Shown: positions 1 to 64,000 of the stretch, piece by piece
Numbering within the stretch: the stretch's first letter is position 1
Layout: each line of letters starts with the position of its first letter
Source of the DNA: Reyranellaceae bacterium
Lineage (GTDB): Bacteria; Pseudomonadota; Alphaproteobacteria; Reyranellales; Reyranellaceae
Length of the DNA: 64,000 nt
Direction: 5' to 3'
NCBI GenBank assembly: GCA_022844045.1
Contig: JALHMM010000010.1
Location: 42,802-106,801 of the forward strand
The notes under the pieces: model-generated
What the model saw: the letters and a program-made list of their open reading frames with translations, nothing else
Told to the model about the DNA's origin: nothing
The model's database searches: none
Made by a program: the position numbers and the translations under genes

Positions 1-310
1 CGACCAGGTTCCACTTCTGATCGTAGACGTAGAGCCCGACATGCAACAGGGCATAGCCGGCGGCGGCCAGGCCGAGGCGGCGACGCAGGGTGGCCATGGC
101 CGGCCAGTCGAACAGCGCGCGCGCCGGCGTGATCGCCAGCGTGATCAGCAGGAAGGCCACCGCCCAATCGCCGGTCCACAGCAGCGCCTCGGTGGTCGGC
201 CGCGCGCCCATGCGGCCCATCTGCCAACGCAACGCCAGTTCGGCCGCCGGCAGCAGGGCGAGGATGACGACGGCGAGCTTGATCAGTGACAGGCGGCTTA
301 CGGGTGACAC
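1..310 (-). CDS. msrQ: MsrQ (YedZ-like) heme-binding membrane subunit, N-terminal part
   Basis: About 103 N-terminal codons are visible; the gene runs off the left edge. The reading frame gives a hydrophobic first segment, then a W-T-G-D-W motif, a second membrane segment ending in LAITPARAL, and the R-R-x-L-G-L-A-A-A-G-Y-A-L-L-H block. That order is typical of the ferric-reductase-like transmembrane domain of MsrQ, which passes quinone electrons to the periplasmic methionine-sulfoxide reductase MsrP. The histidine of ALLH is the expected heme ligand. I used the GTG at 310 as start; no strong ribosome site is seen, so the start is uncertain. MsrP usually lies directly upstream of msrQ, but here the upstream neighbour is an enoyl-CoA hydratase, so msrP must be elsewhere or absent. 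Confidence 0.75.
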   Translation of the reverse strand, partial: MSPVSRLSLIKLAVVILALLPAAELALRWQMGRMGARPTTEALLWTGDWAVAFLLITLAITPARALFDWPAMATLRRRLGLAAAGYALLHVGLYVYDQKWNLV

Positions 311-357
311 GGCTTCGAGCTTATCGCATCGGTCGCTCGCGTGTGCTCACACCGGCG

Positions 358-1173
358 TCAGGTGCCGGTGAAGACCGGGGCGCGCTTGGCGATGAAGGCG
401 CGCACCGCCTCCTTGTGATCCTCGCTTTGCTGGCCCTTGACCATGCGCTCGGCCTCCTGGTCGGCGGCTTCGCGATAGGGGACGTGCGGCGCGAGGTCGA
501 GATTGTCCTTCATCAGAGCCAGCGCGATCGCCGGACCGGCCGCCAGGTCGCGCGCCATCGCGAACGCGGCGTCGGCCAGCTCGGCGTCGGCCACGACGCG
601 GTTGACCAGACCGATGCGCTCGGCGCCCATGGCGTCGAGCCGGGCGTTGGTGAACATCAGCTCGCGCGCCCGGCCGGTGCCGACCAGCCGTGTCAGCAGC
701 CAGGCGATGCCGTAGTCGCCGCTCAGCGCCACGCGCGAATAGCCGGTGCTGACGAACGCCGAGGTGGCCGCCAGGCGAATGTCGCAGCTGAGCGCCAGCG
801 CCAGGCCGGCGCCGACCGCCGGGCCGGGCAGCGCCGCGATGGTCGGCTTGCGCAGCGCCAGGATCGCGCCGGTCGAGGCCATCTGGCGGAACTTCAGGTC
901 GGCCAGCCTCTCTTCGGGGGTCAGGGTCGTCTTGCGATTCTCGCCCATGCCCTTGACGTCGCCGCCAGCGCAGAAGGCGTTGCCGGCGCCGGTCAGCATG
1001 AGCGCGCGGACGGCGGGGTCTTCACCCGCCAGCTTGATCATGGCGCGCAGCGCGGCGCTGAGCTCGACCGAGAGCGTGTTGCGCGCTTCGGGCCGGTTCA
1101 GGGTGACCACCAGGACGCCCTCGCGCAGCGTGGCCAGCAATTGGCTGGTGCCGGTGTCGATCTGCCGTTCCAT
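358..1173 (-). CDS. Enoyl-CoA hydratase/isomerase family protein
   Basis: This 271-residue crotonase-fold protein contains L-x-R-P-E-A-R-N near the N-terminus, the oxyanion-hole segment AFCAGGD, and the A-L-S-C-D-I-R block, in the normal order and at the normal family length. Family members add water to, isomerise or hydrolyse acyl-CoA thioesters. I do not see the second catalytic glutamate where classical hydratases carry it (the segment reads SRVALSGDYG), so isomerase or other crotonase chemistry is possible. The ATG at 1173 is chosen because GGAGG lies 8 bases upstream; a longer in-frame version starting at 1212 lacks a ribosome site. It stands alone, divergent from the lipoprotein gene. 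Confidence 0.85.
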   Translation of the reverse strand: MERQIDTGTSQLLATLREGVLVVTLNRPEARNTLSVELSAALRAMIKLAGEDPAVRALMLTGAGNAFCAGGDVKGMGENRKTTLTPEERLADLKFRQMASTGAILALRKPTIAALPGPAVGAGLALALSCDIRLAATSAFVSTGYSRVALSGDYGIAWLLTRLVGTGRARELMFTNARLDAMGAERIGLVNRVVADAELADAAFAMARDLAAGPAIALALMKDNLDLAPHVPYREAADQEAERMVKGQQSEDHKEAVRAFIAKRAPVFTGT

Positions 1174-1334
1174 ATGCTCTTCCTCCGCGCCCTGGCGGTG
1201 GCATATCGACATGCCGGCGGGGAGGTCGGCAAGGCCCCATCAGGGCTAGCGGCGGCGCCGTCGCTCATGGCATGGTGGTGTGGTAAGGGCCCGGGCGCTG
1301 AAGATGAACCGTGCCGCAGAGGAGGGGGTTCGCG

Positions 1335-1688
1335 ATGAAGACTGGTATGTTGTTGGGGCTGGCCCTGGGTGCGCTGGCGCTGGGCGCTTGCACCGCCACC
1401 ACCACCAAGCAGGCCGGCGCACCGCTGGGCGGCGATCCCGAGTTGCGCCGCCAGAACTATGCCTGCGCCAACGGCGTGAACCTGATCGTCACCTTCGACC
1501 GCCGCGCGCAGACCGCTTCGGTGCAGACCGCGGCCAACGGCGCGTCGACGACGCTGTCGCAGGTCCCGGCGACCTCCGGCTTCTCCTACGCCTCCGATAC
1601 GCACTCGTTGCGGAGCTTCGAGGCCACCGAGGTGATGTACGCGACCAGCCGCGCCGGCGCGCCGACTCGCTGTCGCCAGGCGGCCTGA
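1335..1688 (+). CDS. MliC-like lipoprotein (c-type lysozyme inhibitor family)
   Basis: A 117-residue protein with a lipoprotein signal: a positively charged start, a Leu/Ala-rich core, and the lipobox LGAC with Cys at about residue 19. The mature part has the pattern Y-x-C-x-N-G, V-T-F-D, A-S-V, L-x-Q-V-P-A-T-S-G-F-S-Y, which resembles the MliC/C-lysozyme inhibitor beta-barrel, and a C-terminal Cys (TRCRQ) that could pair with the Cys of YACANG. It would sit in the outer membrane and protect peptidoglycan from lysozyme. The start is preceded by GGAGGGGG. Family membership rests on pattern only. Confidence 0.65.
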   Translation: MKTGMLLGLALGALALGACTATTTKQAGAPLGGDPELRRQNYACANGVNLIVTFDRRAQTASVQTAANGASTTLSQVPATSGFSYASDTHSLRSFEATEVMYATSRAGAPTRCRQAA

Positions 1689-1790
1689 TCCACACCAGGC
1701 GCCGCCGCCCCGTTCCGCGGGCGGCGGTCACCGCCGCGTGCCTTGCGCCGCCCCGTCGCCCGCCTCATATGCCGGGCGAAGGAGGACGGC

Positions 1791-2177
1791 ATGAGCGTTC
1801 AACTCAATCACACCATCGTCTGGAGCCGCGACCAGAAGAAGGCGGCGGCGTTCCTCACCGACATTCTTGGCCTGCCGCCGGCGACGCAGTTCAGCGTCTT
1901 CGACGTCGTCGAGCTCAGCAATGGCGTGTCGCTCGACTTCCATACCGATCCCGAAAAACTCGTGATGCAACACTATGCCTTCCTGATCAGCGAGGCGGAG
2001 TTCGACGGCGTCTTCCAGCGCATCAAGGATCGCGCGCTGACCTACTGGGCCGATCCCGCGCGCAAGAAGGCGGGCGAGATCAACCGCAACGACGGCGGTC
2101 GCGGCATGTATTTCGAAAGTCCTGACGGTCACCTGCTCGAGGTTCTGACGCGGCCCTACGGCAGCGGTGGCGCCTGA
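1791..2177 (+). CDS. VOC (glyoxalase/bleomycin-resistance fold) family protein
   Basis: A 128-residue protein starting LNHTIVWSRDQKKAAAFLTDILGLPP and ending FESPDGHLLEVLTRP. This is the usual first strand and last metal-binding strand (E of LLEV) of a single VOC domain, with the N-terminal His of LNHTIV as another likely metal ligand. VOC proteins range from lyases to dioxygenases to antibiotic-binding proteins; no substrate can be assigned. A GGAGG site lies 7 bases before the ATG. It converges on nasA with a 27-base gap. Confidence 0.8.
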   Translation: MSVQLNHTIVWSRDQKKAAAFLTDILGLPPATQFSVFDVVELSNGVSLDFHTDPEKLVMQHYAFLISEAEFDGVFQRIKDRALTYWADPARKKAGEINRNDGGRGMYFESPDGHLLEVLTRPYGSGGA

Positions 2178-2204
2178 GGATTGTGGCGGACCGCGGATAT
2201 CCGC

Positions 2205-4880
2205 TTACTCGGCGGCGAGCCTCGTCGCCGCGAGCATCGCGCGCAGCTCGGGCAGGCACGAGCCGCAATTGGTGCCGGCTTTCGTGCGCTCGCCGATCGT
2301 CGTGGTCGTCGCGCAGCCATCGGCGATCGCCGCCTCGATGACACTGCGGCCCACGGTGTGGCAGCTGCAGATCAGCGGCCCCTGGTCGACCGCCTGACCG
2401 GGTGCGCGCCCGCCCAGCAGCGAGCGGCGTTCCTCCGCTGTGATCGGCCGTCGGCGGCACAGCGTGCTCAGCCATTCCCGCGCCGGTAGGCCGTCGGCAT
2501 CGCGGGCCACGAACGCGGCGAACTCGACGTGGCCGGATATGATCGCGGCGGCGCGGAAGCGGCCGATGCCGGGATCGCGGTACTGCAGCCACTCCGCGCT
2601 GGATGCCATCGCCGCCCCCAGCGCGCTGATGCGCGCCCAGGCGTGAGACGGCGCCTCGGCGCCAGCGATCTCGTATCGCCAGTGATCCTCGCCACGTACC
2701 GCCACCCAGTAACCGAAACCGCTGAGTTCCAGCGGCCGGCGTGACAGCAGGAAGCCCTCCCAGCCGACCGCGACCGGGGTGACACGCACAGGCGTGGCCT
2801 TCAGCTCGGGCTGACCGGATAGTGGATCGGTCTCCGGGTTGACGGTCTCGTTGACGCGCGCGGTAGCCGACAGCACGGCCGTCCAGTGCATCGGCGCGAA
2901 GCAGGTGCCGGCGGGCTGATCGGTCGTGATTCGCGCGCGCAATGTCGCGTGGCCCCAGCGGCTCTCGACGCGCGCCAGGCCGCCGTCGCGGATTCGCAAG
3001 CGTGCCGCGTCGGCGGGGTTGAGCGCGAGCAGCGGCTCCGGCAGGTGATTCGCCAGGCGCGGCGCGCGGCCGGTGCGCGTCATGGTGTGCCACTGGTCGC
3101 GATAGCGGCCGGTGTTGAGCGACAGTGGATAGTCGGGGTCGGGTGCGTTGCGCGGCGGGCGCGGCGTCAGCGGCACGAGGCGGGCGCGCCGGTCTGCCGT
3201 GAAGAAGCCACCGTCGGCAAAGAGGCGCCGCGTCGGCTCGGCGTCGCCCCTGCGCCACGGCCAGAGAAACGGCGTCATCGCGTCGTAGTCGGCGTCGCCG
3301 ATGGCCGCCATCGCGCCGATGTCGAAATCGCGCCGACCATCGTTCTCGAAGGCCGACAGCGCGGCGTGCTCGCGGAAGATGTCGGCGGGGCCGCTGTAGG
3401 CGAAGGCTTCGACGAAACCCATGCGGCGGCCGATCTCGCTGACCATCCACCAATCCGGCCTGGCGAGGCCCGGAGCCGGCAGGAAGCCGCGCTGGCGCGA
3501 GATGCGCCGCTCGGAGTTGGTGACGGTGCCACTCTTCTCGCCCCAGGCCATGGCCGGCAGCCGCACATGGGCATGGCGCGCCGTGTCGGTGTCGCGCACG
3601 AACTCGCTGACCACGAGCAGCTCCGCCGCCTTCAGGGCGCGCACGACCCGGGCGGCGTCGGGCAGGCTGGCCGCCGGGTTGGTCGCCATCACCCAGACCG
3701 CCTTGATCTCGCCGGCCTCGACGGCGCGGAAGAAGTCGACCGCCTTGTGGCCGGCCGATGTGGCGATGCGGGGCGCCTGCCAGAAGCGGCGCACGCGATC
3801 GATGTGCCGCGGATCATCGTAGGTCATGTGCGCGGCGAGCTGGTTGGACAGCGCGCCAACCTCGCGCCCGCCCATCGCGTTGGGTTGGCCCGTGACCGAG
3901 AACGGGCCCATGCCGGGCCGGCCGATGCGGCCGGTCAGCAGATGCGCGTTGATGATGGCGTTGACCTTGTCGGTCCCGGCGGAGGACTGGTTGACGCCCT
4001 GGGAGTAGACAGTGACGACACGTTCGGTGCGCGCGAAGAGATCGTAGAAGCGCCGCAGCAGGGCAGCCGACAGACCGGTCAGCACCGCGACCGCCGCGAT
4101 GTCAGGGGTACTGACGCGCGCGGCTGACAGCGCGGCATCGAGGCCGCTGGCATGCGCGGCGGCCCAGTCGCGCGCCGTGGCGCCGGCGGCGTCGAGCGCC
4201 AGCAGAAGGCCGTTGAACAGCGCCACGTCGGAGCCCGCCGCCAGCGGCAGATGCAGGTCGGCGATGTCGCAGGTGGCGGTGCGGCGCGGATCGATCACCA
4301 CCACCGTCAGCTCGGGGCGCTTCTCGCGCGCCGCGACGATGCGCTGGAACAGCACCGGGTGACACCAGGCGAGGTTCGAGCCGGTGAGCACGACGAGATC
4401 GGCCTGCTCGAGATCCTCGTAGATGCCCGGCACGGTGTCCGAACCGAAGGCGCGGCGATGGCCGGCGACCGACGAGGCCATGCATAGCCGCGAATTGGTG
4501 TCGAGGTGACGCGAGCCGATGAAGCCTTTCAGCAGCTTGTTGGCGACGTAGTAGTCCTCGGTCAGCAGCTGGCCGGAGACATAGAAGCCGATCGAGTCGG
4601 GGCCGTGCCGCTCGATCAGCTGGGTGAAGCGGCGCGCGACGTGCTCGAGCGCCTCGTCCCAGCCCGTGGCGCGACCGTCAACCTCGGGCGCCAGCAACCG
4701 GCCTTCCATGCCCAGCGTCTCGCCCAGCGCCGAGCCCTTGGAGCATAGTCGGCCGAGATTGGCCGGGTGTTTCGGATCGCCGGCGATGCGCGCGCCGCCG
4801 GCACCATCGGGCGTCGCCCAGATGCCGCAACCGACGCCGCAATAGGGGCAGGTCGTGCGGACCGTCTCGGCGATCCGCAT
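2205..4880 (-). CDS. nasA: Assimilatory nitrate reductase catalytic subunit, molybdopterin type
   Basis: An 891-residue cytoplasmic enzyme reducing nitrate to nitrite. The N-terminus carries four cysteines (C11, C14, C18, C46) for a [4Fe-4S] cluster, followed by the molybdopterin oxidoreductase domain (DTNSRLCMAS with the Mo-ligating Cys, then GVNQSSAGTDK, TGRIGRPGMGPFSVTGQPN) and the dinucleotide-binding domain from about residue 590. The last 60 residues hold a BFD-like [2Fe-2S] motif (C-S-C-H-T ... T-N-C-G-S-C), as in Klebsiella NasA. The ATG at 4880 lies 2 bases after the preceding stop, so translation is coupled. It is the last gene of the nas operon. Its electron donor is probably the FAD reductase encoded just upstream. 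Confidence 0.95.
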   Translation of the reverse strand: MRIAETVRTTCPYCGVGCGIWATPDGAGGARIAGDPKHPANLGRLCSKGSALGETLGMEGRLLAPEVDGRATGWDEALEHVARRFTQLIERHGPDSIGFYVSGQLLTEDYYVANKLLKGFIGSRHLDTNSRLCMASSVAGHRRAFGSDTVPGIYEDLEQADLVVLTGSNLAWCHPVLFQRIVAAREKRPELTVVVIDPRRTATCDIADLHLPLAAGSDVALFNGLLLALDAAGATARDWAAAHASGLDAALSAARVSTPDIAAVAVLTGLSAALLRRFYDLFARTERVVTVYSQGVNQSSAGTDKVNAIINAHLLTGRIGRPGMGPFSVTGQPNAMGGREVGALSNQLAAHMTYDDPRHIDRVRRFWQAPRIATSAGHKAVDFFRAVEAGEIKAVWVMATNPAASLPDAARVVRALKAAELLVVSEFVRDTDTARHAHVRLPAMAWGEKSGTVTNSERRISRQRGFLPAPGLARPDWWMVSEIGRRMGFVEAFAYSGPADIFREHAALSAFENDGRRDFDIGAMAAIGDADYDAMTPFLWPWRRGDAEPTRRLFADGGFFTADRRARLVPLTPRPPRNAPDPDYPLSLNTGRYRDQWHTMTRTGRAPRLANHLPEPLLALNPADAARLRIRDGGLARVESRWGHATLRARITTDQPAGTCFAPMHWTAVLSATARVNETVNPETDPLSGQPELKATPVRVTPVAVGWEGFLLSRRPLELSGFGYWVAVRGEDHWRYEIAGAEAPSHAWARISALGAAMASSAEWLQYRDPGIGRFRAAAIISGHVEFAAFVARDADGLPAREWLSTLCRRRPITAEERRSLLGGRAPGQAVDQGPLICSCHTVGRSVIEAAIADGCATTTTIGERTKAGTNCGSCLPELRAMLAATRLAAE

Positions 4881-4882
4881 GA

Positions 4883-6094
4883 TCAGGCGGCGGCGCGGGC
4901 GAGGTCGCGGCCCAGCGCGACCGCCTCGCGCAAGGCCCCTACAGGCCGGCCTTCGCGCATCAGGTCGAACAGCCAGCCGCCATCGCTCGAATCGCCGACA
5001 AGAATGGCGCCGACGATCTTGTCGTCGCGCAGGATGACACGGCGGTAGAGCGCGTCCGCGGGGTCGACGTAGAGTAGGTCGTCGTCGCCCGCGGCCGCCT
5101 CGATCACGCCGGCGGAGAACACCGAGACGCCGGCCACTTTCAGGTTGGTTCCGACGATCGAGCCGGGGTAACGCGCGGGCTCGCCGGCGAGATGGCGCGC
5201 GAGGATCGCCGCCTGCTCCCAGGCCGGTGCGACCAGACCATAGGTCTGGCCACGATGCTCGGCGCATTCGCCCAGGGCGACGATCGCGGGATCGCTGGTG
5301 GCGAGCGTATCGTCGACGATCACCCCGCGGCCGACCGCGAGGCCCGCCTCGCGGGCCAGGGCCGCGTTGGGTCGGACGCCGACAGCCATGACCACGAGGT
5401 CGGCGGGCAGAGTAGGGCCGTCCCGCAGCCGCACGCCACTGACATGCGCGTCGCCTTCGATCGCCGCGGTGTTGGCCGACAGCGCGAAGGCGATGCCGAG
5501 GCGTTCGAGAGCGTGGCGCAGATAGGTGGAGGCATCGGCATCGAGCTGGCGCTCCATGAGATGGCCCATGAGGTGCACGACCGTGACCTCGAGGCCGCGG
5601 CGCCGCAGGCCGAAGGCGGCTTCGAGGCCCAGCAATCCACCGCCGATGACGACCGCGCGCCGTGCCGTCCGGCTCGCGGCGAGCAGGCGATCGACATCGG
5701 CGAGGTCGCGGAACGTCAGCACGCCGGGCAGATTCGCGCCGGGCAGCGGCAGCAGGATCGGGTCGGATCCTGTCGCCAGTACCAGGCGGTCGTAGGGAGT
5801 CTCGATGCCGTCGGCGTCGATCACCACGCGGCGGTCGCGATCGATGCGCGCGACCCGGCAACTGGCGTGGAAGGCGATGCCGCGCTCGGCGAACCAGGCG
5901 GCGTCGCTCTCCATGATCGCATCGGCGCTCTTCTCACCGGCTAGTACCGCCGACAGCAGGATGCGGTTGTAGTTCGCCCGCGGCTCAGCGCCGAGCACAG
6001 TGATCGCCCAGCGTCCGGGCGCGCGCGCGTGCAGGCGCTCCAGCAAGCGGTGCGCCGCCATGCCGTTGCCGACGACGACGAGGCGCTCGCGCAT
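4883..6094 (-). CDS. NAD(P)/FAD-dependent oxidoreductase of the nitrate reductase system (NirB N-terminal-like)
   Basis: This 403-residue protein matches the FAD/NAD half of NirB: ERLVVVGNGMAAHRLLERL at the N-terminus, YNRILLSAVLAGEK, LATGSDP, VIGGGLLGLEAAFGLRRRG (NAD-binding) and the GVRPNAALA segment. It ends where NirB would continue into its [2Fe-2S] and siroheme domains, so it is a stand-alone reductase, comparable to the electron-donor subunits (NasB/NasC types) of assimilatory nitrate reductases. Position between the transporter and nasA supports that role. A GTG at 6100 overlaps the nrtC stop and is an alternative start; I prefer the ATG at 6094. It is not a nitrite reductase because the siroheme domain is missing. 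Confidence 0.85.
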   Translation of the reverse strand: MRERLVVVGNGMAAHRLLERLHARAPGRWAITVLGAEPRANYNRILLSAVLAGEKSADAIMESDAAWFAERGIAFHASCRVARIDRDRRVVIDADGIETPYDRLVLATGSDPILLPLPGANLPGVLTFRDLADVDRLLAASRTARRAVVIGGGLLGLEAAFGLRRRGLEVTVVHLMGHLMERQLDADASTYLRHALERLGIAFALSANTAAIEGDAHVSGVRLRDGPTLPADLVVMAVGVRPNAALAREAGLAVGRGVIVDDTLATSDPAIVALGECAEHRGQTYGLVAPAWEQAAILARHLAGEPARYPGSIVGTNLKVAGVSVFSAGVIEAAAGDDDLLYVDPADALYRRVILRDDKIVGAILVGDSSDGGWLFDLMREGRPVGALREAVALGRDLARAAA

Positions 6095-6096
6095 GA

Positions 6097-6900
6097 TCAC
6101 GCCGCGCGAGAGGGCAGCTTGTGGCGGGAGTAGAGGAACTCCATCACCGCGGCGCGGCAGCGCGTGTACTCGGCGTCGGTCGCCAGCTCGAGCCGGCGGC
6201 GCGGGCGCGGCAGGTCGACGGCCAGCACCTCGCCGATGGTCGCGGCCGGGCCGTTGGTCATCATCACGATGCGATCCGACAGCAGCACCGCCTCGTCGAC
6301 ATCGTGGGTGATCATCATCACCGTGTTGCCGAGCTTGGCGTGGATCTCCATCACCGAGTCCTGCAGATGCGCGCGGGTCAGCGCGTCGAGCGCGCCGAAC
6401 GGCTCGTCCATCAGCAGCACCTTGGGCTGCATGGCGAGCGCCCGGGCGATGCCGACGCGCTGCTTCATGCCGCCGGAGATCTCGTGCGGGCGCTTGTCCT
6501 TGTGCTGGGCCATCTGCACCAGCTCGAGCTTGTGCATCACCCAGTCGTTCCGCTCGGCCGACGACTTGACGCCGGCGAACACCTTGTCGACGGCGATGCG
6601 CACGTTGCCGTAGACGCTGAGCCAGGGCAGCAGCGAGTGGTTCTGGAAGACGATGGCGCGGTCGGGGCCCGGGCTGTTGACCTCCTTGTTCTCCAGCAGC
6701 ACCACGCCCGCGGTCACCGGCAGCAGGCCGGCGACCAGGTTCAGCACCGTCGACTTGCCGCAGCCGGAGTGACCGATCAGCGAGACGAACTCGCCCTCGG
6801 CGATGCCCAGGTTGATGTCGCGCAGCACGTCGGTCGCCATGGCGCCGCGGTTGAAGCGCTTGTCGACGTGGTCGAGCTTGAGATAGGCGGGCTTGTTCAT
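6097..6900 (-). CDS. nrtC: Nitrate ABC transporter ATP-binding protein
   Basis: A 267-residue ABC ATPase with Walker A GHSGCGKST, signature EISGGMKQRVGIARAL, Walker B VLLMDEPFGALD and the switch His in MITHDVDEA. The PGPDRAIVFQNHSLLPWL block is typical of the nitrate/taurine/sulfonate (NitT/TauT) group. It lacks the extra NrtA-like domain found in cyanobacterial NrtC and so corresponds to the NrtD type. It energises nitrate import with NrtA and NrtB. ATG 6900 has GAGGA upstream; a GTG at 6915 overlapping the nrtB stop is possible. Confidence 0.9.
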   Translation of the reverse strand: MNKPAYLKLDHVDKRFNRGAMATDVLRDINLGIAEGEFVSLIGHSGCGKSTVLNLVAGLLPVTAGVVLLENKEVNSPGPDRAIVFQNHSLLPWLSVYGNVRIAVDKVFAGVKSSAERNDWVMHKLELVQMAQHKDKRPHEISGGMKQRVGIARALAMQPKVLLMDEPFGALDALTRAHLQDSVMEIHAKLGNTVMMITHDVDEAVLLSDRIVMMTNGPAATIGEVLAVDLPRPRRRLELATDAEYTRCRAAVMEFLYSRHKLPSRAA

Positions 6901-6911
6901 GGTTTGCGTCC

Positions 6912-7811
6912 TCACGTCACGCTGGCGCCGCGCGTGACGACGCTACCGACCGCGCCGACGAGGCGATCGAGCAGGAAGCCGACGACGCCGATATAGGCCA
7001 GAGCGACGACGATGTCGGACAGGCGCGAGGAGTTCCACGCGTCCCAGATGAAGAAGCCGATGCCGACGCCGCCGGTGAGCATCTCGGCGGCCACGATGGC
7101 GAGCCACGACAGGCCGACGCCGATGCGCAGGCCGGTGAAGATGTAGGGCGCCGCCGACGGCACCATGATCTTGAAGAAGAACTCCACCGCGTTGAGCCGC
7201 AGCACCCGCGCGACATTGCGGTAGTCCTCGGGGATGTTGCGGATGCCGACGGCGGTGTTGATGATCACCGGCCAGATCGCGGTGATGAAGATCACGAAGA
7301 TCGCCGAGGGGTTGGAGTCGCGGAAGGCGGCCAGCGAGATCGGCAGCCAGGCGAGCGGCGGCACGGTGCGCAGCACCTGGAAGATCGGATCCAGCCCACG
7401 CATCGCCCACACCGATTGGCCGATCACGGCGCCGATCAGGATGCCGACGATCGCCGCCAGGCCGAAGCCGACGGCGACGCGCTGCAGCGAGGTCAGCACG
7501 CGCAGGCCCAGGCCGATATCCTGCGGCCCGGCGACGAAGAACGGATCGAGGATCAGGTCCTTGGCGTCGCTCCACACCTTCGACGGTGGCGGCAGGGTGG
7601 CGCCCGCGCCGCCGAAGGCGAGCTGCCAGATGCCCAGCAGCACCGCCAGCACGATCGCCGGCGGGATCACCGCCGCCGCGATGCTCTTCAGCATGGGCGC
7701 GTAGCGCTCGCGCCAGTCGCGCCGGGGTGGCGCGAAGGGGACCACCTCGGCCGGTGCCGAGATCATGGGCAGGGAAGCGATCGCGTCGATCTTGGGAGCT
7801 GGTAACGCCAT
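6912..7811 (-). CDS. nrtB: Nitrate ABC transporter permease
   Basis: A 299-residue inner-membrane permease of the binding-protein-dependent type. The N-terminus (about 45 residues) is cytoplasmic, followed by a first membrane segment around IPPAIVLAVLLGIWQLAF. Later blocks include VLRTVPPLAWLPISLAAF and the EAA-like loop EDYRNVARVLRLNAVEFFFKIMVPSAAPYIFTG, which docks on the ATPase. The length and motifs match NrtB/TauC-type permeases. GAGGA lies about 9 bases before the ATG, and the gene sits 11 bases after nrtA. Confidence 0.92.
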   Translation of the reverse strand: MALPAPKIDAIASLPMISAPAEVVPFAPPRRDWRERYAPMLKSIAAAVIPPAIVLAVLLGIWQLAFGGAGATLPPPSKVWSDAKDLILDPFFVAGPQDIGLGLRVLTSLQRVAVGFGLAAIVGILIGAVIGQSVWAMRGLDPIFQVLRTVPPLAWLPISLAAFRDSNPSAIFVIFITAIWPVIINTAVGIRNIPEDYRNVARVLRLNAVEFFFKIMVPSAAPYIFTGLRIGVGLSWLAIVAAEMLTGGVGIGFFIWDAWNSSRLSDIVVALAYIGVVGFLLDRLVGAVGSVVTRGASVT

Positions 7812-7822
7812 GATGTGCGTCC

Positions 7823-9100
7823 TCAGACGATGCGCTTGATGTCGAGGGCCTTGAGGTAGGCCATCGGATCGGCGGGATCGAAGACCTTGCCGTCGAAGAA
7901 TGTCTCCTTGCCGCGCGAGGTCGACGTGGGAATGTCGGCGGCCGGCAGGGCCAGCGTCTTGGCGGCGGCGCGCCAGACGTCCTCGCGGTTGACCTTGTCG
8001 ACCAGGGCCTTGATGTCGGTCGTCGGCTCGAACTTGCTCCAGCGGATGTTCTCGGCGACGAACCAGGCGTCGTGGCTCTTGAAGGGATACGACGCGTGAT
8101 CGCGCCAGAACTTCATGAATTGCTTGCTGTCCTTCTCGACGCGGCCGTGGCCATAGTCGATATTGCCCTTCAGGCGGCCGATCATGTCGGTGACCGGCAC
8201 GTTGAACCACTGACGCTTGCCGGTGATGGCGGCGAGCTCGTCCTTGTTCTCCATCTTGTCGCACCACATCTGGGCTTCCATCACGGCGGCGAGGATCGCC
8301 TCGGTCGCCTTGGGGTGCTTGTCGACCCAGGCGGCGCGCATGCCGAGCGCCTTCTCGGGATGCTTGAACCAGAGCTCGCCGGTGGTGCAGGCGGTGTAGC
8401 CGATGCCCTGGTTGACGAGCTGCTCGTGCCACGGATCGCCGACGCAGAACGCGTCCATGTTGCCGACTTTCATGTTCGCCACCATCTGTGGAGGCGGCAC
8501 GGTGATCAGCGAGATGTCCTTGTCGGGATCGATGCCGGCGGCGGCGAGCCAATAGCGGACCCACAGATCGTGCGTGCCGCCGGGGAAGGTCATCGCCACC
8601 TTTACTTCCTTGCCGGCGGCCCGCTTGGCTTCCCAGGCGGCCTTCAGCTTCGAGGCGTCGGTGGTGATCTTGAGCTCCTTGAACTCGTTCGAGACGGAGA
8701 TCCCCTGGGCGTCGAGATTGAGTCGCGCCAGGATGTAGATCGGCGTCGGCACGTTGTTCTGGGTGATCTTGCCGGCGGAGATCAGGTACGGCATCGGCGT
8801 CAGGATGTGCGCGCCGTCGATGCCGTTCTTCTCCGCGCCCAGGACGATGTTGTCGCGCGTGGCGCCCCACGACGCCTGCTTCAGCACCTCGACATCCGGC
8901 ACGCCGTGCTTGGCGAAGAGGCCTTTTTCCTTGGCGACGACCAGCGAGGAGGCGTCGGTCAGCGCGATGTAGCCGAGCTTGGCGGTCTTGGTCTCCGGTC
9001 CCGCGCCCTGCGCGAAGGCGCCCGAGGGCAGCGCGGCGCGCGCGGCGGACAGCAGCGCGGCTGTGGCGGAGAGCGTGAGCAGAGAACGACGGGTCGTCAT
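7823..9100 (-). CDS. nrtA: Nitrate ABC transporter substrate-binding protein
   Basis: A 425-residue periplasmic protein with an export signal containing a twin arginine (TTRRSLLTL) and an Ala-rich core ending near AFAQG. The body has the NrtA/CmpA blocks LGYIALTDASSLVVAKEKGLFAKHG, QASWGATRDN, DGAHILTPMPYL, GGTHDLWVRYWLAAAGIDP and FCVGDPWHEQLV, which shape the nitrate pocket. It captures nitrate for NrtB/NrtC. The start overlaps the nasS stop by ATGA. It is a close relative of the upstream nasS product, from which it differs by the signal peptide. Confidence 0.93.
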   Translation of the reverse strand: MTTRRSLLTLSATAALLSAARAALPSGAFAQGAGPETKTAKLGYIALTDASSLVVAKEKGLFAKHGVPDVEVLKQASWGATRDNIVLGAEKNGIDGAHILTPMPYLISAGKITQNNVPTPIYILARLNLDAQGISVSNEFKELKITTDASKLKAAWEAKRAAGKEVKVAMTFPGGTHDLWVRYWLAAAGIDPDKDISLITVPPPQMVANMKVGNMDAFCVGDPWHEQLVNQGIGYTACTTGELWFKHPEKALGMRAAWVDKHPKATEAILAAVMEAQMWCDKMENKDELAAITGKRQWFNVPVTDMIGRLKGNIDYGHGRVEKDSKQFMKFWRDHASYPFKSHDAWFVAENIRWSKFEPTTDIKALVDKVNREDVWRAAAKTLALPAADIPTSTSRGKETFFDGKVFDPADPMAYLKALDIKRIV

Positions 9101-10350
9101 GACGTGGAGGCCTCTCGAAGTGGTTCTTTGGCCGGTCGGTCGATGCCGAGGCCGGCGAGGTAGGTGTCGATACGCGTCGGGTCGAACGCCCGGCCGTCGC
9201 AGAACAGATCGGCGCCCAGTGTGATCGCGCCGCCATCGGCGGACGCGGCGCTCCACGGCGCCGCGTGAACGCCTTCGGCCTTGAGGTCGTCGGCGGGTGT
9301 CGACAGGCCGAGATCGGTGGCGGCTTCGCGGAACAGGTCGGGGCGATAGACCGAATCGGCGATCGCGCCGATATCGACGTCGTCGCCGATCTGGCTCCAG
9401 CGGCGCATTTGGCTGAGCGTCCAGCGCGCGTGCGAGCGCCAGGGGAAGCTGGCGGCGTAGCGATCGAAGGTCGGGCCAATGCCGCTGGTCTCGGCGCCGG
9501 TGGCCAGCGCGTCCTCGATCGCCTCGACGGGCGCGTTGACCGCCTCGGGGTTCGAGAGCCAGTACGCCGCCTCGGCGTGATGGGCCGGCGCGCGCAGCCA
9601 GGCCGCGGCGCGGATCAATGCGCGCAGCAACGCGCGCAGCGTCGCGGGATGGCGTGCCGCCCAATCGGCGGTGATCGAGAAGACCTTCTCCGGCGCGTTG
9701 TTCCAGATGTCGTAGCCGCCGGCGACGACGCGGCCGACGCCCAGGCGTTCGGCCAGGCTGTTCCAGGGCGCGCCGACGCAATAGCCGTCGATCCGCCGCG
9801 CCGTGAGATAGGTGATCATCTGCGGCGGCGGCACGACCAGCAGGCGCACGTCGCGATCGGGATCGATGCCGCCGGCCGCGAGCCAGTAGCGCAGCATGTA
9901 GTTGTGGCTGGAATACGGGAAGACCACGCCGAAGGTTGGCGGTGGCAGGCCGTCGGCACGCCGCTTCTCCAGCGCAGTGCGCAGCGCACGCGCGGTGGCG
10001 AGCGGACCGGTGTCGTCCGGTATCCGAGCCGCGTCGACGTCTTCGGCCAGCGCGATCGATAGTGTCACGGCGTTGCCGTTGACGTTGAGCGACAGCGGCG
10101 TGGCCATCTGCACGCGCCGGCCGCTCAGACCCAGCGTGCTGGCCAGCGGCATCGCCGCCAGCATGTGTGCGCCGTCGAGCATGCCCGACCCCACGAGATC
10201 GCGCACCGCCGCCCATGACGCCTGGCGCACGAGCCGCACGGACAGGCCCTCGTCGGCGAAGAAGCCGCGTTCACGCGCCACGATCAGCGGCGCGCCGTCG
10301 ACCAGCGCCACGAAGCCTAAATCCAGTTCGGTCTTTTCCAGGGAACGCAC
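9097..10350 (-). CDS. nasS: NasS nitrate sensor (cytoplasmic NrtA-like protein)
   Basis: A 417-residue NrtA homologue without a signal peptide: it begins directly with LDLGFVALVDGAPLIVARERGFFADEG. Matching blocks are QASWAAVRDL, DGAHMLAAMPLA, SSHNYMLRYWLAAGGIDP and DGYCVGAPWNSLA. A signal-less NrtA next to an ANTAR protein is the hallmark of NasS. In characterised systems (Azotobacter, Paracoccus, Bradyrhizobium) NasS holds NasT inactive and releases it when nitrate or nitrite binds. The GTG start has GGAG 11 bases upstream, inside a hairpin. The gene begins after its own leader with ANTAR-type hairpins, so NasS is probably made under NasT control together with the transporter and reductase. 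Confidence 0.9.
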   Translation of the reverse strand: MRSLEKTELDLGFVALVDGAPLIVARERGFFADEGLSVRLVRQASWAAVRDLVGSGMLDGAHMLAAMPLASTLGLSGRRVQMATPLSLNVNGNAVTLSIALAEDVDAARIPDDTGPLATARALRTALEKRRADGLPPPTFGVVFPYSSHNYMLRYWLAAGGIDPDRDVRLLVVPPPQMITYLTARRIDGYCVGAPWNSLAERLGVGRVVAGGYDIWNNAPEKVFSITADWAARHPATLRALLRALIRAAAWLRAPAHHAEAAYWLSNPEAVNAPVEAIEDALATGAETSGIGPTFDRYAASFPWRSHARWTLSQMRRWSQIGDDVDIGAIADSVYRPDLFREAATDLGLSTPADDLKAEGVHAAPWSAASADGGAITLGADLFCDGRAFDPTRIDTYLAGLGIDRPAKEPLREASTS

Positions 10351-10358
10351 GGCGCGAA

Positions 10359-10381
10359 CGACTCCGGATCGTCGGAGGTCG
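10359..10381 (-). promoter_or_regulatory. Third leader hairpin, containing the nasS Shine-Dalgarno
   Basis: In the nasS transcript CTCCG pairs with CGGAG around a six-base loop, extended by CGA/TCG with one bulged C. The right arm carries GGAG, the only ribosome-site candidate for the GTG at 10350. The left arm shares two bases with the 3' arm of the second hexaloop hairpin (10380-10397), so the two structures partly exclude each other. There is no U-run after the stem, so this could block translation or act as a weak attenuator. Confidence 0.5.
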
Positions 10382-10427
10382 AGCCGCCATTGGCCCGGTC
10401 AGGGGGAGCTGCCCGCCGTTGGGCAAC
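10380..10427 (-). promoter_or_regulatory. ANTAR-type dual hexaloop RNA element in the nasS leader
   Basis: Read on the minus strand, two hairpins stand 10 bases apart. P1 (10408-10427) has a 7-bp stem (GTTGCCC with GGGCAGC, one G-U pair) and loop AACGGC. P2 (10380-10397) has a 6-bp stem (CGGGCC with GGCTCG, one G-U pair) and loop AATGGC. Both loops have six bases with A at position 1 and G at position 4, the known recognition pattern of ANTAR antitermination proteins. The gene just upstream encodes the ANTAR protein NasT. The predicted sigma-54 start point is immediately before P1. Confidence 0.8.
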
Positions 10428-10438
10428 GACCCTTCCTA

Positions 10439-10455
10439 TTCAAGGAGCGTGCCAA
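10439..10455 (-). promoter_or_regulatory. Sigma-54-like promoter of the nasS-nrtABC-nasA operon
   Basis: The minus strand reads TTGGCACGCTCCTTGAA. This matches the -24 element TTGGCACG exactly and has TTG at the correct distance, with A instead of C in the -12 dinucleotide. The implied start point is near 10428, directly before the ANTAR hairpins. RpoN dependence is well known for nitrate assimilation operons. The -12 deviation lowers confidence. Confidence 0.6.
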
Positions 10456-10500
10456 GCGCGAAACGCCGTGGTTCCAACACATCGGCGGCGCGTGACCCGA

Positions 10501-10522
10501 CGCGCGCTGCCCAAAGCGCGCG
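10501..10522 (-). terminator. GC hairpin after nasT, possible terminator
   Basis: CGCGCGC and GCGCGCG form a perfect 7-bp stem around an eight-base loop, about 25 bases after the nasT stop. There is no U-tract, so it may be a rho-assisted stop, an mRNA-stabilising hairpin, or chance in a GC-rich genome. Confidence 0.35.
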
Positions 10523-10546
10523 CGGCTGCCGAAGTTTCGTCCAGCC

Positions 10547-11155
10547 TCAGGCCTTACCGGTGCCGAGCAGCTCGCTGACCGAGATCACCTGCTCGGCGAT
10601 CTCGACCAGCCGCTTGCTCTTGTCCATCGCCAGCTTGCGCAGCGCCTTGTAGGCCTCGTCCTCGGTGATGCCGCGCTGGTTCATCAGGATACCCTTGGCG
10701 CGATCGATCTGGCGGCGCTCGACCAAAGTCGCCTTGGTGCGTGCCAGCTCGTCGCGCAGTTCCTGCACGGCGCGAAAGCGCGCGATGGCGACGTCCATGA
10801 TCGGCTTCACGCGCGCCGGGCTCAGGCCATCGACGATGTATGACGTCACGCCGGCGCGCACCGCCTCGATGGCCAGCGCCTCGTCGGTCTCGTCGACGAA
10901 CATGACGATCGGCTGGGCGCGCTCGCGCGAGACGCTGCGCATCTGCTCGAGCATGTCGCGATTGGGCGCGGTGACGTCGACGATGATCATGTCGGGCGTA
11001 TGGGCGCGCACGCGCTCAAGGAGGTCGTCGGCGCCGGGGATACGCGCCGCGACCAGGTACCCGGCATCCGCCAGCGCACGTTCCAGCATCGCCGCGCGCT
11101 CGCCGTCCGCATCGACGAGCAGGATGCGCAGCGGTGCATCGCATGTGCCCTTCAT
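10547..11155 (-). CDS. nasT: NasT, ANTAR-domain antitermination regulator
   Basis: A 202-residue protein with an N-terminal receiver-like domain (LRILLVDADGERAAML, then IIVDVTAPNRD) and a C-terminal ANTAR RNA-binding domain (RRQIDRAKGILMNQRG, then EDEAYKALRKLAMD). The phosphoacceptor region keeps an Asp (VDVTAP), but NasT proteins are usually controlled by NasS rather than by a kinase. It should bind paired hexaloop hairpins in nascent leaders; such elements lie in front of nasS and cysG here. The start is uncertain: ATG 11155 gives a typical length, while 11179 and 11194 are in-frame alternatives without good ribosome sites. It is divergent from cysG. Confidence 0.9.
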   Translation of the reverse strand: MKGTCDAPLRILLVDADGERAAMLERALADAGYLVAARIPGADDLLERVRAHTPDMIIVDVTAPNRDMLEQMRSVSRERAQPIVMFVDETDEALAIEAVRAGVTSYIVDGLSPARVKPIMDVAIARFRAVQELRDELARTKATLVERRQIDRAKGILMNQRGITEDEAYKALRKLAMDKSKRLVEIAEQVISVSELLGTGKA

Positions 11156-11268
11156 GCCCGCTGCCGTAGCAATTGCCATGCCGCATCGCACCATCTTGCG
11201 CTGCGCTGCACAAATTTCGCGCAGTTGTGGCTAGCCCCGGGACCTCTAACCCGTTGAAATAATGAGGC

Positions 11269-11284
11269 TGGCATGCCGGTTGCT
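11269..11284 (+). promoter_or_regulatory. Sigma-54-like promoter of cysG
   Basis: TGGCATGCCGGTTGCT matches TGGCAC-N5-TTGCW at every position except the last base of the -24 hexamer (T for C), with GG and GC dinucleotides correctly spaced. The start point would be near 11295, a few bases before the ANTAR-type hairpins of the cysG leader. Confidence 0.7.
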
Positions 11285-11302
11285 ACAGGATGAGGTACGG
11301 GC

Positions 11303-11343
11303 GCGGCAACGATGCCGCACCGACCTAGCGGCACCGGCGTCGT
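11303..11343 (+). promoter_or_regulatory. ANTAR-type dual hexaloop RNA element in the cysG leader
   Basis: P1 (11303-11318) has a 5-bp stem GCGGC/GCCGC with loop AACGAT, extended by two G-C pairs beyond a C-A mismatch. P2 (11328-11343) has a 5-bp stem GCGGC/GTCGT with two G-U pairs and loop ACCGGC. Both loops have A1 and G4, and the linker is 9 bases, almost the same as in the nasS leader. This suggests that NasT controls siroheme synthesis together with nitrate uptake. P2 alone would be weak evidence; the pair, promoter spacing and gene context carry the call. Confidence 0.7.
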
Positions 11344-11349
11344 GCACCA

Positions 11350-11362
11350 TCGCGATTCGCGA
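11350..11362 (+). promoter_or_regulatory. Small hairpin overlapping the cysG ribosome-binding region
   Basis: TCGCG and CGCGA pair around a three-base loop, and the right arm runs into GAGAC, the only purine-rich stretch in front of the ATG at 11371. The position mirrors the third hairpin of the nasS leader. Confidence 0.35.
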
Positions 11363-11370
11363 GACTCCTG

Positions 11371-12696
11371 ATGCGCGCGCTGCCGCTTTTCCATGACCTT
11401 CGCGACCGCCTCTGCCTCGTCGTCGGCGGTGGCGATGCCGCCACCCGCAAGGCCGCCGTACTCGAGTCCGTTGGCGCCCGCGTCGTGCACCGCGAGACCG
11501 CCGACGACCTCCAGGATGTCGCGCTGGTCGTAATCGCCGAGACCAGCGACGAGGTCGCCCGTCATGCCTTCGAGCGATGCAAGGCGCACGGCATTCCCGT
11601 CAACGCGGTCGACCGGCCGCGCTACTGCACGGTGACCTGGCCGGCGATCGTCGATCGCGATCCGATCACTATCGCAATCGGCACGTCGGGCGCCGCGCCG
11701 ACGCTCGCCCGCCTGCTGCGCGGACGGATCGAGCGCACCGTGCCGGCCCCCATGTCCGCTCTGGCCCGTCTGGGCGAGACGTGGCGCGCGCGCGTAAAGG
11801 CCACCTTGCCGGCGCCGGTCTCGCGACTGCGCTTCTGGGAGCGCTTCTTCGAAGGCCCCGTTGCCGAGGCGGCGCTGGCTGGCGACCTTGCCGAGGCGGA
11901 TCGACGCGCCCGCGCGTTGTTGGACGACCGCGAGATCCAACCGCGTGGCATCGTGCATCTCGTTGGTGCCGGGCCGGGCGATCCCGAGCTGCTGACCCTG
12001 CGCGCGCTACGCCTGATCCAGTCGGCCGATGTCATCGTCCACGATCGGTTGGTGAGCGAGGAGGTCCTGGCCTTCGCGCGCGCCGACGCCGAGCGCATCT
12101 ATGTCGGTAAGCGCCGCGCCAATCATTGCGTGCCGCAGCAGGACATCAACGAGCTCCTGGTCGAGCATGCTCGCGCCGGAAAACGCGTCGTGCGGTTGAA
12201 GGGCGGTGATCCTTTTGTCTTCGGCCGCGGCGGCGAGGAGATCGAGTCGTTGCTCGAAGCCGGCATCGCCTGCGACGTGACGCCGGGCATCACGGCGGCG
12301 ACGGGCTGCGCCGCCTATGCCGGCATCCCGCTGACGCATCGCGACCACGCCCATACCTGCCTTTTCGTCACCGGCCATCTCAAGGACGGCGATCTCGACC
12401 TCAACTGGGATGCGCTGGCGCGGCCGCGCCAGACGCTCGCGGTCTATATGGGCGTCGTCTCGCTGCCGCAGCTCGCGCGCCAGCTCATCGCCCATCGCCT
12501 GCCGGGCAGCACGCCGGCGGCGGTGATCATCGACGGCACGCGGCCGACCCAGCGGGTGATCACGGGAACCTTGGCCAGCCTGCCCGGCCTCGCCGCGTCG
12601 GTCGACGCGTCGCGTCCGGCGCTGGTGCTGATCGGCGACGCCGTCGGTGTTGCCGCGCGCGCGCCGACCGAGGCGTGGCCGATGGCGGCGGAGTGA
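11371..12696 (+). CDS. cysG: Siroheme synthase CysG (multifunctional)
   Basis: A 441-residue fusion. Residues 1-115 form a precorrin-2 dehydrogenase/ferrochelatase domain (LCLVVGGGDAATRKA, with the catalytic Asp of NAVDRP). From residue 193 comes the uroporphyrinogen-III methyltransferase domain (VHLVGAGPGDPELLT, RLKGGDPFVFGRGGEE, PGITAATGCAAYAGIPLTHR). Together they make siroheme, the cofactor of assimilatory nitrite and sulfite reductases. Compared with the E. coli enzyme as I recall it, about 20 residues are missing between GARVV and the LVVIAET strand, a region of the Rossmann fold. The start lacks a strong Shine-Dalgarno. It converges on the atz operon with 3 bases between stops. Confidence 0.93.
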   Translation: MRALPLFHDLRDRLCLVVGGGDAATRKAAVLESVGARVVHRETADDLQDVALVVIAETSDEVARHAFERCKAHGIPVNAVDRPRYCTVTWPAIVDRDPITIAIGTSGAAPTLARLLRGRIERTVPAPMSALARLGETWRARVKATLPAPVSRLRFWERFFEGPVAEAALAGDLAEADRRARALLDDREIQPRGIVHLVGAGPGDPELLTLRALRLIQSADVIVHDRLVSEEVLAFARADAERIYVGKRRANHCVPQQDINELLVEHARAGKRVVRLKGGDPFVFGRGGEEIESLLEAGIACDVTPGITAATGCAAYAGIPLTHRDHAHTCLFVTGHLKDGDLDLNWDALARPRQTLAVYMGVVSLPQLARQLIAHRLPGSTPAAVIIDGTRPTQRVITGTLASLPGLAASVDASRPALVLIGDAVGVAARAPTEAWPMAAE

Positions 12697-12699
12697 AGT

Positions 12700-13677
12700 C
12701 TACGGCCGGCGCGACCAGCTCGCGGCGTTGATCGCGCCCGGCGGCACCTCGCCTTTCAGCAGCGCCTGGACTTGGCGCACTGTGTCCATCGCCTGGCTCT
12801 CGCTGGCCGGCGGCGTCAGGCCGCCGATATGCGGCGTGGCGATCACGTTGGGCAAGCGCGCCAGCTCGGGCGAGGGCATCTGGTCGGGCGCGCGGCCGAC
12901 ATCCATGGCGGCGCCGGCGATACGACCCTCACGCAACGCGGCGGCGAGCGCCGCTTCGTCAACGAGGTTGCCGCGCGAGAGGTTGATGAAGAACGCATCC
13001 GGCTTCATGCGCGCGAAAGCCGCGGCATCGAGCAGGTTCTCGGTCTCCTCGTTGGCGATAGCGAGGCAGACGACATAGTCGGCGCGGCCCAGCAGGTCTT
13101 CCATCGGCAGCTTAATGAAGCGCGGATCGTCGGCCTGGGCGTACGGGTCCGAGACCAGCACCGTCATGCCGATGGTCGCGAGCAGCGGCGCGAGATCGCG
13201 CGCGATGCGGCCGTAGCCGATGATGCCCACCGTGCTGCCGGCGAGCTGGTGGCCGACGCGGATCTCCGGCTTATCGCCGGCGTGGTAGGACACGACGGCG
13301 CGCGAGATGCCGCGCGAGAGATCGACGAGGAAGCCCAGCGCCAGCTCGACGACGGACTGCACGAAGCCCGGCTCGGCGCGCGTCACCAGGATGCCGGCCT
13401 TCGACGCGGCCTCGACATCGATGTTGCGGATGTCGACGGCGGTCCGCATCACGGCGCGCACATTGGGTAGGCCTGCGAAGACCTCGCCGGGCACCGCCGT
13501 CGAGCGATCGACGATGATCAGCTCGACGTCGCGAGCGGCGGCAATCAGGCCTTGCGGGTCGAGCGGCGCATCACCCTCGTGCGTGGTCAGCTCGGCCAGC
13601 CCGCGCAGCAGCTCCAGCGGCTTGGCGCCGTAGTACTGACGGCGCGATTGCGGTGTATGGGTCAGTAGCAGCTTCAA
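12700..13677 (-). CDS. D-isomer-specific 2-hydroxyacid dehydrogenase
   Basis: A 325-residue NAD-dependent dehydrogenase. The catalytic-domain start is followed by the Rossmann motif VGIIGYGRIARDLAP, the Arg-containing FFINLSRGNLVDE, AAMDVGRAPD, and the catalytic His of IATPHIGGLTPPASE. It would interconvert a 2-oxoacid and a D-2-hydroxyacid; the substrate is unknown. Translation seems to start at a TTG (13677) that overlaps the atzH stop as TTGA, which indicates tight coupling. It is the last gene of the transporter-atzGEH operon, so it may process the carbon skeleton released from the operon's substrate. That link is inference. Confidence 0.85.
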   Translation of the reverse strand: MKLLLTHTPQSRRQYYGAKPLELLRGLAELTTHEGDAPLDPQGLIAAARDVELIIVDRSTAVPGEVFAGLPNVRAVMRTAVDIRNIDVEAASKAGILVTRAEPGFVQSVVELALGFLVDLSRGISRAVVSYHAGDKPEIRVGHQLAGSTVGIIGYGRIARDLAPLLATIGMTVLVSDPYAQADDPRFIKLPMEDLLGRADYVVCLAIANEETENLLDAAAFARMKPDAFFINLSRGNLVDEAALAAALREGRIAGAAMDVGRAPDQMPSPELARLPNVIATPHIGGLTPPASESQAMDTVRQVQALLKGEVPPGAINAASWSRRP

Positions 13678-14078
13678 GGGCGCATCGGCGTCGTATCGCC
13701 GAGCAGCGAGACGTGCGCGGCGACGATGCGCCAGCCCTCCGGCGTGCGCAGCCAGGTATGGCTCTGGCGGCCGGTCTTGGTGGCGCCGTGGCGGCGGAAC
13801 TCGATATTGGCGGTGCCGAAGTCGCGGCCGTAGGTGACGATCCAGACCTTCAGCAGATCGCGATCCTGCACGAAGGCCGGATCGCGGCCGGAGCGGAAGG
13901 CGGCGATCTCGTCGTGGCCGTAGAGCTGTTCGCCAATGCCGTAACGCAGCGTGTGCGGGCTCTTCCAGAACAGCTCGTCGAGCGTCTTCACGTCATTGGT
14001 GTTGAGCGCGGTCTCGTAGCGATAGAACGCGTCGGTGACTTCCCGGACGACCTCCGGGATATTGATCTCGTGATTCAT
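13674..14078 (-). CDS. atzH: AtzH-like (DUF3225) SnoaL-fold protein
   Basis: A 134-residue SnoaL/NTF2-fold protein of the DUF3225/AtzH group, next to an AtzE homologue. In Pseudomonas ADP, AtzH converts 1,3-dicarboxyurea to allophanate and needs Tyr22 and Arg46. Here Tyr21 (FYRYETAL) and Arg45 (HTLRYG) stand the same 24 residues apart, so the proposed catalytic pair seems kept. Other blocks are FWKSPHTLRYG, EQLYGHDEIAAFR and the C-terminal WRIVAAHVSLL. The ATG at 14078 has AGAGGGG just upstream; an ATG at 14096 is possible. It lies between atzE and the dehydrogenase gene. Confidence 0.85.
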   Translation of the reverse strand: MNHEINIPEVVREVTDAFYRYETALNTNDVKTLDELFWKSPHTLRYGIGEQLYGHDEIAAFRSGRDPAFVQDRDLLKVWIVTYGRDFGTANIEFRRHGATKTGRQSHTWLRTPEGWRIVAAHVSLLGDTTPMRP

Positions 14079-14096
14079 CGGTGCCCCTCTTAGCAT

Positions 14097-15494
14097 CTAC
14101 GCTGGCGGCGCGGCGCAGATTCCTTCCTTCTCCAGCCAGGCCGCGACGCGTAGCGCCGCCTGCTCGTTGAACGGCCGCGCGATCACCTGCACGCCGATCG
14201 GCAGTCCCTCGGGTCGCTGGATCGGCACCGCCACCACGGGCAGGCCGATGAAGGAGATCGGCTGGGTGAAGATGCCGAGATTGGCGCGCACCGGCATCTC
14301 GACCCCGGCGATGCTCATCATCTTCTGCCCGAGCGCCGGCGCGGTGGTCGGCGTCGCCGGCGCCAGGATCACGTCGACCTCGTCGAACAGCTTCAGAGTC
14401 TGCGCGCGGAAGACACGACGCAAGCGCTGCGCCTTGATGTACCAGGCGGCCGGCGTCAACGCCCCGGCCATGAGTCGCTCGCGCGTATCGGGGTCGAAAT
14501 CCTGCGGGCGCTGGCGCAGGCGGTCGAGATGCAAGGTGCCGCCTTCCGACGCGGTGATGACATAGGCCGAGCCGCGCGCGGCGGCGGCGTTGGCGATCAC
14601 CACCTTGCGCGTGACGCCCAGCGCCTTGGCCACCGTGGCCACCGCCTCGGTGGCCACCGGCTCGAGCTGGCGCTCGAAATAGTCCCCGGCCACGGCGATG
14701 CGCAGGCCGCCAAGGCCTTCGTCGAGCAGCGGCATGGTCGCGATCGGCGGCCGCTTGGTGCACACCGGGTCGTCCTCGTCCGGCCCTTGCATGGCGTCGA
14801 ACGACAGCGCGAGGTCGGCGGTCGAACGGGCCAACGGGCCGAGATGGTCGAGGCTGTCGACGAAGGGAAAGCTGCGCGCGCGGCTCAAGCGACCGTAGGT
14901 CGGCTTGAGGCCGAAGAGCCCGCAGAGCGAGGACGGCACGCGGATCGAGCCGTTGGTGTCGGAGCCCAGCGTGATCGGCACTAGCCCGGCGGCGGCGGCG
15001 GCACCTGAGCCACCTGACGAGCCGCCGGTCATGCGCGATGGGTCGCGCGGGTTGCGTGACGGGCCGTAGTGGCTGTTTTCGCCGGTGAAGTCGTAGGCAT
15101 ACTCGCCCATGTTGAGCCCACCCAGCAGAACGGCGCCGGCTTCTTCCATGCGCTCGATCAGGGTCGCGTCGCGCGACGCGGGCGTCAGGTCGGCGTTGAT
15201 CTTCGCGCCGGCCAGTGTCGACAAACCGGCGATGTCGAACAGGTTCTTCACCGCGAAGGGCGCGCCGGCCAGCGGACCGGGATCGCCGCCTGCCGCGATG
15301 GTGGCGTCGATCGCGGCGGCCTTCTTGCGCGCGCGCTCCGCCGTCACCGTCGTGAAGGCGTTGAAGACGCCATCGCGGACGGCGATGCGCGCCAGCGCCG
15401 CTTCGGTCACGGCCAAGGCGGTGACGCGCTTCGCCCGCACCGCCCGCGCGATGTCGGATGCCGTCGCCTGCGCCGACGTCGGATCGACGCTCAT
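14097..15494 (-). CDS. atzE: AtzE family amidohydrolase (1-carboxybiuret hydrolase-like)
   Basis: A 465-residue amidase-signature enzyme. The Ser-cisSer-Lys triad is visible as Lys83 (PFAVKNLFD), Ser159 (MTGGSSGGSG) and Ser183 (SDTNGSIRVPSS). The gene order AtzG-AtzE-AtzH identifies it as an AtzE homologue; in Pseudomonas ADP, AtzE with its small subunit AtzG removes an amide from 1-carboxybiuret, giving 1,3-dicarboxyurea and ammonia. The start overlaps the atzG stop by ATGA, as expected for an obligate complex. No cyanuric acid hydrolase or biuret hydrolase is nearby, so the natural substrate may be a different carboxylated urea or amide. Confidence 0.88.
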   Translation of the reverse strand: MSVDPTSAQATASDIARAVRAKRVTALAVTEAALARIAVRDGVFNAFTTVTAERARKKAAAIDATIAAGGDPGPLAGAPFAVKNLFDIAGLSTLAGAKINADLTPASRDATLIERMEEAGAVLLGGLNMGEYAYDFTGENSHYGPSRNPRDPSRMTGGSSGGSGAAAAAGLVPITLGSDTNGSIRVPSSLCGLFGLKPTYGRLSRARSFPFVDSLDHLGPLARSTADLALSFDAMQGPDEDDPVCTKRPPIATMPLLDEGLGGLRIAVAGDYFERQLEPVATEAVATVAKALGVTRKVVIANAAAARGSAYVITASEGGTLHLDRLRQRPQDFDPDTRERLMAGALTPAAWYIKAQRLRRVFRAQTLKLFDEVDVILAPATPTTAPALGQKMMSIAGVEMPVRANLGIFTQPISFIGLPVVAVPIQRPEGLPIGVQVIARPFNEQAALRVAAWLEKEGICAAPPA

Positions 15495-15676
15495 GGCTCG
15501 AACACCGGCGCGTTCTCGGTGGCGTCCGGCAGCGGCGGCGCCAAGGCCAGGCCGGCGATGGTGCGGGCCACGTTGACGTTGGCGATCACCTTGTCGCGCG
15601 AGGTCGGATCGATCGGCAGGCCGATGACCTTGGCCATGGCGTCGACATACGCGCCGGTATCGTCCTCAGGCTGCAT
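15491..15676 (-). CDS. atzG: AtzG-like small subunit (DUF4089)
   Basis: A 61-residue GatC-like protein: an N-terminal helix (YVDAMAKVIGLPIDP), then RDKVIANVNVARTIAGLAL, and the characteristic tail PDATENAPVFEP. AtzG embraces and stabilises AtzE in the way GatC supports GatA. The ATG at 15676 has AAAGGA about 10 bases upstream. An in-frame ATG at 15700 lies in the repeat upstream and is less likely. It is 20 bases downstream of the ATPase gene, separated by the edge of the repeat. Confidence 0.85.
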   Translation of the reverse strand: MQPEDDTGAYVDAMAKVIGLPIDPTSRDKVIANVNVARTIAGLALAPPLPDATENAPVFEP

Positions 15677-15696
15677 GATGTGCTTGTCCTTTTCCG

Positions 15697-16787
<1,091 letters not shown>

Positions 16788-16791
<4 letters not shown>

Positions 16792-17756
16792 AGTGGGTTC
16801 CGGCAGGCGACGATGTGCGCCTCGGCGATCGCGGTGCGTGGCAAAGGCTCGGCGCAGGCATCGAGGCGCCGCTCGCAACGTTCGCTGTAGCGGCAGGTCG
16901 GCAGGTCGGTGCGGCGCAGGTCGGGCAGCGAGCCCGGGATCGACGCCAGGGACGCGAGCGCGCCGGTTTCGCTGGGCGTGGCCGCCAGCAGACGCGCCGA
17001 GTAGGGGTGGCGCGCGGCGCTGAACAGCGTGGCGCTGGGCGCGCTTTCGACGATGTGGCCGGCATGCATGACGATGATGCGGTCGCAATACTCGGCTGCG
17101 AGCGTCAGGTCGTGGGTGATGAACAGCGTCGCGGTGCCGGTCTCGCGCGCCAGCTCGGCGATCAGGTCCATGATCACCGCCTGCGTCGTGACGTCGAGCC
17201 CGGTGGTCGGCTCGTCGGCGATCAGCAGGCTGGGCCGGCAGGCGATGGCGATGGCGATCATCACGCGCTGGCACATGCCGCCCGACAGCTCGAAGGGATA
17301 GGCCTTGGCGCGGCGTTCCGGGTCGGGAATACGGACCTTCTTCAGCATCTCGATCGCCAGCGCTGGCGCCTTGGCGCGCGTGGCGCCACCGTGGCGGATC
17401 AGCACGTCGGCGATCTGGTCGCCGACGCGGCGGATCGGGTTGAGCGCGGTGCGCGGGTTCTGGAAGATCATCGACAGCTCGCGACCGCGCAGCTCGGCCA
17501 GCTCACGCTCGGGCAGGGCCAGCAGGTCGGCGCCGCCGAACATCGCCGTGCCTGAGGTGACGCGGCCGGCGGCGTCGAGGATGCCCATGGCGGCGAAGGC
17601 GGTGACCGACTTGCCTGAGCCGCTTTCGCCGACCAGCGCCACCGTCTCGCCCTTGGCGATGCCGAAGCCGACCTGGTCGAGCACCTTGACCACGCCGGAG
17701 CGCGTGCGGAACTCGACGCAGAGGTTCTCGACGGCGAGCGCGGGCACGGCGCTCAT
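16788..17756 (-). CDS. Dpp/Opp-type ABC transporter ATP-binding protein (first ATPase)
   Basis: A 322-residue ATPase with Walker [23 protein letters not shown], signature [17 protein letters not shown], Walker [17 protein letters not shown] and switch FITHDL. The C-terminal Cys cluster region ([16 protein letters not shown]) is present. This is the DppD/OppD type and pairs with the next gene. Its ATG overlaps the permease stop (ATGA) and its own stop overlaps the next start. Confidence 0.92.
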
Positions 17757-18598
17757 GTGCGCTTCCTGGGATCGATGATGTCGCGCAGCCCGTCGCCCAG
17801 CAGGTTGAAGCAGAATACCGCCAGCATCAGCGTCGCGCCGGGGAACAGCGCGATCCACCATTCGCCGGACTGGATGAAGTTGGCGCCCTCGGCGACCATG
17901 ATGCCCCATTCGGGCGCCGGCGGGCGCACGCCCAGGCCGATGAACGACAGGCCGGCCGCGTTGAGGATGGCGTAGCCCATGGTCAACGACATCTGCACCA
18001 TCATGATCGGCATGATGTTGGGCAGGATATGGCCGAACAGCACGCGCGCCTCGCCGTTGCCCGACAGCCGCGCCGCTTCGACGAAGCCGACATCGCGGCG
18101 GATATTGGCCTCGGCGCGCGCGACGCGGACGTAGAGCGGGAAGTTGATGATCGCGGTGGCGATGACGATGTTGGTGACTGTGTTGCCCAGGGCGGCGACG
18201 ATGCCCATGGCGAGCACGAAAAGCGGGAACGCCATGATGGTGTCGGCGAGGCGGCCGATGATTCTGTCGGACCATCCCCCGAAGTATCCAGCAGCGACGC
18301 CGGAGACGGCGCCGAGCAGGAAGGCGAGGATCACCGAGGCGAAGGCGATGGTGAGGTCGATCCGTGTCGCCACCAGAACACGGCTGAAGATGTCGCGGCC
18401 GAGCTGGTCGGTGCCGAACCAGTGCGCCGCCGAAGGCGGCTTCAAGGCGAGACTGGTGTTGGTCGCCAGCGGATCGTAGGGCGCGATCAGCGGACCGAGG
18501 ATCGCGGCGAGCAGGAACATCGCGAACAGGCCGAAGGCGAACGCCGTGACCGGATTCTCCGATAGCACGTAGCGGGCGTGGCGCAGGAGGGGGAGCAT
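17753..18598 (-). CDS. Dpp/Opp-type ABC transporter permease (DppC type)
   Basis: A 281-residue inner-membrane permease. It has an N-terminal OppC_N segment with one membrane helix, then LKPPSAAHWFGTDQLGRDIFSRVL, which marks the DppC/OppC group. The EAA loop reads FVEAARLSGNGEARVLFGHILPNIMP and the C-terminus GDGLRDIIDPRKR is typical. The ribosome site (GGGGGAAGAGAAG) lies at the end of the family A repeat immediately upstream. It is the third gene of the operon. Confidence 0.92.
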   Translation of the reverse strand: MLPLLRHARYVLSENPVTAFAFGLFAMFLLAAILGPLIAPYDPLATNTSLALKPPSAAHWFGTDQLGRDIFSRVLVATRIDLTIAFASVILAFLLGAVSGVAAGYFGGWSDRIIGRLADTIMAFPLFVLAMGIVAALGNTVTNIVIATAIINFPLYVRVARAEANIRRDVGFVEAARLSGNGEARVLFGHILPNIMPIMMVQMSLTMGYAILNAAGLSFIGLGVRPPAPEWGIMVAEGANFIQSGEWWIALFPGATLMLAVFCFNLLGDGLRDIIDPRKRT

Positions 18599-18608
18599 CA
18601 GCGCTTCT

Positions 18609-18734
18609 CTTCCCCCGGAGGGGGAAGGTGGCAGCGCGAAGCGCTGACGGAAGGGGGATGCCGCAACGACTCGGGAGTCCGTCTTCGACATCCCCCTTCC
18701 GCCCTTCGGGCACCTTCCCCCTCCGGGGGAAGGG
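18609..18734. repeat. Palindromic repeat, family A copy 1
   Basis: Outer arms CTTCCCCCGGAGGGGGAAGG and their complement flank inner arms (a GCGCGAAGCGC hairpin on one side and a GCCCTTCGGGC hairpin on the other) and a variable centre. It sits between the two permease genes of one operon. Confidence 0.9.
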
Positions 18735-18752
18735 ACAAGGAGACTGCCTCCC

Positions 18753-19766
18753 TCACGTGTCGAGCCTCACGCGTGGGTCGACCAGGCCGTAAACGATGTC
18801 GATGATCAGGTTCAGCGTGATGTAGAGTACCGCCATGGTCAGCACGAAGCCCTGCACCGGCGCGTAGTCCGAGGTGATCAGCGCGTTGACGGCGTAGAGC
18901 CCGATGCCCGGCCAGGCGAACACCGTCTCGACCAGCACGTTGGCGCCGAGCAGGAAGGAGAACACCATGCCCAAGGTGGTGATCACCGGCAGCACGGCGT
19001 TGCGGAAGGCGTAGGTGAACACGACGGTGCGCGGCGCCAGGCCACTGGCGCGCGCGGTGCGGATGAAGTCGCTGCCCAGCACCGAGAGCATCGAGCCACG
19101 GGTCATGCGCGCCAGCGGCGCCAGCGAGAAGATCGCCATCGCGGACGCCGGCAATGCGAGCTGCCGCAGGCTGCCCCAGAACGCCTCGCCATTGCCGGTG
19201 AGCGCGCTGTCGATCAGGTAGAAGCCGGTGATGTGGGTGGGCGGCGAGACGAAGATGTCGAGCCGGCCGGTGGGCGCCGGCGCGATCTGCAGCAGGTAAT
19301 AGAAGACATAGGCGAAGAGCAGGCCGGTGAAGAATACCGGCAGCGAGACGCCGGCCGTGGTGACGACGCGGCAGAGATGGTCGATCCACGATCCTTGCTT
19401 CACCGCCGCCAGCACGCCCAGCGGGATGGCGATGCCAGCGGAGACGATGAGCGCCACGAGGGTCAGCTCGGCCGAGGCGGGCAGCCGGTTGGCGATCTCG
19501 GTGACGACCGGCTGGCCGGTCGACAGCGAGGTGCCGAGATTGCCGCTCAGCAGGTCGCCGACATAGACGATGAACTGCTCGGGCAGCGACTTGTCGAGGC
19601 CGAGCTTGGTGCGGATCTCGGCGATCGCCTGCGGTGTCGCGGCCAGCCCGGCGAAATACGCCGCCGGGTCGCCCGGCAGCAGGCGTGTGAGCATGAAGGT
19701 GACGATCACCACGCCGATGACGCTCGGCACGGCCGTCGCCAGCCGCGACAGGATCTGGCCGAGCAT
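18753..19766 (-). CDS. Dpp/Opp-type ABC transporter permease (DppB type)
   Basis: A 337-residue permease with the standard DppB/OppB start (first membrane helix followed by FMLTRLLPGDPAAYFAG), the LPASAELTLVALIVS segment, and the C-terminal FAWPGIGLYAVNALITSDYAPVQG block and YGLVDPRVRLDT end. The EAA loop reads DFIRTARASGLAPRTVVFTYAFRNAVLP. It is 12 bases downstream of the binding-protein gene and is separated from its partner permease by the family A repeat. Confidence 0.93.
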   Translation of the reverse strand: MLGQILSRLATAVPSVIGVVIVTFMLTRLLPGDPAAYFAGLAATPQAIAEIRTKLGLDKSLPEQFIVYVGDLLSGNLGTSLSTGQPVVTEIANRLPASAELTLVALIVSAGIAIPLGVLAAVKQGSWIDHLCRVVTTAGVSLPVFFTGLLFAYVFYYLLQIAPAPTGRLDIFVSPPTHITGFYLIDSALTGNGEAFWGSLRQLALPASAMAIFSLAPLARMTRGSMLSVLGSDFIRTARASGLAPRTVVFTYAFRNAVLPVITTLGMVFSFLLGANVLVETVFAWPGIGLYAVNALITSDYAPVQGFVLTMAVLYITLNLIIDIVYGLVDPRVRLDT

Positions 19767-19778
19767 CTTGCCGGATCC

Positions 19779-21380
19779 TCAGCCCTTGACGAGCTGGCGG
19801 TAGTCGAGCTGGCGGTGGAACCAGTAGCGGTAGCCGGTGACGTTCTTCTGCATCGCCACGTTGAGCAACGGCTGGAACAGCGGAATGCGCGGCACTTCCT
19901 CGAAGGCGGTGTCGACGAAGCCCTTCACCGCCGCCTCGTATTCCGGCCCCGTCGAGAAGCGCGCCTTGTCGATCAGCGCGTCCATGGCGGGGTTCTGGTA
20001 GCTCATCGTGTTGAAGACGGCGTTCTGGCCGTGATAGCACCAGAAGAAGAAATACTCGGCGTAGTTCAGCCAGCCGCCGAAGGTGTTGGTGATCATCGGC
20101 ATGTTCTTCTTCAGGAGCTCGGCGCGCCAGTTGGCGCCGGGGATCTTGTTGATCGTCGCCTTGATGCCGATCTGGCCGAGGCTTTCCTGCAGCAGGATGG
20201 TGAGCGGCTCGTTGATGCCGGCGAGCCCGAGATCGAAGCTCAGCGTGGTCTCGAAGCCGTTGGCGTAGCCCGCTTCGGCCAGCAGCGCCTTGGCCTTGGC
20301 CAAGTCGGTGGTGTAGCCGTGCTTCTGCGGCCAGCCCGTGCCTTTGGCCTTGTTGTCGGCGCCGCCGTAGAGCGGGATCGACTGGCCGAACATCACGGCG
20401 TCCTGGATCTTCTGGTAGGGGATGGCGTAGGCCACCGCCTGCCGCACCTTCACGTTGTCGAACGGCTTCTGCTTCACGTTCATGCCGATGTACTGCATGG
20501 CGTTCTCGACCGGCGTGCCGACAATGGTCAGCTTGGGCGAGGCCTTCAGCTCGGAGAAATCCTTCGAACCGAGATCGAAGGAGATGTCGGCGTCGCCACG
20601 CTCCAGCAGCGCGCGGCGGTTGCCGGCGGAGGGGATGATGCGCAGGATCACGCGGCGGATCTTGGGCAGCGGTCCGTTCTTCCACTCGTCGTTGCGCGCG
20701 TAGACGACCTCCTGGCCGGGCTGCCAGCGCTCGATCTTGTAGGCGCCGCCGCCGGCGAGGTTGTTCTTGGTCCACTCCATCGCCCAGGGATCGGTCGCCG
20801 TCGCGTTCTTTTTGGCGAGCTCCGAGTGCATGACCACCGGCACCGGCACCGCCATGTCGGGCATGGTGAGCTTGTCGGCGCGCACGAAGTCGACGCGGAA
20901 GGTATGGTCATCGACGGCGACGAATTGCTCCGGCTTCTCCAGCGAGCCCGCCCGCATCTGGAAGGTCGGGAAGCCGCCCACCGTGACGGCGCGATCGAAC
21001 GACCACTTGACGTCCTTGGCGGTGATCGGCGTGCCGTCGTGGAACTTCGCATCCTTGCGCAGCTTGAACGTCGCCGAGGTCGGCGTGACGTTCCAGTCGG
21101 TCGCCAGCTCGGGCTCGAGCTTGGAATAGTCGTAGTGGTCCTGGCCGGTGGCGTCCTTCTTCACGCCGTAGGTCATCAGCCGGTCATGCGTATTCCACGA
21201 CACCTCGTAGGACGGCCGGTTGGCGCCCACGCCATGGATGTCCATCATGTTGGGCGTGTTCTCGGCGACGATCAGCAGCGTCTCCTGCCGGGACTGCGCT
21301 TTCAGCGGCGAGAACACTGCTGGCGCCGCCATCGACGTGGCCAAGGCGCTCGAAGATGCGAGAAAACTGCGGCGCTTCAT
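19779..21380 (-). CDS. ABC transporter substrate-binding protein, peptide/nickel (SBP_bac_5) family
   Basis: A 533-residue periplasmic protein with a Tat-like signal (KRRSFLASSS) cut near SPLKAQS. It contains the family core: L-E-P-E-L-A-T-D-W, KLRKDAKFHDGTPITAKDVKWSFDR, VRQAVAYAIPYQKI and KAKALLAEAGYANG. It binds the solute imported by the operon's permeases. Since the operon also encodes AtzG, AtzE and AtzH homologues and has a sigma-54 promoter, the ligand is probably a nitrogen-rich small molecule rather than a peptide; that is inference. The ATG has GGGAGA upstream. Confidence 0.9.
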   Translation of the reverse strand: MKRRSFLASSSALATSMAAPAVFSPLKAQSRQETLLIVAENTPNMMDIHGVGANRPSYEVSWNTHDRLMTYGVKKDATGQDHYDYSKLEPELATDWNVTPTSATFKLRKDAKFHDGTPITAKDVKWSFDRAVTVGGFPTFQMRAGSLEKPEQFVAVDDHTFRVDFVRADKLTMPDMAVPVPVVMHSELAKKNATATDPWAMEWTKNNLAGGGAYKIERWQPGQEVVYARNDEWKNGPLPKIRRVILRIIPSAGNRRALLERGDADISFDLGSKDFSELKASPKLTIVGTPVENAMQYIGMNVKQKPFDNVKVRQAVAYAIPYQKIQDAVMFGQSIPLYGGADNKAKGTGWPQKHGYTTDLAKAKALLAEAGYANGFETTLSFDLGLAGINEPLTILLQESLGQIGIKATINKIPGANWRAELLKKNMPMITNTFGGWLNYAEYFFFWCYHGQNAVFNTMSYQNPAMDALIDKARFSTGPEYEAAVKGFVDTAFEEVPRIPLFQPLLNVAMQKNVTGYRYWFHRQLDYRQLVKG

Positions 21381-21415
21381 GATGCTGGATCTCCCGTCTG
21401 CCCCGACACACAGGC

Positions 21416-21431
21416 AGCAAGGGATGTGCCA
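21416..21431 (-). promoter_or_regulatory. Sigma-54 promoter of the transporter-atzGEH operon
   Basis: The minus strand reads TGGCACATCCCTTGCT, an exact match to TGGCAC-N5-TTGCW. The start point would be near 21405, leaving a leader of about 25 bases before the binding-protein ATG at 21380. Confidence 0.8.
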
Positions 21432-21477
21432 GCCCCTCGCACGTTGATTCACAGGGTTGTCTGATACCTGCGCGGAC

Positions 21478-21492
21478 AATTTGCATACAATC
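21478..21492. promoter_or_regulatory. Candidate GntR/FCD operator
   Basis: The imperfect palindrome ATTTGCATACAAT resembles the TTGTATACAA-type sites bound by FCD-class GntR regulators, one of which is encoded at 23407-24093. It lies in the spacer between two divergent sigma-54-like promoters. Confidence 0.4.
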
Positions 21493-21501
21493 AGGCGTCA
21501 A

Positions 21502-21520
21502 ATGACTATTTTTTAGTCAT
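21502..21520. promoter_or_regulatory. Perfect AT-rich palindrome between divergent promoters
   Basis: ATGACTA and TAGTCAT form a perfect 7-bp inverted repeat around five T. In a sequence this GC-rich, a site like this in a shared regulatory region is likely a protein-binding site, perhaps for the sigma-54 activator or the GntR protein. Confidence 0.5.
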
Positions 21521-21548
21521 ACCCGAGGCGCATGGCGTTCTTTGGGGG

Positions 21549-21564
21549 TGGCACAGGGCTTGAT
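21549..21564 (+). promoter_or_regulatory. Sigma-54-like promoter of the allophanate hydrolase gene
   Basis: TGGCACAGGGCTTGAT has a perfect -24 element and TTG at the right distance, with A in place of C in the -12 dinucleotide, the same deviation as in the nasS promoter. The start point would be near 21575, 21 bases before the ATG. Confidence 0.55.
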
Positions 21565-21595
21565 TAGGGAAGCGGCAGTTCGAGGGGGAGGCGTC

Positions 21596-23434
21596 ATGGC
21601 GTCGGTGCGAGAGAGCCTGGATATCCAGCGCCTGCGCCAGGAGTACCGCGAGGGTCGGCGCAAGCCGTCGACCGTCATCGAGACCGTGCTCGCGCGGATC
21701 GCGGCGGCGGGCGAGGACGCGGTGTGGATCAGCCGCGTCGCGGACGGGGCGTTGCGGTCGGCCGCCGCCAGCCTTGATCGCGCCTTGGCCACCGATCCGA
21801 CGATCCTCGATCGCCAGCCGCTGTTCGGCGTGCCCTTCGCGGTGAAGGACAATATCGATGTCGCCGGGCTGCCGACCACGGCGGCGTGCCCGGCCTTCGC
21901 CTATGCGCCCACGACATCGGCCACCGTCGTCGAGCGGCTGACGGCGGCCGGCGCGCTGGTCATCGGCAAGACCAACCTCGACCAGTTCGCCACCGGCCTG
22001 GTCGGCGTGCGTTCGCCCTATGGCGTGGCGCGCAATCCGTTCAACGCCGACTACCTGCCGGGTGGCTCGAGCGCGGGCTCGGCGGTGGCGGTGTCGTCGG
22101 GCTTGGTGAGCTTCGCGCTGGGCACCGATACCGCCGGCTCGGGCCGCGTGCCGGCGGGCTTCAACAACCTGGTCGGGCTCAAGCCCACCATCGGCCTGCT
22201 GTCGACCGCGGGCGTGGTGCCGGCCTGCCGCGCGCTCGACGTGGTCTCGATCTTCGCCCTCACCATCGGCGACAGCCTTGCGGTGCTGCGCGCCGCCATG
22301 GGCTTCGACGCCGCCGACATCTATTCGCGTGCCGCGCCGGCGGGCTTCGTCGCCGATCTCACCGCGCCACCCGCCCGTTTCCGCTGTGCTGTGCCGAGGC
22401 CAGATCAACGCGAGTTCTTCGGCGATGCGCAGGCCGCGTCGATCTACGCCCAGTCGCTCGAGCGACTGCAACGCTTGGGTGCCACCCTTGTCGAGATCGA
22501 CTACGCACCGCTCGCCGAGGCCGCCGCCGTGCTCTACAGCCCGGCCGGCGCGGCCGAGCGCACCACGGCGATCGACGCCTTCATCGCCGAGCGCGGCGAG
22601 GCCATGCACCCCGTCACGCGCGCCATCATCGACAGCGGCCGCAAGGCGACGGCGGTCGACGTCTATCGCGCACGCGATCGACTGCGCGGCTTGCGCCGTC
22701 ACGCCGAGGCGATCTTCGCGGACTGCGAGGTGCTGGCGGTGCCAACCTCGGGCACGATCTATCGCGTCGCCGAGGTGCTGGCCGATCCGGTGCGGCTCAA
22801 CAGCAATCTCGGCCACTACACCAACTTCGTGAACCAGCTCGATCTCTCGGCGCTCGCCGTGCCATCAGGCTTTCGCGCCGATGGCCTGCCCGCGGGCATC
22901 ACGCTGATCGCGCCGGCCTTCCGCGAGGGTCGCCTCGCGGCGATCGGCGAGGCTTTCCATCGCGATGTCGGCGGCACGATGGGCGCCACCGGTGTCGCGC
23001 TGCCGCCGGCCGAGCCGACGGGCGCCGCACCGAGCTATCCCGAGATGCCGATCGTCGTGGTCGGCGCGCATATGCACGACCTGCCGCTCAATCGCGAGCT
23101 CCAGGCCTTGGGCGCGCGCTTCGACTCGGCCTGCACGACGGCTGCGACCTATCGCTTCTACCGCCTGCCGGGCGCCGGCGTCGCACGGCCCGGGCTGGTG
23201 CGCGTGGCCAGGGACGGTGTCGCGATCGAAGGCGAGGTCTGGCGGCTGCCCACCGAGGCCGTCGGCGCCTTCCTGGCGCGTATCCCTTCGCCGCTTGGCC
23301 TTGGCGACGTCATGCTGGCCGATGGCCGCAAGGTGAAGGGCTTTCTCTGCGAAGCCGCCGCCGTCGAGGGCGCCGAGGACATCTCGGCCTGCGGCGGCTG
23401 GCGCGGTTATCTCGCGCGCGCCTCCGCGACATAG
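21596..23434 (+). CDS. atzF: Allophanate hydrolase (AtzF/DUR1-amidase type)
   Basis: A 612-residue two-domain enzyme. The amidase-signature domain holds Lys84 (PFAVKDNID), Ser158 (LPGGSSAGSA) and Ser182 (TAGSGRVPAGF). The C-terminal domain from about residue 455 (IVVVGAHMHDLPLNREL through GWRGYL) is specific to allophanate hydrolases. It splits allophanate to ammonia and carbon dioxide and could finish a pathway started by the divergently encoded AtzGE and AtzH. No urea carboxylase is present. GGGGGAGG lies just before the ATG. Its 3' end overlaps the convergent GntR gene by 28 bases. Confidence 0.93.
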   Translation: MASVRESLDIQRLRQEYREGRRKPSTVIETVLARIAAAGEDAVWISRVADGALRSAAASLDRALATDPTILDRQPLFGVPFAVKDNIDVAGLPTTAACPAFAYAPTTSATVVERLTAAGALVIGKTNLDQFATGLVGVRSPYGVARNPFNADYLPGGSSAGSAVAVSSGLVSFALGTDTAGSGRVPAGFNNLVGLKPTIGLLSTAGVVPACRALDVVSIFALTIGDSLAVLRAAMGFDAADIYSRAAPAGFVADLTAPPARFRCAVPRPDQREFFGDAQAASIYAQSLERLQRLGATLVEIDYAPLAEAAAVLYSPAGAAERTTAIDAFIAERGEAMHPVTRAIIDSGRKATAVDVYRARDRLRGLRRHAEAIFADCEVLAVPTSGTIYRVAEVLADPVRLNSNLGHYTNFVNQLDLSALAVPSGFRADGLPAGITLIAPAFREGRLAAIGEAFHRDVGGTMGATGVALPPAEPTGAAPSYPEMPIVVVGAHMHDLPLNRELQALGARFDSACTTAATYRFYRLPGAGVARPGLVRVARDGVAIEGEVWRLPTEAVGAFLARIPSPLGLGDVMLADGRKVKGFLCEAAAVEGAEDISACGGWRGYLARASAT

Positions 23435-24093
23435 GCGAGCGATGCGTCACTGACCGTGTGGACATGGGCGCGCATGTGGGCGGCCGCCTTCGCGGCGTCG
23501 CCGCGCTGGATCGCCTCGACCACCAGCGCGTGTTCGCCGAAGGACTTCGCCAGGCGTCCCGCGACGTTGAACTGACCGGTGCGGTAGGGTGCCACGCGGC
23601 GGCGCGCGGCGTGGGTGGTTTCCTCGAGCGGCCGATTGTGGCCGCCGCGGTAGATCGCGGCGTGGAACTCGGTGTTCAGCGCGTCGTAGTCCTCGCGCAC
23701 GCTGCGCCGCATCGCCTCGCCCGCCCGCTCGTGGATGTCCGCCAGCTGGCGCCGTTCGACCGGCGTCATGCGCCGCGCCGCGTAATGGGCGCACAGGGCC
23801 TCCAGATCGGCCATCAACTCGAAGGCTTCGCTGACCACGGCGGGTGCCATGACGGCCACCACCACGCCTCGGCCCTGGCGCTGCGCCAGGCCGATGCCGA
23901 CCAGCTGGTTCAATGCCTCGCGCACGGGGGTACGCGACACGGCGAAGCGCTCGGCCGTGCCGACCTCGTCCAGCCGGGTGCCGGGCGCCAACTGGCCGGT
24001 GATGATCTCATCGGCCAGCCGCCGGCGGATGCTCTCGGCGCGCGTTGCCGCCTCGTCATCGGCAATCGACACGATCGGGCTGGCGATCGACAT
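23407..24093 (-). CDS. GntR family transcriptional regulator, FCD type
   Basis: A 228-residue regulator: winged helix-turn-helix (SIRRRLADEIITGQLAPGTRL, then RFAVSRTPVREALNQLVGIGL) followed by an all-helical FCD ligand domain with metal-site-like residues (DALNTEFHAAIYRGGHNRPL and EHALVVEAIQRGD). FCD regulators usually sense small carboxylic acids. It is flanked by the allophanate hydrolase and an FMN-dependent 2-hydroxyacid dehydrogenase, so it probably controls this locus, perhaps through the palindromes at 21478-21520. It is transcribed towards atzF and overlaps its 3' end. Confidence 0.9.
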   Translation of the reverse strand: MSIASPIVSIADDEAATRAESIRRRLADEIITGQLAPGTRLDEVGTAERFAVSRTPVREALNQLVGIGLAQRQGRGVVVAVMAPAVVSEAFELMADLEALCAHYAARRMTPVERRQLADIHERAGEAMRRSVREDYDALNTEFHAAIYRGGHNRPLEETTHAARRRVAPYRTGQFNVAGRLAKSFGEHALVVEAIQRGDAAKAAAHMRAHVHTVSDASLAYVAEARAR

Positions 24094-24227
24094 CGGACCC
24101 CTGATGTTTCCGTCCGGGGTCGATCTTACGCAAGACGCGGGCCGTTGGCTCCCATGCGTTCGCCCCCCTTGGACGGGCCGGCCGGTCCGGGCAAGAATGG
24201 CGCAACAAACCGACGGGAGAAACGCGC

Positions 24228-25394
24228 GTGGACGGCGTGGTCAACATCGAGGATCTGCGCAAGGCGGCCAAGCGGCGCCTGCCCAAGATCGCCTTCGACT
24301 TCATCGAGGGCGGCGTCGACGACGAGGCCGGCCTGGACGGCTGCGAGAATGCCTTCCGCCGCCGCGAGCTGGTGCCGCGCTACATGGTCGATGTCAGCAA
24401 GCGCGACCAGAGCGCGGTGCTGTTCGGCCGCGTCTATTCCAGCCCTTTCGGCATCGCGCCCACGGGCCTCGCCGGCCTGTTCCGCCCCGGCGCCGATCTG
24501 ATGCTGGCCGAGGCGGCGCGCGACGCCAACGTGCCCTTCATCATGTCGGGCGCCAGCACCGGCTCGATCGAGGATCTCGGTAAGCTCGCGCCGGATCACG
24601 GCTGGTACCAGCTCTACACCGCCAAGGACCGCGGCATCTCCGAGGACATGATCCGCCGCGTCAAGGACGCCGGGCTGAAGACCTTGGCGATGACCGTCGA
24701 CGTGCCGATCGGCTCGAACCGCGAACGCAACACGCGCAACGGTTTCTCACGGCCGCTGCGCATGACCTGGGCGACCAAGTTCGAGGCGCTGCGCCATCCC
24801 GGCTGGATGATGGAGTACATGCGTACCGGCACGCCGATGTTCTCCAATTGGCAGCCCTACGCGCCCAAGGGCGCCAGCGCCGACGACGTCGCCGCCTTCG
24901 TCGCCACCCAGACGCCGACCTCGGTGACCTGGAAGGACGTCGAGAATTTCCGCCGCCTGTGGCCTGGCAAGTTCGTCATCAAGGGCATCATGCATCCCGA
25001 CGACGCGCTGCGCGCACAGTCGATCGGCGTCGACGGCATCATGGTGTCCAACCACGGCGCGCGTCAGCTCGATCGCGCGCCCTCGCCGCTCGATGTGCTG
25101 CCGGCGGTGGTCGAGGCGGTCGGCGACAAGATGACCTTGATGCTCGACGGCGGCGTGCGCCGCGGCGCGGACGTGATCACGGCGCTGTGCATGGGCGCGA
25201 AGTTCATCTTCATGGGCCGGCCGACGCTCTACGGCGCGGCCGCCGGCGGCACCGCCGGCGCCACCAAGGCGCTGGGCATCTTCCGCCGCGAGGTCGATCT
25301 GGTGATGGCGCAGATCGGCGCGCCCGATCTCGCCGCGCTGGGTCCGCACTACCTGATGTGGGACGACGACCGCCGCCGCAACGCGCGCGTGTAG
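24228..25394 (+). CDS. FMN-dependent L-2-hydroxyacid dehydrogenase (LldD/mandelate type)
   Basis: A 388-residue TIM-barrel flavoprotein. It begins NIEDLRKAAKRRLPKIAFDFIEGG, has the FMN site blocks FGIAPTGLAGLF and TVDVPIGSNRERN, the active-site motif VSNHGARQLDRAPS (catalytic His and Arg) and LDGGVRRGADVI. It oxidises a 2-hydroxyacid to a 2-oxoacid. The GTG start has GGGAGAAA about 8 bases upstream. Adjacent to a GntR regulator and on the opposite side of the locus from the NAD-linked 2-hydroxyacid dehydrogenase, it may handle a hydroxyacid such as one derived from ureidoglycolate-like compounds; that is inference. Confidence 0.9.
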   Translation: MDGVVNIEDLRKAAKRRLPKIAFDFIEGGVDDEAGLDGCENAFRRRELVPRYMVDVSKRDQSAVLFGRVYSSPFGIAPTGLAGLFRPGADLMLAEAARDANVPFIMSGASTGSIEDLGKLAPDHGWYQLYTAKDRGISEDMIRRVKDAGLKTLAMTVDVPIGSNRERNTRNGFSRPLRMTWATKFEALRHPGWMMEYMRTGTPMFSNWQPYAPKGASADDVAAFVATQTPTSVTWKDVENFRRLWPGKFVIKGIMHPDDALRAQSIGVDGIMVSNHGARQLDRAPSPLDVLPAVVEAVGDKMTLMLDGGVRRGADVITALCMGAKFIFMGRPTLYGAAAGGTAGATKALGIFRREVDLVMAQIGAPDLAALGPHYLMWDDDRRRNARV

Positions 25395-25401
25395 ACGGCC
25401 C

Positions 25402-25439
25402 AAAAAAGCGAGGCTGGTACCACCGTCGTGGTACCAGCC
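25402..25439 (-). terminator. Rho-independent terminator of the second flp gene
   Basis: On the minus strand a perfect 12-bp stem (GGCTGGTACCAC/GTGGTACCAGCC, four-base loop) is followed after four bases by six T. It lies 55 bases after the pilin stop. On the plus strand the same stem lacks a T-run but could still end the dehydrogenase transcript. Confidence 0.85.
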
Positions 25440-25494
25440 CTCCGCTTGCTCGAACGAACGCGCACGTTCGTTCGGTTCGGTGCTTGGCTTGTTG

Positions 25495-25656
25495 CTAGTT
25501 CAGCTTGTTGGCGGTGTTCGTCATCAAGTCGCTGAGCTTGGTGCCGACCGTGCTGAACGCGGTGATGGCGGCAACGGAGATCAGGGCGGCGATCAGGCCG
25601 TATTCGATGGCGGTGGCGCCCGACTCGTCGCGAAGAATGCTCTTCAGAATATGCAT
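25495..25656 (-). CDS. flp: Flp family type IVb pilin
   Basis: A 53-residue prepilin: a short charged leader MHILKSILRDESG, then ATAIEYGLIAALISVAAITAF, the Flp hallmark with Glu at +5 and Tyr at +6 after the Gly cleavage site. The tail is TVGTKLSDLMTNTANKLN. It would be cleaved by a TadV-type peptidase and assembled by the Tad machinery, none of which is in this window. It is nearly identical to the pilin at 25807-25968. GGGGGA precedes the ATG. Confidence 0.95.
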   Translation of the reverse strand: MHILKSILRDESGATAIEYGLIAALISVAAITAFSTVGTKLSDLMTNTANKLN

Positions 25657-25723
25657 AATAGGTATCCCCCTTACATCATTAGTTTGTAGAATATTTTTCC
25701 GTGGAAGGTTTCCAGAGCGCGAG

Positions 25724-25749
25724 GCTGGTGCCACCTTCGTGGCGCCAGC
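25724..25749 (-). terminator. Hairpin after the first flp gene
   Basis: GCTGGTGCCAC and GTGGCGCCAGC pair with one mismatch around a four-base loop. The sequence is clearly related to the terminator stem at 25412-25439, so the pilin gene and its 3' hairpin seem to have been duplicated together. No T-run follows on the minus strand, so read-through into the second pilin gene is likely. Confidence 0.5.
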
Positions 25750-25806
25750 TCTCGGAATACAGAAAAAGAATTCCCCAGACTGTTCGGCGCGGCGTTCCGC
25801 GTCCGA

Positions 25807-25968
25807 CTAGTTCAGCTTGTTGGCGGTGTTGGTCATCATGGTGCTGAGCTTGGTGCCGACCGTGGTGAAGGCGGTGATGGCGGCGACCGAAATCAGGGCG
25901 GCGATCAGGCCATACTCGATGGCGGTAGCGCCGGACTCGTCACGAAGAAGGCTCTTGAGAATGGTCAT
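25807..25968 (-). CDS. flp: Flp family type IVb pilin (tandem copy)
   Basis: A 53-residue prepilin with leader MTILKSLLRDESG and the same ATAIEYGLIAALISVAAITAF core; only about seven residues differ from the neighbour copy. It is the promoter-proximal gene of the pair and has GGAGAT upstream of the ATG. Two near-identical structural pilins can act as major and minor subunits or as a dosage duplication. Confidence 0.95.
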   Translation of the reverse strand: MTILKSLLRDESGATAIEYGLIAALISVAAITAFTTVGTKLSTMMTNTANKLN

Positions 25969-26053
25969 TGTGGTATCTCCTCTGCCGAAATTTGATTTGA
26001 ATATAATCAAACGTTAACGAGAGCTGTATATCGTGATTCTACCGTCAAGGCAA
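25969..26053 (-). promoter_or_regulatory. AT-rich leader and likely sigma-70 promoter of the flp pair
   Basis: The minus strand carries TTGCCT (26048-26053), 17 bases, then TATACA (26025-26030), a plausible -35/-10 pair. Downstream is CGTTAACGTTTGATTATATT, AT-rich and unlike the surrounding DNA; the TTAACG part loosely resembles a CtrA half-site, which is known to control pilin genes in some alphaproteobacteria, but the second half-site is poor. Confidence 0.45.
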
Positions 26054-26141
26054 GGAGTTTCCGCTAACCACCAAGAAAGGCTGGATAAATTCTAATTCTC
26101 GTGGACTTTCAAGACTTAAACCACAATATGAAGTGATGCTT

Positions 26142-26621
26142 CTAGCGTAGTTCGTCGTAAAACAGCGCCAAGGCCGCTGCGGCGAACGCGCGCATGTTGT
26201 CGACCCGATCGGGCTGGCCGGTCTCGATGGTGATGCTGCGCTCGGTGGGTCCGCTGAGCGCGACGCAAGCGTGGCCGGCGGCGTCGCCGTAGCGGTTGCC
26301 GGTGGGGCCGCTGGCACCCGTCTCAGAGATGCCCCAGGTCGTGCCCAGCCGCTGGCGGATGGTGCGCGCCATCAGCAGGGCATAGGGCTCGGTCGAGGCG
26401 CGCAGGCCGACGCGCGCTTCCGGCGGGATCATCAGCAGCGCGTCGCCAGCGGCGCGGGTGTAGACCACCGCGCCGCCGACATAATAAGCCGAGGCACCGG
26501 GCACCGAGAGCAGCGCGGCGGACAGCAGCCCGCCGATCGAGGATTCGGCGACGGAAATCGTCTCGCCGCGCGCCTTCAGCCGCTCGCCGACGCGCGTCGC
26601 GATGGGCAGTAGGTCCTGCAT
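26142..26621 (-). CDS. CinA C-terminal family protein (nicotinamide-nucleotide amidase type)
   Basis: A 159-residue single-domain protein with the CinA/PncC pattern: SVAESSIGGLLSAALLSVPGAS, YYVGGAVVYTRAAG, then WGISETGASGPTGNRYGDAAG. PncC amidases deamidate NMN to NaMN in pyridine nucleotide recycling. The usual motif is AESCTGG; here it is AESSIGG, a change next to the active serine, so full activity is not certain. It is upstream of nothing obvious in the pathway and separate from the flp genes by an AT-rich spacer. Confidence 0.8.
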   Translation of the reverse strand: MQDLLPIATRVGERLKARGETISVAESSIGGLLSAALLSVPGASAYYVGGAVVYTRAAGDALLMIPPEARVGLRASTEPYALLMARTIRQRLGTTWGISETGASGPTGNRYGDAAGHACVALSGPTERSITIETGQPDRVDNMRAFAAAALALFYDELR

Positions 26622-26625
26622 GGGT

Positions 26626-26970
26626 TCAGTCCTTCAGGATCGACAGCTCGAGATCGACCTTCTCGCCCAGCCAGATGGCGCGGTCGCGGTGGTCGGTGAG
26701 GTCGCGGCCGGTGTTGGGATGCACGAGGATCACGAGGTCGCCGCGGTTCAGCGCCAGCCAGGGCACGAACTCGGCGAACATCGTCGGCGGGAAGGCGACC
26801 TGGTAGCTCCAGCGCGGATGCGGGCCGATCGGCCGGGAATGCACGCGGCCCATCTCGGCGACGAAGCGCGCGACGATGGTGCCGCGCAGCTTAAGCGCCG
26901 CGTCCTTGCTGCCGGCGTCGAAATAGACGTGGGCGTGCCAGTCCTTGATGTCGCCGACCTCGGCCGCCAT
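26626..26970 (-). CDS. DOPA 4,5-dioxygenase family protein
   Basis: A 114-residue protein of the small dioxygenase family related to fungal DOPA 4,5-dioxygenase. Visible markers are DWHAHVYFD (metal-binding His pair), HSRPIGPHPRWSYQVAF, LVILVHPNTGRDLTDHRD and AIWLG near the end. It could cleave a catechol-like ring; the bacterial role is mostly unknown. GGAGGA precedes the ATG. It overlaps neither neighbour but is 14 bases from the SDR gene, so the three genes may be cotranscribed. Confidence 0.85.
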   Translation of the reverse strand: MAAEVGDIKDWHAHVYFDAGSKDAALKLRGTIVARFVAEMGRVHSRPIGPHPRWSYQVAFPPTMFAEFVPWLALNRGDLVILVHPNTGRDLTDHRDRAIWLGEKVDLELSILKD

Positions 26971-26984
26971 CGCGTCCTCCTGCC

Positions 26985-27779
26985 TTAGGGCCGACGCATC
27001 GGTCCGCCGGCCATCATGCCGCCGTCGATCACCATCTCCATGCCGGTGACGTAGCTCGAGGCGTCGCTCGCCAGCCACAATACGCCATTGGCGATGTCCT
27101 GCGCCTCTCCCGCACGCGACAGCGGCACAGTGGCCTTCGCGCGTTCGTAGGGGTCAATCGGCGCGTTATGGCCCATGCCACCGGCGCCCGTCGGGATCTT
27201 GCCCCAGATCGGCGTGGCGATGATGCCGGGATGCATCGAGTTGACACGGATGTTGTCGCCGGCGGCGGCGCACTCCAGCGCCACCGACTTGGCGAACAGC
27301 CGCACGCCGCCCTTGGTCGCGGCATAGGCGGCGAGGCCGGGCGCGCCGCGCAGGCCGGCGACCGAGGACATCATGATGATCGACCCGCCGCCGCCCTTGC
27401 GCATCAGTGGCACCGAGTGCTTCACCGACAGGAACACGCCGTCGAGGTTGATCGCCTGCTGGCGCTGCCAGTCGGCCAGCGACATGTCGAAGATCGAGGT
27501 GGCGATGCCGATGCCGGCGTTGGACACCAGCACGTCGAGCCGGCCGCACCGCTTATCGATCTCGGCCACGACCTCGATCCAGCGCGGCTCCGAGACCACG
27601 TCGTGGTTCAGATAGATCGCGCCGCCACCGATCTTCGCCGCCAGCGCCTTGCCGCGCGTATCGTCGATGTCGGTGATGACCACGCGCGCGCCTTCACGCG
27701 CCAAGGTGAGTGAGCAAGCCTCGCCGATACCGGACGCGCCGCCCGTGACGAGGGCGACCTTGCCGTCGACCTGACCCAT
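26985..27779 (-). CDS. Short-chain dehydrogenase/reductase
   Basis: A 264-residue classical SDR: cofactor motif VTGGASGIGEA, N-A-G at VSNAGIG, catalytic Ser in IIMMSSVAG and Tyr-x3-Lys in YAATKGG. Asp in ITDID at the end of beta-2 points to NAD preference. The C-terminus (TGMEMVIDGGMMAG) is typical. The substrate is unknown. It is likely in one unit with the dioxygenase-family and CinA-like genes. Confidence 0.9.
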   Translation of the reverse strand: MGQVDGKVALVTGGASGIGEACSLTLAREGARVVITDIDDTRGKALAAKIGGGAIYLNHDVVSEPRWIEVVAEIDKRCGRLDVLVSNAGIGIATSIFDMSLADWQRQQAINLDGVFLSVKHSVPLMRKGGGGSIIMMSSVAGLRGAPGLAAYAATKGGVRLFAKSVALECAAAGDNIRVNSMHPGIIATPIWGKIPTGAGGMGHNAPIDPYERAKATVPLSRAGEAQDIANGVLWLASDASSYVTGMEMVIDGGMMAGGPMRRP

Positions 27780-27799
27780 GATGATGTCTCCTCCCGATT

Positions 27800-27900
27800 G
27801 TCATCCTGAGCGCAGCGAAGGATCGAGCGGTCTTGCCGGCGCGCGCCACGCCTTGATGTGGCCGCCATACCGCTAGGTCCTTCGCTACGCTCAGGACGAC
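27800..27900. repeat. Palindromic repeat, family D copy 2
   Basis: TCATCCTGAGCGCAGCGAAGG at one end and its inverted counterpart (CCTTCGCTACGCTCAGGACGA) at the other, with an unrelated centre. It lies between the SDR and enoyl-CoA hydratase genes. Confidence 0.8.
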
Positions 27901-27910
27901 AGCGAGTCCC

Positions 27911-28705
27911 TTACCGCTTCTGGAAGTTGCCCGGCCGCCGCTCGGCCCAGCTCTTGACGCCTTCCTTGAAGTCGGCGGTCTTGCGTGTCCAGTCCTGCTC
28001 GACCAGCTCGCGCTCGGTGGCGCGCTCGGCCGCGTCGGCGAAGCCGCGGCGCATGGTCTCGCGCGTCGACTCCACCGCGAGCGGCGCGGACTCGGCGATC
28101 TCCTTGGCCAGCGCCATCGCGCCCTTGCGCACATCGGCCAGCGGCACCAGCACGTCGGCCATGCCCATCGCCACCGCCTCGCTGCCGGTGACGCGACGGC
28201 CTGTGTAGAAGAGCAAGTTGGCCTTCTGCTGTCCGACGAGGCGCGGCAGCGTGTAGGTCAGGCTGAAGCCGGGGTGGAAGCCCAGGCGCGTGAAGTTGGC
28301 GGAGAAGCGCGCCTCCTCGCAGGTGACGCGGAAATCGGCCGACAGCGCCAGGCCCAGCCCGCCACCGATCGCGGCGCCCTGCACGGCGGCGATCTGCGGT
28401 TTCTTCGCCCGGAAGATGCGCGTGGCTTCCTTATAGAGGTGCTTGCCGCTTTCGGCCGCACCGGTCTGCGGGCGGTTGGCGAAATCGGCGCCGGCGCAGA
28501 ACGACTTGCCCTCGGCGCACAGCACGATGGCGCGGATGTTGTCGTCGCGATCGAACGCCTCGTAGGCGTCGGCGATCTGGTTGATCAGCGCGTTGTCGAA
28601 GTAGTTGTGCGGCGGCCGCTGGATCTCGACGATGCCGACATGGCCCTCGCTGCTGATGCCGATGTCCTGCTTGGCCGCTCCGGCCTTCACGGGTTCCGCG
28701 CTCAT
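27911..28705 (-). CDS. Enoyl-CoA hydratase/isomerase family protein
   Basis: A 264-residue crotonase-fold protein with VGIVEIQRPPHNYFDNAL, the oxyanion segment KSFCAGADF, and AAVQGAAIGGGLGLALSADFR. The catalytic glutamates of canonical hydratases are not evident (ARFSANFTRLGFHPGFSLTY), so isomerase or another activity is as likely. The ATG at 28705 has GGGAGG upstream. Its target acyl-CoA is not known. Confidence 0.88.
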   Translation of the reverse strand: MSAEPVKAGAAKQDIGISSEGHVGIVEIQRPPHNYFDNALINQIADAYEAFDRDDNIRAIVLCAEGKSFCAGADFANRPQTGAAESGKHLYKEATRIFRAKKPQIAAVQGAAIGGGLGLALSADFRVTCEEARFSANFTRLGFHPGFSLTYTLPRLVGQQKANLLFYTGRRVTGSEAVAMGMADVLVPLADVRKGAMALAKEIAESAPLAVESTRETMRRGFADAAERATERELVEQDWTRKTADFKEGVKSWAERRPGNFQKR

Positions 28706-28871
28706 TGTGTTCCCTCCCGCTAGTGATCTGTATCGGGCGCATCCTATCCCGCCCCGCGCCGGGAGTCGCAAGCGCCGGCACCGCAATGCCGCTGTGCGGG
28801 AAGCCCGCCGCCGGCCGTCCGTGGCTACCAACCGCTCGACAAGCGGAGGCGACCACTTTTCAGCATCAGTT

Positions 28872-29459
28872 TCACTGGTGCGGCCTGCGCAGCATAGGGA
28901 AGATCTCGGGCGAGCCGCCGACCTGGATCGTGCCCAGCAGCTCGAAGCCGTGACGCTGGTAGAGCGGCACATTGGCCGGGCTGCTCGATTCGAGATAGGC
29001 GAGGCTGCCCTCGCGATCACATTCCGCCAGCGCGTGCCGCATGAGCGCGCTCCCCAATCCCTTGCCCTGATGCGCGGGATCGATGCCGATCAACGGCAGA
29101 TACCAATGGGGTTCCGTCGGGTGATAGCCGGCCATCCGCTCGATCAATTCGCTGGCGTCGTGCAGCGCGTGCTGGTCGACGGAATCCTGCATCAGCGCAC
29201 CCAACGCCGCCTCATCGGGTTCGGCGCCAGGAGGTAGCCAGAGAGCGGCGCCCTTGTAGCCCTCGATGAAATGAGCGGTGCCGCGCGGAAACGCCTGGCC
29301 AGCAAAGGCGCGGACAAAGCGCGGGAAGTGCGCGAGATAGGTTCGCGGATCCGGCCAACTCCAACGCGCGGCGGGATCGGTGCTGAAGGCCAGAGTCAGG
29401 ACGTCGGCGACGACCGCCTCGTCCCGCGGCGTGGCGGATCTGATCGCGTCAGAGGTCAT
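28872..29459 (-). CDS. GNAT family N-acetyltransferase
   Basis: A 195-residue protein: SATPRDEAVVADVLTLAFSTDP at the N-terminus and the acetyl-CoA loop IGIDPAHQGKGLGSALMRHAL (motif A, Q-x-x-G-x-G) followed by YLESSSPANVPLYQRHGFE (motif B). The family acetylates amines of small molecules or proteins. Start chosen at the ATG 29459, where similarity to the family begins. Confidence 0.88.
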   Translation of the reverse strand: MTSDAIRSATPRDEAVVADVLTLAFSTDPAARWSWPDPRTYLAHFPRFVRAFAGQAFPRGTAHFIEGYKGAALWLPPGAEPDEAALGALMQDSVDQHALHDASELIERMAGYHPTEPHWYLPLIGIDPAHQGKGLGSALMRHALAECDREGSLAYLESSSPANVPLYQRHGFELLGTIQVGGSPEIFPMLRRPHQ

Positions 29460-29559
29460 GGCTTCCGTGTGGGTTGTGGTCGCCACAAAAAGTGGTTCCG
29501 AAGGCGTCGGATGCAAGAGGCACCGGGCCGCGGCCGCGGCGCGGAGGTCACCGGGTCGA

Positions 29560-29835
29560 TGTCGTCGATCGCCGCTTGGGCGCACAGGTCGGCGGTGTGG
29601 CTCGGTGTCGCCGCGACCACCTCGGATATTCCGGGACGTGCCGCGACGTTGCCCGCGGTGAGGCCGAGCAACGTCGCGCATCTGTTGAAGAATGTCGGCG
29701 ATCGCATCTGGCATGATGTCCACTTCCCGGGCGCCGCGCCGAGGGAACAATTCGACCAGGCCGCGCTTCTCCAGCGCGCGGGCTCGCGGCTCTGCATGGA
29801 GGCCATGCGTGAACATGCAGGCCGCATCGTAGAAT
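29560..29835 (-). pseudogene. Degenerate GntR-family regulator fragment
   Basis: The minus strand encodes ALEKRGLVELFPRRGAREVD followed by IMPDAIADILQQMRDVA, which closely resembles the end of a GntR winged helix and the first FCD helix. Similarity then jumps to another frame (LLGLTAGNVAARPG) and fades. The first helices of the DNA-binding domain cannot be found. This is best read as a decayed regulator, perhaps once controlling the divergent transporter operon at 29909. I see no other gene between 29460 and 29908. Confidence 0.4.
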
Positions 29836-29908
29836 TGTCGGCAATAGGTGTTTGACACCCCTTCGCCGCGCGTGCTGCCGTCATCACAATAAACAATGGA
29901 GGAAACGG

Positions 29909-31474
29909 ATGTCGCGCAGGCGAGTGCTCGGTCTCGCGGTGGCCTTGGCGTTCGCGCCAATGGCGGCATCGGGCCAGGGAAGCGGCACGGTCACCGCGGG
30001 CTTCGGTGCCGAATCGACGATGCTCGACCCGGTGAAGTACTCGGCCGGCGTCGACCACTATTTCATGGGCCAGATGTTCGAGCAGCTGGTGCGGGTGAAC
30101 CCCGAGCAGCGTGTGGTCAACTGGCTGGCCGAGTCGTGGAGCGTCAAGGAGGAGAACGGCAAGCCGATCATCGATGTGCGCCTGCGCAAGGGCGTGAAGT
30201 TCCACAACGGTGATCCGCTGACCTCGGCCGATTTCGAGTTCACCTACAACAAGATGCGCGATCCCAAGATCTCGCGCTGGTCGCACAACCAGGCCGAGGT
30301 CGAGCGCTTCGAGATCGTCGACGACCATCACTTCCGCATCCACTTCAAGCAAGCCGACGGCAACTATATCGCCAACTTCCTGCAACTCTGGGCGGTGCCC
30401 AAGGCCTATTACGAACGCGTCGGCGAAGTGGAGTTCGGAAAGGCGCCGGTCGGCACCGGCCCGTGGAAGTTCGTCTCGCGCACGGTGAAGGACGAGATCC
30501 GATTCGAGGTCAATGCCGACTATTGGAACAAGGACCATCGGCCCAAGGCCGACAGGCTGGTGATCAAGGTCATCCCCGAGGACCTGACGCGTGTGGCGGC
30601 GTTCAAGACCGGCGCCATCGACTTTCTCGACGCCGTGCCGCTGTCGATGGTCGAGGAGTTCCGGAAGATGCGCGGGGTGAAGACGATGACCGTCGTCACC
30701 GGCAACAATCTGTTCCTGAACTTCAACACGCATCAGGAGAAGTCGCCGTTCCGCGACGTGCGCGTACGTCAGGCGGCGGCGCATGCCATCGACGTCGACG
30801 CCATCATCAAGAGCGTGCTGTTCGGCCAGGGCGAGCGCTACGTCCAGGTCGGCAAGGGCGGCGTCGGCTACGACCCTGACTTGAAGCCCTACGCCTACGA
30901 CCCGAAGAAGGCGCGCGACCTGCTGCGCCAGGCGGGCTTCCCCAACGGTTTCGATATCCCTTGCTACAACCTCACGACGCCGCGCGAGCCCAATGTAAAA
31001 GAGGTGGGCGAGGCGATGTTCGCCTACCTCACCCAGGTCGGCATCCGCTGCAAGGTGCAGGGCCTGGAATACGCCGCGTGGCTCAACCTCGCGCGCATGG
31101 GCCGCAATGCGCCGCCAGAAATGGACGGCGTGTTCAGCCACATGTGGAGCCAGAACCTGCCGGGCGATCCGGGCACCGCCTGGGCCGGTCACGTGCATAC
31201 CTTCGTGCCGGGCAAGGGCTGGGGCAGCTACTCGACCACGTCGGACACCGAGGCCGACACGATGATCGCCGAGCTGAAGCTCACCATGGATCCCGAGAAG
31301 CGCGCGGCACTGGCGCGCAAGATCGCGCGCTACAAGCACGAGAAGGTGCTGGGCGGCGTGCCGACCTACCGGCCGATGGTCACCTTCGCCTGGCGCGAGG
31401 ACAAGCTCGACTTCAAGGGCTGGCCGTATCCGGGCTACTGGCGCGGCATGCAGGAAGTGGTCGTGAAGAAGTGA
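29909..31474 (+). CDS. ABC transporter substrate-binding protein, peptide/nickel family
   Basis: A 521-residue periplasmic binding protein with a signal peptide (MSRRRVLGLAVALAFAPMAA, cut near ASGQG). It contains the SBP_bac_5 blocks W-L-A-E-S-W, VRLRKGVKFHNGDPLTSADFEFTYNKM, the PVGTGPWKF motif, and VRQAAAHAIDVDAIIKSVLFG. GGAGG precedes the ATG by 7 bases. It is the first gene of a second complete Dpp-type operon (29909-35565). The palindrome GGTGTTTGACACC about 60 bases upstream may be an operator. The ligand is unknown. Confidence 0.92.
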   Translation: MSRRRVLGLAVALAFAPMAASGQGSGTVTAGFGAESTMLDPVKYSAGVDHYFMGQMFEQLVRVNPEQRVVNWLAESWSVKEENGKPIIDVRLRKGVKFHNGDPLTSADFEFTYNKMRDPKISRWSHNQAEVERFEIVDDHHFRIHFKQADGNYIANFLQLWAVPKAYYERVGEVEFGKAPVGTGPWKFVSRTVKDEIRFEVNADYWNKDHRPKADRLVIKVIPEDLTRVAAFKTGAIDFLDAVPLSMVEEFRKMRGVKTMTVVTGNNLFLNFNTHQEKSPFRDVRVRQAAAHAIDVDAIIKSVLFGQGERYVQVGKGGVGYDPDLKPYAYDPKKARDLLRQAGFPNGFDIPCYNLTTPREPNVKEVGEAMFAYLTQVGIRCKVQGLEYAAWLNLARMGRNAPPEMDGVFSHMWSQNLPGDPGTAWAGHVHTFVPGKGWGSYSTTSDTEADTMIAELKLTMDPEKRAALARKIARYKHEKVLGGVPTYRPMVTFAWREDKLDFKGWPYPGYWRGMQEVVVKK

Positions 31475-31490
31475 CGATGATCGGTTCTTC

Positions 31491-31643
31491 CTTCTCCCCG
31501 CGAAGGCGGGGAGAAGGTGCCCGAAGGGCGGATGAGGGGCTTCGCGGAGTCTCGACAACAACACCGTTGATCGTTGCACGAGGAAGCCCCTCATCCGCCT
31601 CGCTGGCGCTCGGCACCTTCTCCCCGCCTTCGCGGGGAGAAGG
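31491..31643. repeat. Palindromic repeat, family B copy 1
   Basis: Outer arms CTTCTCCCCGCGAAGGCGGG... and complement, then inner arms GGTGCCCGAAGGGCGGATGA / TCATCCGCCTCGCTGGCGCT around a variable centre. It lies inside the operon, and its right arm (GGGGAGAAGGAG) supplies the ribosome site of the next gene. Confidence 0.9.
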
Positions 31644-31652
31644 AGTGGTGGC

Positions 31653-32573
31653 ATGACCGGCTACTTCCTCCGCCGTGTGCTGCAGGGGCTGATCAGCATC
31701 GTCGGCGCCAGCATCGTGATCTTCGTCATCTCGAGGATGAGCGGCGATCCGATCGTGCTGCTGCTGCCGACCGAGGCGCCGCCGGCGCTGATCGAGCAGG
31801 TGCGGCAGGATATGGGGCTCAACGAGCCGCTGTGGAAGCAGTACCTGATCTTCGCCGGCAAGGCGTTGGGTGGCGACTTCGGCAAATCCTATCGCTGGCA
31901 GATGCCGGCGCTGCAGCTCGTGCTCGACCGCCTGCCGTCGACCATCGGCCTGGCGCTGGCGGCGCTCGCCTTCTCGATCCTGCTCGCTGTGCCCTTCGGC
32001 GTGCTATCGGCGGTCTATCGCGGCTCGTGGATCGACACCTTGGGCAAGGGCTTCGCCATGCTCGGCCAGGCCATGCCGAACTTCTGGGTCGGCCTGCTGC
32101 TGATCCTGATCTTCGCCATCCATCTCGACGTGTTGCCGGCCTACGGCACCGGCTCGGCCACGCACATCATCATGCCGGCGATCGCGCTGGGCTGGTATCC
32201 CGTGGCGGCGCAGACGCGCATCGTGCGCTCGGCGATGCTCGACGTGCTCGACAGCGACTACATCCGCATGGGCCGCGCCGTGGGCGCGACGGAACACGTG
32301 CTGGTGTGGAAATACGCGCTGCGCAACGCGGCGATCCCGCTGGTCACCATCCTCGGCGTCTACTTCGCCGCCATGCTGGGCGGCGCCTTCGTCGTCGAGA
32401 CGGTGTTCGCCTGGCCTGGTGTCGGCCGTACCGTGGTCGAGGCCGTGTTCTCGCGCGACTTCCCCGTCGTGCAGGTCGGCGTGCTGCTGACCTCGATCCT
32501 GTTCGTGACCTCGAACCTGCTGGTCGACCTGTCCTACGGCTTCATCGACCCGCGTATCCGCTATGACCGCTGA
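31653..32573 (+). CDS. ABC transporter permease (DppB type)
   Basis: A 306-residue permease with the DppB start (first helix then ISRMSGDPIVLLLP), DFGKSYRWQMPALQLVLDRLPST, the EAA loop DYIRMGRAVGATEHVLVWKYALRNAAIP, and the end YGFIDPRIRYD. AAGGAG, 7 bases before the ATG, comes from the family B repeat. Its end overlaps the next permease gene. Confidence 0.93.
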   Translation: MTGYFLRRVLQGLISIVGASIVIFVISRMSGDPIVLLLPTEAPPALIEQVRQDMGLNEPLWKQYLIFAGKALGGDFGKSYRWQMPALQLVLDRLPSTIGLALAALAFSILLAVPFGVLSAVYRGSWIDTLGKGFAMLGQAMPNFWVGLLLILIFAIHLDVLPAYGTGSATHIIMPAIALGWYPVAAQTRIVRSAMLDVLDSDYIRMGRAVGATEHVLVWKYALRNAAIPLVTILGVYFAAMLGGAFVVETVFAWPGVGRTVVEAVFSRDFPVVQVGVLLTSILFVTSNLLVDLSYGFIDPRIRYDR

Positions 32574-33450
32574 CGCCACCCTCGCGCCGAGCTTGCCGCC
32601 GCGCGGGCTGCTGTCGCGCCTGCGCGGCCGCGGCCTGCCCTGGATCTCGATGATCATCCTCGCCCTGGTGGCGATCGCCGCGCTCTTCGGCGAAAGCATC
32701 GCGCCGCACGATCCCAACGGGCTGAACCTCGCCGCCGCCTTCCGGCCGCCGCTATGGGAGGCCAAGGGCGAGTGGATCTATCCGCTGGGCACCGACAATC
32801 TCGGCCGCGACATCTTCAGCCGTATCATCGCTGGCGCGCGCGTCTCACTGGTCTCGGCGCTCTACGCCATCGCCTTCGCCGGCGCCATCGGCGGGCTGAT
32901 CGGCATGATCTCCGGTTACTTCGGCGGCATCGTCGACGCCGTGATCATGCGCCTGGTCGACATCCAGATGTCGATCCCGGCGCTGGCCCTGGCGCTGGTG
33001 ATCGCCGCGGTGTTCGGCGCCGACTTCGACACAGTGGTGATCGTCATCATCGTAACCTACTGGACCTGGTACGCCCGCATCGTGCGCGGCGAGATCCTGT
33101 CGCTGAAGGAACGCGACTACGTGGCGCTGGCCAGGGTCGCGGGCTGCAACACCGCCACGATCTTCTTTCGCCATCTGCTGCCCAACGTGATGAACACCTT
33201 GCTGGTGCTGGCCACGCTTCAGGTCGGCCAGGTCATCATCTTCGAGGCGTCGCTGAGCTTCCTTGGCCTGGGCATCCAGGCGCCCGATGTGTCCTGGGGC
33301 CTTATGCTGTCGGACGCGCGCAACTACATCACCAACGCGTGGTGGGCGATCACCATGCCCGGCATCGCCATCATGATCACCTGCCTGTCGGCCAACATGA
33401 TCGGCGACTGGCTGCGCGACACCTACGATCCCAAGCGGCGGCAGTTGTGA
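32563..33450 (+). CDS. ABC transporter permease (DppC type)
   Basis: A 295-residue permease beginning 11 bases before the end of its partner. It shows the DppC markers WIYPLGTDNLGRDIFSRIIAG, the EAA loop DYVALARVAGCNTATIFFRHLLPNVMN, FLGLGIQAPDVSWGLML and the end GDWLRDTYDPKRR. It forms the transmembrane pore with the preceding DppB-type protein. Confidence 0.93.
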   Translation: MTADATLAPSLPPRGLLSRLRGRGLPWISMIILALVAIAALFGESIAPHDPNGLNLAAAFRPPLWEAKGEWIYPLGTDNLGRDIFSRIIAGARVSLVSALYAIAFAGAIGGLIGMISGYFGGIVDAVIMRLVDIQMSIPALALALVIAAVFGADFDTVVIVIIVTYWTWYARIVRGEILSLKERDYVALARVAGCNTATIFFRHLLPNVMNTLLVLATLQVGQVIIFEASLSFLGLGIQAPDVSWGLMLSDARNYITNAWWAITMPGIAIMITCLSANMIGDWLRDTYDPKRRQL

Positions 33451-33468
33451 TGGGACGGAGTCATTTAT

Positions 33469-33596
33469 CTTCCCCCGGAGGGGGAAGGTGCCCGAAGGGC
33501 GGAAGGGGGATGTCGAAGACGGACGCCTGCGTTCGGCTTCAACATCCCCCTTCCGTCAGCGCTTCGCGCTGCCACCTTCCCCCTCCGGGGGAAGGG
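33469..33596. repeat. Palindromic repeat, family A copy 2
   Basis: Same outer arms (CTTCCCCCGGAGGGGGAAGG and complement) as the copy at 18609, with the inner arms in the opposite order. It separates the permease and ATPase genes within one operon, and its right end (GGGGGAAGGGAG) forms the ribosome site of the ATPase gene. Confidence 0.9.
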
Positions 33597-33604
33597 AGAA
33601 CGCC

Positions 33605-34603
33605 ATGACCGCCCTCCTGCGCGTCGAGAATCTGCGCACGCATCTCTTCCTCAAGCGCGGCGTGCTGAAGGCCGTCGATGGCGTCAGCCTGCATGTCGAC
33701 GAGGGCGAGACGTTGGGCCTCGTGGGCGAGTCCGGCTCGGGCAAGAGCATGACCAGCCTCTCGATCATGCGCCTGCTGCCCAAGCAGAGCGGCCGAATCG
33801 TCGACGGCCATGTCTGGCTCGACGGCACCGACCTTGCGAGCCTGCCCGAGGACGAGATGGCGCGCGAGTGGCGCGGCCGGCGCGTCTCGATGGTGTCGCA
33901 GGATCCGATGACCTCGCTCAACCCGGTTTTCACCGTGGGCGATCAGGTCGGCGCGCCTTTCCGCTATCACAAGCTCGCCCGGGGCGCGCGCGCCGTGCGT
34001 GAAGCGGTGGTCAAGGTCTTGAGCCGCGTGCGCATCCCCTCGCCGGAGAAGCGGCTCGACAACTACCCGCACCAGTTCAGCGGCGGCATGCGCCAGCGCG
34101 TGGTCTCGGCCATGGCGATCGCCTGCGCGCCGCGCCTGCTGATCGCCGACGAGCCGACGAGCAATCTCGACGTCACCATCCAGGTGCAGATGATCGAGCT
34201 GTTCCGCGAACTGCAGCGCGACAGCGGTCTCGGCATCATCCTGATCACCCACGATCTGGGCGTCGCCGCCTCGATCTGCGATCGCGTCGCGGTCATGTAT
34301 GCCGGCCGCATCGTCGAGGTCGGCGCCGTGCGCACCATGTACCGCGCGGCGGCACATCCCTACACCCAGGCGCTGCTCAATTCGATCCCACATCTGGGTC
34401 AGCGCAAGCGACGCCTCTATGCCATCGCCGGCCAGCCACCCAGCCTGATCGATGCGCCGGTGGGCTGCCGCTTCGCGCCGCGCTGCCCGCGCCGCACCGC
34501 CAAGTGCGACGCCGAGTATCCACCCGACGTCGAGCTCGCGCCTGGCCACGTCACCGCGTGCTGGCATCCCGGCCCCGGAGCGATATCTGGAGCGGGGGCA
34601 TGA
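33605..34603 (+). CDS. ABC transporter ATP-binding protein (DppD type)
   Basis: A 332-residue ATPase: Walker [27 protein letters not shown], signature [17 protein letters not shown], Walker [17 protein letters not shown], switch LITHDL, and the C-terminal Cys motif ([20 protein letters not shown]). It pairs with the next ATPase. The GGGAGAA ribosome site belongs to the adjoining repeat. Confidence 0.93.
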
Positions 34604-35565
34604 GCCTGCTCGAGGTGCGCGACCTGAAGAAGCATTTCCGCGTCGGCGGCGGCTTGCTGCGCGCATCAGGCACGGTTAAGGCGGTCGACGGCGTGAGCTT
34701 CGCGGTAGCCGAAGGCGAGACCTTCGCGCTGGTGGGCGAATCGGGCTGCGGCAAGACCACCATCGCCAAGCTGGTGCTGATGCTGGAGCGGCCGACAGCG
34801 GGCGCGATCCTGTTCGACGGCGAGGACCTGGCATCGCTGGGCAGAGCCGGCGTGAAGGCCTATCGCCGCCAGGTGCAGACGGTCTTCCAGGACCCCTACG
34901 CCTCGCTCAATCCACGCCTGCGCGTGCGGACCATCATCGCCGAGCCGATCCTCGCCCATGGCCGGCCCGAGCGCGCAGAGCTGCGCAAGCGGGTCGAGGA
35001 AGTGCTCGATGTCGTCGGCCTGCCCAAGACGGCGGCCGATCTCTTCCCGCATGAGTTCAGCGGCGGCCAGCGCCAGCGCGTCGCGATCGCCCGCGCGCTG
35101 GCGCTCAACCCGCGCTGCATCGTGCTCGACGAGCCGATCTCGGCGCTCGACGTGTCGATCCGCGCGCAGATCCTCAATCTGCTGGCCGACATCCAGGAGC
35201 GCTTCCGGCTGACCTATCTGATCATCGCCCATGACCTGGCGCTGGTGGAGCATTTCAGCACGCGTGTGGGTGTCATGTATCTCGGCAACATGGTCGAGGC
35301 CGGACCGACCAGCGAGGTCTTCGCCCGTCCCCGCCATCCCTACACCCAGGCGCTGCTCGCTTCGGTGCCGCGGCCCGATCCCGATCACCGCGCGCCGCTC
35401 GACGCCATCCGCGGCGAGATCGCCAGCGCCATGGCGCCGCCGCCGGGCTGCAAGTTCCATCCGCGCTGCCCGCACGCCCGGCCGGTGTGCAACACCGAGT
35501 TCCCGGCCTGGCGCAACCTCGGCGCGACCCATGCCGCCGCCTGCCATCTGCTGGAGTCGAACTGA
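34600..35565 (+). CDS. ABC transporter ATP-binding protein (DppF type)
   Basis: A 321-residue ATPase starting within the stop of the previous gene (ATGA). It has Walker A GESGCGKTT, FQDPYASLNPRLRVRTII, signature EFSGGQRQRVAIARAL, Walker B CIVLDEPISALDVSIRAQ, switch IIAHDL and the Cys motif GCKFHPRCPHARPVC. This completes a five-gene importer. The stop overlaps the start of the CoA-transferase gene (TGATG). Confidence 0.93.
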   Translation: MSLLEVRDLKKHFRVGGGLLRASGTVKAVDGVSFAVAEGETFALVGESGCGKTTIAKLVLMLERPTAGAILFDGEDLASLGRAGVKAYRRQVQTVFQDPYASLNPRLRVRTIIAEPILAHGRPERAELRKRVEEVLDVVGLPKTAADLFPHEFSGGQRQRVAIARALALNPRCIVLDEPISALDVSIRAQILNLLADIQERFRLTYLIIAHDLALVEHFSTRVGVMYLGNMVEAGPTSEVFARPRHPYTQALLASVPRPDPDHRAPLDAIRGEIASAMAPPPGCKFHPRCPHARPVCNTEFPAWRNLGATHAAACHLLESN

Positions 35566-37790
35566 TGGTCGCGCCGCTTGCCGGCTTGCGTGTGCTGGAG
35601 ATGCCCGGTGGCGTTGCCACGCGCTACTGCGGCCGCCTGTTCGCCAAGCACGGCGCCACGGTGTTTCAGCTCGGCGCGCCTGATGACACCGGCGTCGGCT
35701 ATGGCGGCAAGGCGAGCGAGGCCTACGCCGTGTGGCTCGACCACGGCAAGCAGTGTGTCGACAACATCGCTGCCGCCGGCACGCTCGACCTGATCATCGC
35801 CGGCCAGAGCCTCGCCGAGATCGCTATGGCGGACGCGGCGCGCGCTGCCGACACGATCCGCGTCGGCCTGACCTGGTTCGCCTCGGATGGGCCGTACCGC
35901 GACTGGAACGGCAGCGACGCGGTGATCCAGGCGATGAGCGGCGTGGCCTACGCCACCGGGCCGAAGGACGGCGCGCCGATGCTGCCGCGCGGGCACGCGC
36001 CGCAGGTGGTGGCCGGCGCCACCGCTTTCATCGCCGCGCTGAGCGCGATCATCGGCCGCGACAACGGCTGGAGCGGAAGGCGCATCGACCTCGACATCCT
36101 CACCGCCAATATGTGCTTCTCCGAGGGCGGTGCCTCGGCTTTGGCGCTGACCGGCGACAGGGTGGTGCGCCGCGGCGTCAACCGCTTCACGCCGACCTTT
36201 CCCGGCGGCATCTATCACGCGAGCGATGGCTGGATCGGCGTCACCGCGCTGACACCGCCGCAATGGGCCGCGTTCTGCGACATGATCGGCCGGCCCGAGC
36301 TGGCGCAGGACACGCGCAACGCCACGTCCTTGCAGCGTCAGGATCGCGCCGACGAACTCGATCCCATTCTGGTGCCGGCCCTGCGGGCCAAGCCGGCGAA
36401 GTGGCTGCTGGAGGAGGGCCAGCGCCGGCGGATTCCCATGGCGCCGGTGCCCAGCCTGGCCGATCTGCCACGCACCCTGCATTGGCAGGGCCGCGCCAGC
36501 TTCGTGCCGGTGCCTGGTGTGCGCGCTTTCGGGCCGAGCATGCCGTTCCATATCCAGGCCGGCGCGCCCGATTCCTCGACGCCCGCGAAGCGCGACGCCG
36601 CGCCGACGCTGCCGCTCCAGGGCATTCGCGTGCTGGACCTCACCATGGGTTGGGCCGGCCCGCTGGCGGCGCGGCATTTCGCCGATCTCGGCGCCGACAT
36701 CGTCAAGGTCGAGTCCTGCGCGCATTACGACTGGTGGCGCGGCTTCGACGGCATCATCGACGGCGATCCGCCGCCCTACGAGACGCGCCACTCGTTCCTG
36801 ATGGTCAACCGCAACAAGCGCGGCATCACGCTCGATCTGAAGGCGGAGAGCGGCAAGGCGCTGGTGCGCCGTCTCGCGGCGCGCGCCGATGTGATGATCG
36901 AGAACTACGCGCCCGGCGTGCTCGACCGGCTCGGCATTGGGCCCAAGGCGATGAGCGCTGCCGTGCCCGGCCTGGTCGCGATCTCCATGGGCGCCTTCGG
37001 GGCCAGTGGGCCGTGGAGCGGTTTCCGCGCCTATGGTTCGACGGTCGAGCAGGCGTCCGGTCTACCGTTCGCCAATGGCGAGGCCGACGGGCCGCCGACC
37101 ATGCAGCACGTCGCCTATGGCGATCCGATCGGCGGCCTGTACGGCGCCGTCGCCTGCCTGATCGCGCTCTACGGTCGCAAGCAGAGCCGCGCCGGCGCGG
37201 TGATCGATCTCGGACAGGTCGAGTGCCTGTTCCAGCTCGGCGCCGACGCCATCGTCGCGCAGTCGACGCAGACGCCCCTGCTGGCGCGCGACGGCAGCCG
37301 TCATCCGTTGTCCAAGCTGCGCATGGTCGGCGGCGAAGCCGGCGTGTGGTGGGCCGTATCCGCCGAGACGGACGCGCAATGGACCGCCGTCGCGCGCATC
37401 GTCGGCGCCGCCGTCACGCTGGATCAGCGCACGATGGAAGACGCGGTGCGCGGATGGTCGGTCGGAAGATCGCGCGACACGATCGTCGCGACATTCCAGG
37501 CGGCCGGTGTGCCGTCGGGCCCTATCCATGCAGCGCAGGATCTGCTCAACGATCCGCAGCTTGTCGCCTCTGGCTTCTGGCGCCGCGCCGAGCGGCGCTT
37601 CATCGGCAATCACGTCGTGCCGCTGGCGCCGTACCGCCTCGACGGCGCGCCGCCACCGCTGTGGGGCCCGGCGCCGACCTTGGGCGAGCACAACGACGCG
37701 GTGCTGGGCGGCGATCTCGGCCTGACGCGCGGCGAGCTGGACACGCTCGCCGCCGAGGGCGTGATCGGCACGCGCGCGGTGGCGCAGTAG
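35565..37790 (+). CDS. CaiB/BaiF family CoA-transferase, tandem-domain form
   Basis: A 741-residue protein made of two CoA-transferase family III domains, about residues 1-340 and 350-741. Single-domain members are near 400 residues. The C-terminal half keeps the family features: LPLQGIRVLDLTMGWAGPLAARHFADLGADIVKVE, IENYAPGVLDRLG, and YGDPIGGLYGAVACLIAL with the Asp that forms the catalytic anhydride. In the N-terminal half the matching segment reads PRGHAPQVVAGATAFIAAL, with His in the Asp position, so that half is probably structural or regulatory. Coupled to the transporter ATPase gene, it suggests that the imported solute is a carboxylic acid activated to its CoA thioester. Confidence 0.9.
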   Translation: MVAPLAGLRVLEMPGGVATRYCGRLFAKHGATVFQLGAPDDTGVGYGGKASEAYAVWLDHGKQCVDNIAAAGTLDLIIAGQSLAEIAMADAARAADTIRVGLTWFASDGPYRDWNGSDAVIQAMSGVAYATGPKDGAPMLPRGHAPQVVAGATAFIAALSAIIGRDNGWSGRRIDLDILTANMCFSEGGASALALTGDRVVRRGVNRFTPTFPGGIYHASDGWIGVTALTPPQWAAFCDMIGRPELAQDTRNATSLQRQDRADELDPILVPALRAKPAKWLLEEGQRRRIPMAPVPSLADLPRTLHWQGRASFVPVPGVRAFGPSMPFHIQAGAPDSSTPAKRDAAPTLPLQGIRVLDLTMGWAGPLAARHFADLGADIVKVESCAHYDWWRGFDGIIDGDPPPYETRHSFLMVNRNKRGITLDLKAESGKALVRRLAARADVMIENYAPGVLDRLGIGPKAMSAAVPGLVAISMGAFGASGPWSGFRAYGSTVEQASGLPFANGEADGPPTMQHVAYGDPIGGLYGAVACLIALYGRKQSRAGAVIDLGQVECLFQLGADAIVAQSTQTPLLARDGSRHPLSKLRMVGGEAGVWWAVSAETDAQWTAVARIVGAAVTLDQRTMEDAVRGWSVGRSRDTIVATFQAAGVPSGPIHAAQDLLNDPQLVASGFWRRAERRFIGNHVVPLAPYRLDGAPPPLWGPAPTLGEHNDAVLGGDLGLTRGELDTLAAEGVIGTRAVAQ

Positions 37791-37843
37791 TCGCGACGGC
37801 GGCATGTCGTCGATACGCGGTAGATCGATACGCTTGATCGCGA

Positions 37844-37859
37844 GTAACACATAAGTTAC
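37844..37859. promoter_or_regulatory. Palindrome upstream of the toxin-antitoxin genes
   Basis: GTAAC and GTTAC form an inverted repeat around six A/T-rich bases, 8 bases before the toxin ATG. Such sites are usual autoregulatory operators of toxin-antitoxin operons. Confidence 0.55.
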
Positions 37860-37867
37860 CATTCGCC

Positions 37868-38193
37868 ATGGTCGAGCTTCTGGAGTTCCAGACCGAAAAC
37901 GGCAGGATCCGTTCGGCCATGGGTTCGCGGCGCTCGACGCTCAGGCCGCGGCGAAGGTCGCGGTCGCTCTGACCCGCATGGGTCTCGGCAATTTCTCGAA
38001 CGTCGAGCCTGTCGGGTCCGGCGTGTCGGAGTACAAGATCGACTGGGGACCGGGGTATCGCATCTACTTCGGTAAGGATGGCGAGCGAATCGTGATTCTG
38101 TTGTGCGGCGGGACGAAGAAGCGGCAAGCCCAGGATATCGCGAAGGCGAAGGACCATTGGGCCGACTACAAGCGCCGCAAGCGCGCTCGATGA
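37868..38193 (+). pseudogene. RelE/HigB-family addiction toxin, frameshifted
   Basis: From the ATG at 37868 the product reads MVELLEFQTENGRI, then the frame is lost and ends at a TGA near 37970. Shifting by one base at about 37909 restores PFGHGFAALDAQAAAKVAVALT and continues unbroken to 38193 (RMGLGNFSNVEPVGSGVSEYKIDWGPGYRIYF, then IVILLCGGTKKRQAQDI), the pattern of killer proteins of about 100 residues. One missing C in ATCCG (expected ATCCCG, giving GRIPF) explains it. The gene is either inactivated or contains a sequencing error. An internal ATG at 37978 would give only the C-terminal 71 residues. Confidence 0.8.
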
Positions 38194-38200
38194 GGAACAC

Positions 38201-38566
38201 ATGGCGCTGACACGCGGATTCAAGGAGACGATACAGGCGCGGGTGGAGGCCGATCCGGCGTTTCGCAAGGCGCTGCTGCGCGAAGGTGTCGAGGCGATGC
38301 TCGCCGGCGACATCGAGATCGGCAAGGCGATCCTGCGCGACTACATCAAGGCCACCATGGGGTTCGAGCGGCTGGGCGAGGCGACGGGCACCCAGCCGAA
38401 GAGCCTGATCCGCATGTTCGGCCCGAGCGGCAATCCGCAGGCGCGCAACCTGTTCGGTGTGATCGGCTACCTGCAGCGCGACGCCGGCGTGCGGCTGGCC
38501 GTCTCGACGGCGCCCGCCGTCGCGCGTCGCGGTCGCCAACGAGCGACGAAGGCGCGGGCGGCCTGA
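38201..38566 (+). CDS. Helix-turn-helix antitoxin of the RelE/HigB module
   Basis: A 121-residue protein of the antitoxin type that follows such toxins: MALTRGFKETIQARVEADPAFRKALLREGVEAMLAGD, IGKAILRDYIKATMGFERLGEATGTQPKSLIRMFGPSGNPQARNLF. The last part is the helix-turn-helix. The C-terminus is basic (RRGRQRATKARAA). GAGGAA precedes the ATG and only 7 bases separate it from the toxin stop. The antitoxin is intact while the toxin is frameshifted. Confidence 0.85.
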   Translation: MALTRGFKETIQARVEADPAFRKALLREGVEAMLAGDIEIGKAILRDYIKATMGFERLGEATGTQPKSLIRMFGPSGNPQARNLFGVIGYLQRDAGVRLAVSTAPAVARRGRQRATKARAA

Positions 38567-38588
38567 AAGGCGGCCCGCGTTCCCAGTA

Positions 38589-39419
38589 TCACTTGATCGC
38601 CAGCCAGATCTCGAAGCCGCCCAGCCCAGTCCGACCGTCGAACTCGGGGCCGTAGCGTTCGAAGAACGGCGCGTCGGCGGCCTGGAAGCCGGAGGCGGGC
38701 AGCCACTTGCTCCAGATCGTCGTCACCGTGCGGCGGATGGTCGAGATGTGCTCGCGATGGGCGAAGACGGCGTAGCGCTGTGGCGGGATACGCACGCGCG
38801 CGGTGTCCTTGGGCAGCTCGGCGAAGTCGCGCACCTGGACGCCGGCGATGTAGTCGAAGCCGCCGGCATCGTCGGTGTTGAAGCAGACGCCGTAGGCGAC
38901 GTCGCCGACCTTGCCCGGGACGTGGTCGATCTGTTCGTTGAAGCGCTGCCACAGCGCCGGGATGGCGGCGCTGCCGTCGTGGCTGAAGCGCTCGCCAAGG
39001 CCCGCGATTAGTAGGGCTGGGGTATCTTCGAAGCGCGGCGAGTCGAGCTTCGCGGTGGGTGTTTCGGTCATGAGGATCGGCTCCATCGGTTGGACGTTGG
39101 CGAGGCTGCCGTCGGCACGCACCGCCTCGGGCGTCGTGCCGAACTGATCACGGAAGGCGCGGGTGAAGGCTTCGTGCGAGCCGTAGCCGGCGTCGAGCGC
39201 CACGGCGAGGATGTCGGGCGCGCCGTTGGCCAGGGCGCGCGCCGCTTCGGTCAGGCGCCGCGCGCGGACGTAGCGCATGACCGAGGTCCCCGTGGCGTAG
39301 CCGAAGGCGCGCACGAGCTGGAAGCGCGACACGCCAGCGATGGCGGCGATGTCGTCGAGGCTCAGCTCCTCGGCGAAGTGGCTCTCGATGAACCACAGGG
39401 CTTTGTCGACGGGGTCCAT
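38589..39419 (-). CDS. AraC family regulator with GyrI-like ligand-binding domain
   Basis: A 276-residue protein. Residues 1-105 hold two helix-turn-helix units of the AraC type (LSLDDIAAIAGVSRFQLVRAF and ILAVALDAGYGSHEAFTRAFRDQFGTTP). Residues from about 120 form a GyrI/Rob-like effector-binding domain (LIAGLGERFSHD, IPALWQRFNEQIDHV, YAVFAHREHISTI, FFERYGPEFDGRTGLGGFEIWLAIK). Such regulators sense hydrophobic cations or drugs. It is divergent from the SDR gene at 39548, with a 128-base spacer in which I see no clear operator. Confidence 0.92.
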   Translation of the reverse strand: MDPVDKALWFIESHFAEELSLDDIAAIAGVSRFQLVRAFGYATGTSVMRYVRARRLTEAARALANGAPDILAVALDAGYGSHEAFTRAFRDQFGTTPEAVRADGSLANVQPMEPILMTETPTAKLDSPRFEDTPALLIAGLGERFSHDGSAAIPALWQRFNEQIDHVPGKVGDVAYGVCFNTDDAGGFDYIAGVQVRDFAELPKDTARVRIPPQRYAVFAHREHISTIRRTVTTIWSKWLPASGFQAADAPFFERYGPEFDGRTGLGGFEIWLAIK

Positions 39420-39547
39420 GGCGCTGATATAGGCCCTGCGGTGGATGCCCGCTTGATCGGGATTGCGTTCGCAGGCCGGAAAGTGGCGGTTGAAAGGCCG
39501 GGTCCGTCCGCGCCAGTCTGTGACTCACCAATCAACGGAGGGAGCCC

Positions 39548-40447
39548 ATGGCGAGGTTGTGCGAAGGACGTGTGGCGTTGGTCACCGGGGCGGCGCGCGG
39601 CGTGGGACGCGAGCACGCGCTCCTGCTGGCCAAGCATGGCGCGAAGGTTGTCGTGAACGATCTCGGCGGCGAGCGCGACGGCAAAGGCGCCGACATGACG
39701 CCGGCGCAGAAGGTGGTCGAGGAGATCAAGGCCATGGGCGGCGAGGCCGTGGTCAACGGCGACGACGTCTCGGACTGGAACGGCGCCAAGCGCATGGTCG
39801 ATCAGGCGATCTCGACCTTCGGCAAGCTTGACGTGGTGCTCAGCAACGCCGGCATCCTGCGCGACCGCATGCTGACCAACATGACCGAGGAGGAATGGGA
39901 CGGCGTGATCAAGGTGCACCTGAAGGGCACCTTCGCGCCGGCGCGTCACGCCTGCGCCTATTGGCGCGACAAGTTCAAGGAGACCGGCCAGCCGGTGAAT
40001 GGCCGCCTGATCACCACGACCTCGGTGTCGGGCATCTATGGCAATGTGGGCCAGACCAACTACGGCGCCGCCAAGGCCGGTATCGCCGCCTTCACCGTGA
40101 TCGCCGCGCGCGAGATGCGCCGCTATGGCGTCACCTCGAACTCGATTTCGCCCTCGGCCTATACGCGCATGACCGCCGATCTCCGGCAGTACTCGCCGGA
40201 GGATCTCGAGCGGCGCGATCCCAAGTGGGTGGCGCCGATCGCGGTGTGGCTGGCGAGCGAGGAGTCGGGCGACATCACCGGCCGCGTCTTCCAGGCCGGC
40301 AGCGGCCAGATCGCCGTCGCCGAAGGCTGGCACAAGGGGCCGACGATCCCGCAAGTCGCCGATCCGACCACGCTCGGTCCGATCGTCAAAGACATGGTCG
40401 CCAAAGCGCGCAAGAACGCCGGCATGGACGGGATGGATCTGGACTGA
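39548..40447 (+). CDS. SDR dehydrogenase, 3-hydroxyacyl-CoA dehydrogenase-like
   Basis: A 299-residue SDR with VTGAARGVGREHAL, VVNDLGGERDGKG, LSNAGILRDRMLTNMTEEEWD and YGAAKAGIAAFT (catalytic Tyr and Lys). The long insertion after VVNDLGG and the ILRDRM motif are typical of the dehydrogenase unit of multifunctional enzyme type 2 (peroxisomal-like beta-oxidation). It could oxidise a 3-hydroxyacyl-CoA, in line with the acyl-CoA dehydrogenases downstream. GGAGGGAG precedes the ATG. Confidence 0.88.
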   Translation: MARLCEGRVALVTGAARGVGREHALLLAKHGAKVVVNDLGGERDGKGADMTPAQKVVEEIKAMGGEAVVNGDDVSDWNGAKRMVDQAISTFGKLDVVLSNAGILRDRMLTNMTEEEWDGVIKVHLKGTFAPARHACAYWRDKFKETGQPVNGRLITTTSVSGIYGNVGQTNYGAAKAGIAAFTVIAAREMRRYGVTSNSISPSAYTRMTADLRQYSPEDLERRDPKWVAPIAVWLASEESGDITGRVFQAGSGQIAVAEGWHKGPTIPQVADPTTLGPIVKDMVAKARKNAGMDGMDLD

Positions 40448-40550
40448 GGCGTCGTCAGGATCGAGTTTCCCGCGGCGATACAACCCCCGGCGTAGCGCGC
40501 CCGCACGGGGCGGGCTAGTCTCCCGTCGAGCCAGGATGGGAGGCGGCACC

Positions 40551-40979
40551 ATGTCACCGGAAGAGCGCAACGTCGCGACACTCAAGAACGCCTATGCGCA
40601 GTGGGGCGAGGCCAAGATCAGTGCCAAGGCGGCGACGGATGCGGTCGGCCATTGGGTGGCATTGTTCGACGCCAACGCATCCTTCCAGACGATGGGCTCG
40701 AGGCTCGGCTTCTACGAGGGTACGGGTCCGAAAGCCGCTCTCCAGTACTTCCAGCGGATCAGTGACGGCTGGGAGATGGTCGACTACGTCGTGGACGAGT
40801 ACATCGCGTCGGATGACCGCGTGATCGTCCTGTGCGAGTGCAAGTGGCGCTCCAAGAAGACCGGCAAGATCGCCGAATCGCGCAAGGCCGATTCCTGGCG
40901 CTTCGACGCCGATGGCCGTGTCGTCCAGTTTTACGAGTATTTCGATACCGCCGCGGCGATTGCCGCCGACACGCCATAG
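40551..40979 (+). CDS. SnoaL-like/NTF2-fold protein
   Basis: A 142-residue single-domain protein with the SnoaL pattern: N-terminal helix ERNVATLKNAYAQWGE, WVALFDANASFQTMG, helix with YFQRISDGWEMVDY, and the strand pair VIVLCECKWRSKKTGK / KADSWRFDADGRVVQFYEYFDT. Members are isomerases, cyclases, hydratases or binding proteins; no activity can be assigned. GGGAGG is 8 bases before the ATG. Confidence 0.8.
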   Translation: MSPEERNVATLKNAYAQWGEAKISAKAATDAVGHWVALFDANASFQTMGSRLGFYEGTGPKAALQYFQRISDGWEMVDYVVDEYIASDDRVIVLCECKWRSKKTGKIAESRKADSWRFDADGRVVQFYEYFDTAAAIAADTP

Positions 40980-41084
40980 AGCATTTCGGCCTGCGGTCAG
41001 GCTGCGGAACGCGGGGATTTGTCGCCGTTGCGGCGGCGGGTGTCGCGGCGGCACAATCGCGTCCAACCAGAACGGGATCGTGCG

Positions 41085-42209
41085 ATGAACTTCGATTTCT
41101 CCGACGACCAGAAGATGCTCAAGGAGCAGGTGCGCAAGTTCCTGGCGGACAAGAGTCCGTACAAGACCACGCGCCGCGTGCTGGAGAGCGACGAGGCCTA
41201 CGCAGCCGAGGTCTGGAAAGGCCTGGTCGAGCTCGGCGTCACCGCCGCGACCATTCCCGAGGAGTACGGCGGTGCCGGCATGGGGCCGCTGGAGCTGTGC
41301 GTCGTCGCCGAGGAATTGGGCCGGGCTTGCGCGGCGGTGCCGTTCGCATCGTCCGTGTACCTCGCGACCGAGGCGCTGAAGCAGTTCGGCAGCGAGGCGC
41401 AGAAGAAGGCATGGCTGCCCAAGCTGGCCAGCGGTGAGGCGATCGGCACCATCGCGACCAGCGAAGGTCCGCAGACGCCGACGCCGCGCAACCTGCGCAC
41501 CAGCTTCGGCGGCGGCAAGGTCACCGGCCAGAAGCTGCCGGTGGCCGACGGCACGGCGGCGACCTTCGCCATCGTGCTGGTCAACACCGGAGGTTCGGGT
41601 GATCGCGCGCTCTCCATGGTGATCGTCGATCTCACCGGCGCGGGTGTGACGCGCGAGGTGGTGCCGACGGTCGATCCGGCGCGCAAGCACGCCCGAATCG
41701 CCTTCAGCGGCGCGGCAGGCGAGCTGCTGGGCGCCGAGGGCGCGGGCTGGAGCCAGCTCGAGCGGCTGTATGACGTGGCGGCGGTGCCGATGGCCTTCGA
41801 GCAGATCGGCGGCGCCGAGGCGGCGATGTGGATGGCGCGCGACTACGCGCTGCAGCGCCAGGCCTTCGGCCGGCAGATCGGCTCCTACCAGGCGATCAAG
41901 CACAAGATCGCCGATATGTACGTCAAGCTCGAGCTGGCGCGCTCGAACGCCTATTACGGGGCGATGATGCTGTCGGACGGTGGCGCCGACCTGCCGATCG
42001 CCGCGGCCGCCGCGCGTATCGCCGCGACCGAAGCCTACGACTTCGCCGCCAAGGAGAACATCCAGACCCATGGCGGCATCGGCTTCACCTGGGAAGCCGA
42101 CACGCAATTCCACTACCGCCGCTCGCGCCTGTTGTCGCTGGCGATCGGCGGGCCGCTGGCGTGGAAGGACAAGCTGGTCACGCGGCTGGAGCGCAAGAAC
42201 GCGGCATGA
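41085..42209 (+). CDS. Acyl-CoA dehydrogenase family protein (short, beta-subunit type)
   Basis: A 374-residue flavoprotein-family member: FSDDQKMLKEQVRKFLAD, PEEYGGAGMGPLELCVVAEELG, ALQRQAFGRQIGSYQAIKHKIADM, and THGGIGFTWEADTQFHYRRSRLL. The middle FAD/substrate region is weakly conserved (TSEGPQTPTPRNL in place of SEPGAGSD). Together with the full-size partner encoded next, it resembles the heteromeric acyl-CoA dehydrogenases known from steroid side-chain degradation. The pairing is inference from gene order and motif loss. Confidence 0.87.
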   Translation: MNFDFSDDQKMLKEQVRKFLADKSPYKTTRRVLESDEAYAAEVWKGLVELGVTAATIPEEYGGAGMGPLELCVVAEELGRACAAVPFASSVYLATEALKQFGSEAQKKAWLPKLASGEAIGTIATSEGPQTPTPRNLRTSFGGGKVTGQKLPVADGTAATFAIVLVNTGGSGDRALSMVIVDLTGAGVTREVVPTVDPARKHARIAFSGAAGELLGAEGAGWSQLERLYDVAAVPMAFEQIGGAEAAMWMARDYALQRQAFGRQIGSYQAIKHKIADMYVKLELARSNAYYGAMMLSDGGADLPIAAAAARIAATEAYDFAAKENIQTHGGIGFTWEADTQFHYRRSRLLSLAIGGPLAWKDKLVTRLERKNAA

Positions 42210-42228
42210 TGTGACGCGCGTCCCCTAC

Positions 42229-42348
42229 CTTCCCCCGGAGGGGGAAGGTGCCCGAAGGGCGGAAGGGGGATGCCGAAGACGAACACCGATGTCGTTGAGA
42301 CATCCCCCATCCGGCGCTACGCGCCACCTTCCCCCTCCGGAGGAAGGT
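42229..42348. repeat. Palindromic repeat, family A copy 3
   Basis: Same outer arms as the other family A copies, with one change in the right arm (CCGGAGGAAGG). It lies between two acyl-CoA dehydrogenase genes. Confidence 0.88.
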
Positions 42349-42368
42349 AGAAGAAAAGGGAGCATCCC

Positions 42369-43601
42369 ATGGACTTCAACGATACCCCCGAAGAGGCCGC
42401 CTTCCGCGCCGAGGTGCGCAAGTGGCTCGAGGCCAACGCCAAGCGCAAGAGCGACGACAAGCAGGCCTATCGCGCCCGCGTCGACGATCCCGGCCTGCTG
42501 AAAGCCGCCAAGGAGTGGCAGGCCAAGAAGGCCGCCGCCGGCTACGCGCGCATCACCTGGCCGAAGGAGTATGGCGGGCAGGGCGGCACGCCGATCCAGC
42601 AGGTGATCTACCAGCAGGAGGAATCGAACTTCCTCGTGCCGCTGGGCTTCTTCGACATCGGCCTCGGCATGTGCATCCCCACGATGATGGCCTATGCGAC
42701 CAAGGACCAGCTCAAGCGCCACGTCAAGCCGGCGCTCTACGGCGAGGAGGTCTGGTGCCAGCTCTTCTCCGAGCCGGCCGCCGGCTCCGACGTCGCCGGC
42801 ATCCGCACCAAGGCGGAGCGCGACGGCGACGACTGGATCATCAACGGCCAGAAGGTCTGGACCTCGGGCGCGCATTACAGCGACTGGGGCATCATCATCA
42901 CCCGTACCGACCCCAACGTGCCCAAGCACCAGGGCCTCACCATGTTCTTCCTGGACATGAAGAGCCCGGGCGTCGAGGCGCGGCCGATCAAGCAGATCTC
43001 CGGCGGCGCCAACTTCAACGAGGTGTTCTTCACCAACGTGCGCGTCTCCGATGCGCAGCGCCTGGGCAAGGTCGGTGACGGCTGGAAGGCGGCGTTGACC
43101 ACCTTGATGAACGAGCGGCTGGCCGTCGGCCTGCCCGCCGGCGGGCTCGACGTCGACGAACTGCTCGAGCTGGCGCGCAGCACCGAGCTGGAGGACGGGC
43201 CGGCGATCCGCAACGGCCATGTACGGTCGAAGATCGCCGATTGGTACGTCCAGGCGCAGGGCCTGAAGTACACGCGCTACCGCACGCTGACGGCGATGTC
43301 GCGTGGCCAGACGCCGGGTCCGGAGTCCTCGATCATCAAGGTCGTCGCCGCGCCCAAGATGCAGGACCTCGGCGCTATGGCGATGGAGCTGATGGGGCCG
43401 GCCGGCATCATGACGTCGGACGTGCCGGGCTCGGGTGGCTTCCAGGCCCAGTGGATCGGCGGCGCCGGCTTCCGCATCGCCGGCGGCACCGACGAGATCC
43501 TGCGCAACATCGTCGCCGAACGCGTGCTCGGCCTGCCGCAGGACGTGCGCGTCGACAAGGACGTGCCGTTCAACCAGCTCGGCAAGGCGCCGACGAAGTG
43601 A
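42369..43601 (+). CDS. Acyl-CoA dehydrogenase
   Basis: A 410-residue enzyme with the complete motif set: ITWPKEYGGQGGTPIQQVIYQQE, CQLFSEPAAGSDVAGIRTKAERDGDDWIINGQKVWTSGAHYSDW, and FRIAGGTDEILRNIVAERVLGLPQD. The FAD-binding residues around EPAAGSD and the C-terminal helix are intact. It introduces the trans-2 double bond into an acyl-CoA, passing electrons to ETF. Probably works with the shorter homologue upstream. Confidence 0.93.
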   Translation: MDFNDTPEEAAFRAEVRKWLEANAKRKSDDKQAYRARVDDPGLLKAAKEWQAKKAAAGYARITWPKEYGGQGGTPIQQVIYQQEESNFLVPLGFFDIGLGMCIPTMMAYATKDQLKRHVKPALYGEEVWCQLFSEPAAGSDVAGIRTKAERDGDDWIINGQKVWTSGAHYSDWGIIITRTDPNVPKHQGLTMFFLDMKSPGVEARPIKQISGGANFNEVFFTNVRVSDAQRLGKVGDGWKAALTTLMNERLAVGLPAGGLDVDELLELARSTELEDGPAIRNGHVRSKIADWYVQAQGLKYTRYRTLTAMSRGQTPGPESSIIKVVAAPKMQDLGAMAMELMGPAGIMTSDVPGSGGFQAQWIGGAGFRIAGGTDEILRNIVAERVLGLPQDVRVDKDVPFNQLGKAPTK

Positions 43602-43605
43602 CCGT

Positions 43606-43828
43606 GTCATCCTGAGCGGCGCGACGGAGCTACCGGACATCAGCCCCTCGCCCCGCTTGCCGGGAGAGGGAGGGGCCCGTCGCGCGCAGCGCGATGGGAG
43701 GGTGGGGGGTTCGTGCGACGAACCGCGGCCGCAGTCCTGTGATTCCCAGCCCCTCACCTCGACCCTCTCCGCGCAAGCGAGGAGAGGAAGGAAGACGCCT
43801 AGGTCCTTCGCTGCGCTCAGGACGACAG
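43606..43828. repeat. Composite palindromic repeat: family C nested in family D
   Basis: Outer ends are family D (GTCATCCTGAGCGGCGCGAC and CTTCGCTGCGCTCAGGACGA). Inside, from 43641 to 43790, is a family C element (CCCCTCGCCCCGCTTGCCGGG ... CCCTCTCCGCGCAAGCGAGG). One element therefore seems to have inserted into another. The right end abuts the GTG start of the MFS gene. Confidence 0.75.
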
Positions 43829-43829
43829 C

Positions 43830-45185
43830 GTGACTGACCGGCGCGCCGTCGCCCAGGCGGCGTTGCTTGGACTGGGCTCGGCGACAGTGCCGTTCGACGC
43901 GTCGGTCAATATCGCCTTCCCTTCGATCACCGGATCCTTCGGGCTGCCGATCGACGCCATCCAGTGGGTGGTGATCTGCTACATGCTGGCGCATTCCTCG
44001 CTGATGCTGGCCTTCGGGCGCATGGGCGATCTCGCCGGGTATGCGCTGGTCTTCCGCCTTGGTCTCGCCTGCGTCGCCGTGGCCTTCACGCTGTGCGCCG
44101 TGGCGCCGGTCTACGAATGGCTGCTGGCCGCGCGCGCGCTGCAGGGTGTCGGCGCGGCGCTGACCTTGTCCTGCGGTCCGGCGCTGATCACCTCGCTGTT
44201 CGCCGAGGAGCACCGCGCGCGTGCGCTGGGCGCCTACGCGACCATGATGGCGTTGGGTGGCGCGCTCGGTCCGTCTCTGGGTGGCCTGTTGGTGCAGGAA
44301 TTCGGCTGGCCAGGCGTCTTCTGGTTCCGCGTGCCCATCGCGCTGATCCCGCTGCTGTTGCTGCGCGACCTGCCGGCGCCACCGCGCGCGGCGGTGCGCG
44401 AGCCGTTCGACGCGATCGGCGCGGTGCTGCTGGCCGCCACCCTCGTCGCGCTGCTGCTGGCGCTGAACCGCGCGGGGCGCGGCGACACGCTGCTGGCCGT
44501 GATCCTCGCGGCGGTCGCGTTGTTCGGCCTTGCCGCGTTCATCCAGCGCGAGCGCAGCTTCCGAGCGCCGATGCTGCCGCTGGGCGTCTTCCGCTCGTTC
44601 GACTTCTCGTTGCTCAACCTCTTGAACGCGCTGGTCAACCTGGCGGGCTTCTCCGCGCTCCTGCTGGTGCCGTACTTCCTCGCGCGCCATACATCGCTCG
44701 GGCCCTTGCTGGGCGGGTTCGTGCTGGCGATGGGGCCGACCGGCGGCGTGATCGGCTCGTCGCTGGGCGCCCGCGCGGTGGGCAGGCTGGGGGCCTATCC
44801 GACGGTGCTGCTCGCCTGCGCGCTCGCCGCGGCGGGTCTGTTGTGGACGGCGAACTGGGGGGCCTCGCCGCCGGTCTGGTCGATGGTGGGTTCGCTGCTG
44901 CTGCAAGGCATCGGGACCGGGCTGCTGCAGGTCGCCTATCTCGACATCGTCACCGGGGCGTTGCCGCGCGAGAATCGCGGTGTGGCGGGCAGTCTCGCGA
45001 ACTTGACCCGTACGCTGGGCGTGGTGCTGGGCGCCGCCGGCCTGACCCTGATCTTCACCATCGCCTCCGATGGTGCGCGCGACTTCCTCGCCGGCTTCCG
45101 CGTCACCTTCCTTTTTGCCGCATCGCTGCCGGCCCTGTTGCTGCTCGCGGCGATTTCGCGGCGTGGGCCCTGGCTGCTACGCTGA
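43830..45185 (+). CDS. MFS transporter, EmrB/QacA-like
   Basis: A 451-residue membrane protein with a dozen or more hydrophobic segments. It has the MFS loop LAFGRMGDLAGYALVFRLGLA and the antiporter-type motif GALGPSLGGLLVQEFGWPGVFWFRVPIALIPLLLL, typical of drug:proton antiporters with 14 segments. The start is a GTG immediately after a repeat element, with no good ribosome site, so the true start may differ. It could export a metabolite or toxicant linked to the acyl-CoA cluster. Confidence 0.87.
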   Translation: MTDRRAVAQAALLGLGSATVPFDASVNIAFPSITGSFGLPIDAIQWVVICYMLAHSSLMLAFGRMGDLAGYALVFRLGLACVAVAFTLCAVAPVYEWLLAARALQGVGAALTLSCGPALITSLFAEEHRARALGAYATMMALGGALGPSLGGLLVQEFGWPGVFWFRVPIALIPLLLLRDLPAPPRAAVREPFDAIGAVLLAATLVALLLALNRAGRGDTLLAVILAAVALFGLAAFIQRERSFRAPMLPLGVFRSFDFSLLNLLNALVNLAGFSALLLVPYFLARHTSLGPLLGGFVLAMGPTGGVIGSSLGARAVGRLGAYPTVLLACALAAAGLLWTANWGASPPVWSMVGSLLLQGIGTGLLQVAYLDIVTGALPRENRGVAGSLANLTRTLGVVLGAAGLTLIFTIASDGARDFLAGFRVTFLFAASLPALLLLAAISRRGPWLLR

Positions 45186-45203
45186 GTCACGAAACCGGAG
45201 GGA

Positions 45204-46367
45204 ATGATGGCCGAGATGCTCGAAGAACACAGGATGCTGCGCGACGTGGTGGCGAAGTTCGTCGACAACGAGCTGATGCCGCTGGAGAAGAACGTGCTCG
45301 CGCGCGAGATCGCCGGCCAGTCGGTCTCGCTGACCGACGACGAAGAAGCGCCGCTGCTGAAGAAATGCAAGGAGCTCGGCCTGTGGGCGCTCGACGCGCC
45401 AGAGGAAATCGGCGGCGCCAACCTGCCGGCCGTGGCCCTGATGCCGATCAACGAGGAACTGGGCCGCACCTGCGTGCCGTTCACCTTCCCGCCGGATTCG
45501 CCCAACCTGCACATGATGATGGCGGTGGCGAGCCCGGAGCAGAAGATCCGCTACATGAATCCCTACGCCGCCGGCGAGGCGCATTCGGCGATCGCGATCT
45601 CCGAGCCGGGCGCCGGCGCCGATCCGGCCGGTATGACGACGCGCGCGACGCAGGAGGGCGACTCCTGGGTGATCAACGGGCGCAAGATCTGGATCAGTCG
45701 CGTGCCCTACGCCGATTTCACCATCGTCATGGCGCGCACCGGGACCGACGGCCGGCACGCCGGCGTCACCGCCTTCATCGTCGAGAAGGGCACGCCCGGC
45801 TTCATCATCGCGCGCGAGATCCCGATGCTGGCCGGCCAGCGTACCTACGAAGTGGTGTTCGAGAATTGCCGCGTGCCCAACGAGCAGGTGCTGGGCCGCA
45901 TCGGCCAGGGTTTCGCGCCGATGCAGCTCAGGCTGACCATCCGCCGCCTGCAGATGGGCGCCTGGTGCACCGGCATGGCGCGGCGCGCGCTGGACATGAT
46001 GTGCAGCCACGCCAAGCAGCGCACGACCTTCGGCCAGAAGCTCGCCGACCGTCAGGCCATCCAGTGGTGGATCGCCGAGGCGGCGACCAAAATCCATGCC
46101 TGCCGCCTGATGGTGATGGACGCCGCCGCCAAGCTCGACGATCACCGCGATGTGCGCACCGAAGCCTCGATGATCAAGGTCTTCGCCACCGAGATGGCCG
46201 CCGAGGTGATCGACCACGCCATGCAGACCTACGGCGCCATGGGCGTCACCAAGGAGCTTCCGCTGCAGCTGATGATGCAGAAGGTGCGCACCATGCGCGT
46301 CTATGAGGGGCCCAGCGAGGTCCACCGCATGGTGATCGCGCGGCGCACGCTGGAGGCGGTGAAGTAG
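45204..46367 (+). CDS. Acyl-CoA dehydrogenase
   Basis: A 387-residue enzyme with LEEHRMLRDVVAKFVDNELMP, AIAISEPGAGADPAGMTTRAT, WVINGRKIWISRVPYADFTIV, RTTFGQKLADRQAIQWWIAEAATKI, and the C-terminal MRVYEGPSEVHRMVIARRTLE. The FadE-type layout suggests activity on medium or branched acyl-CoAs; the exact substrate is not visible. GGAGGG precedes the double ATG at 45204/45207. It follows the MFS gene by 18 bases. Confidence 0.93.
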   Translation: MMAEMLEEHRMLRDVVAKFVDNELMPLEKNVLAREIAGQSVSLTDDEEAPLLKKCKELGLWALDAPEEIGGANLPAVALMPINEELGRTCVPFTFPPDSPNLHMMMAVASPEQKIRYMNPYAAGEAHSAIAISEPGAGADPAGMTTRATQEGDSWVINGRKIWISRVPYADFTIVMARTGTDGRHAGVTAFIVEKGTPGFIIAREIPMLAGQRTYEVVFENCRVPNEQVLGRIGQGFAPMQLRLTIRRLQMGAWCTGMARRALDMMCSHAKQRTTFGQKLADRQAIQWWIAEAATKIHACRLMVMDAAAKLDDHRDVRTEASMIKVFATEMAAEVIDHAMQTYGAMGVTKELPLQLMMQKVRTMRVYEGPSEVHRMVIARRTLEAVK

Positions 46368-46376
46368 CAGTCTTTC

Positions 46377-46527
46377 CTTCTCCCCGCGCAGGCGGGGAGA
46401 AGGTGCCCGAAGGGCGGATGAGGGGCTTCGCGGTGCGTCAACGACAACGGCCGGTGATGTTGGGCGAGAAGCCCCTCATCCGCCTCGCTGCGCTCGGCAC
46501 CTTCTCCCCGCCTGCGCGGGGAGAAGG
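46377..46527. repeat. Palindromic repeat, family B copy 2
   Basis: Arms CTTCTCCCCGCGCAGGCGGG and complement, inner arms GGTGCCCGAAGGGCGGATGA and TCATCCGCCTCGCTGCGCTC. The right arm (GGGGAGAAGGGG) is the only purine-rich site before the ATG at 46540. Confidence 0.9.
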
Positions 46528-46539
46528 GGAAGACGATCC

Positions 46540-47607
46540 ATGACCACCTCCATGGCCGAGTTCGCGGCGCGGCACGTCGCCGGGCGTGGCTTCGGCGCGT
46601 CGGATGAATTTCCGCACGCGGCGTGGCGTGCGCTGGCTGAGGCTGGCTTGTTTCGGATTGGGCTGCCGGCGCGCTTCGGTGGCGATGGCGGCGGCTATGC
46701 CGACATCGCGCGTGCCGAGCATGACCTGATCGCCCATGGCGGCTGCGTCGGCTTCGCCATGTCGTGGACCGGCCACCAGCTCGTCGGCCGTTACTTCATC
46801 GATGGCTTCGGCAATGAAAAGCAAAAGGCGGCGCTGCTGCCGGGTCTGGCGACAGGGAAGCTGACCCTGGCGGTGGCGATCTCCGAGCCGGGCGCCGGCG
46901 CGCATCCCAAGCATCTCAGGACGACGGCGACGCGCGACGGCGATAGCGTGGTGATCGACGGCGAGAAAGCCTACGTCACCAACGGGCCGCTGGCAGATAT
47001 CTTCATCGTGCTGGCGATCACCGCGCAGGAGGATGGCCGCAAGCGCTACAGCGCCTTCCTCGTGCCCAGGAAGACAGCGGGACTCGAGATCCTGCCGATG
47101 GAGCCCTTCGGAGCGCTCAGGCCCTCGCCGCATTGCCGGTTGCGCCTTACGGGCTGCCGCATCCCGGCCAACGCGATGCTGGGCCCGGCGAACGAGGCCT
47201 ACGAGGCGATGGCGCTGCCGTTCCGCGATGTCGAGGACGCGGTCGGCGCCTCGGGTACATCAGGCATCTGCGGCTTCGTCGCCCGCGCGCTCGCGGTGGC
47301 CAGTCGGGACCAAGCGGCGGCGGGCGAGATGGCCGCCGCGCTGGCGCTGATGCGGCAGGCGGCGCAGGCCGCCGCGCTGTCGCTCGATGGACGCGGCGAT
47401 CCCGACGGCGCCTTGATGATCGGTGTGCGGCTCGAGGCGGCGCGCTTGCTGGACCGCTTCCGCGACGTGCGCGCCAATCTCGCATCGGCCGTGTCGCAAG
47501 AGGTCGATCTGGCGCTTGCCGACATCGCCTTTTCCCAGACGATCGCGCAGGGTCCCCGACAGGTCCGGCTGGCGCGCCTGGGCCAGGATTTCATCGCCGG
47601 GCGCTAA
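46540..47607 (+). CDS. Acyl-CoA dehydrogenase family protein (short)
   Basis: A 355-residue member: AWRALAEAGLFRIGLPARFGGDGGGYADIARAEHDL, LAVAISEPGAGAHPKHLRTTATRDGD, SVVIDGEKAYVTNGPLADIFIV. The C-terminal third is divergent and lacks the usual RxxFG and G-G-x-x-E-I/YEG motifs, so it may be a partner subunit or act on an unusual substrate. It ends the acyl-CoA cluster. Confidence 0.82.
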   Translation: MTTSMAEFAARHVAGRGFGASDEFPHAAWRALAEAGLFRIGLPARFGGDGGGYADIARAEHDLIAHGGCVGFAMSWTGHQLVGRYFIDGFGNEKQKAALLPGLATGKLTLAVAISEPGAGAHPKHLRTTATRDGDSVVIDGEKAYVTNGPLADIFIVLAITAQEDGRKRYSAFLVPRKTAGLEILPMEPFGALRPSPHCRLRLTGCRIPANAMLGPANEAYEAMALPFRDVEDAVGASGTSGICGFVARALAVASRDQAAAGEMAAALALMRQAAQAAALSLDGRGDPDGALMIGVRLEAARLLDRFRDVRANLASAVSQEVDLALADIAFSQTIAQGPRQVRLARLGQDFIAGR

Positions 47608-47689
47608 GGCGCATCAGTCATGCCCGAACGGCGGCGGCGCGCACGGCCGAGCTCGCGTAGGATGGCGCCGATGGCGGTGGGAGCAGGGC

Positions 47690-49375
47690 ATGCATGATCT
47701 GGTGATTCGCGGTGGCACGGTGGTCGATGGCACCGGCGCGGCCAGGCGCACGGCCGACGTGGCGGTGGCCGGTGGCGTGATCGTCGCCGTCGGCAAGGAT
47801 GTCGGCGCGGCCAAGCGCGTGGTCGACGCCGATGGCCTGCTGGTGACGCCGGGCTTCGTGGACATCCACACGCATTACGACGGCCAGGCGACCTGGGATC
47901 CCTATCTGACGCCGTCGTCGTGGCACGGCGTGACCACGGCGGTGTTCGGCAATTGCGGCGTCGGCTTCGCGCCGGTGCGCAAGGGCAGCACCGAGTACCT
48001 GATCAACCTGATGGAAGGCGTCGAGGACATCCCCGGTACGGTGTTGGCCGAGGGCGTGTCGTTCGACTGGGAGTCCTTCCCGCAATATCTCGACGCGCTG
48101 GCGGCGATGCCGCGCGCCATCGACATCGGCGCCCAGGTGCCGCACGCGGCGCTGCGCTTCTACGTCATGGGCGAGCGCGGCGCGGAGCATGCCGAGGCGC
48201 CGGGCGAGGCCGAGATGGAGCGCATGAGCGTGCTTCTTGAAGAGGCGCTTCGCGCGGGCGCGCTGGGCTTCACCACCTCGCGCACCACCAAGCACAAGGC
48301 GCGCGACGGTCGCCTGACGCCCAGCCTCTCGGCGCGCGAGCCCGAGCTGTTCGCGCTGGCCCGCGCCATGAAGCGCGCCGGGCGCGGCGTGCTGGAAGTG
48401 AACTCCGATTTCGGGCCGGGCGAGTTCGAGGCGTTGCGCGCCGCGGCGGAGATCGCGGGCCGGCCGCTCTCCTGCCTGCTGGTGCAGGTGCAGGCTGAGC
48501 CCGATCTGTGGCGCGAGACCCTGGGGCAGATCCACGCCGCGCGCGCCGCCGGCCTGGAGGCCAACGCGCAGGTCGGCTCGCGCGCCATCGGCGTGCTGAT
48601 GGGGCTCGACACCTCGGTGCATCCGTTCCTGATCAGCGACGCCTGGAAGGCGCTGGCGAAGCTGCCGCATCCGGAGCGCGTGGCGAGGATCCGCGCCGAC
48701 GCCGCGCTGCGCCGCGCGCTGATCGCGCCGCCGCCCGAGGGCAAGGTGGCGCGCCTGGGCATCACGCTGGATCGCGTCTACCCGCTGGGCGACCGGCCGG
48801 ATTACGAGCCCGATGCCGGCATGAGCGTGGCGGCCATGGCCAAGCGTGCTGGCCGCGACGAACGCGAGCTGGCGCTCGAGCTCTTGATGGCCGATGACGG
48901 CGCCGGCCTGCTGCTGCATCCCTTCGAGAACTACAGCGGCGGCGATCTCGAGGTGGTGCGGGAGATGCTGACCGACGAAGCCACGGTGCTGGGCGTCGCC
49001 GACGGCGGCGCGCATGTCGGCACGATCTGCGACGCCAGCTCGCCGACGACCTTGCTGACCCATTGGGGGCGCGATCGCACACGCGGCGAGAAGCTGCCGC
49101 TGGAGTTCCTGGTCAAGCGCCAGGCGCGCGACACGGCGATGGCCTATGGCCTGTCGGATCGCGGCCTGCTGGCGCCGGGCATGAAGGCCGACATCAACGT
49201 CATCGACTTCGATCGCCTGCGGGTGCTGAAGCCCAAGGTGGCCTACGACCTGCCGGCCGGCGGCAAGCGCCTGGTGCAGCGCGCCGAAGGCTATCGGCAC
49301 GTCTTCGTCGCCGGCGCCGAGACGCTCCGCGATGACGAGCACACCGGCGCGCTGCCCGGCAGATTGGTGCGGTAG
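47690..49375 (+). CDS. D-aminoacylase/N-acyl-D-amino-acid deacylase-type amidohydrolase
   Basis: A 561-residue amidohydrolase: [28 protein letters not shown], the metal-binding [50 protein letters not shown] and, near the C-terminus, [25 protein letters not shown] and [17 protein letters not shown]. The HxH, later His and Asp ligands are present. Members hydrolyse N-acyl-D-amino acids or related amides. The substrate is not known. Confidence 0.9.
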
Positions 49376-49487
49376 GACCCACGATCGCGGTTAGGTGACC
49401 CATTTCACTCCGAGTGCGGCGAGTGGCCTCGTTTCGGGGTGGTAATGAGTCGTATCAGGCACCCATGAATCAGGGTACGAGATCGAC

Positions 49488-49922
49488 ATGATGCTGCCGA
49501 CCTCGCTCGCCCTGATCTCCGCCGCGCTGTTCACCGGCGCGGCGTTTTACGTCAGCGTCGGCGAGCAACCGGCGCGCCTGACGCTCGATGACCGCGCCGT
49601 GCTCTTGCAGTGGCAGCCAGCCTATCGCCGCGGCTACGCGATGCAGGGGCCGCTGGCGGCCATCGGATTCGCGCTCGGCGTGGTCGCATGGTGGGACATC
49701 GGCGGCTGGCAATGGCTGGCTGGCGCGCTGACGATGCTCGCCAACTGGCCCTACACGCTGTTTGTCATGATGCCACTCAACAAACGCCTGATGGCGATGA
49801 CCGAGGCGGATGCGGGCCCGGCGACCACCGAGATGATCCGGCGCTGGGGCAACCTGCACGCGGTACGCACGGTGCTCGGCGTGATCGGCACCGCCTTCTT
49901 CTTCTGGGCGTCGTATCGGTAG
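49488..49922 (+). CDS. DUF1772 (anthrone oxygenase-like) membrane protein
   Basis: A 144-residue integral membrane protein with four hydrophobic segments: near residues 5-25 (ALISAALFTGAAFYVSV), 53-70, 73-95 (ending TLFVMMPLNKRLM), and 125-142. The NLHAVRTVLGVIG block with Asn and His/Arg is typical of DUF1772. Function in bacteria is unknown. Confidence 0.8.
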   Translation: MMLPTSLALISAALFTGAAFYVSVGEQPARLTLDDRAVLLQWQPAYRRGYAMQGPLAAIGFALGVVAWWDIGGWQWLAGALTMLANWPYTLFVMMPLNKRLMAMTEADAGPATTEMIRRWGNLHAVRTVLGVIGTAFFFWASYR

Positions 49923-49926
49923 TTTC

Positions 49927-50047
49927 CTTCCCCCCGGAGGGGGAAGGTGCCCGCAGGGCGGAAGGGGGATGTCGAAGACGGACGCGGTGTGTGTTGAAAC
50001 ATCCCCCTTCCGTCGCTGCGCGCCACCTTCCCCCTCCGGGGGAAGGG
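49927..50047. repeat. Palindromic repeat, family A copy 4
   Basis: Outer arms as in the other copies; inner arms GGTGCCCGCAGGGCGGAAGG and CCTTCCGTCGCTGCGCGCCA. It lies between the 3' ends of two convergent genes. Confidence 0.9.
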
Positions 50048-50054
50048 AAGAGCC

Positions 50055-50912
50055 TTACCCCAAGAACTCCTTCGTCCAGCGCTCGTAGTCGGCGTCGCGG
50101 GTGACGCGTTTCATCAGCTCGGCCGAGGCGAGGCCGGCGAGCTTCGAAGGCGGCGTGCCATCACGCAGCGCCTTGAGCGTCTCGTAGGTCGCCTGGATCG
50201 CGGCCATGATCGGCTGGTGGCCCTGCAGGGCGACGCGCACGCGCTTGGACGCGAGATAGTCGCGATCGCTGAGCTCAGGCCCGCCGCCGCCCAGCACGAT
50301 CGGCAGTGTGGTGGCGGAGGAAATCGCTTCGAGCTGCGCGCGCGTGCGCAGGCCGACGAGGAAGAGGACATCGACGCCGACGGCCTCGTAGGCCTTGCAG
50401 CGCGCGACGCAGTCCTCGACCGAGCTGATCTGCACGGCGCTGGTGCGGCCGCAGATCACCAGGTCGGGATCCTGACGCCCGGCGAGCGCGCCCTTCATCT
50501 TGCCGACGCCTTCTTCGATCGAGATCAAGGTCGGCTGCGTCTCGCCATAGGCGCGTGGCAGCAGCGTGTCCTCGATGCTGAGGGCTGCGACGCCCGCGGT
50601 CTCCAGCTCCTCGACCGTGCGCTTGACGTTGAGCGCGTTGCCGTAGCCGTGATCGGCGTCGACCAGCAGCGGCAGATTGCCGGCGCGGTTGATGCGATAG
50701 GCCTGGGCGGCGAACTCGCTCAAGGTCAGCACGATCAGATCGGGCGCGCCCAGCACGGTGAGCGAGGCGGTGGAGCCCGCGAACATGCCGATCTCGAAGC
50801 CGAGATCCTCGGCGATACGCGCGGAGATCGCGTCGACCACCGAGCCGGGATGCACGCAGCGATCACCGTTGAGGATGGCGCGGAACCGCCTGCGCCGGTC
50901 GCTCCAGTTCAT
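50055..50912 (-). CDS. Isocitrate lyase/PEP mutase family, oxaloacetate decarboxylase-like
   Basis: A 285-residue TIM-barrel enzyme. Markers are CVHPGSVVDAISARIAEDLGFEIGMFAGS, PLLVDADHGYGNALNVKRTVEELETAGVAALSIEDTLLP and LGGGGPELSDRDYLASKRVRVALQGHQP. The length and the DADHGYG motif fit the PA4872 type of oxaloacetate decarboxylase rather than isocitrate lyase (which has KKCGH). The ATG at 50912 is chosen because the family begins there. Confidence 0.88.
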   Translation of the reverse strand: MNWSDRRRRFRAILNGDRCVHPGSVVDAISARIAEDLGFEIGMFAGSTASLTVLGAPDLIVLTLSEFAAQAYRINRAGNLPLLVDADHGYGNALNVKRTVEELETAGVAALSIEDTLLPRAYGETQPTLISIEEGVGKMKGALAGRQDPDLVICGRTSAVQISSVEDCVARCKAYEAVGVDVLFLVGLRTRAQLEAISSATTLPIVLGGGGPELSDRDYLASKRVRVALQGHQPIMAAIQATYETLKALRDGTPPSKLAGLASAELMKRVTRDADYERWTKEFLG

Positions 50913-50943
50913 GTGTCGAAGACTCCCAGAGGAAGAAAGACAA

Positions 50944-51058
50944 ACCACAGAGACACAGAGGCACAGAGGAGAACGAAGAGAGGGCAAAACGCGCGCGAAG
51001 CGCGCAGTCGTATTCTTCTCTTCTTTGTCTTTCTCTGTGTCTCTGTGCCTCTGTGGTG
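50944..51058. repeat. Palindromic repeat, family E copy 1
   Basis: ACCACAGAGACACAGAGGCA on the left and its near-complement (TGTCTCTGTGCCTCTGTGGT) on the right, with central GCGCGCGAAGCGCGC-type hairpin. A second copy is at 58212-58326. Lower G+C than surrounding genes. Confidence 0.88.
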
Positions 51059-51072
51059 GAATCTTTTCTTGT

Positions 51073-51924
51073 TCAGGCCGGCACCTGCGCGCCGACGGTC
51101 AGTCGCTGCATGCGCCGGCGCTGGCCGTGATAGTCGTTGATCGCGTTGTGCTGGGTGCAGCGATTGTCCCACACCGTCAGCGTGCCCGGTTCCCAGCGCA
51201 CGCGGCAGGTGAACTCCAGCCGTGTCGAGTGCTCGGCGAGATAGTCGATCAGCGGCCGGCTCTCGTCCTCGGTCATGCCCTCGATGCGGATGGTGTGGCC
51301 CTTGCTGACGTACAGCGCCTTTCGGCCCGTGCCGGGATGGGTGCGGGCGATGGGATGGATCGCCTCGTAGGTGTCGGCCTGCTCGGCGTTCTGGATCTTC
51401 ATGGCGCCGACCTGCTTGTGAATCGCGGCGCGGCCGCCGGAGCGCTTCAGGCCGGCGCTGTAGATGCCTTTCAGTGGCGCGATGAGCGTCTTCATGCCGT
51501 CGGAGAGCGCGTCGTAGGCCGCCGTGGTGTTGGCGAAGACCGTGTCGCCGCCGGAGGTCGGCGTCTCGACCGCGTAGAGCAGGGTGGCGAGCGGCGGCTT
51601 GTGCAGATAGGTCGTGTCGGAGTGCCAGCCGCCGCCGAAATTACGGGTCTCGCTGGGCTCCTTGATGACCTCGAAAATGTAGGGATAGCCGTCCATGCCG
51701 GTGACGAACGGATAGTAGGTCGGCTCGCCGAAGCGGCCGCCCACGGCCATGATGTCGTCGGGGCTCAGGCCCTGGTCGCGGAACACCAGCACCTTGTGGT
51801 CGAGGAAGGCGCGGTTGATTTCGTCCCAGGTGCGGTTGTCCTGCACCTTGGTCAGCTTCACACCAGCCACCTCGGCGCCCAGCGCGCCGGCCAGCGGTTT
51901 CACCTCGATCGTCTCGTAGCCCAT
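51073..51924 (-). CDS. TauD/TfdA family Fe(II)/2-oxoglutarate dioxygenase
   Basis: A 283-residue non-heme iron oxygenase. The iron ligands are visible as His101 and Asp103 (GGGWHSDTTY) and the His of NRCTQHNAIND, with the 2-oxoglutarate-binding Arg in RRMQRLTV. N-terminal IEVKPLAGALGAEVAGV is standard. Members hydroxylate taurine, sulfonates, alkyl sulfates, phenoxyacetates or others. The substrate cannot be read from sequence. Confidence 0.92.
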   Translation of the reverse strand: MGYETIEVKPLAGALGAEVAGVKLTKVQDNRTWDEINRAFLDHKVLVFRDQGLSPDDIMAVGGRFGEPTYYPFVTGMDGYPYIFEVIKEPSETRNFGGGWHSDTTYLHKPPLATLLYAVETPTSGGDTVFANTTAAYDALSDGMKTLIAPLKGIYSAGLKRSGGRAAIHKQVGAMKIQNAEQADTYEAIHPIARTHPGTGRKALYVSKGHTIRIEGMTEDESRPLIDYLAEHSTRLEFTCRVRWEPGTLTVWDNRCTQHNAINDYHGQRRRMQRLTVGAQVPA

Positions 51925-52062
51925 TGGCGTTTCCTTTTGTGTCCGCCGTCAGACTACCACGGCCCTGCCGCCGGCCTATGGCATGGCAGCCCCGACGAAC
52001 ATGCCTTCCGCGCGGCGGCCGGGCGGGGCTAGGCTCTGCCGCGAAAGACTGGGAGGGACATC

Positions 52063-53127
52063 ATGGGCAAGCGGATCGCGGTCGTCGGCGTCGGCGCGTT
52101 GGGTGGCTATGTCGGTGGCTATCTCGCCCATGCCGGCCACGACGTGACCCTGATCGACATGTGGCCGGAGAACATCGAGACCATCCGCAAGCGTGGCCTG
52201 ATGCTCGACGGTGTGACGCCGGAGGAGAAGTTCACGGTCACCAAGGCCAAGACCATGCATCTCACCGAGCTGCAGGATCTCAGCCGCCAGAAGCCGATCG
52301 ACATCGCCTTCGTCGCCGTGAAGTCCTACGACACCGAATGGGCCACGGCGCTGATCCGCCAGTACCTGGCGCCCGACGGCTATATCGTCTCGCTGCAGAA
52401 CTGCCTCAATGAGGAACGCATCGCCGGCATCGTCGGCTGGGGCAAGACCGTGGGCATGGTCGCCTCGCTGATCTCGGTCGACATGTACGAGCCGGCCACC
52501 ATCCGCCGCACCGTCGCCAAGGGGGGCGACAAGCACACGGTGTTTCGGGTGGGTGAAGTCCATGGCCGCATCACCAAGCGCGTCGAGGAATTGCGCGAGA
52601 TGGTCGGCATGATCGACAGCGCCAAGACGACGACCAACCTCTGGGGCGAGCGCTGGTCCAAGCTGTGCCAGAACGGCATGAAGAACGGCGTCTCGGCCGC
52701 GACGGGGCTGACCGGTTCGGATTGCGATCGCAACGACACCATCCGCCGCTTCTCGATCCAGCTCGGCGGCGAGGCGGTGCGGGTTGGCCAGGCGCTGGGC
52801 TACCACATCGAGAAGATCGGCAAGATGGAGCCCGAGACGCTGGCGCGCGCGTCGGAGAACGACAGAGCGGCGCTCGACGAGATCGAGACCATCCTGCGGC
52901 CGGGCTCGAACACCAACCCCAACCCGCGCGCCGACATCCAACGTCCGTCGATGGCCCAGGACATCCGCAAGGGCCGCCGCACCGAGATCGAGTTCATGAA
53001 CGGCTACATCGCCGAGCGCGGCGACTTCATCGGCGTGAAGGCGCCGGCGCATGTGAAGCTGACCGAGATCGTCAAGAAGGTCGAACGCCTGGAGATCAAG
53101 GCCGCGCCGGCGTTGCTGGGGGGTTAG
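52063..53127 (+). CDS. Ketopantoate reductase (PanE/ApbA) family protein
   Basis: A 354-residue dehydrogenase: IAVVGVGALGGYVGGYLAHAGHDVTLIDMW (NAD(P) motif G-x-G-x-x-G), VAVKSYDTEWA, LQNCLNEERIA and the C-terminal domain with KLCQNGMKNGV. It is longer than typical PanE (about 300 residues), and the catalytic Lys region reads WSKLCQNG, so it may reduce another 2-oxoacid. GGGAGGGA precedes the ATG. Confidence 0.85.
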   Translation: MGKRIAVVGVGALGGYVGGYLAHAGHDVTLIDMWPENIETIRKRGLMLDGVTPEEKFTVTKAKTMHLTELQDLSRQKPIDIAFVAVKSYDTEWATALIRQYLAPDGYIVSLQNCLNEERIAGIVGWGKTVGMVASLISVDMYEPATIRRTVAKGGDKHTVFRVGEVHGRITKRVEELREMVGMIDSAKTTTNLWGERWSKLCQNGMKNGVSAATGLTGSDCDRNDTIRRFSIQLGGEAVRVGQALGYHIEKIGKMEPETLARASENDRAALDEIETILRPGSNTNPNPRADIQRPSMAQDIRKGRRTEIEFMNGYIAERGDFIGVKAPAHVKLTEIVKKVERLEIKAAPALLGG

Positions 53128-53135
53128 AGTCTTAC

Positions 53136-53257
53136 CTTCCCCCGGAGGGGGAAGGTGGCGCGCAGCGACGGAAGGGGGATGTTGAAGACGAACGCAGGAG
53201 TCCGTCTTCGACATCCCCCTTCCGCCCTTCGGGCACCTTCCCCCTCCGGGGGAAGGG
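53136..53257. repeat. Palindromic repeat, family A copy 5
   Basis: Outer arms CTTCCCCCGGAGGGGGAAGG and complement, inner arms GGTGGCGCGCAGCGACGGAA and TTCCGCCCTTCGGGCACC. It lies between convergent genes. Confidence 0.9.
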
Positions 53258-53260
53258 AAC

Positions 53261-54952
53261 TTACGTCGCCTTGCCGACCATCGCCTCGATCAGCGTGGGC
53301 CCATCGGTCTTGGCCATCGCCGCGTCGAGGGCGGCGTCGAATTCCAGCGCCGTGGTGGCGCGGCGGGCGGTGAGGCCGAAGGCGCGAGCCAATCCGGTGA
53401 AGTCGATCGGCGGATCGCGGAAATCCATGCCGATCGGCTTGTCGTTGCCGTGGAACAGCTTCAGCCGGTCCTTGAGGATCTGGTAGCCGCCGTTGTTGGC
53501 GATCAGGAAGGTCACCGGCAGCTTGTAGTGCGCGGCGCTCCAGATCGCCTGGATGCTGTACATCGAGCTGCCGTCGCCGATCACCGCCACGACGCGCCGC
53601 TTGGGCTGCGCAAGCTGCACGCCGACCGCGGCGGCGATGCCCCAGCCGATGCCGCCGCTGACATTGCCGAAATACGAATAGCGATCGCGGAACGGCCAGT
53701 AGCTCACCAGGCTGTTGGCGCTGGTCAGGCCCTCGTCGACGATGATCGCGTCATGGGGCAGGCGCTCCGACAGGCGCATCATCAGCCACTCCGGATGCAT
53801 CGGGCTGGCCTCGGCGCGCAACGCCGTCTGCTGACGCTTGGCCTCGCGCTTGGCGCTCCAGTTCTTGGACGTGAGACCCGCGATCGAGGTGCGCGCCTTC
53901 GACGCGAGCGACGCGCCACCGAGACGTTCCAGCACCGGGATCAGCGCCTTCAAGGTCTCCTTCACGTCGGCGCGCAGGGCGATCTCGGCCGGGAAGTTCT
54001 TGCCCATCTCCCAGTCGCGCAGGCCGATCTGCAGCACGCGTGTGTCGACCGGCAGCGGCTCGATTTCGCTGTAGACCGACATCTGCAGCACGTCGGCGCC
54101 GAGGCAGAGTAGCACGTCGTGCGGTGCGAGGATGTCGCGCACGAAGCGCTGGTTGCGGTTGAGCGAGCCCATGAAGCAGGGATGCTCCGACAGGAAATGC
54201 GCCCCGGTGTTGACCGTCTGCTGCCACACCGGCGCGCCCAGCAATTCGGCGAAGCGCGCCGCCTCATTGAGCGCATCCGACGTGACGATCTCGGTCCCCG
54301 CCACGATTACCACAGACTTCGCCGCCAGCAGCCGGCGCGCGAAGGCTTCGAGCGCCGCGTCGGACGGGCGCACCGCGGTGTCGACGCGCGTCGACTCGCC
54401 GAGGTCGAGCGGTGCCTCGTCGTTGAGGATGTCGCCGGGCAGGGAGATGAACACCGGGCCGGTCGGCGCCGTGGTGGCGATCTTGGCGGCACGGCGCATG
54501 ATGCGCGGCAGGTCCTCGATGCGCGTCACCTCGGTGGCCCATTTCACGACGGGCGCGGCGATCGGCACCAAGGGCGCGTAGAGCAGCGGCTCGGTCAGGC
54601 CGTGGCCCTGCTCCTGCTGGCCGGCGGTGACGATCATCGGCGTGCCCGACATCATCGCCGTGTAGATCGCACCAATGGCGTTGCCCAGGCCGGGCGCGAC
54701 ATGGACGTTGCACGAGGTGAGCTTGCCCGAGGCGCGAGTGAAGCCGTCGGCCATGCCGATCACCACCGACTCCTGCAGGCCCAGCACGTAGCCGAGATCG
54801 GGATGCTCGGCGAGCGCGTGCATGATCGGCAGCTCGGTCGTGCCGGGATTGCCGAACAAGGTCGTCACGCCCTCGTCCTTGAGCAGCGCCAGGAAGGCGC
54901 TACGGCCGGTGATGGTGTTGGCCCCTTTGGTGTCGGTCGGCGCGACGCTCAT
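53261..54952 (-). CDS. Thiamine diphosphate-dependent enzyme, benzoylformate decarboxylase-like
   Basis: A 563-residue three-domain ThDP enzyme. The N-terminal Pyr domain has TTLFGNPGTTELPIMHAL and the catalytic Glu in LGLQESVVIGMADG. The central domain spans about residues 200-330. The PP domain carries VAVIGDGSSMYSIQAIWSAA...NNGGY (GDG-x-NN motif). The overall set resembles benzoylformate decarboxylases and other 2-oxoacid decarboxylases more than acetolactate synthase. The start is placed at ATG 54952. Confidence 0.9.
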   Translation of the reverse strand: MSVAPTDTKGANTITGRSAFLALLKDEGVTTLFGNPGTTELPIMHALAEHPDLGYVLGLQESVVIGMADGFTRASGKLTSCNVHVAPGLGNAIGAIYTAMMSGTPMIVTAGQQEQGHGLTEPLLYAPLVPIAAPVVKWATEVTRIEDLPRIMRRAAKIATTAPTGPVFISLPGDILNDEAPLDLGESTRVDTAVRPSDAALEAFARRLLAAKSVVIVAGTEIVTSDALNEAARFAELLGAPVWQQTVNTGAHFLSEHPCFMGSLNRNQRFVRDILAPHDVLLCLGADVLQMSVYSEIEPLPVDTRVLQIGLRDWEMGKNFPAEIALRADVKETLKALIPVLERLGGASLASKARTSIAGLTSKNWSAKREAKRQQTALRAEASPMHPEWLMMRLSERLPHDAIIVDEGLTSANSLVSYWPFRDRYSYFGNVSGGIGWGIAAAVGVQLAQPKRRVVAVIGDGSSMYSIQAIWSAAHYKLPVTFLIANNGGYQILKDRLKLFHGNDKPIGMDFRDPPIDFTGLARAFGLTARRATTALEFDAALDAAMAKTDGPTLIEAMVGKAT

Positions 54953-55169
54953 GATCCACTCCTTTATCGGTGGCGGCACATTGACTCCGCGAGCGTGTTC
55001 ACGCAATGTACTCGTGTGGGAGGCAGGCCATCGTTTCGTACGAGTGTGCGCCTATGCCTTGTACCCAGCCTATCGATCTCCGTCCCGTGTCACGCGCGCG
55101 AGCGTCGCCCGCGCGTGCGTGAATGGGTGAGGTCAGCGTCGGAAATGCCGGAGCGTGAGCGCTGACGCC

Positions 55170-55272
55170 ATGACTTCCGATCCCCCTTCCGATGCCTTCC
55201 TATGGGTTCCAACCCCCTTCCGATCCCCCTGCCAATCTCCCTTCCGATGCCCTTCCGATGCCTTCCGATCCC
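55170..55272 (+). repeat. Degenerate tandem repeat of a CTTCCGATCCC-type unit
   Basis: Variants of CCTTCCGATGCC and CCCTTCCGATCCCCC recur about eight times in roughly 100 bases, some with substitutions. The origin may be slippage within an arm of a palindromic repeat, since CCCCCTTCCG also occurs in family A. Confidence 0.7.
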
Positions 55273-55274
55273 CC

Positions 55275-55310
55275 AGCATTCCCCACCCCCTAAAGGGGGT
55301 GGGGAATGCT
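55275..55310. repeat. Perfect 17-bp palindrome
   Basis: AGCATTCCCCACCCCCT and its exact complement are separated by only two bases. It has no T-run on either side. Such a structure may be a cruciform-forming element or the core of another repeat family (family F). Confidence 0.85.
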
Positions 55311-55312
55311 AA

Positions 55313-55350
55313 GGCTCAAGACGCTACGCTTGGGCTTCGCGTCTTGAGCC
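55313..55350. repeat. Perfect 12-bp inverted repeat
   Basis: GGCTCAAGACGC and GCGTCTTGAGCC flank a 14-base centre, directly after the previous palindrome and 30 bases before the MDR gene start. Confidence 0.8.
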
Positions 55351-55380
55351 CGTCCATGACCAACACCGGAGCCTGATCCC

Positions 55381-56391
55381 ATGAAAGCCCGCCGCGTCGT
55401 GCTGATGAACCGTCCCGCCGGCGAGCCGGCCGAGAGCGACTTCCGTGTCGAGCCATACGACGTGCCCGAGCCCGGCCCGCTCGAGGTGCTGGTGCGTGTG
55501 GTCTACATGTCGCTCGATCCCTACATGCGCGGGCGCATGCGCGACGTGGCCTCGTACTCGCCGCCGGTGGCGATCGGCGCCGTGATGACCGGCGGCGTGG
55601 TCGGCGAGGTGGTGAAGTCCAACGATCCGACGATCAAGGTCGGCGAGATCGTCGAGGGCCGGCTGGGCTGGCAGGAGTACGGCGTGGCGCGCGCGTCGGA
55701 GCTGCGCAAGATCGATCCGGCCATCGCGCCGATCTCGACCGCCAACGGCATCCTCGGCATGCCCGGCATGACCGCGTATTTCGGCCTGCTCGAGTGCGGC
55801 AATCCGCAGCCGGGCGAGACCATCGTCGTCAGCGCCGCGTCGGGCGCGGTCGGCCAGGTGGTGGGCCAGATCGGCAAGATCATGGGCTGCCGCGTCGTCG
55901 GCGTCGCCGGCGGCAAGGCCAAGTGCGACTTCGTGGTCAAGGAGCTCGGCTTCGACGCCTGCGTCGACTACAAGGCCGCCAACGATCTCGACGCGGCGCT
56001 GCGCGCGGCGTGTCCCGACGGCATCGATGTCTACTTCGAGAATGTCGGCGGCGCGGTGGGCGACGCGGTGCTGCGCAACCTCAACTTCTTCGCCCGCGTG
56101 GCGCTGTGCGGCTCGATCTCGCAATACAACGAGACCGCGCCGATGGGGCCGCGCCTGCTCGGCACCTTCGTCGGCAAGCGCGTGACGGCGCGCGGCTTCA
56201 TCGTCACCGATTTCGCACAGCACTGGCCGGTGGCGCTCAAGCGCATGGCGGGGTGGATCAAGGCGGGCAAGCTCAAGTACCGCGAGGACGTCGTCGAAGG
56301 CATCGAGCGCGCGCCCCGCGCCTTCATCGGCCTGCTGCGCGGCGAGAATTTCGGCAAGCTGCTGGTGAAGTTGGGGCCGGAGCCGAAATAG
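55381..56391 (+). CDS. NADP-dependent oxidoreductase, zinc-less MDR (leukotriene B4 dehydrogenase/CurA type)
   Basis: A 336-residue MDR protein: RRVVLMNRPAGEPAESDFRVE, YMSLDPYMRGRMRD (signature of this subgroup), GMPGMTAYFGLLECGNPQPGETIVVSAASGAVGQVVGQIGKIMGCRVVGVAGG and YFENVGGAVGDAVLRNLN. It lacks zinc ligands. Members reduce alpha,beta-unsaturated ketones or aldehydes with NADPH. GGAG precedes the ATG. Confidence 0.93.
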   Translation: MKARRVVLMNRPAGEPAESDFRVEPYDVPEPGPLEVLVRVVYMSLDPYMRGRMRDVASYSPPVAIGAVMTGGVVGEVVKSNDPTIKVGEIVEGRLGWQEYGVARASELRKIDPAIAPISTANGILGMPGMTAYFGLLECGNPQPGETIVVSAASGAVGQVVGQIGKIMGCRVVGVAGGKAKCDFVVKELGFDACVDYKAANDLDAALRAACPDGIDVYFENVGGAVGDAVLRNLNFFARVALCGSISQYNETAPMGPRLLGTFVGKRVTARGFIVTDFAQHWPVALKRMAGWIKAGKLKYREDVVEGIERAPRAFIGLLRGENFGKLLVKLGPEPK

Positions 56392-56400
56392 CTCTTCCTC

Positions 56401-56520
56401 CCTCTCCCCGCCTGCGGGGAGAGGGTCGGGGTGAGGGGGAGTCTCAGGTTGCGCACAACGGTGGTGCGCCACTTGCCTCAGCCCCTCACCCCAACCCTCT
56501 CCCCGCGAGCGGGGAGAGGG
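56401..56520. repeat. Palindromic repeat, family C copy
   Basis: CCTCTCCCCGCCTGCGGGGA, then GGGTCGGGGTGAGGGG at the left and the inverted counterpart (CCCCTCACCCCAACCCTCTC) at the right. The copy at 63901 begins the same way. It lies between convergent genes. Confidence 0.88.
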
Positions 56521-56547
56521 AGACACATGCCGGCGGTCCCAAAGATC

Positions 56548-58176
56548 CTACGCCGCCTTGCGCGCGCGCTCGGCGGCTTCCAGCACCATTGCCGCGCATT
56601 TCTCGCCGATCATGATGCAGGGCGCGTTGGTGTTGCCTGAGGTCAAGGTCGGCATGATCGAGGCGTCGGCGACGCGCAGCCCCGTGATGCCGTGCACCCG
56701 CAGCTCCGGATCGACCACGGCCATCGGGTCGTTGCCCATCTTGCAGGTGCCGACCGGGTGGTAGGTCGTCTCGGCCGTCTGTCGCACCCAGTCCAGGATC
56801 TCCTCGTCGGTCTGCCGCGCAGCACCAGGTGCGATCTCCTCGCCGGTGATCTCCTTCAGCGGCGAGGTCGCCATCAGCTCGCGGCCCTTGCGGATCGCCG
56901 CCAGCACGCCCTCGCGGTCGGCGCGCGCCGACAGGAAGTTGAAGCGGATGGCCGGCGGCTCGGCGGGATCGGCCGACTTGATGTGGATCGAGCCCGTGCT
57001 CTCCGAGCGCAGGACGTTCACATTCATGGTGATGCCGGCGCGCTTGGCGATCCGCCGCTCGTGGCCGACACGCTCGTAGAGGAAGGGCGCGATCGAGATC
57101 GTGGCGTCGGGCGTCTCGAGACCCGGCCGCGTGCGGAAATACATGCGGATCGGCACCGCGGTCGAGGCGAGGAAGCCTTCGCCCCACAGCGCGTACTTGA
57201 TCGCCTCGCGGGCGCCGCGCCAGCCGCGCGCGTTCTCGTTGAAGGTGAGGTTGCGTCCCGTGATCGCGAACCGCACGCGCGGCGAGTAATGGTCGCGCAG
57301 ATTCTCGCCGACGCCCTTCAGCTCGTGCACCGGCGCGATGCCGAGCGAGGCGAGATGCGCCGACTGGCCGATACCCGACAGCTCGAGCAGCTTGGGCGAG
57401 TTGATCGAGCCCGAGCAGACGATGACCTCGCGCGCCGCCCGCGCCTCGCGCGTCTGGCCGTTCACTGCGTAGCGCACGCCGACGCAGCTTTTGCCCTCGA
57501 GGATCAGCGTCTGCGCCATCGCGCCTTGCTCGATGGTGAGGTTCTTCCGCCCGCGCGCCGGGTCGAGATAGCAATAGGCCGTGCTCTGCCGGCGACCCTT
57601 GGCGATGGTCACCTGCGACATGCCGATGCCTTCCTGGGTCGCGCCGTTGAGGTCGGCGTTGAACGGCAGGCCGATCTTGCCCGCCGCCTCGATCATCCTC
57701 TCGAGCAGCGGCACCTTGTGGCGTGGCGTATCGGTGATGCGCAGCGGCCCGTCGCGCCCGCGCAGCTCGTCGGCGCCGCCGGCGTAATTCTCCATGCGCT
57801 TGTAGACCGGCAGGATGTCCTGCCAGCTCCAGCCGCGATTGCCGAGCTGCGCCCAGTGGTCGTAGTCCTGCGCCTGGCCGCGGATATAGACCATGCCGTT
57901 GATCGAGCTCGAGCCGCCCAGCATCTTGCCGCGCGGCACCTCGATACGGCGGCCGCCCGAGCCTTCGTCCGGCTCCGAGGAGAAGCACCAGTTCACCGCC
58001 GGCAGGTCGATCATCTTCGACACGCCGACCGGGATGCGCGACCAGAAATAGCCGGAGCCCTCGGTGCCGGCCTCGAGCAGCAACACCCGATGCGCGCCGC
58101 TTTCGCTCAGCCGCGCGGCGAGCGCGGCCCCGGAAGAACCGGCGCCGACGACGATGTAGTCGAACTGGGACATCAT
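56548..58176 (-). CDS. GMC family flavoprotein oxidoreductase (choline dehydrogenase-like)
   Basis: A 542-residue FAD enzyme: FDYIVVGAGSSGAALAARLSE, VPRGKMLGGSSSINGMVYIRG, the second signature SGSINSPKLLELSGIG, and the C-terminal active-site blocks TTYHPVGTCKMGNDP and MPTLTSGNTNAPCIMIGEKCA (His and Asn). It oxidises an alcohol to an aldehyde; choline, polyethylene glycol and other alcohols are possible. A double ATG at 58176/58173 marks the start. Confidence 0.93.
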   Translation of the reverse strand: MMSQFDYIVVGAGSSGAALAARLSESGAHRVLLLEAGTEGSGYFWSRIPVGVSKMIDLPAVNWCFSSEPDEGSGGRRIEVPRGKMLGGSSSINGMVYIRGQAQDYDHWAQLGNRGWSWQDILPVYKRMENYAGGADELRGRDGPLRITDTPRHKVPLLERMIEAAGKIGLPFNADLNGATQEGIGMSQVTIAKGRRQSTAYCYLDPARGRKNLTIEQGAMAQTLILEGKSCVGVRYAVNGQTREARAAREVIVCSGSINSPKLLELSGIGQSAHLASLGIAPVHELKGVGENLRDHYSPRVRFAITGRNLTFNENARGWRGAREAIKYALWGEGFLASTAVPIRMYFRTRPGLETPDATISIAPFLYERVGHERRIAKRAGITMNVNVLRSESTGSIHIKSADPAEPPAIRFNFLSARADREGVLAAIRKGRELMATSPLKEITGEEIAPGAARQTDEEILDWVRQTAETTYHPVGTCKMGNDPMAVVDPELRVHGITGLRVADASIMPTLTSGNTNAPCIMIGEKCAAMVLEAAERARKAA

Positions 58177-58211
58177 GGGCTCGGTGTTGTGGGAAACGGC
58201 GTGAAGAGATT

Positions 58212-58326
58212 CACCACAGAGGCACAGAGGCACAGAGGAAGACCAAGAGAGGGTAAACCGCGCGCGCAGCGCGCAGCCCCGGTCTTCTCGTCTTTGTCTT
58301 CCTCTGTGCCTCTGTGCCTCTGTGGT
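58212..58326. repeat. Palindromic repeat, family E copy 2
   Basis: ACCACAGAGGCACAGAGGCA on the left, GCCTCTGTGCCTCTGTGGT on the right and a GCGCGCGCAGCGCGC centre, closely matching the copy at 50944-51058. Confidence 0.88.
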
Positions 58327-58346
58327 TTCATTCTTTTTCTTCTTCC

Positions 58347-59435
58347 TCAGTACCCCTCATCCGCCAGGTTCAGCAGCGGAAACGCGCTGTGGACGTGCGG
58401 CAGAACGACGGGGCTGGCGGGGCAGAGATAGGAGTCGTCGAGCTTCGACAGCGAGTCGAGGCCGAGCAGGCCCAGGCACTCCTTGACCTCTTCCTCGAGC
58501 AGCTCGAGCACGCGCACCACGCCCTCGGCGCCGGCCACCGCGAGGCCGTAGCAGTAGAGCCGGCCGATGCCCACGGCGTCGGCGCCCAGCGCGATCGCCT
58601 TCACGAGGTCCGTGCCGCGGCTGATGCCGCCGTCCATCACAATCTTCGCGCGGCCGCCGATCGCGGCCACGACCTCGCGCATCGCGTCGAGCGAGCCGCG
58701 GCCGTGGTCGAGCTGGCGGCCGCCATGGTTCGACACGTAGACCGTGTGCACGCCCATGTCGCAGGCCATCACCGCGTCCTCGGCGGTGTTGATGCCCTTG
58801 AGCATCAGCTTCACGCCGGGGAATTTCCTGCGCACGGCCTCGACGTTGCGCCAGGCGAAGGCGGCCTGGAAGTCCTGGCCGGTGGCGGCTGTGCGCCATG
58901 ACTTGACGAAGCGCTTGGCGATGTCGCGTTCGCGCCTGCTGTAGACTGCGGTGTCGACGGTGATGCAAAAGGCGTCGAAGCCGCAATCGACCGCGCGCCG
59001 CACCCGGTCGGCGACCCAGGCGTCGTCGCCGCGCACGTAGAGCTGATAGACCTTCAGTGCCGGTGACGACTTCGCGACCTTCTCCATCTCGACCGTGGTC
59101 ACCGAGCTCAAGAGCATGCCGCAGCCGAACATCTCGCAAGCCTTGGCCACCGTGACGCCGGCGCCGGGATCGAAGGACTCCAGCGAGCCGACCGGCGCCA
59201 GCAGCACCGGCAGCCGGAGCTTGCGGTCGAGGAACGTGCCGGTGGCCTCGATGCTCGACACGTCGCGCAGCACGCGCGGCTTGAAGCCCAGCATGTCCAG
59301 CGCCAGCCGGTTGCGCTTCATCGTCGTCTCGCTCTCGGTGGCGCCGATCAGGTAATCCCAGATGTTGGGATTGAGCCGCGTGCGCGCCGCCTTCACGAAT
59401 TCATGCAGGCACTGGTATTCGTTGCTGAGGTCCAT
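58347..59435 (-). CDS. FMN-dependent alpha-hydroxyacid oxidase/dehydrogenase
   Basis: A 362-residue flavoprotein: LNPNIWDYLIGATESETTMKRNRLAL, LPVLLAPVGSLESFDPG, KVYQLYVRGDDAWVADRVRRA, CITVDTAVYSRRERDI, VSNHGGRQLDHGRGSL (catalytic His and Arg) and KIVMDGGISRGTDLVKAIALGADAVGIGRL. It is a paralogue of the enzyme at 24228 but clearly distinct in sequence. The substrate is a 2-hydroxyacid of unknown identity. Confidence 0.9.
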   Translation of the reverse strand: MDLSNEYQCLHEFVKAARTRLNPNIWDYLIGATESETTMKRNRLALDMLGFKPRVLRDVSSIEATGTFLDRKLRLPVLLAPVGSLESFDPGAGVTVAKACEMFGCGMLLSSVTTVEMEKVAKSSPALKVYQLYVRGDDAWVADRVRRAVDCGFDAFCITVDTAVYSRRERDIAKRFVKSWRTAATGQDFQAAFAWRNVEAVRRKFPGVKLMLKGINTAEDAVMACDMGVHTVYVSNHGGRQLDHGRGSLDAMREVVAAIGGRAKIVMDGGISRGTDLVKAIALGADAVGIGRLYCYGLAVAGAEGVVRVLELLEEEVKECLGLLGLDSLSKLDDSYLCPASPVVLPHVHSAFPLLNLADEGY

Positions 59436-59496
59436 CGATCCGCTTCCTTGTCGTCGGGCGGGAAATTAGAGGGAAAAGCCGGTGAAGGGAAATTCC

Positions 59497-59616
59497 CTTC
59501 CCCCGGAGGGGGAAGGTGCCCGAAGGGCGGAAGGGGGATGTCGAAGACGGACACCTGACGCGTTGAAACATCCCCCTTCCGTCGCTCCGCGCCACCTTCC
59601 CCCTCCGGGGGAAGGG
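59497..59616. repeat. Palindromic repeat, family A copy 6
   Basis: Outer arms as in the other copies; inner arms GGTGCCCGAAGGGCGGAAGG and CCTTCCGTCGCTCCGCGCCA. It lies between divergent genes, so it does not need to coincide with a transcript end. Confidence 0.9.
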
Positions 59617-59653
59617 AAGAGACGGCGCGATCGTCTTGCGCTAATACGGCGTC

Positions 59654-60541
59654 ATGACCAATACGCCCGACACCACCATTGGACCGACCTCGCGGGTCTA
59701 TTTCTCGCAGCGCCTGCGCCTGCATTACGTCGACTGGGGCAACCCGGGCGCGCCGCCGCTGCTGCTCGTGCATGGCGGGCGGGACCATTGCCGCAACTGG
59801 GACTGGGTGGCCGAGCGCCTGCGCAAGGACTGGCACATCATCGCGCCCGATCTGCGCGGCCACGGCGACAGCCAGTGGTCGCCCGACGGCAACTACGCCA
59901 TGGCAGCCCATGTCTACGACCTCGCCCAGCTGATCCACCAGCAGCACCTGGCGCCGGTGACCATCGTGGCGCACTCGCTGGGCGGCAACATCTCGCTGCG
60001 CTACGCCGGCGTCTATCCCGAGAACGTGCGCAAGCTGGTGGCGATCGAAGGCCTGGGCCCCTCGCCGCGCATGCTGGCGGAGCGCCAGAAGAAGACCATC
60101 GACGAGCGCATGCGGGGCTGGGTCGAGGAAGTGCGCAAGCTCTCGGGCCGCCTGTCCCGGCGCTACGGCAGCATCGAGGAAGCCTTCAGCCGCATGCAGG
60201 AGGAGAACAAGCATCTCTCCCCCGCGCAGGCCCGTCACCTCACCGAGCACGGCGTCAACCAGAACGAGGACGGCACCTATAGCTGGAAGTTCGACAACTA
60301 CGTGCGCGCCTGGCAGCCCTACGACATGACCCAGGACGACGTCGAGCACCTGTGGTCGCGCATCACCTGTCCGACCCTGCTGGTCTACGGCAAGGAGAGC
60401 TGGGCCTCGAACCCGCAGGACGACGGCCGCATCGCCAAGTTCCCCAGCGCCAAGGTCGTGTCGTTCGACAACGCCGGGCACTGGGTGCACCACGACCGGC
60501 TGGATGCGTTCGTCGAGACGGTAAGGGCGTTTATCGTCTGA
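59654..60541 (+). CDS. Alpha/beta hydrolase
   Basis: A 295-residue hydrolase: LHYVDWGNPGAPPLLLVHGGRDHCRNWDWVAERL, DLRGHGDSQW, the nucleophile elbow IVAHSLGGNISLRYAG, and the C-terminal catalytic His in NAGHWVHHDRLDAF. Asp of the triad is likely in the segment after LLVYGKESW. Substrate unknown (ester, epoxide or C-C bond). No strong ribosome site is seen before the ATG. Confidence 0.88.
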   Translation: MTNTPDTTIGPTSRVYFSQRLRLHYVDWGNPGAPPLLLVHGGRDHCRNWDWVAERLRKDWHIIAPDLRGHGDSQWSPDGNYAMAAHVYDLAQLIHQQHLAPVTIVAHSLGGNISLRYAGVYPENVRKLVAIEGLGPSPRMLAERQKKTIDERMRGWVEEVRKLSGRLSRRYGSIEEAFSRMQEENKHLSPAQARHLTEHGVNQNEDGTYSWKFDNYVRAWQPYDMTQDDVEHLWSRITCPTLLVYGKESWASNPQDDGRIAKFPSAKVVSFDNAGHWVHHDRLDAFVETVRAFIV

Positions 60542-60640
60542 CGCATCACCATCGCTTGTGCGCACCTGCCCTGCAGCGTCGTGGCAGGACGCCCTGCGCG
60601 GTCGTCGTCTAGGCTTGATGGCGAAGCCTGGGAGGAAGCG

Positions 60641-61615
60641 ATGACGCTCAATCGGCGCAATGTTTTGGCGGGTGCGACAGCGCTGGCCGGGTTCGCCGCG
60701 ACCGGCGCGCGCGCCCAGGCCGGCTATCCGACCAAGCCGATCCGCTGCATCGTGCCCTATGCGCCGGGCGGCAATGTCGATGTCACCGCGCGCCTGATCG
60801 CCGATCCGATGACGCGTGCCCTGGGACAACCGGTCATTGTCGAGAACCGCGCTGGTGCCGGTGGCCTGGTCGGCGCCGACGCCACGGTGCAGGCGCCCGC
60901 CGACGGCTACACCTTCGTCATCGGCGCCTTCGGCACGTTCTATGTCGCCGCCCTGATGGCCGGCAAACCGTCGATGATGCCGCTCTTCGCGCCGGTCAGC
61001 CTGCTCACCTACGTGCCGATGGTCGTCGTCGCGGCGCCCAATGGCCGCTTCAAGGACTGGCCGTCCGTGATGGCGCATGCCAAGGCCAATCCGGGCACGA
61101 TCTCCATCGGCCACGCCGGCAACGGCACCACCAATCACATCGGCATCCTGCGCGTGCAGGTCGCCGAGAACGTGAAGTTCAACATCGTGCCGTATCGTGG
61201 TTCAGGCCAAGGGCTGAACGACGTGCTGGCCAACCAGATCGATCTCTATGTCGATCAGCTCTCCAGCTCCTTGCCGCATATCCGCTCGGGTAAGCTGCGG
61301 CCGCTGGCGACCATGAGCCTCGAGCCGATCGCCGAGCTGCCTGGCGTGTCGACGCTCAAGCAGCTCGGCGGCCCGGCCTTCGATGGTGGCACGACGCTGG
61401 GCGTCTTCGTGCGCAACGAGACGCCGAAGCCGATCATCGACACGCTGAACAAGGCGATCGTCGCGGCGCTGCGCGACGACGCGGTGAAGAAGCGGCTCGG
61501 CGAGCTCGGCGTCACCATCATGCCCTCGACGCCGGATGAATACGCCGAGCGGCTGAAGAGGGACGAGCGCGATACCGTCGAGCTGGAGAAGCTGGGGTTC
61601 CTCAAGCCGGAGTGA
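60641..61615 (+). CDS. Bug family (TctC-like) extracytoplasmic solute-binding protein
   Basis: A 324-residue periplasmic protein with a twin-arginine-like signal (LNRRNVLAGATAL, cut near ARAQAG). It has the family pattern YPTKPIRCIVPYAPGGNVDVTARLIADPMTRALGQPVIVENRAGAGGLVGADATVQAPADGYTFV and HAKANPGTISIGHAGNGTTNH. It binds carboxylates for tripartite tricarboxylate transporters, but no TctA/TctB genes are near, as is common for Bug proteins. GGAGGAAG precedes the ATG. Confidence 0.92.
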   Translation: MTLNRRNVLAGATALAGFAATGARAQAGYPTKPIRCIVPYAPGGNVDVTARLIADPMTRALGQPVIVENRAGAGGLVGADATVQAPADGYTFVIGAFGTFYVAALMAGKPSMMPLFAPVSLLTYVPMVVVAAPNGRFKDWPSVMAHAKANPGTISIGHAGNGTTNHIGILRVQVAENVKFNIVPYRGSGQGLNDVLANQIDLYVDQLSSSLPHIRSGKLRPLATMSLEPIAELPGVSTLKQLGGPAFDGGTTLGVFVRNETPKPIIDTLNKAIVAALRDDAVKKRLGELGVTIMPSTPDEYAERLKRDERDTVELEKLGFLKPE

Positions 61616-61618
61616 GGC

Positions 61619-62929
61619 TCAATCGTCGCTCGCCGCGGCCGCCTGCGCTTTCTTCTCCGCCGGGTCGTTCATCATCACGGTGATGTCGGCGTTGAGGTGA
61701 TGCGTCGGGCCTTCGGTGGCCTGTCCGGTGTTCAGCACCGTGCGGCCATAGGCCGACACCACGGGGATCGCTTCGCGCGCGATCGGCGCCATCTTCTTCT
61801 TGCGCTTCAGCGCCGCTGATATGAACGGCGCCAGCTCGGCTTGCTTCTTGGCCTCGCGCGCCGCCGCGCCCGTCTTCAAGGTCGGCATCACCTTCTCAGC
61901 GAACAGGTTCAGCGAGTCGCAGATGTGCTCGTGTTTGTTCCGTCCGCCCTGCTGGATGAAGATCACCTGGTCGACGCCGGCGTCCTGGTAGCGCTGGAGA
62001 TGCTCGGTGAGCTGCGCGGGCGTACCGATGCCGCTGCCGTGGCCGACTTCCGGCAGGCCCGACTTCGCGATCTCGAAGCGATCCCACACATTGGTGACGC
62101 CGGGCTGGTGCGCGCCGTAGACGTAGAAGTGGCCCAGCGAGTAGCCGAAGAACTGGAAGCCCTCGGCGCCGCGGCGTTTGGCTTCCGCCGCGTCCTCGTG
62201 GCAGGAGAAGCCGGTGACCATGGCGACATTGGCGTTCACCGTGTGACCGATCGGCACGCACGCCTCGGACTTGATGATCTCGTAATACTCCTTCGCCCAT
62301 TTGCCGGCTTCATCAGGATCGACGAAGGCGAAGGTCAGCGCGCCGATGCCGGCTCGGGCGGCGGCGTGGATAGTCTCGCGGCGTGAGCAAGCGACCCAGA
62401 TCGGCGGATGCGGCGTCTGGTAGGGCTTGGGCACGATGTTGCGCGGCGGCATCGAGAAGTAGCGGCCGTTGAAGCCGGGATAGGGCTCCATCACCATCAT
62501 GTTGGCGGTCTGCTCGACCGCCTCGCGCCACATCGCCTTCTTGTCGTCGGGCGAGATACCGAAGCCTTCGAGCTCGACGCGCGAGGCCGACTCGCCGGTG
62601 CCCCAATCGACGCGGCCCGAGGCGATGAGGTCCAGCGTGCCGATGCGCTCGGCGACGCGGGCCGGATGGTTGTATCCCGGCGGCGCCAGCACCACGCCGT
62701 GGCCGATGCGGATGCTCTTGGTGCGCGCGGCGCAGGCCGCGAGGAACACCTCGGGCGCCGAGGAATGCGCGTACTCCTCGAGGAAGTGATGCTCGACTTC
62801 CCAGACGTAGTCGATGCCCAGCCGGTCGGCGAGCTCGACCTGCGCCAGCGCCTCATGGAACAGCCGATGCTCCGCGCCATGGGTCCAGGGGCGGGGGAGC
62901 TGATGCTCGTAGAGCAGGCCGAATTTCAT
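61619..62929 (-). CDS. LLM class flavin-dependent oxidoreductase
   Basis: A 436-residue luciferase-like monooxygenase family member: KFGLLYEHQLPRPW, ELADRLGIDYVWEVEHHFLEEYAHSSAPEVFLAACAARTKSIRIGHGVVLAPP, HPARVAERIGTLDLIASGRVDWGTGES, PHPPIWVACSRRETIHAAARAGIGAL. It probably uses reduced FMN to oxygenate an organic substrate; a flavin reductase is not seen nearby. It is longer than typical LLM proteins because of a C-terminal extension after AEKVMPTLK. Confidence 0.9.
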   Translation of the reverse strand: MKFGLLYEHQLPRPWTHGAEHRLFHEALAQVELADRLGIDYVWEVEHHFLEEYAHSSAPEVFLAACAARTKSIRIGHGVVLAPPGYNHPARVAERIGTLDLIASGRVDWGTGESASRVELEGFGISPDDKKAMWREAVEQTANMMVMEPYPGFNGRYFSMPPRNIVPKPYQTPHPPIWVACSRRETIHAAARAGIGALTFAFVDPDEAGKWAKEYYEIIKSEACVPIGHTVNANVAMVTGFSCHEDAAEAKRRGAEGFQFFGYSLGHFYVYGAHQPGVTNVWDRFEIAKSGLPEVGHGSGIGTPAQLTEHLQRYQDAGVDQVIFIQQGGRNKHEHICDSLNLFAEKVMPTLKTGAAAREAKKQAELAPFISAALKRKKKMAPIAREAIPVVSAYGRTVLNTGQATEGPTHHLNADITVMMNDPAEKKAQAAAASDD

Positions 62930-62951
62930 GGTTGTTGTCTCCTGTCTTTGC

Positions 62952-63105
62952 CTTCTCCCCGCGAAGGCGGGGAGAAGGTGCCCGAAGGGCGGATGAGGGG
63001 CTTCACGACGCTGATACAAGACAGGGTGCTCGTTGTGATGCCGCGAAGCCCCTCATCCGCCTCGCTGGCGCTCGGCACCTTCTCCCCGCCTTCGCGGGGA
63101 GAAGG
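62952..63105. repeat. Palindromic repeat, family B copy 3
   Basis: Arms CTTCTCCCCGCGAAGGCGGG and complement with inner arms GGTGCCCGAAGGGCGGATGA / TCATCCGCCTCGCTGGCGCT. It lies between two same-strand genes. Confidence 0.9.
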
Positions 63106-63110
63106 AATGG

Positions 63111-63878
63111 CTAACGTGCCTCGCGCTTGCGCGTGAGGTCGCTGATCTGCACGTGCTTGCCGCCGTCGATGTCGATGCTGGCGCCGTTGATGAAGGCCGC
63201 TTTGTCGGTCATCAGGAAAGCGGCCATCTCGGCCATCTCCTCGACCGTGCCCGGCCTGCCGGTGGGGATGCCCTCGATGGCGCGCTGCAGGATCTCCGGC
63301 GGCATGCCCAGCACCTTGGGCGTGGCGATCAGGCCGGGCAACAGCGTGTTGCAGGTCACGCCCTTGTGTCCGTACTCGGCCACCACCACGCGCATCAGCC
63401 CGAGCAGCCCCGCCTTGCTGGCGCAATAGGCGGACTGGTAGCGCAAGCCGACCTGCGCCGCCTGCGAGGAGATGTTGACGAAGCGGCCCCAGCCCGTTTC
63501 CGCCATGGCGGGCGCGGTGGCCTTGATCATGTGGAACGGGCCGCTGAGGTTCACGCCCAGCTCCCACGCCCATTTCGCCGGGTCCATCTTGGCGATCGAG
63601 GCGATGTTGGCGACGATGCCGGCGCCGTTGACGACAGCGTCTACTTTGCCGAAATGCTCCCGCACCGCGGTGACCGAACGCTCGACGCTGGCGTAGTCGG
63701 CCACATCGCACGCCGCCACCATCACGCGCTTGTCGTCATTCGCCGGCGGCGCGGCGTCGATCGCCTGCTGCAGATCGAAACGCGCGACGCGCCAGCCTTC
63801 GTCGAGCAGCTTGCGCGTGAACGCCACGCCCATACCGCCAAATGCACCGGTGACGATCGCGACCCTGTCGTGGCTCAT
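63111..63878 (-). CDS. Short-chain dehydrogenase/reductase
   Basis: A 255-residue SDR: AIVTGAFGGMGVAFTRKLLDEG, VVNGAGIVANIAS, FVNISSQAAQVGLRYQSAYCASKAG (catalytic Ser, Tyr, Lys) and TDKAAFINGASIDIDGGKH. The N-A-G motif is NGAG, as in some family members. Substrate unknown. It probably forms a unit with the LLM oxidoreductase gene, despite the repeat between them. Confidence 0.9.
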   Translation of the reverse strand: MSHDRVAIVTGAFGGMGVAFTRKLLDEGWRVARFDLQQAIDAAPPANDDKRVMVAACDVADYASVERSVTAVREHFGKVDAVVNGAGIVANIASIAKMDPAKWAWELGVNLSGPFHMIKATAPAMAETGWGRFVNISSQAAQVGLRYQSAYCASKAGLLGLMRVVVAEYGHKGVTCNTLLPGLIATPKVLGMPPEILQRAIEGIPTGRPGTVEEMAEMAAFLMTDKAAFINGASIDIDGGKHVQISDLTRKREAR

Positions 63879-63900
63879 GTCTGGTGCTCTCCTCTTTTCT

Positions 63901-64000
63901 CCCTCTCCCCGCGAGCGGGGAGAGGGTCGGGGTGAGGGGGAGTCGCAGGTTGCGTACGACGGCGGTGCGTCACCTGATTCAGCCCCACACCCCAAACCAC
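63901..64000. repeat. Palindromic repeat, family C copy, cut by the window edge
   Basis: CCCTCTCCCCGCGAGCGGGG, AGAGGGTCGGGGTGAGGGGG and the start of the inverted half (AGCCCCACACCCCAAACCAC) are visible. Confidence 0.8.

What the first reader, a model, noticed from the sequence alone, without database searches (positions are those of the whole stretch)
12700..23434. Sigma-54-linked AtzG-AtzE-AtzH-AtzF pathway with its own importer but no ring- or biuret-opening enzyme
AtzG, AtzE and AtzH homologues are in one operon with a five-part Dpp-type transporter and a 2-hydroxyacid dehydrogenase, and AtzF is divergent. Triad residues of AtzE and AtzF and the AtzH pair Tyr21/Arg45 are intact. In Pseudomonas ADP these enzymes handle 1-carboxybiuret made from cyanuric acid by AtzD, which is absent here, as is urea carboxylase. 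The cluster probably breaks down an imported carboxylated urea or amide of natural origin. The two 2-hydroxyacid dehydrogenases suggest a substrate built from a hydroxyacid and a urea-type unit. The pathway seems undescribed.
Basis: partly seen in the sequence, partly recalled or inferred. Interest (0 to 1): 0.85.

Follow-up and report, generated by a model that had tools for sequence, protein, structure and literature searches.

The report
Split triuret pathway using AtzG-E-H-F
This gene cluster, whose characterised relatives finish the breakdown of the herbicide remnant cyanuric acid, is predicted to finish the breakdown of triuret, a small nitrogen-rich urea compound, because the same genome carries genes of the triuret- and biuret-hydrolase families on another contig and some related bacteria keep both sets side by side.

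Summary
The genes are as described: a minus-strand operon dppABCDF-atzG-atzE-atzH plus a 2-hydroxyacid dehydrogenase (21378-12700), divergent atzF (21596-23434), and sigma-54 sites. The reading that no upstream enzyme exists fails at genome level. On contig C9 of the same assembly lies a BMP-type ABC importer cluster with an isochorismatase-like hydrolase carrying all six triuret-hydrolase (TrtA) signature residues, and a second carrying all six biuret-hydrolase (BiuH) residues. TrtA makes 1-carboxybiuret, the AtzGE substrate (PMC7948467). Relatives join the halves: Terrarubrum, Hoeflea, Ahrensia, Rhizobium and two Bradyrhizobium have trtA in or beside atzGEH/atzF clusters; 40 of 50 AtzE-locus genomes searched encode a full-length TrtA homologue. 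Both halves share sigma-54 promoters (dppA 44 of 44, BMP 18 of 21, trtA 14 of 23; other operon-first genes 49 of 1443) and an operator-like TTGTATGCAA, though the own C9 promoter lacks the latter. The hydroxyacid idea is weak: the dehydrogenase is in 27 of 80 loci. Best reading: the lower half of a split triuret/carboxybiuret regulon, a new variant of known pathways giving orphan atzGEH clusters a testable function. Enzyme and importer specificities are untested.

The parts
12700..13677 (-). D-2-hydroxyacid dehydrogenase (PGDH/glyoxylate reductase-like), last gene of the operon; lineage-specific, probably not core
   Evidence: TIGR01327 181 bits, below cut-off 454; in 27 of 80 related loci
13674..14078 (-). 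atzH/hpxZ homologue, predicted decarboxylase of the AtzE product; Tyr21 and Arg45 intact
   Evidence: NF033625 182 bits; best solved relatives 6BJT/6D63 AtzH; 58% identity to pADP-1 AtzH, 50% to Klebsiella HpxZ
14097..15494 (-). atzE homologue, predicted 1-carboxybiuret hydrolase catalytic subunit
   Evidence: NF006631 711 bits; best solved relative 6C62 508 bits, next best GatA 249; 55% identity to pADP-1 AtzE, 52% to Klebsiella HpxY; tree
15491..15673 (-). atzG homologue (60 aa), predicted AtzE partner
   Evidence: PF13318 55 bits
15697..16791 (-). dppF-type ABC ATPase
16788..17756 (-). dppD-type ABC ATPase
   Evidence: gene call; clusters with dppD of relatives
17753..18691 (-). dppC-type permease
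   Evidence: 73% identical to the permease in the Terrarubrum trtA-atzF-atzGEH cluster
18753..19766 (-). dppB-type permease
19779..21377 (-). dppA-type solute-binding protein (SBP_bac_5), predicted importer specificity subunit, ligand unknown
   Evidence: PF00496 276 bits
21417..21431 (-). sigma-54 -24/-12 site TGGCACATCCCTTGC ahead of dppA
   Evidence: sites in 44 of 44 dppA promoters read
21481..21490 (.). operator-like TTGCATACAA (reverse of TTGTATGCAA), predicted GntR site
   Evidence: 175-fold denser in promoters of this pathway in relatives than elsewhere in the same loci; only two exact copies in the own 6.4 Mb
21503..21519 (.). palindrome TGACTATTTTTTAGTCA; same architecture as TGCCT-N7-AGGCA upstream of the BMP gene on C9
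   Evidence: 7 of 186 promoter regions, the window's counted twice, versus 2 of 3720 random segments; noticed by eye first
21549..21563 (+). weaker sigma-54-like site ahead of atzF
   Evidence: two mismatches to the searched pattern
21596..23434 (+). atzF homologue, predicted allophanate hydrolase
   Evidence: TIGR02713 740 bits; best solved relatives are allophanate hydrolases 4GYR and 4CP8
23407..24093 (-). GntR/FCD regulator, predicted regulator of this cluster and, in relatives, of the trt/biu cluster
   Evidence: PF00392 and PF07729; homologues in 43 of 80 related loci and beside BMP-nup-biuH-trtA clusters (L157-L159)

Best explanation
The dppABCDF-atzG-atzE-atzH operon and its divergent atzF likely form the lower half of a triuret pathway whose predicted first enzyme, TrtA, is encoded on another contig of the same genome. 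Proposed steps: an importer (the Dpp-type one here and/or the BMP-Nup type on C9; ligands unknown) would bring in triuret or related ureides. TrtA (C9) would hydrolyse triuret to 1-carboxybiuret plus ammonia (activity known for Herbaspirillum TrtA, inferred here). AtzGE would deaminate 1-carboxybiuret to 1,3-dicarboxyurea before it loses CO2 to give biuret, AtzH would decarboxylate that to allophanate, and AtzF would hydrolyse allophanate to ammonia and CO2 (steps known for the Pseudomonas ADP enzymes, inferred here). BiuH on C9 would catch the biuret that forms anyway. Nitrogen control would act through sigma-54, and a GntR/FCD regulator would respond to a pathway compound. Shown by sequence: the genes, their family assignments, the TrtA/BiuH signatures, the joined clusters in relatives, the shared promoter sites.
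For: (1) TrtA releases 1-carboxybiuret, and AtzEG acts on it in the ADP pathway (PMC7948467, passages). (2) Own C9: TrtA-type protein best hit 6XIX (TrtA) 311 bits versus BiuH 204; six of six TrtA residues, and six of six BiuH residues in its neighbour; NF050097 425 bits for the latter. C9 and window have the same GC and GC3. (3) Joined clusters: L064 Ahrensia, L067 Hoeflea, L071 Rhizobium; L066, L076 Bradyrhizobium; L102, L129, L121, L123, L133, L134, L136; L213 Terrarubrum with Dpp permease and ATPase, TrtA, NCS2-like permease, atzF, atzG, atzE, hpxZ in a row on one strand. Tardiphaga lacks atzF in the dpp-atzGEH stretch (L065) but has trtA-NCS2-atzF elsewhere (L190). (4) Co-occurrence: 29 of 51 AtzH genomes versus 22 of 334 others have a BiuH/TrtA-type gene; in a sorting by hand, atzG-atzE-linked 18 of 23, other AtzH type 2 of 15, unsorted 9 of 13; TrtA full length in 40 of 50 AtzE-locus genomes searched out of 80. 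(5) Shared regulation: sigma-54 and operator counts, including separate loci of one genome (G203: L110 and L157; G361: L112 and L156). In G280 and G358 the GntR gene lies at the trt/biu cluster and not in the atzGEHF stretch; in the own genome it lies at atzF and not in the C9 stretches.
Against: No activity, growth or binding data. BiuH in the same genome makes AtzGEH partly redundant. The own C9 promoter lacks the TTGTATGCAA operator and its sigma-54 site has one mismatch. 7 of 50 AtzE-locus genomes (all MAGs, including the closest relative L001) show no strong TrtA match and three only broken or partial ones; 5 of 23 atzGEH genomes in the class sample have neither BiuH/TrtA nor AtzD. AtzE is nearly as similar to Klebsiella HpxY (52%) as to ADP AtzE (55%). 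The AtzD family also co-occurs (15 of 51 versus 6 of 334; 33 of 50 AtzE-locus genomes over the cut-off), so cyanuric acid could be another source in relatives. L153/L154 have trtA-atzH with no atzE in the stretch. The Terrarubrum and Salipiger stretches show no sigma-54 site on the plus strand and no operator. TrtA of Ahrensia, Hoeflea and Rhizobium carry Met, not Ala, at one of the six positions. Co-occurrence tests are not corrected for phylogeny; the operator was noticed by eye in part of the loci before it was counted.
Confidence: 0.73

Rival explanations
1. An oxalurate-type pathway: AtzG-E-H work as HpxX-Y-Z, deaminating the terminal ureido group of oxalurate and decarboxylating the product to oxamate, and AtzF serves a separate need.
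For: AtzH scores above the HpxZ cut-off; Klebsiella hpxX-AtzE family gene-hpxZ has the same order and 50-52% identity; the chemistry would be the same (my inference).
Against: No hpxW-type gamma-glutamyltransferase among the operon's translations (rest of genome not searched for it). NF033625 does not discriminate, because pADP-1 AtzH is annotated hpxZ too. AtzE falls in a 34-row clade with most trtA-linked AtzE and apart from Klebsiella HpxY and the ADP/P. putida pair (98/97). trtA, biuH and atzF share its clusters and promoter sites in relatives.
Confidence: 0.12
2. Cyanuric acid catabolism as in Pseudomonas ADP, with an AtzD missed because the assembly is incomplete or because AtzD works in a partner.
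For: The AtzD family is over its cut-off in 33 of the 50 AtzE-locus genomes searched and in 15 of 51 AtzH genomes of the class sample; P. putida L211 has ring-opening amidohydrolase-atzF-atzG-atzE-hpxZ in a row.
Against: No AtzD in the own assembly with positive controls ringing; 0 of 16 AtzD genes read in relatives had a sigma-54 site in the 300 bp ahead of the gene and none an exact operator anywhere in its stretch, two stretches having one with a mismatch (many AtzD genes are internal, so their promoters were not fully tested), whereas trtA and BMP-biuH clusters do.
Confidence: 0.06
3. One reading: an undescribed natural compound built from a hydroxyacid and a urea unit, imported by the Dpp system and oxidised by the 2-hydroxyacid dehydrogenases.
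For: The D-2-hydroxyacid dehydrogenase is in the operon here and in 27 of 80 related loci.
Against: It is absent from 42 of the 43 loci with GntR, can be separated from atzH by an inserted opposite-strand cassette (L003, L005, L012), and the LldD-like gene is beside the cluster in 1 of 80. AtzGEH-F clusters exist without either.
Confidence: 0.05

Closest known systems
atzDGEHF cyanuric acid operon of Pseudomonas sp. ADP plasmid pADP-1
   Same: AtzG, AtzE, AtzH, AtzF homologues (26, 55, 58, 50% identity); catalytic motifs kept; pADP-1 also has a BMP-type ABC importer nearby
   Different: No AtzD here; Dpp-type importer in the operon, atzF divergent, GntR instead of LysR, sigma-54 sites; predicted carboxybiuret source is TrtA on another contig
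TrtA-BiuH-AtzF triuret pathway (Herbaspirillum sp. BH-1, Rhizobium leguminosarum; PMC7948467)
   Same: TrtA-, BiuH- and AtzF-type genes all present in this genome
   Different: Published route runs carboxybiuret to biuret (spontaneous or TrtB) and then BiuH; here AtzGE-AtzH would take carboxybiuret to allophanate directly, and the genes are split over two loci
hpxWXYZ oxalurate operon of Klebsiella
   Same: HpxX, HpxY, HpxZ are homologues of AtzG, AtzE, AtzH in the same order
   Different: No HpxW-like gene in the operon; atzF, Dpp importer and trt/biu regulon partners present
atzG-atzE-atzH clusters of unknown function in Proteobacteria (PMC6219798, Fig 6C/D text)
   Same: Allophanate hydrolase and ABC transporter genes next to atzGEH
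   Different: That section (read in full) does not mention triuret or TrtA and assigns no specific substrate

Membership tests
AtzDGEHF cyanuric acid catabolic operon | AtzG, AtzE, AtzH, AtzF homologues with intact catalytic motifs | tested here: met
AtzDGEHF cyanuric acid catabolic operon | AtzD ring-opening hydrolase in operon or genome | tested here: not met
   PF09663: 0 in own assembly; pADP-1 and G279 ring. Assembly 92% complete
Triuret pathway (TrtA-BiuH-AtzF) | TrtA with its six specificity residues | tested here: met
   L096:14618-15277: F,N,A,E,Y,I
Triuret pathway (TrtA-BiuH-AtzF) | BiuH | tested here: met
   L096:17169-17840, NF050097 425 bits over cut-off 370; Y,Y,S,D,T,V
Triuret pathway (TrtA-BiuH-AtzF) | Growth on or hydrolysis of triuret | not testable with these tools
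   Needs bench work
Triuret pathway (TrtA-BiuH-AtzF) | trtA and biuH in one operon with atzF | tested here: not met
   atzF lies in the window on C10, trtA/biuH on C9; joined in some relatives
HpxWXYZ oxalurate catabolism | HpxX, HpxY, HpxZ homologues in order | tested here: met
HpxWXYZ oxalurate catabolism | HpxW (GGT-like oxamate amidohydrolase) in the operon | tested here: not met
   No such gene among the operon's translations; rest of genome not searched
Sigma-54 regulon | -24/-12 TGGCAC-N5-TTGC ahead of the operon, conserved in orthologous promoters | tested here: met
   dppA 44 of 44; other operon-first genes 49 of 1443
Sigma-54 regulon | Transcription dependent on sigma-54 and an NtrC-type activator | not testable with these tools
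   Needs expression data

The most novel reading that the evidence does not exclude
The ancestral and widespread job of AtzG-E-H is not herbicide breakdown but scavenging 1-carboxybiuret made from triuret, a uric-acid oxidation product, within a sigma-54 and GntR controlled regulon split over several loci. Some lineages fuse it with an 8-oxoguanine deaminase and a purine-type importer, making a route that recovers nitrogen from oxidatively damaged purines, and the plasmid cyanuric acid operon arose when AtzD replaced TrtA as the front end.
Probability: 0.33. Interest if true: 0.75.

Novelty: new variant of a known kind. Interest (0 to 1): 0.56.

Why it matters
AtzG-E-H genes were discovered in an atrazine-degrading strain, yet are reported as far commoner than cyanuric acid catabolism (PMC6219798) and had no assigned natural function outside it in the sections and passages I read, apart from the homologous hpx genes. 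Linking them to TrtA gives a concrete substrate to test, explains why a cell would keep an enzyme for a short-lived intermediate, and suggests where the lower half of the s-triazine pathway came from. If right, triuret use is encoded in Bradyrhizobium, Reyranella-like and other bacteria in scattered pieces that single-operon searches would miss.

Tried and rejected
Rfam scan of the window: nothing. AtzD search in the own genome first gave a silent control and was repeated with positive controls. Oxalurate as sole explanation: weakened by tree and context, not excluded. Urea carboxylase: only biotin-carboxylase and other partial matches. The second palindrome TGNCT-N7-AGNCA is enriched but found in few promoters, so I treat it as weak. 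A second AtzH copy on C30 belongs to another subfamily with a different amidase and was set aside. AtzD as regulon member: no sigma-54 site within 300 bp of, and no exact operator near, 16 AtzD genes read. No structure prediction or structural search was run. The protein homologue search with AtzH added names only. Dropped before counting: G070 (weak match with stops) from the 52 AtzH genomes, leaving 51. Identical promoters were collapsed but not; at least one genome (G280, seemingly the same as G392) is in both the class sample and the AtzE-locus sample. Per-gene counts come from my own simple gene caller and from loci often cut by contig ends, so they are lower bounds; a later tblastn check raised GntR from 42 to 43 because the caller had missed the one in L001. 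The sorting of AtzH genomes into types was done by hand from the maps.
Full report
What is in the window. Translations and family scans confirm the operon on the minus strand from dppA (start near 21378) to the 2-hydroxyacid dehydrogenase (12700), with atzG, atzE and atzH between, and atzF divergent at 21596-23434. AtzE, AtzH and AtzF exceed curated cut-offs; best solved relatives are AtzE 6C62, AtzH 6BJT/6D63 and allophanate hydrolases. Catalytic motifs are intact. Upstream of dppA lies a canonical sigma-54 site and the 10-mer TTGCATACAA. To the left are nitrate-assimilation genes and cysG (names from the translations by recall).

What is missing and what is not. No urea carboxylase over the cut-off and no AtzD were found in the assembly (91.87% complete, 5.79% contaminated, so absence is not proof). 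A search with an isochorismatase-like protein from a Bradyrhizobium atzF neighbourhood (L076) gave two close relatives about 2 kb apart on contig C9, the stop flagged in one being the gene's own end. The stretches hold a BMP binding protein, two permeases, a formamidase-family protein (NF009803 580 bits), a BiuH-type hydrolase, a NupA-type ATPase, a TrtA-type hydrolase and two flanking MFS-like transporters (by recall), but no atzE, atzF or GntR homologue. The TrtA-type protein matches TrtA (6XIX) at 311 bits against 204 for BiuH and has F, N, A, E, Y, I at the positions that PMC7948467 (passages) gives as differing between TrtA and BiuH; the neighbour has the BiuH set Y, Y, S, D, T, V. GC and GC3 match the window, and housekeeping genes such as uvrA and gyrA (named from the translations, recall) flank it, so contamination is unlikely.

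Relatives join the halves. In these, 77 have atzH, 66 atzF, 52 Dpp genes, 27 the dehydrogenase, 5 an isochorismatase of this kind, and 43 GntR; these are lower bounds. The five are Ahrensia, Hoeflea and Rhizobium, each with BMP-Nup importer, BiuH, TrtA (five of six residues, Met at one position) and an 8-oxoguanine-deaminase-like protein (Hoeflea copy 631 bits to NF006055), with a 2OG-oxygenase in Ahrensia and Hoeflea; and two Bradyrhizobium with trtA, an NCS2-like permease and atzF in a row (NCS2 by recall; no Pfam hit). In the class sample, further genomes have atzGEH or atzGE with trtA (L102, L121, L123, L129, L133, L134, L136). A Terrarubrum plasmid has, in a row, Dpp permeases and ATPase, TrtA (six of six residues), NCS2-like permease, atzF, atzG, atzE, hpxZ. 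In Tardiphaga atzF is absent from the dpp-atzGEH stretch and present in a trtA-NCS2-atzF run. A Salipiger plasmid has a Dpp-type system with two isochorismatases that carry neither full signature, so related ureides may be substrates elsewhere. Of 47 TrtA-labelled proteins (some from duplicate genomes), 43 show all six residues, three have Met at one position, and one (L153) had two positions unread.

Statistics. Of 385 alphaproteobacterial genomes, 51 have a usable AtzH match; 29 of 51 have a BiuH/TrtA-type protein (at least 200 bits to NF050097) against 22 of 334 others (odds ratio 18.7). Sorted by hand, it is 18 of 23 where atzE stands beside atzH, 2 of 15 for the other AtzH subfamily, and 9 of 13 unsorted. 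AtzD co-occurs too (15 of 51 against 6 of 334). TrtA was sought in 50 of the 80 AtzE-locus genomes: 40 full length at 58% identity or more, three partial or broken, seven without a strong match (one with a short weak piece), all seven MAGs. These tests ignore phylogeny, and at least one genome occurs in both samples.

Shared control. Sigma-54 sites with at most one mismatch lie within 300 bp ahead of dppA in 44 of 44, of first-gene atzG in 21 of 33, of BMP genes in 18 of 21, of trtA in 14 of 23, of atzF in 33 of 71, against 49 of 1443 other operon-first genes (identical promoters collapsed). TTGTATGCAA with at most one mismatch occurs 66 times in 50.2 kb of pathway promoters (54 of 148 regions) and 19 times in 2.53 Mb elsewhere. 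I noticed it by eye in about a dozen intergenic regions, so those are not independent. It stands ahead of dpp-atzGEH and ahead of BMP-nup-biuH(-trtA) clusters, in two genomes at both, separate, loci (G203, G361); it is rare where atzG is the first gene (1 of 33). In the own genome it occurs only at window 21481 and inside a RutA-like gene on C72, not at C9; there the link is the sigma-54-like site and a second palindrome. A GntR gene related to the window's one lies at the trt/biu cluster in G280, G358 and G203.

Phylogeny. The window AtzE lies in a 34-row clade (98/97) with most trtA-linked AtzE; Klebsiella HpxY and the AtzD-linked AtzE of ADP and P. putida lie outside, as do trtA-linked L121/L123, while the A. 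caldus copy (AtzD-family gene and GGT beside it) lies inside. So the tree favours but does not prove the assignment.

Literature. PMC6219798 (section 14 read; other passages) reports atzGEH clusters with allophanate hydrolase and transporters and no specific function. PMC7948467 (outline, passages, sections named) proposes triuret to carboxybiuret to biuret, noting that AtzEG acts on carboxybiuret in the ADP pathway. PMC12625717 (passages) describes trtA-trtB-biuH-atzF in nitrifiers; its abstract lists 'trtA, biuH, and atzH' as triuret/biuret genes, but atzH occurs nowhere else in the text, where atzF stands in that place, so I take it for a slip, though it would be prior mention of atzH with triuret. 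PMC3560190 (passages) describes the hpxW context. In the searches I saw no other listing or passage that joins AtzG-E-H clusters to triuret; the held library lacks most subscription papers, including the 2018 JBC AtzG paper.

Verdict. Observation largely correct; its central absence is true of the window only. Best reading is a split triuret/carboxybiuret regulon; importer ligands, enzyme specificity and in vivo substrate are inferred.

Noticed in passing
L099:7847-9684 (own genome C30): A second AtzH-type protein beside a different amidase (PRK08310-like); the same pair is seen in 12 of the 60 loci mapped, and genomes sorted to this type rarely have trtA/biuH (2 of 15): another orphan AtzH-like system.
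   Followed up: partly
L153 and L154: trtA is followed directly by atzH and GntR with atzF nearby but no atzE in the stretch; AtzH may act directly on the TrtA product there.
   Followed up: partly
L067:23-2299 (Hoeflea), also L064 (Ahrensia): An 8-oxoguanine-deaminase-like protein and a 2OG-Fe(II) oxygenase head the BMP-Nup-biuH-trtA-atzGE cluster, hinting at a supply of triuret from oxidised purines; a 5-FTHF-cyclo-ligase-family protein (PF01812) sits between atzE and atzH.
   Followed up: partly
L212 (Acidithiobacillus caldus plasmid): Xanthine dehydrogenase, ureidoglycolate lyase, ring-opening amidohydrolase (AtzD/barbiturase family), atzG-atzE-hpxZ and a gamma-glutamyltransferase together: a hybrid of the AtzD and HpxW contexts.
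   Followed up: no
L098:313-10996 (own genome C72): Two luciferase-like monooxygenases, two isochorismatases, RidA-like, alpha/beta hydrolase and hydantoinase-like genes: a RutA/RutB-like pyrimidine cluster (names by recall); one exact TTGTATGCAA lies inside a gene here.
   Followed up: no
window 6097-12696: nasT/nasS-like regulators, nrtABC-like nitrate importer and cysG directly beside the operon (names by recall), consistent with a nitrogen-assimilation neighbourhood.
   Followed up: no
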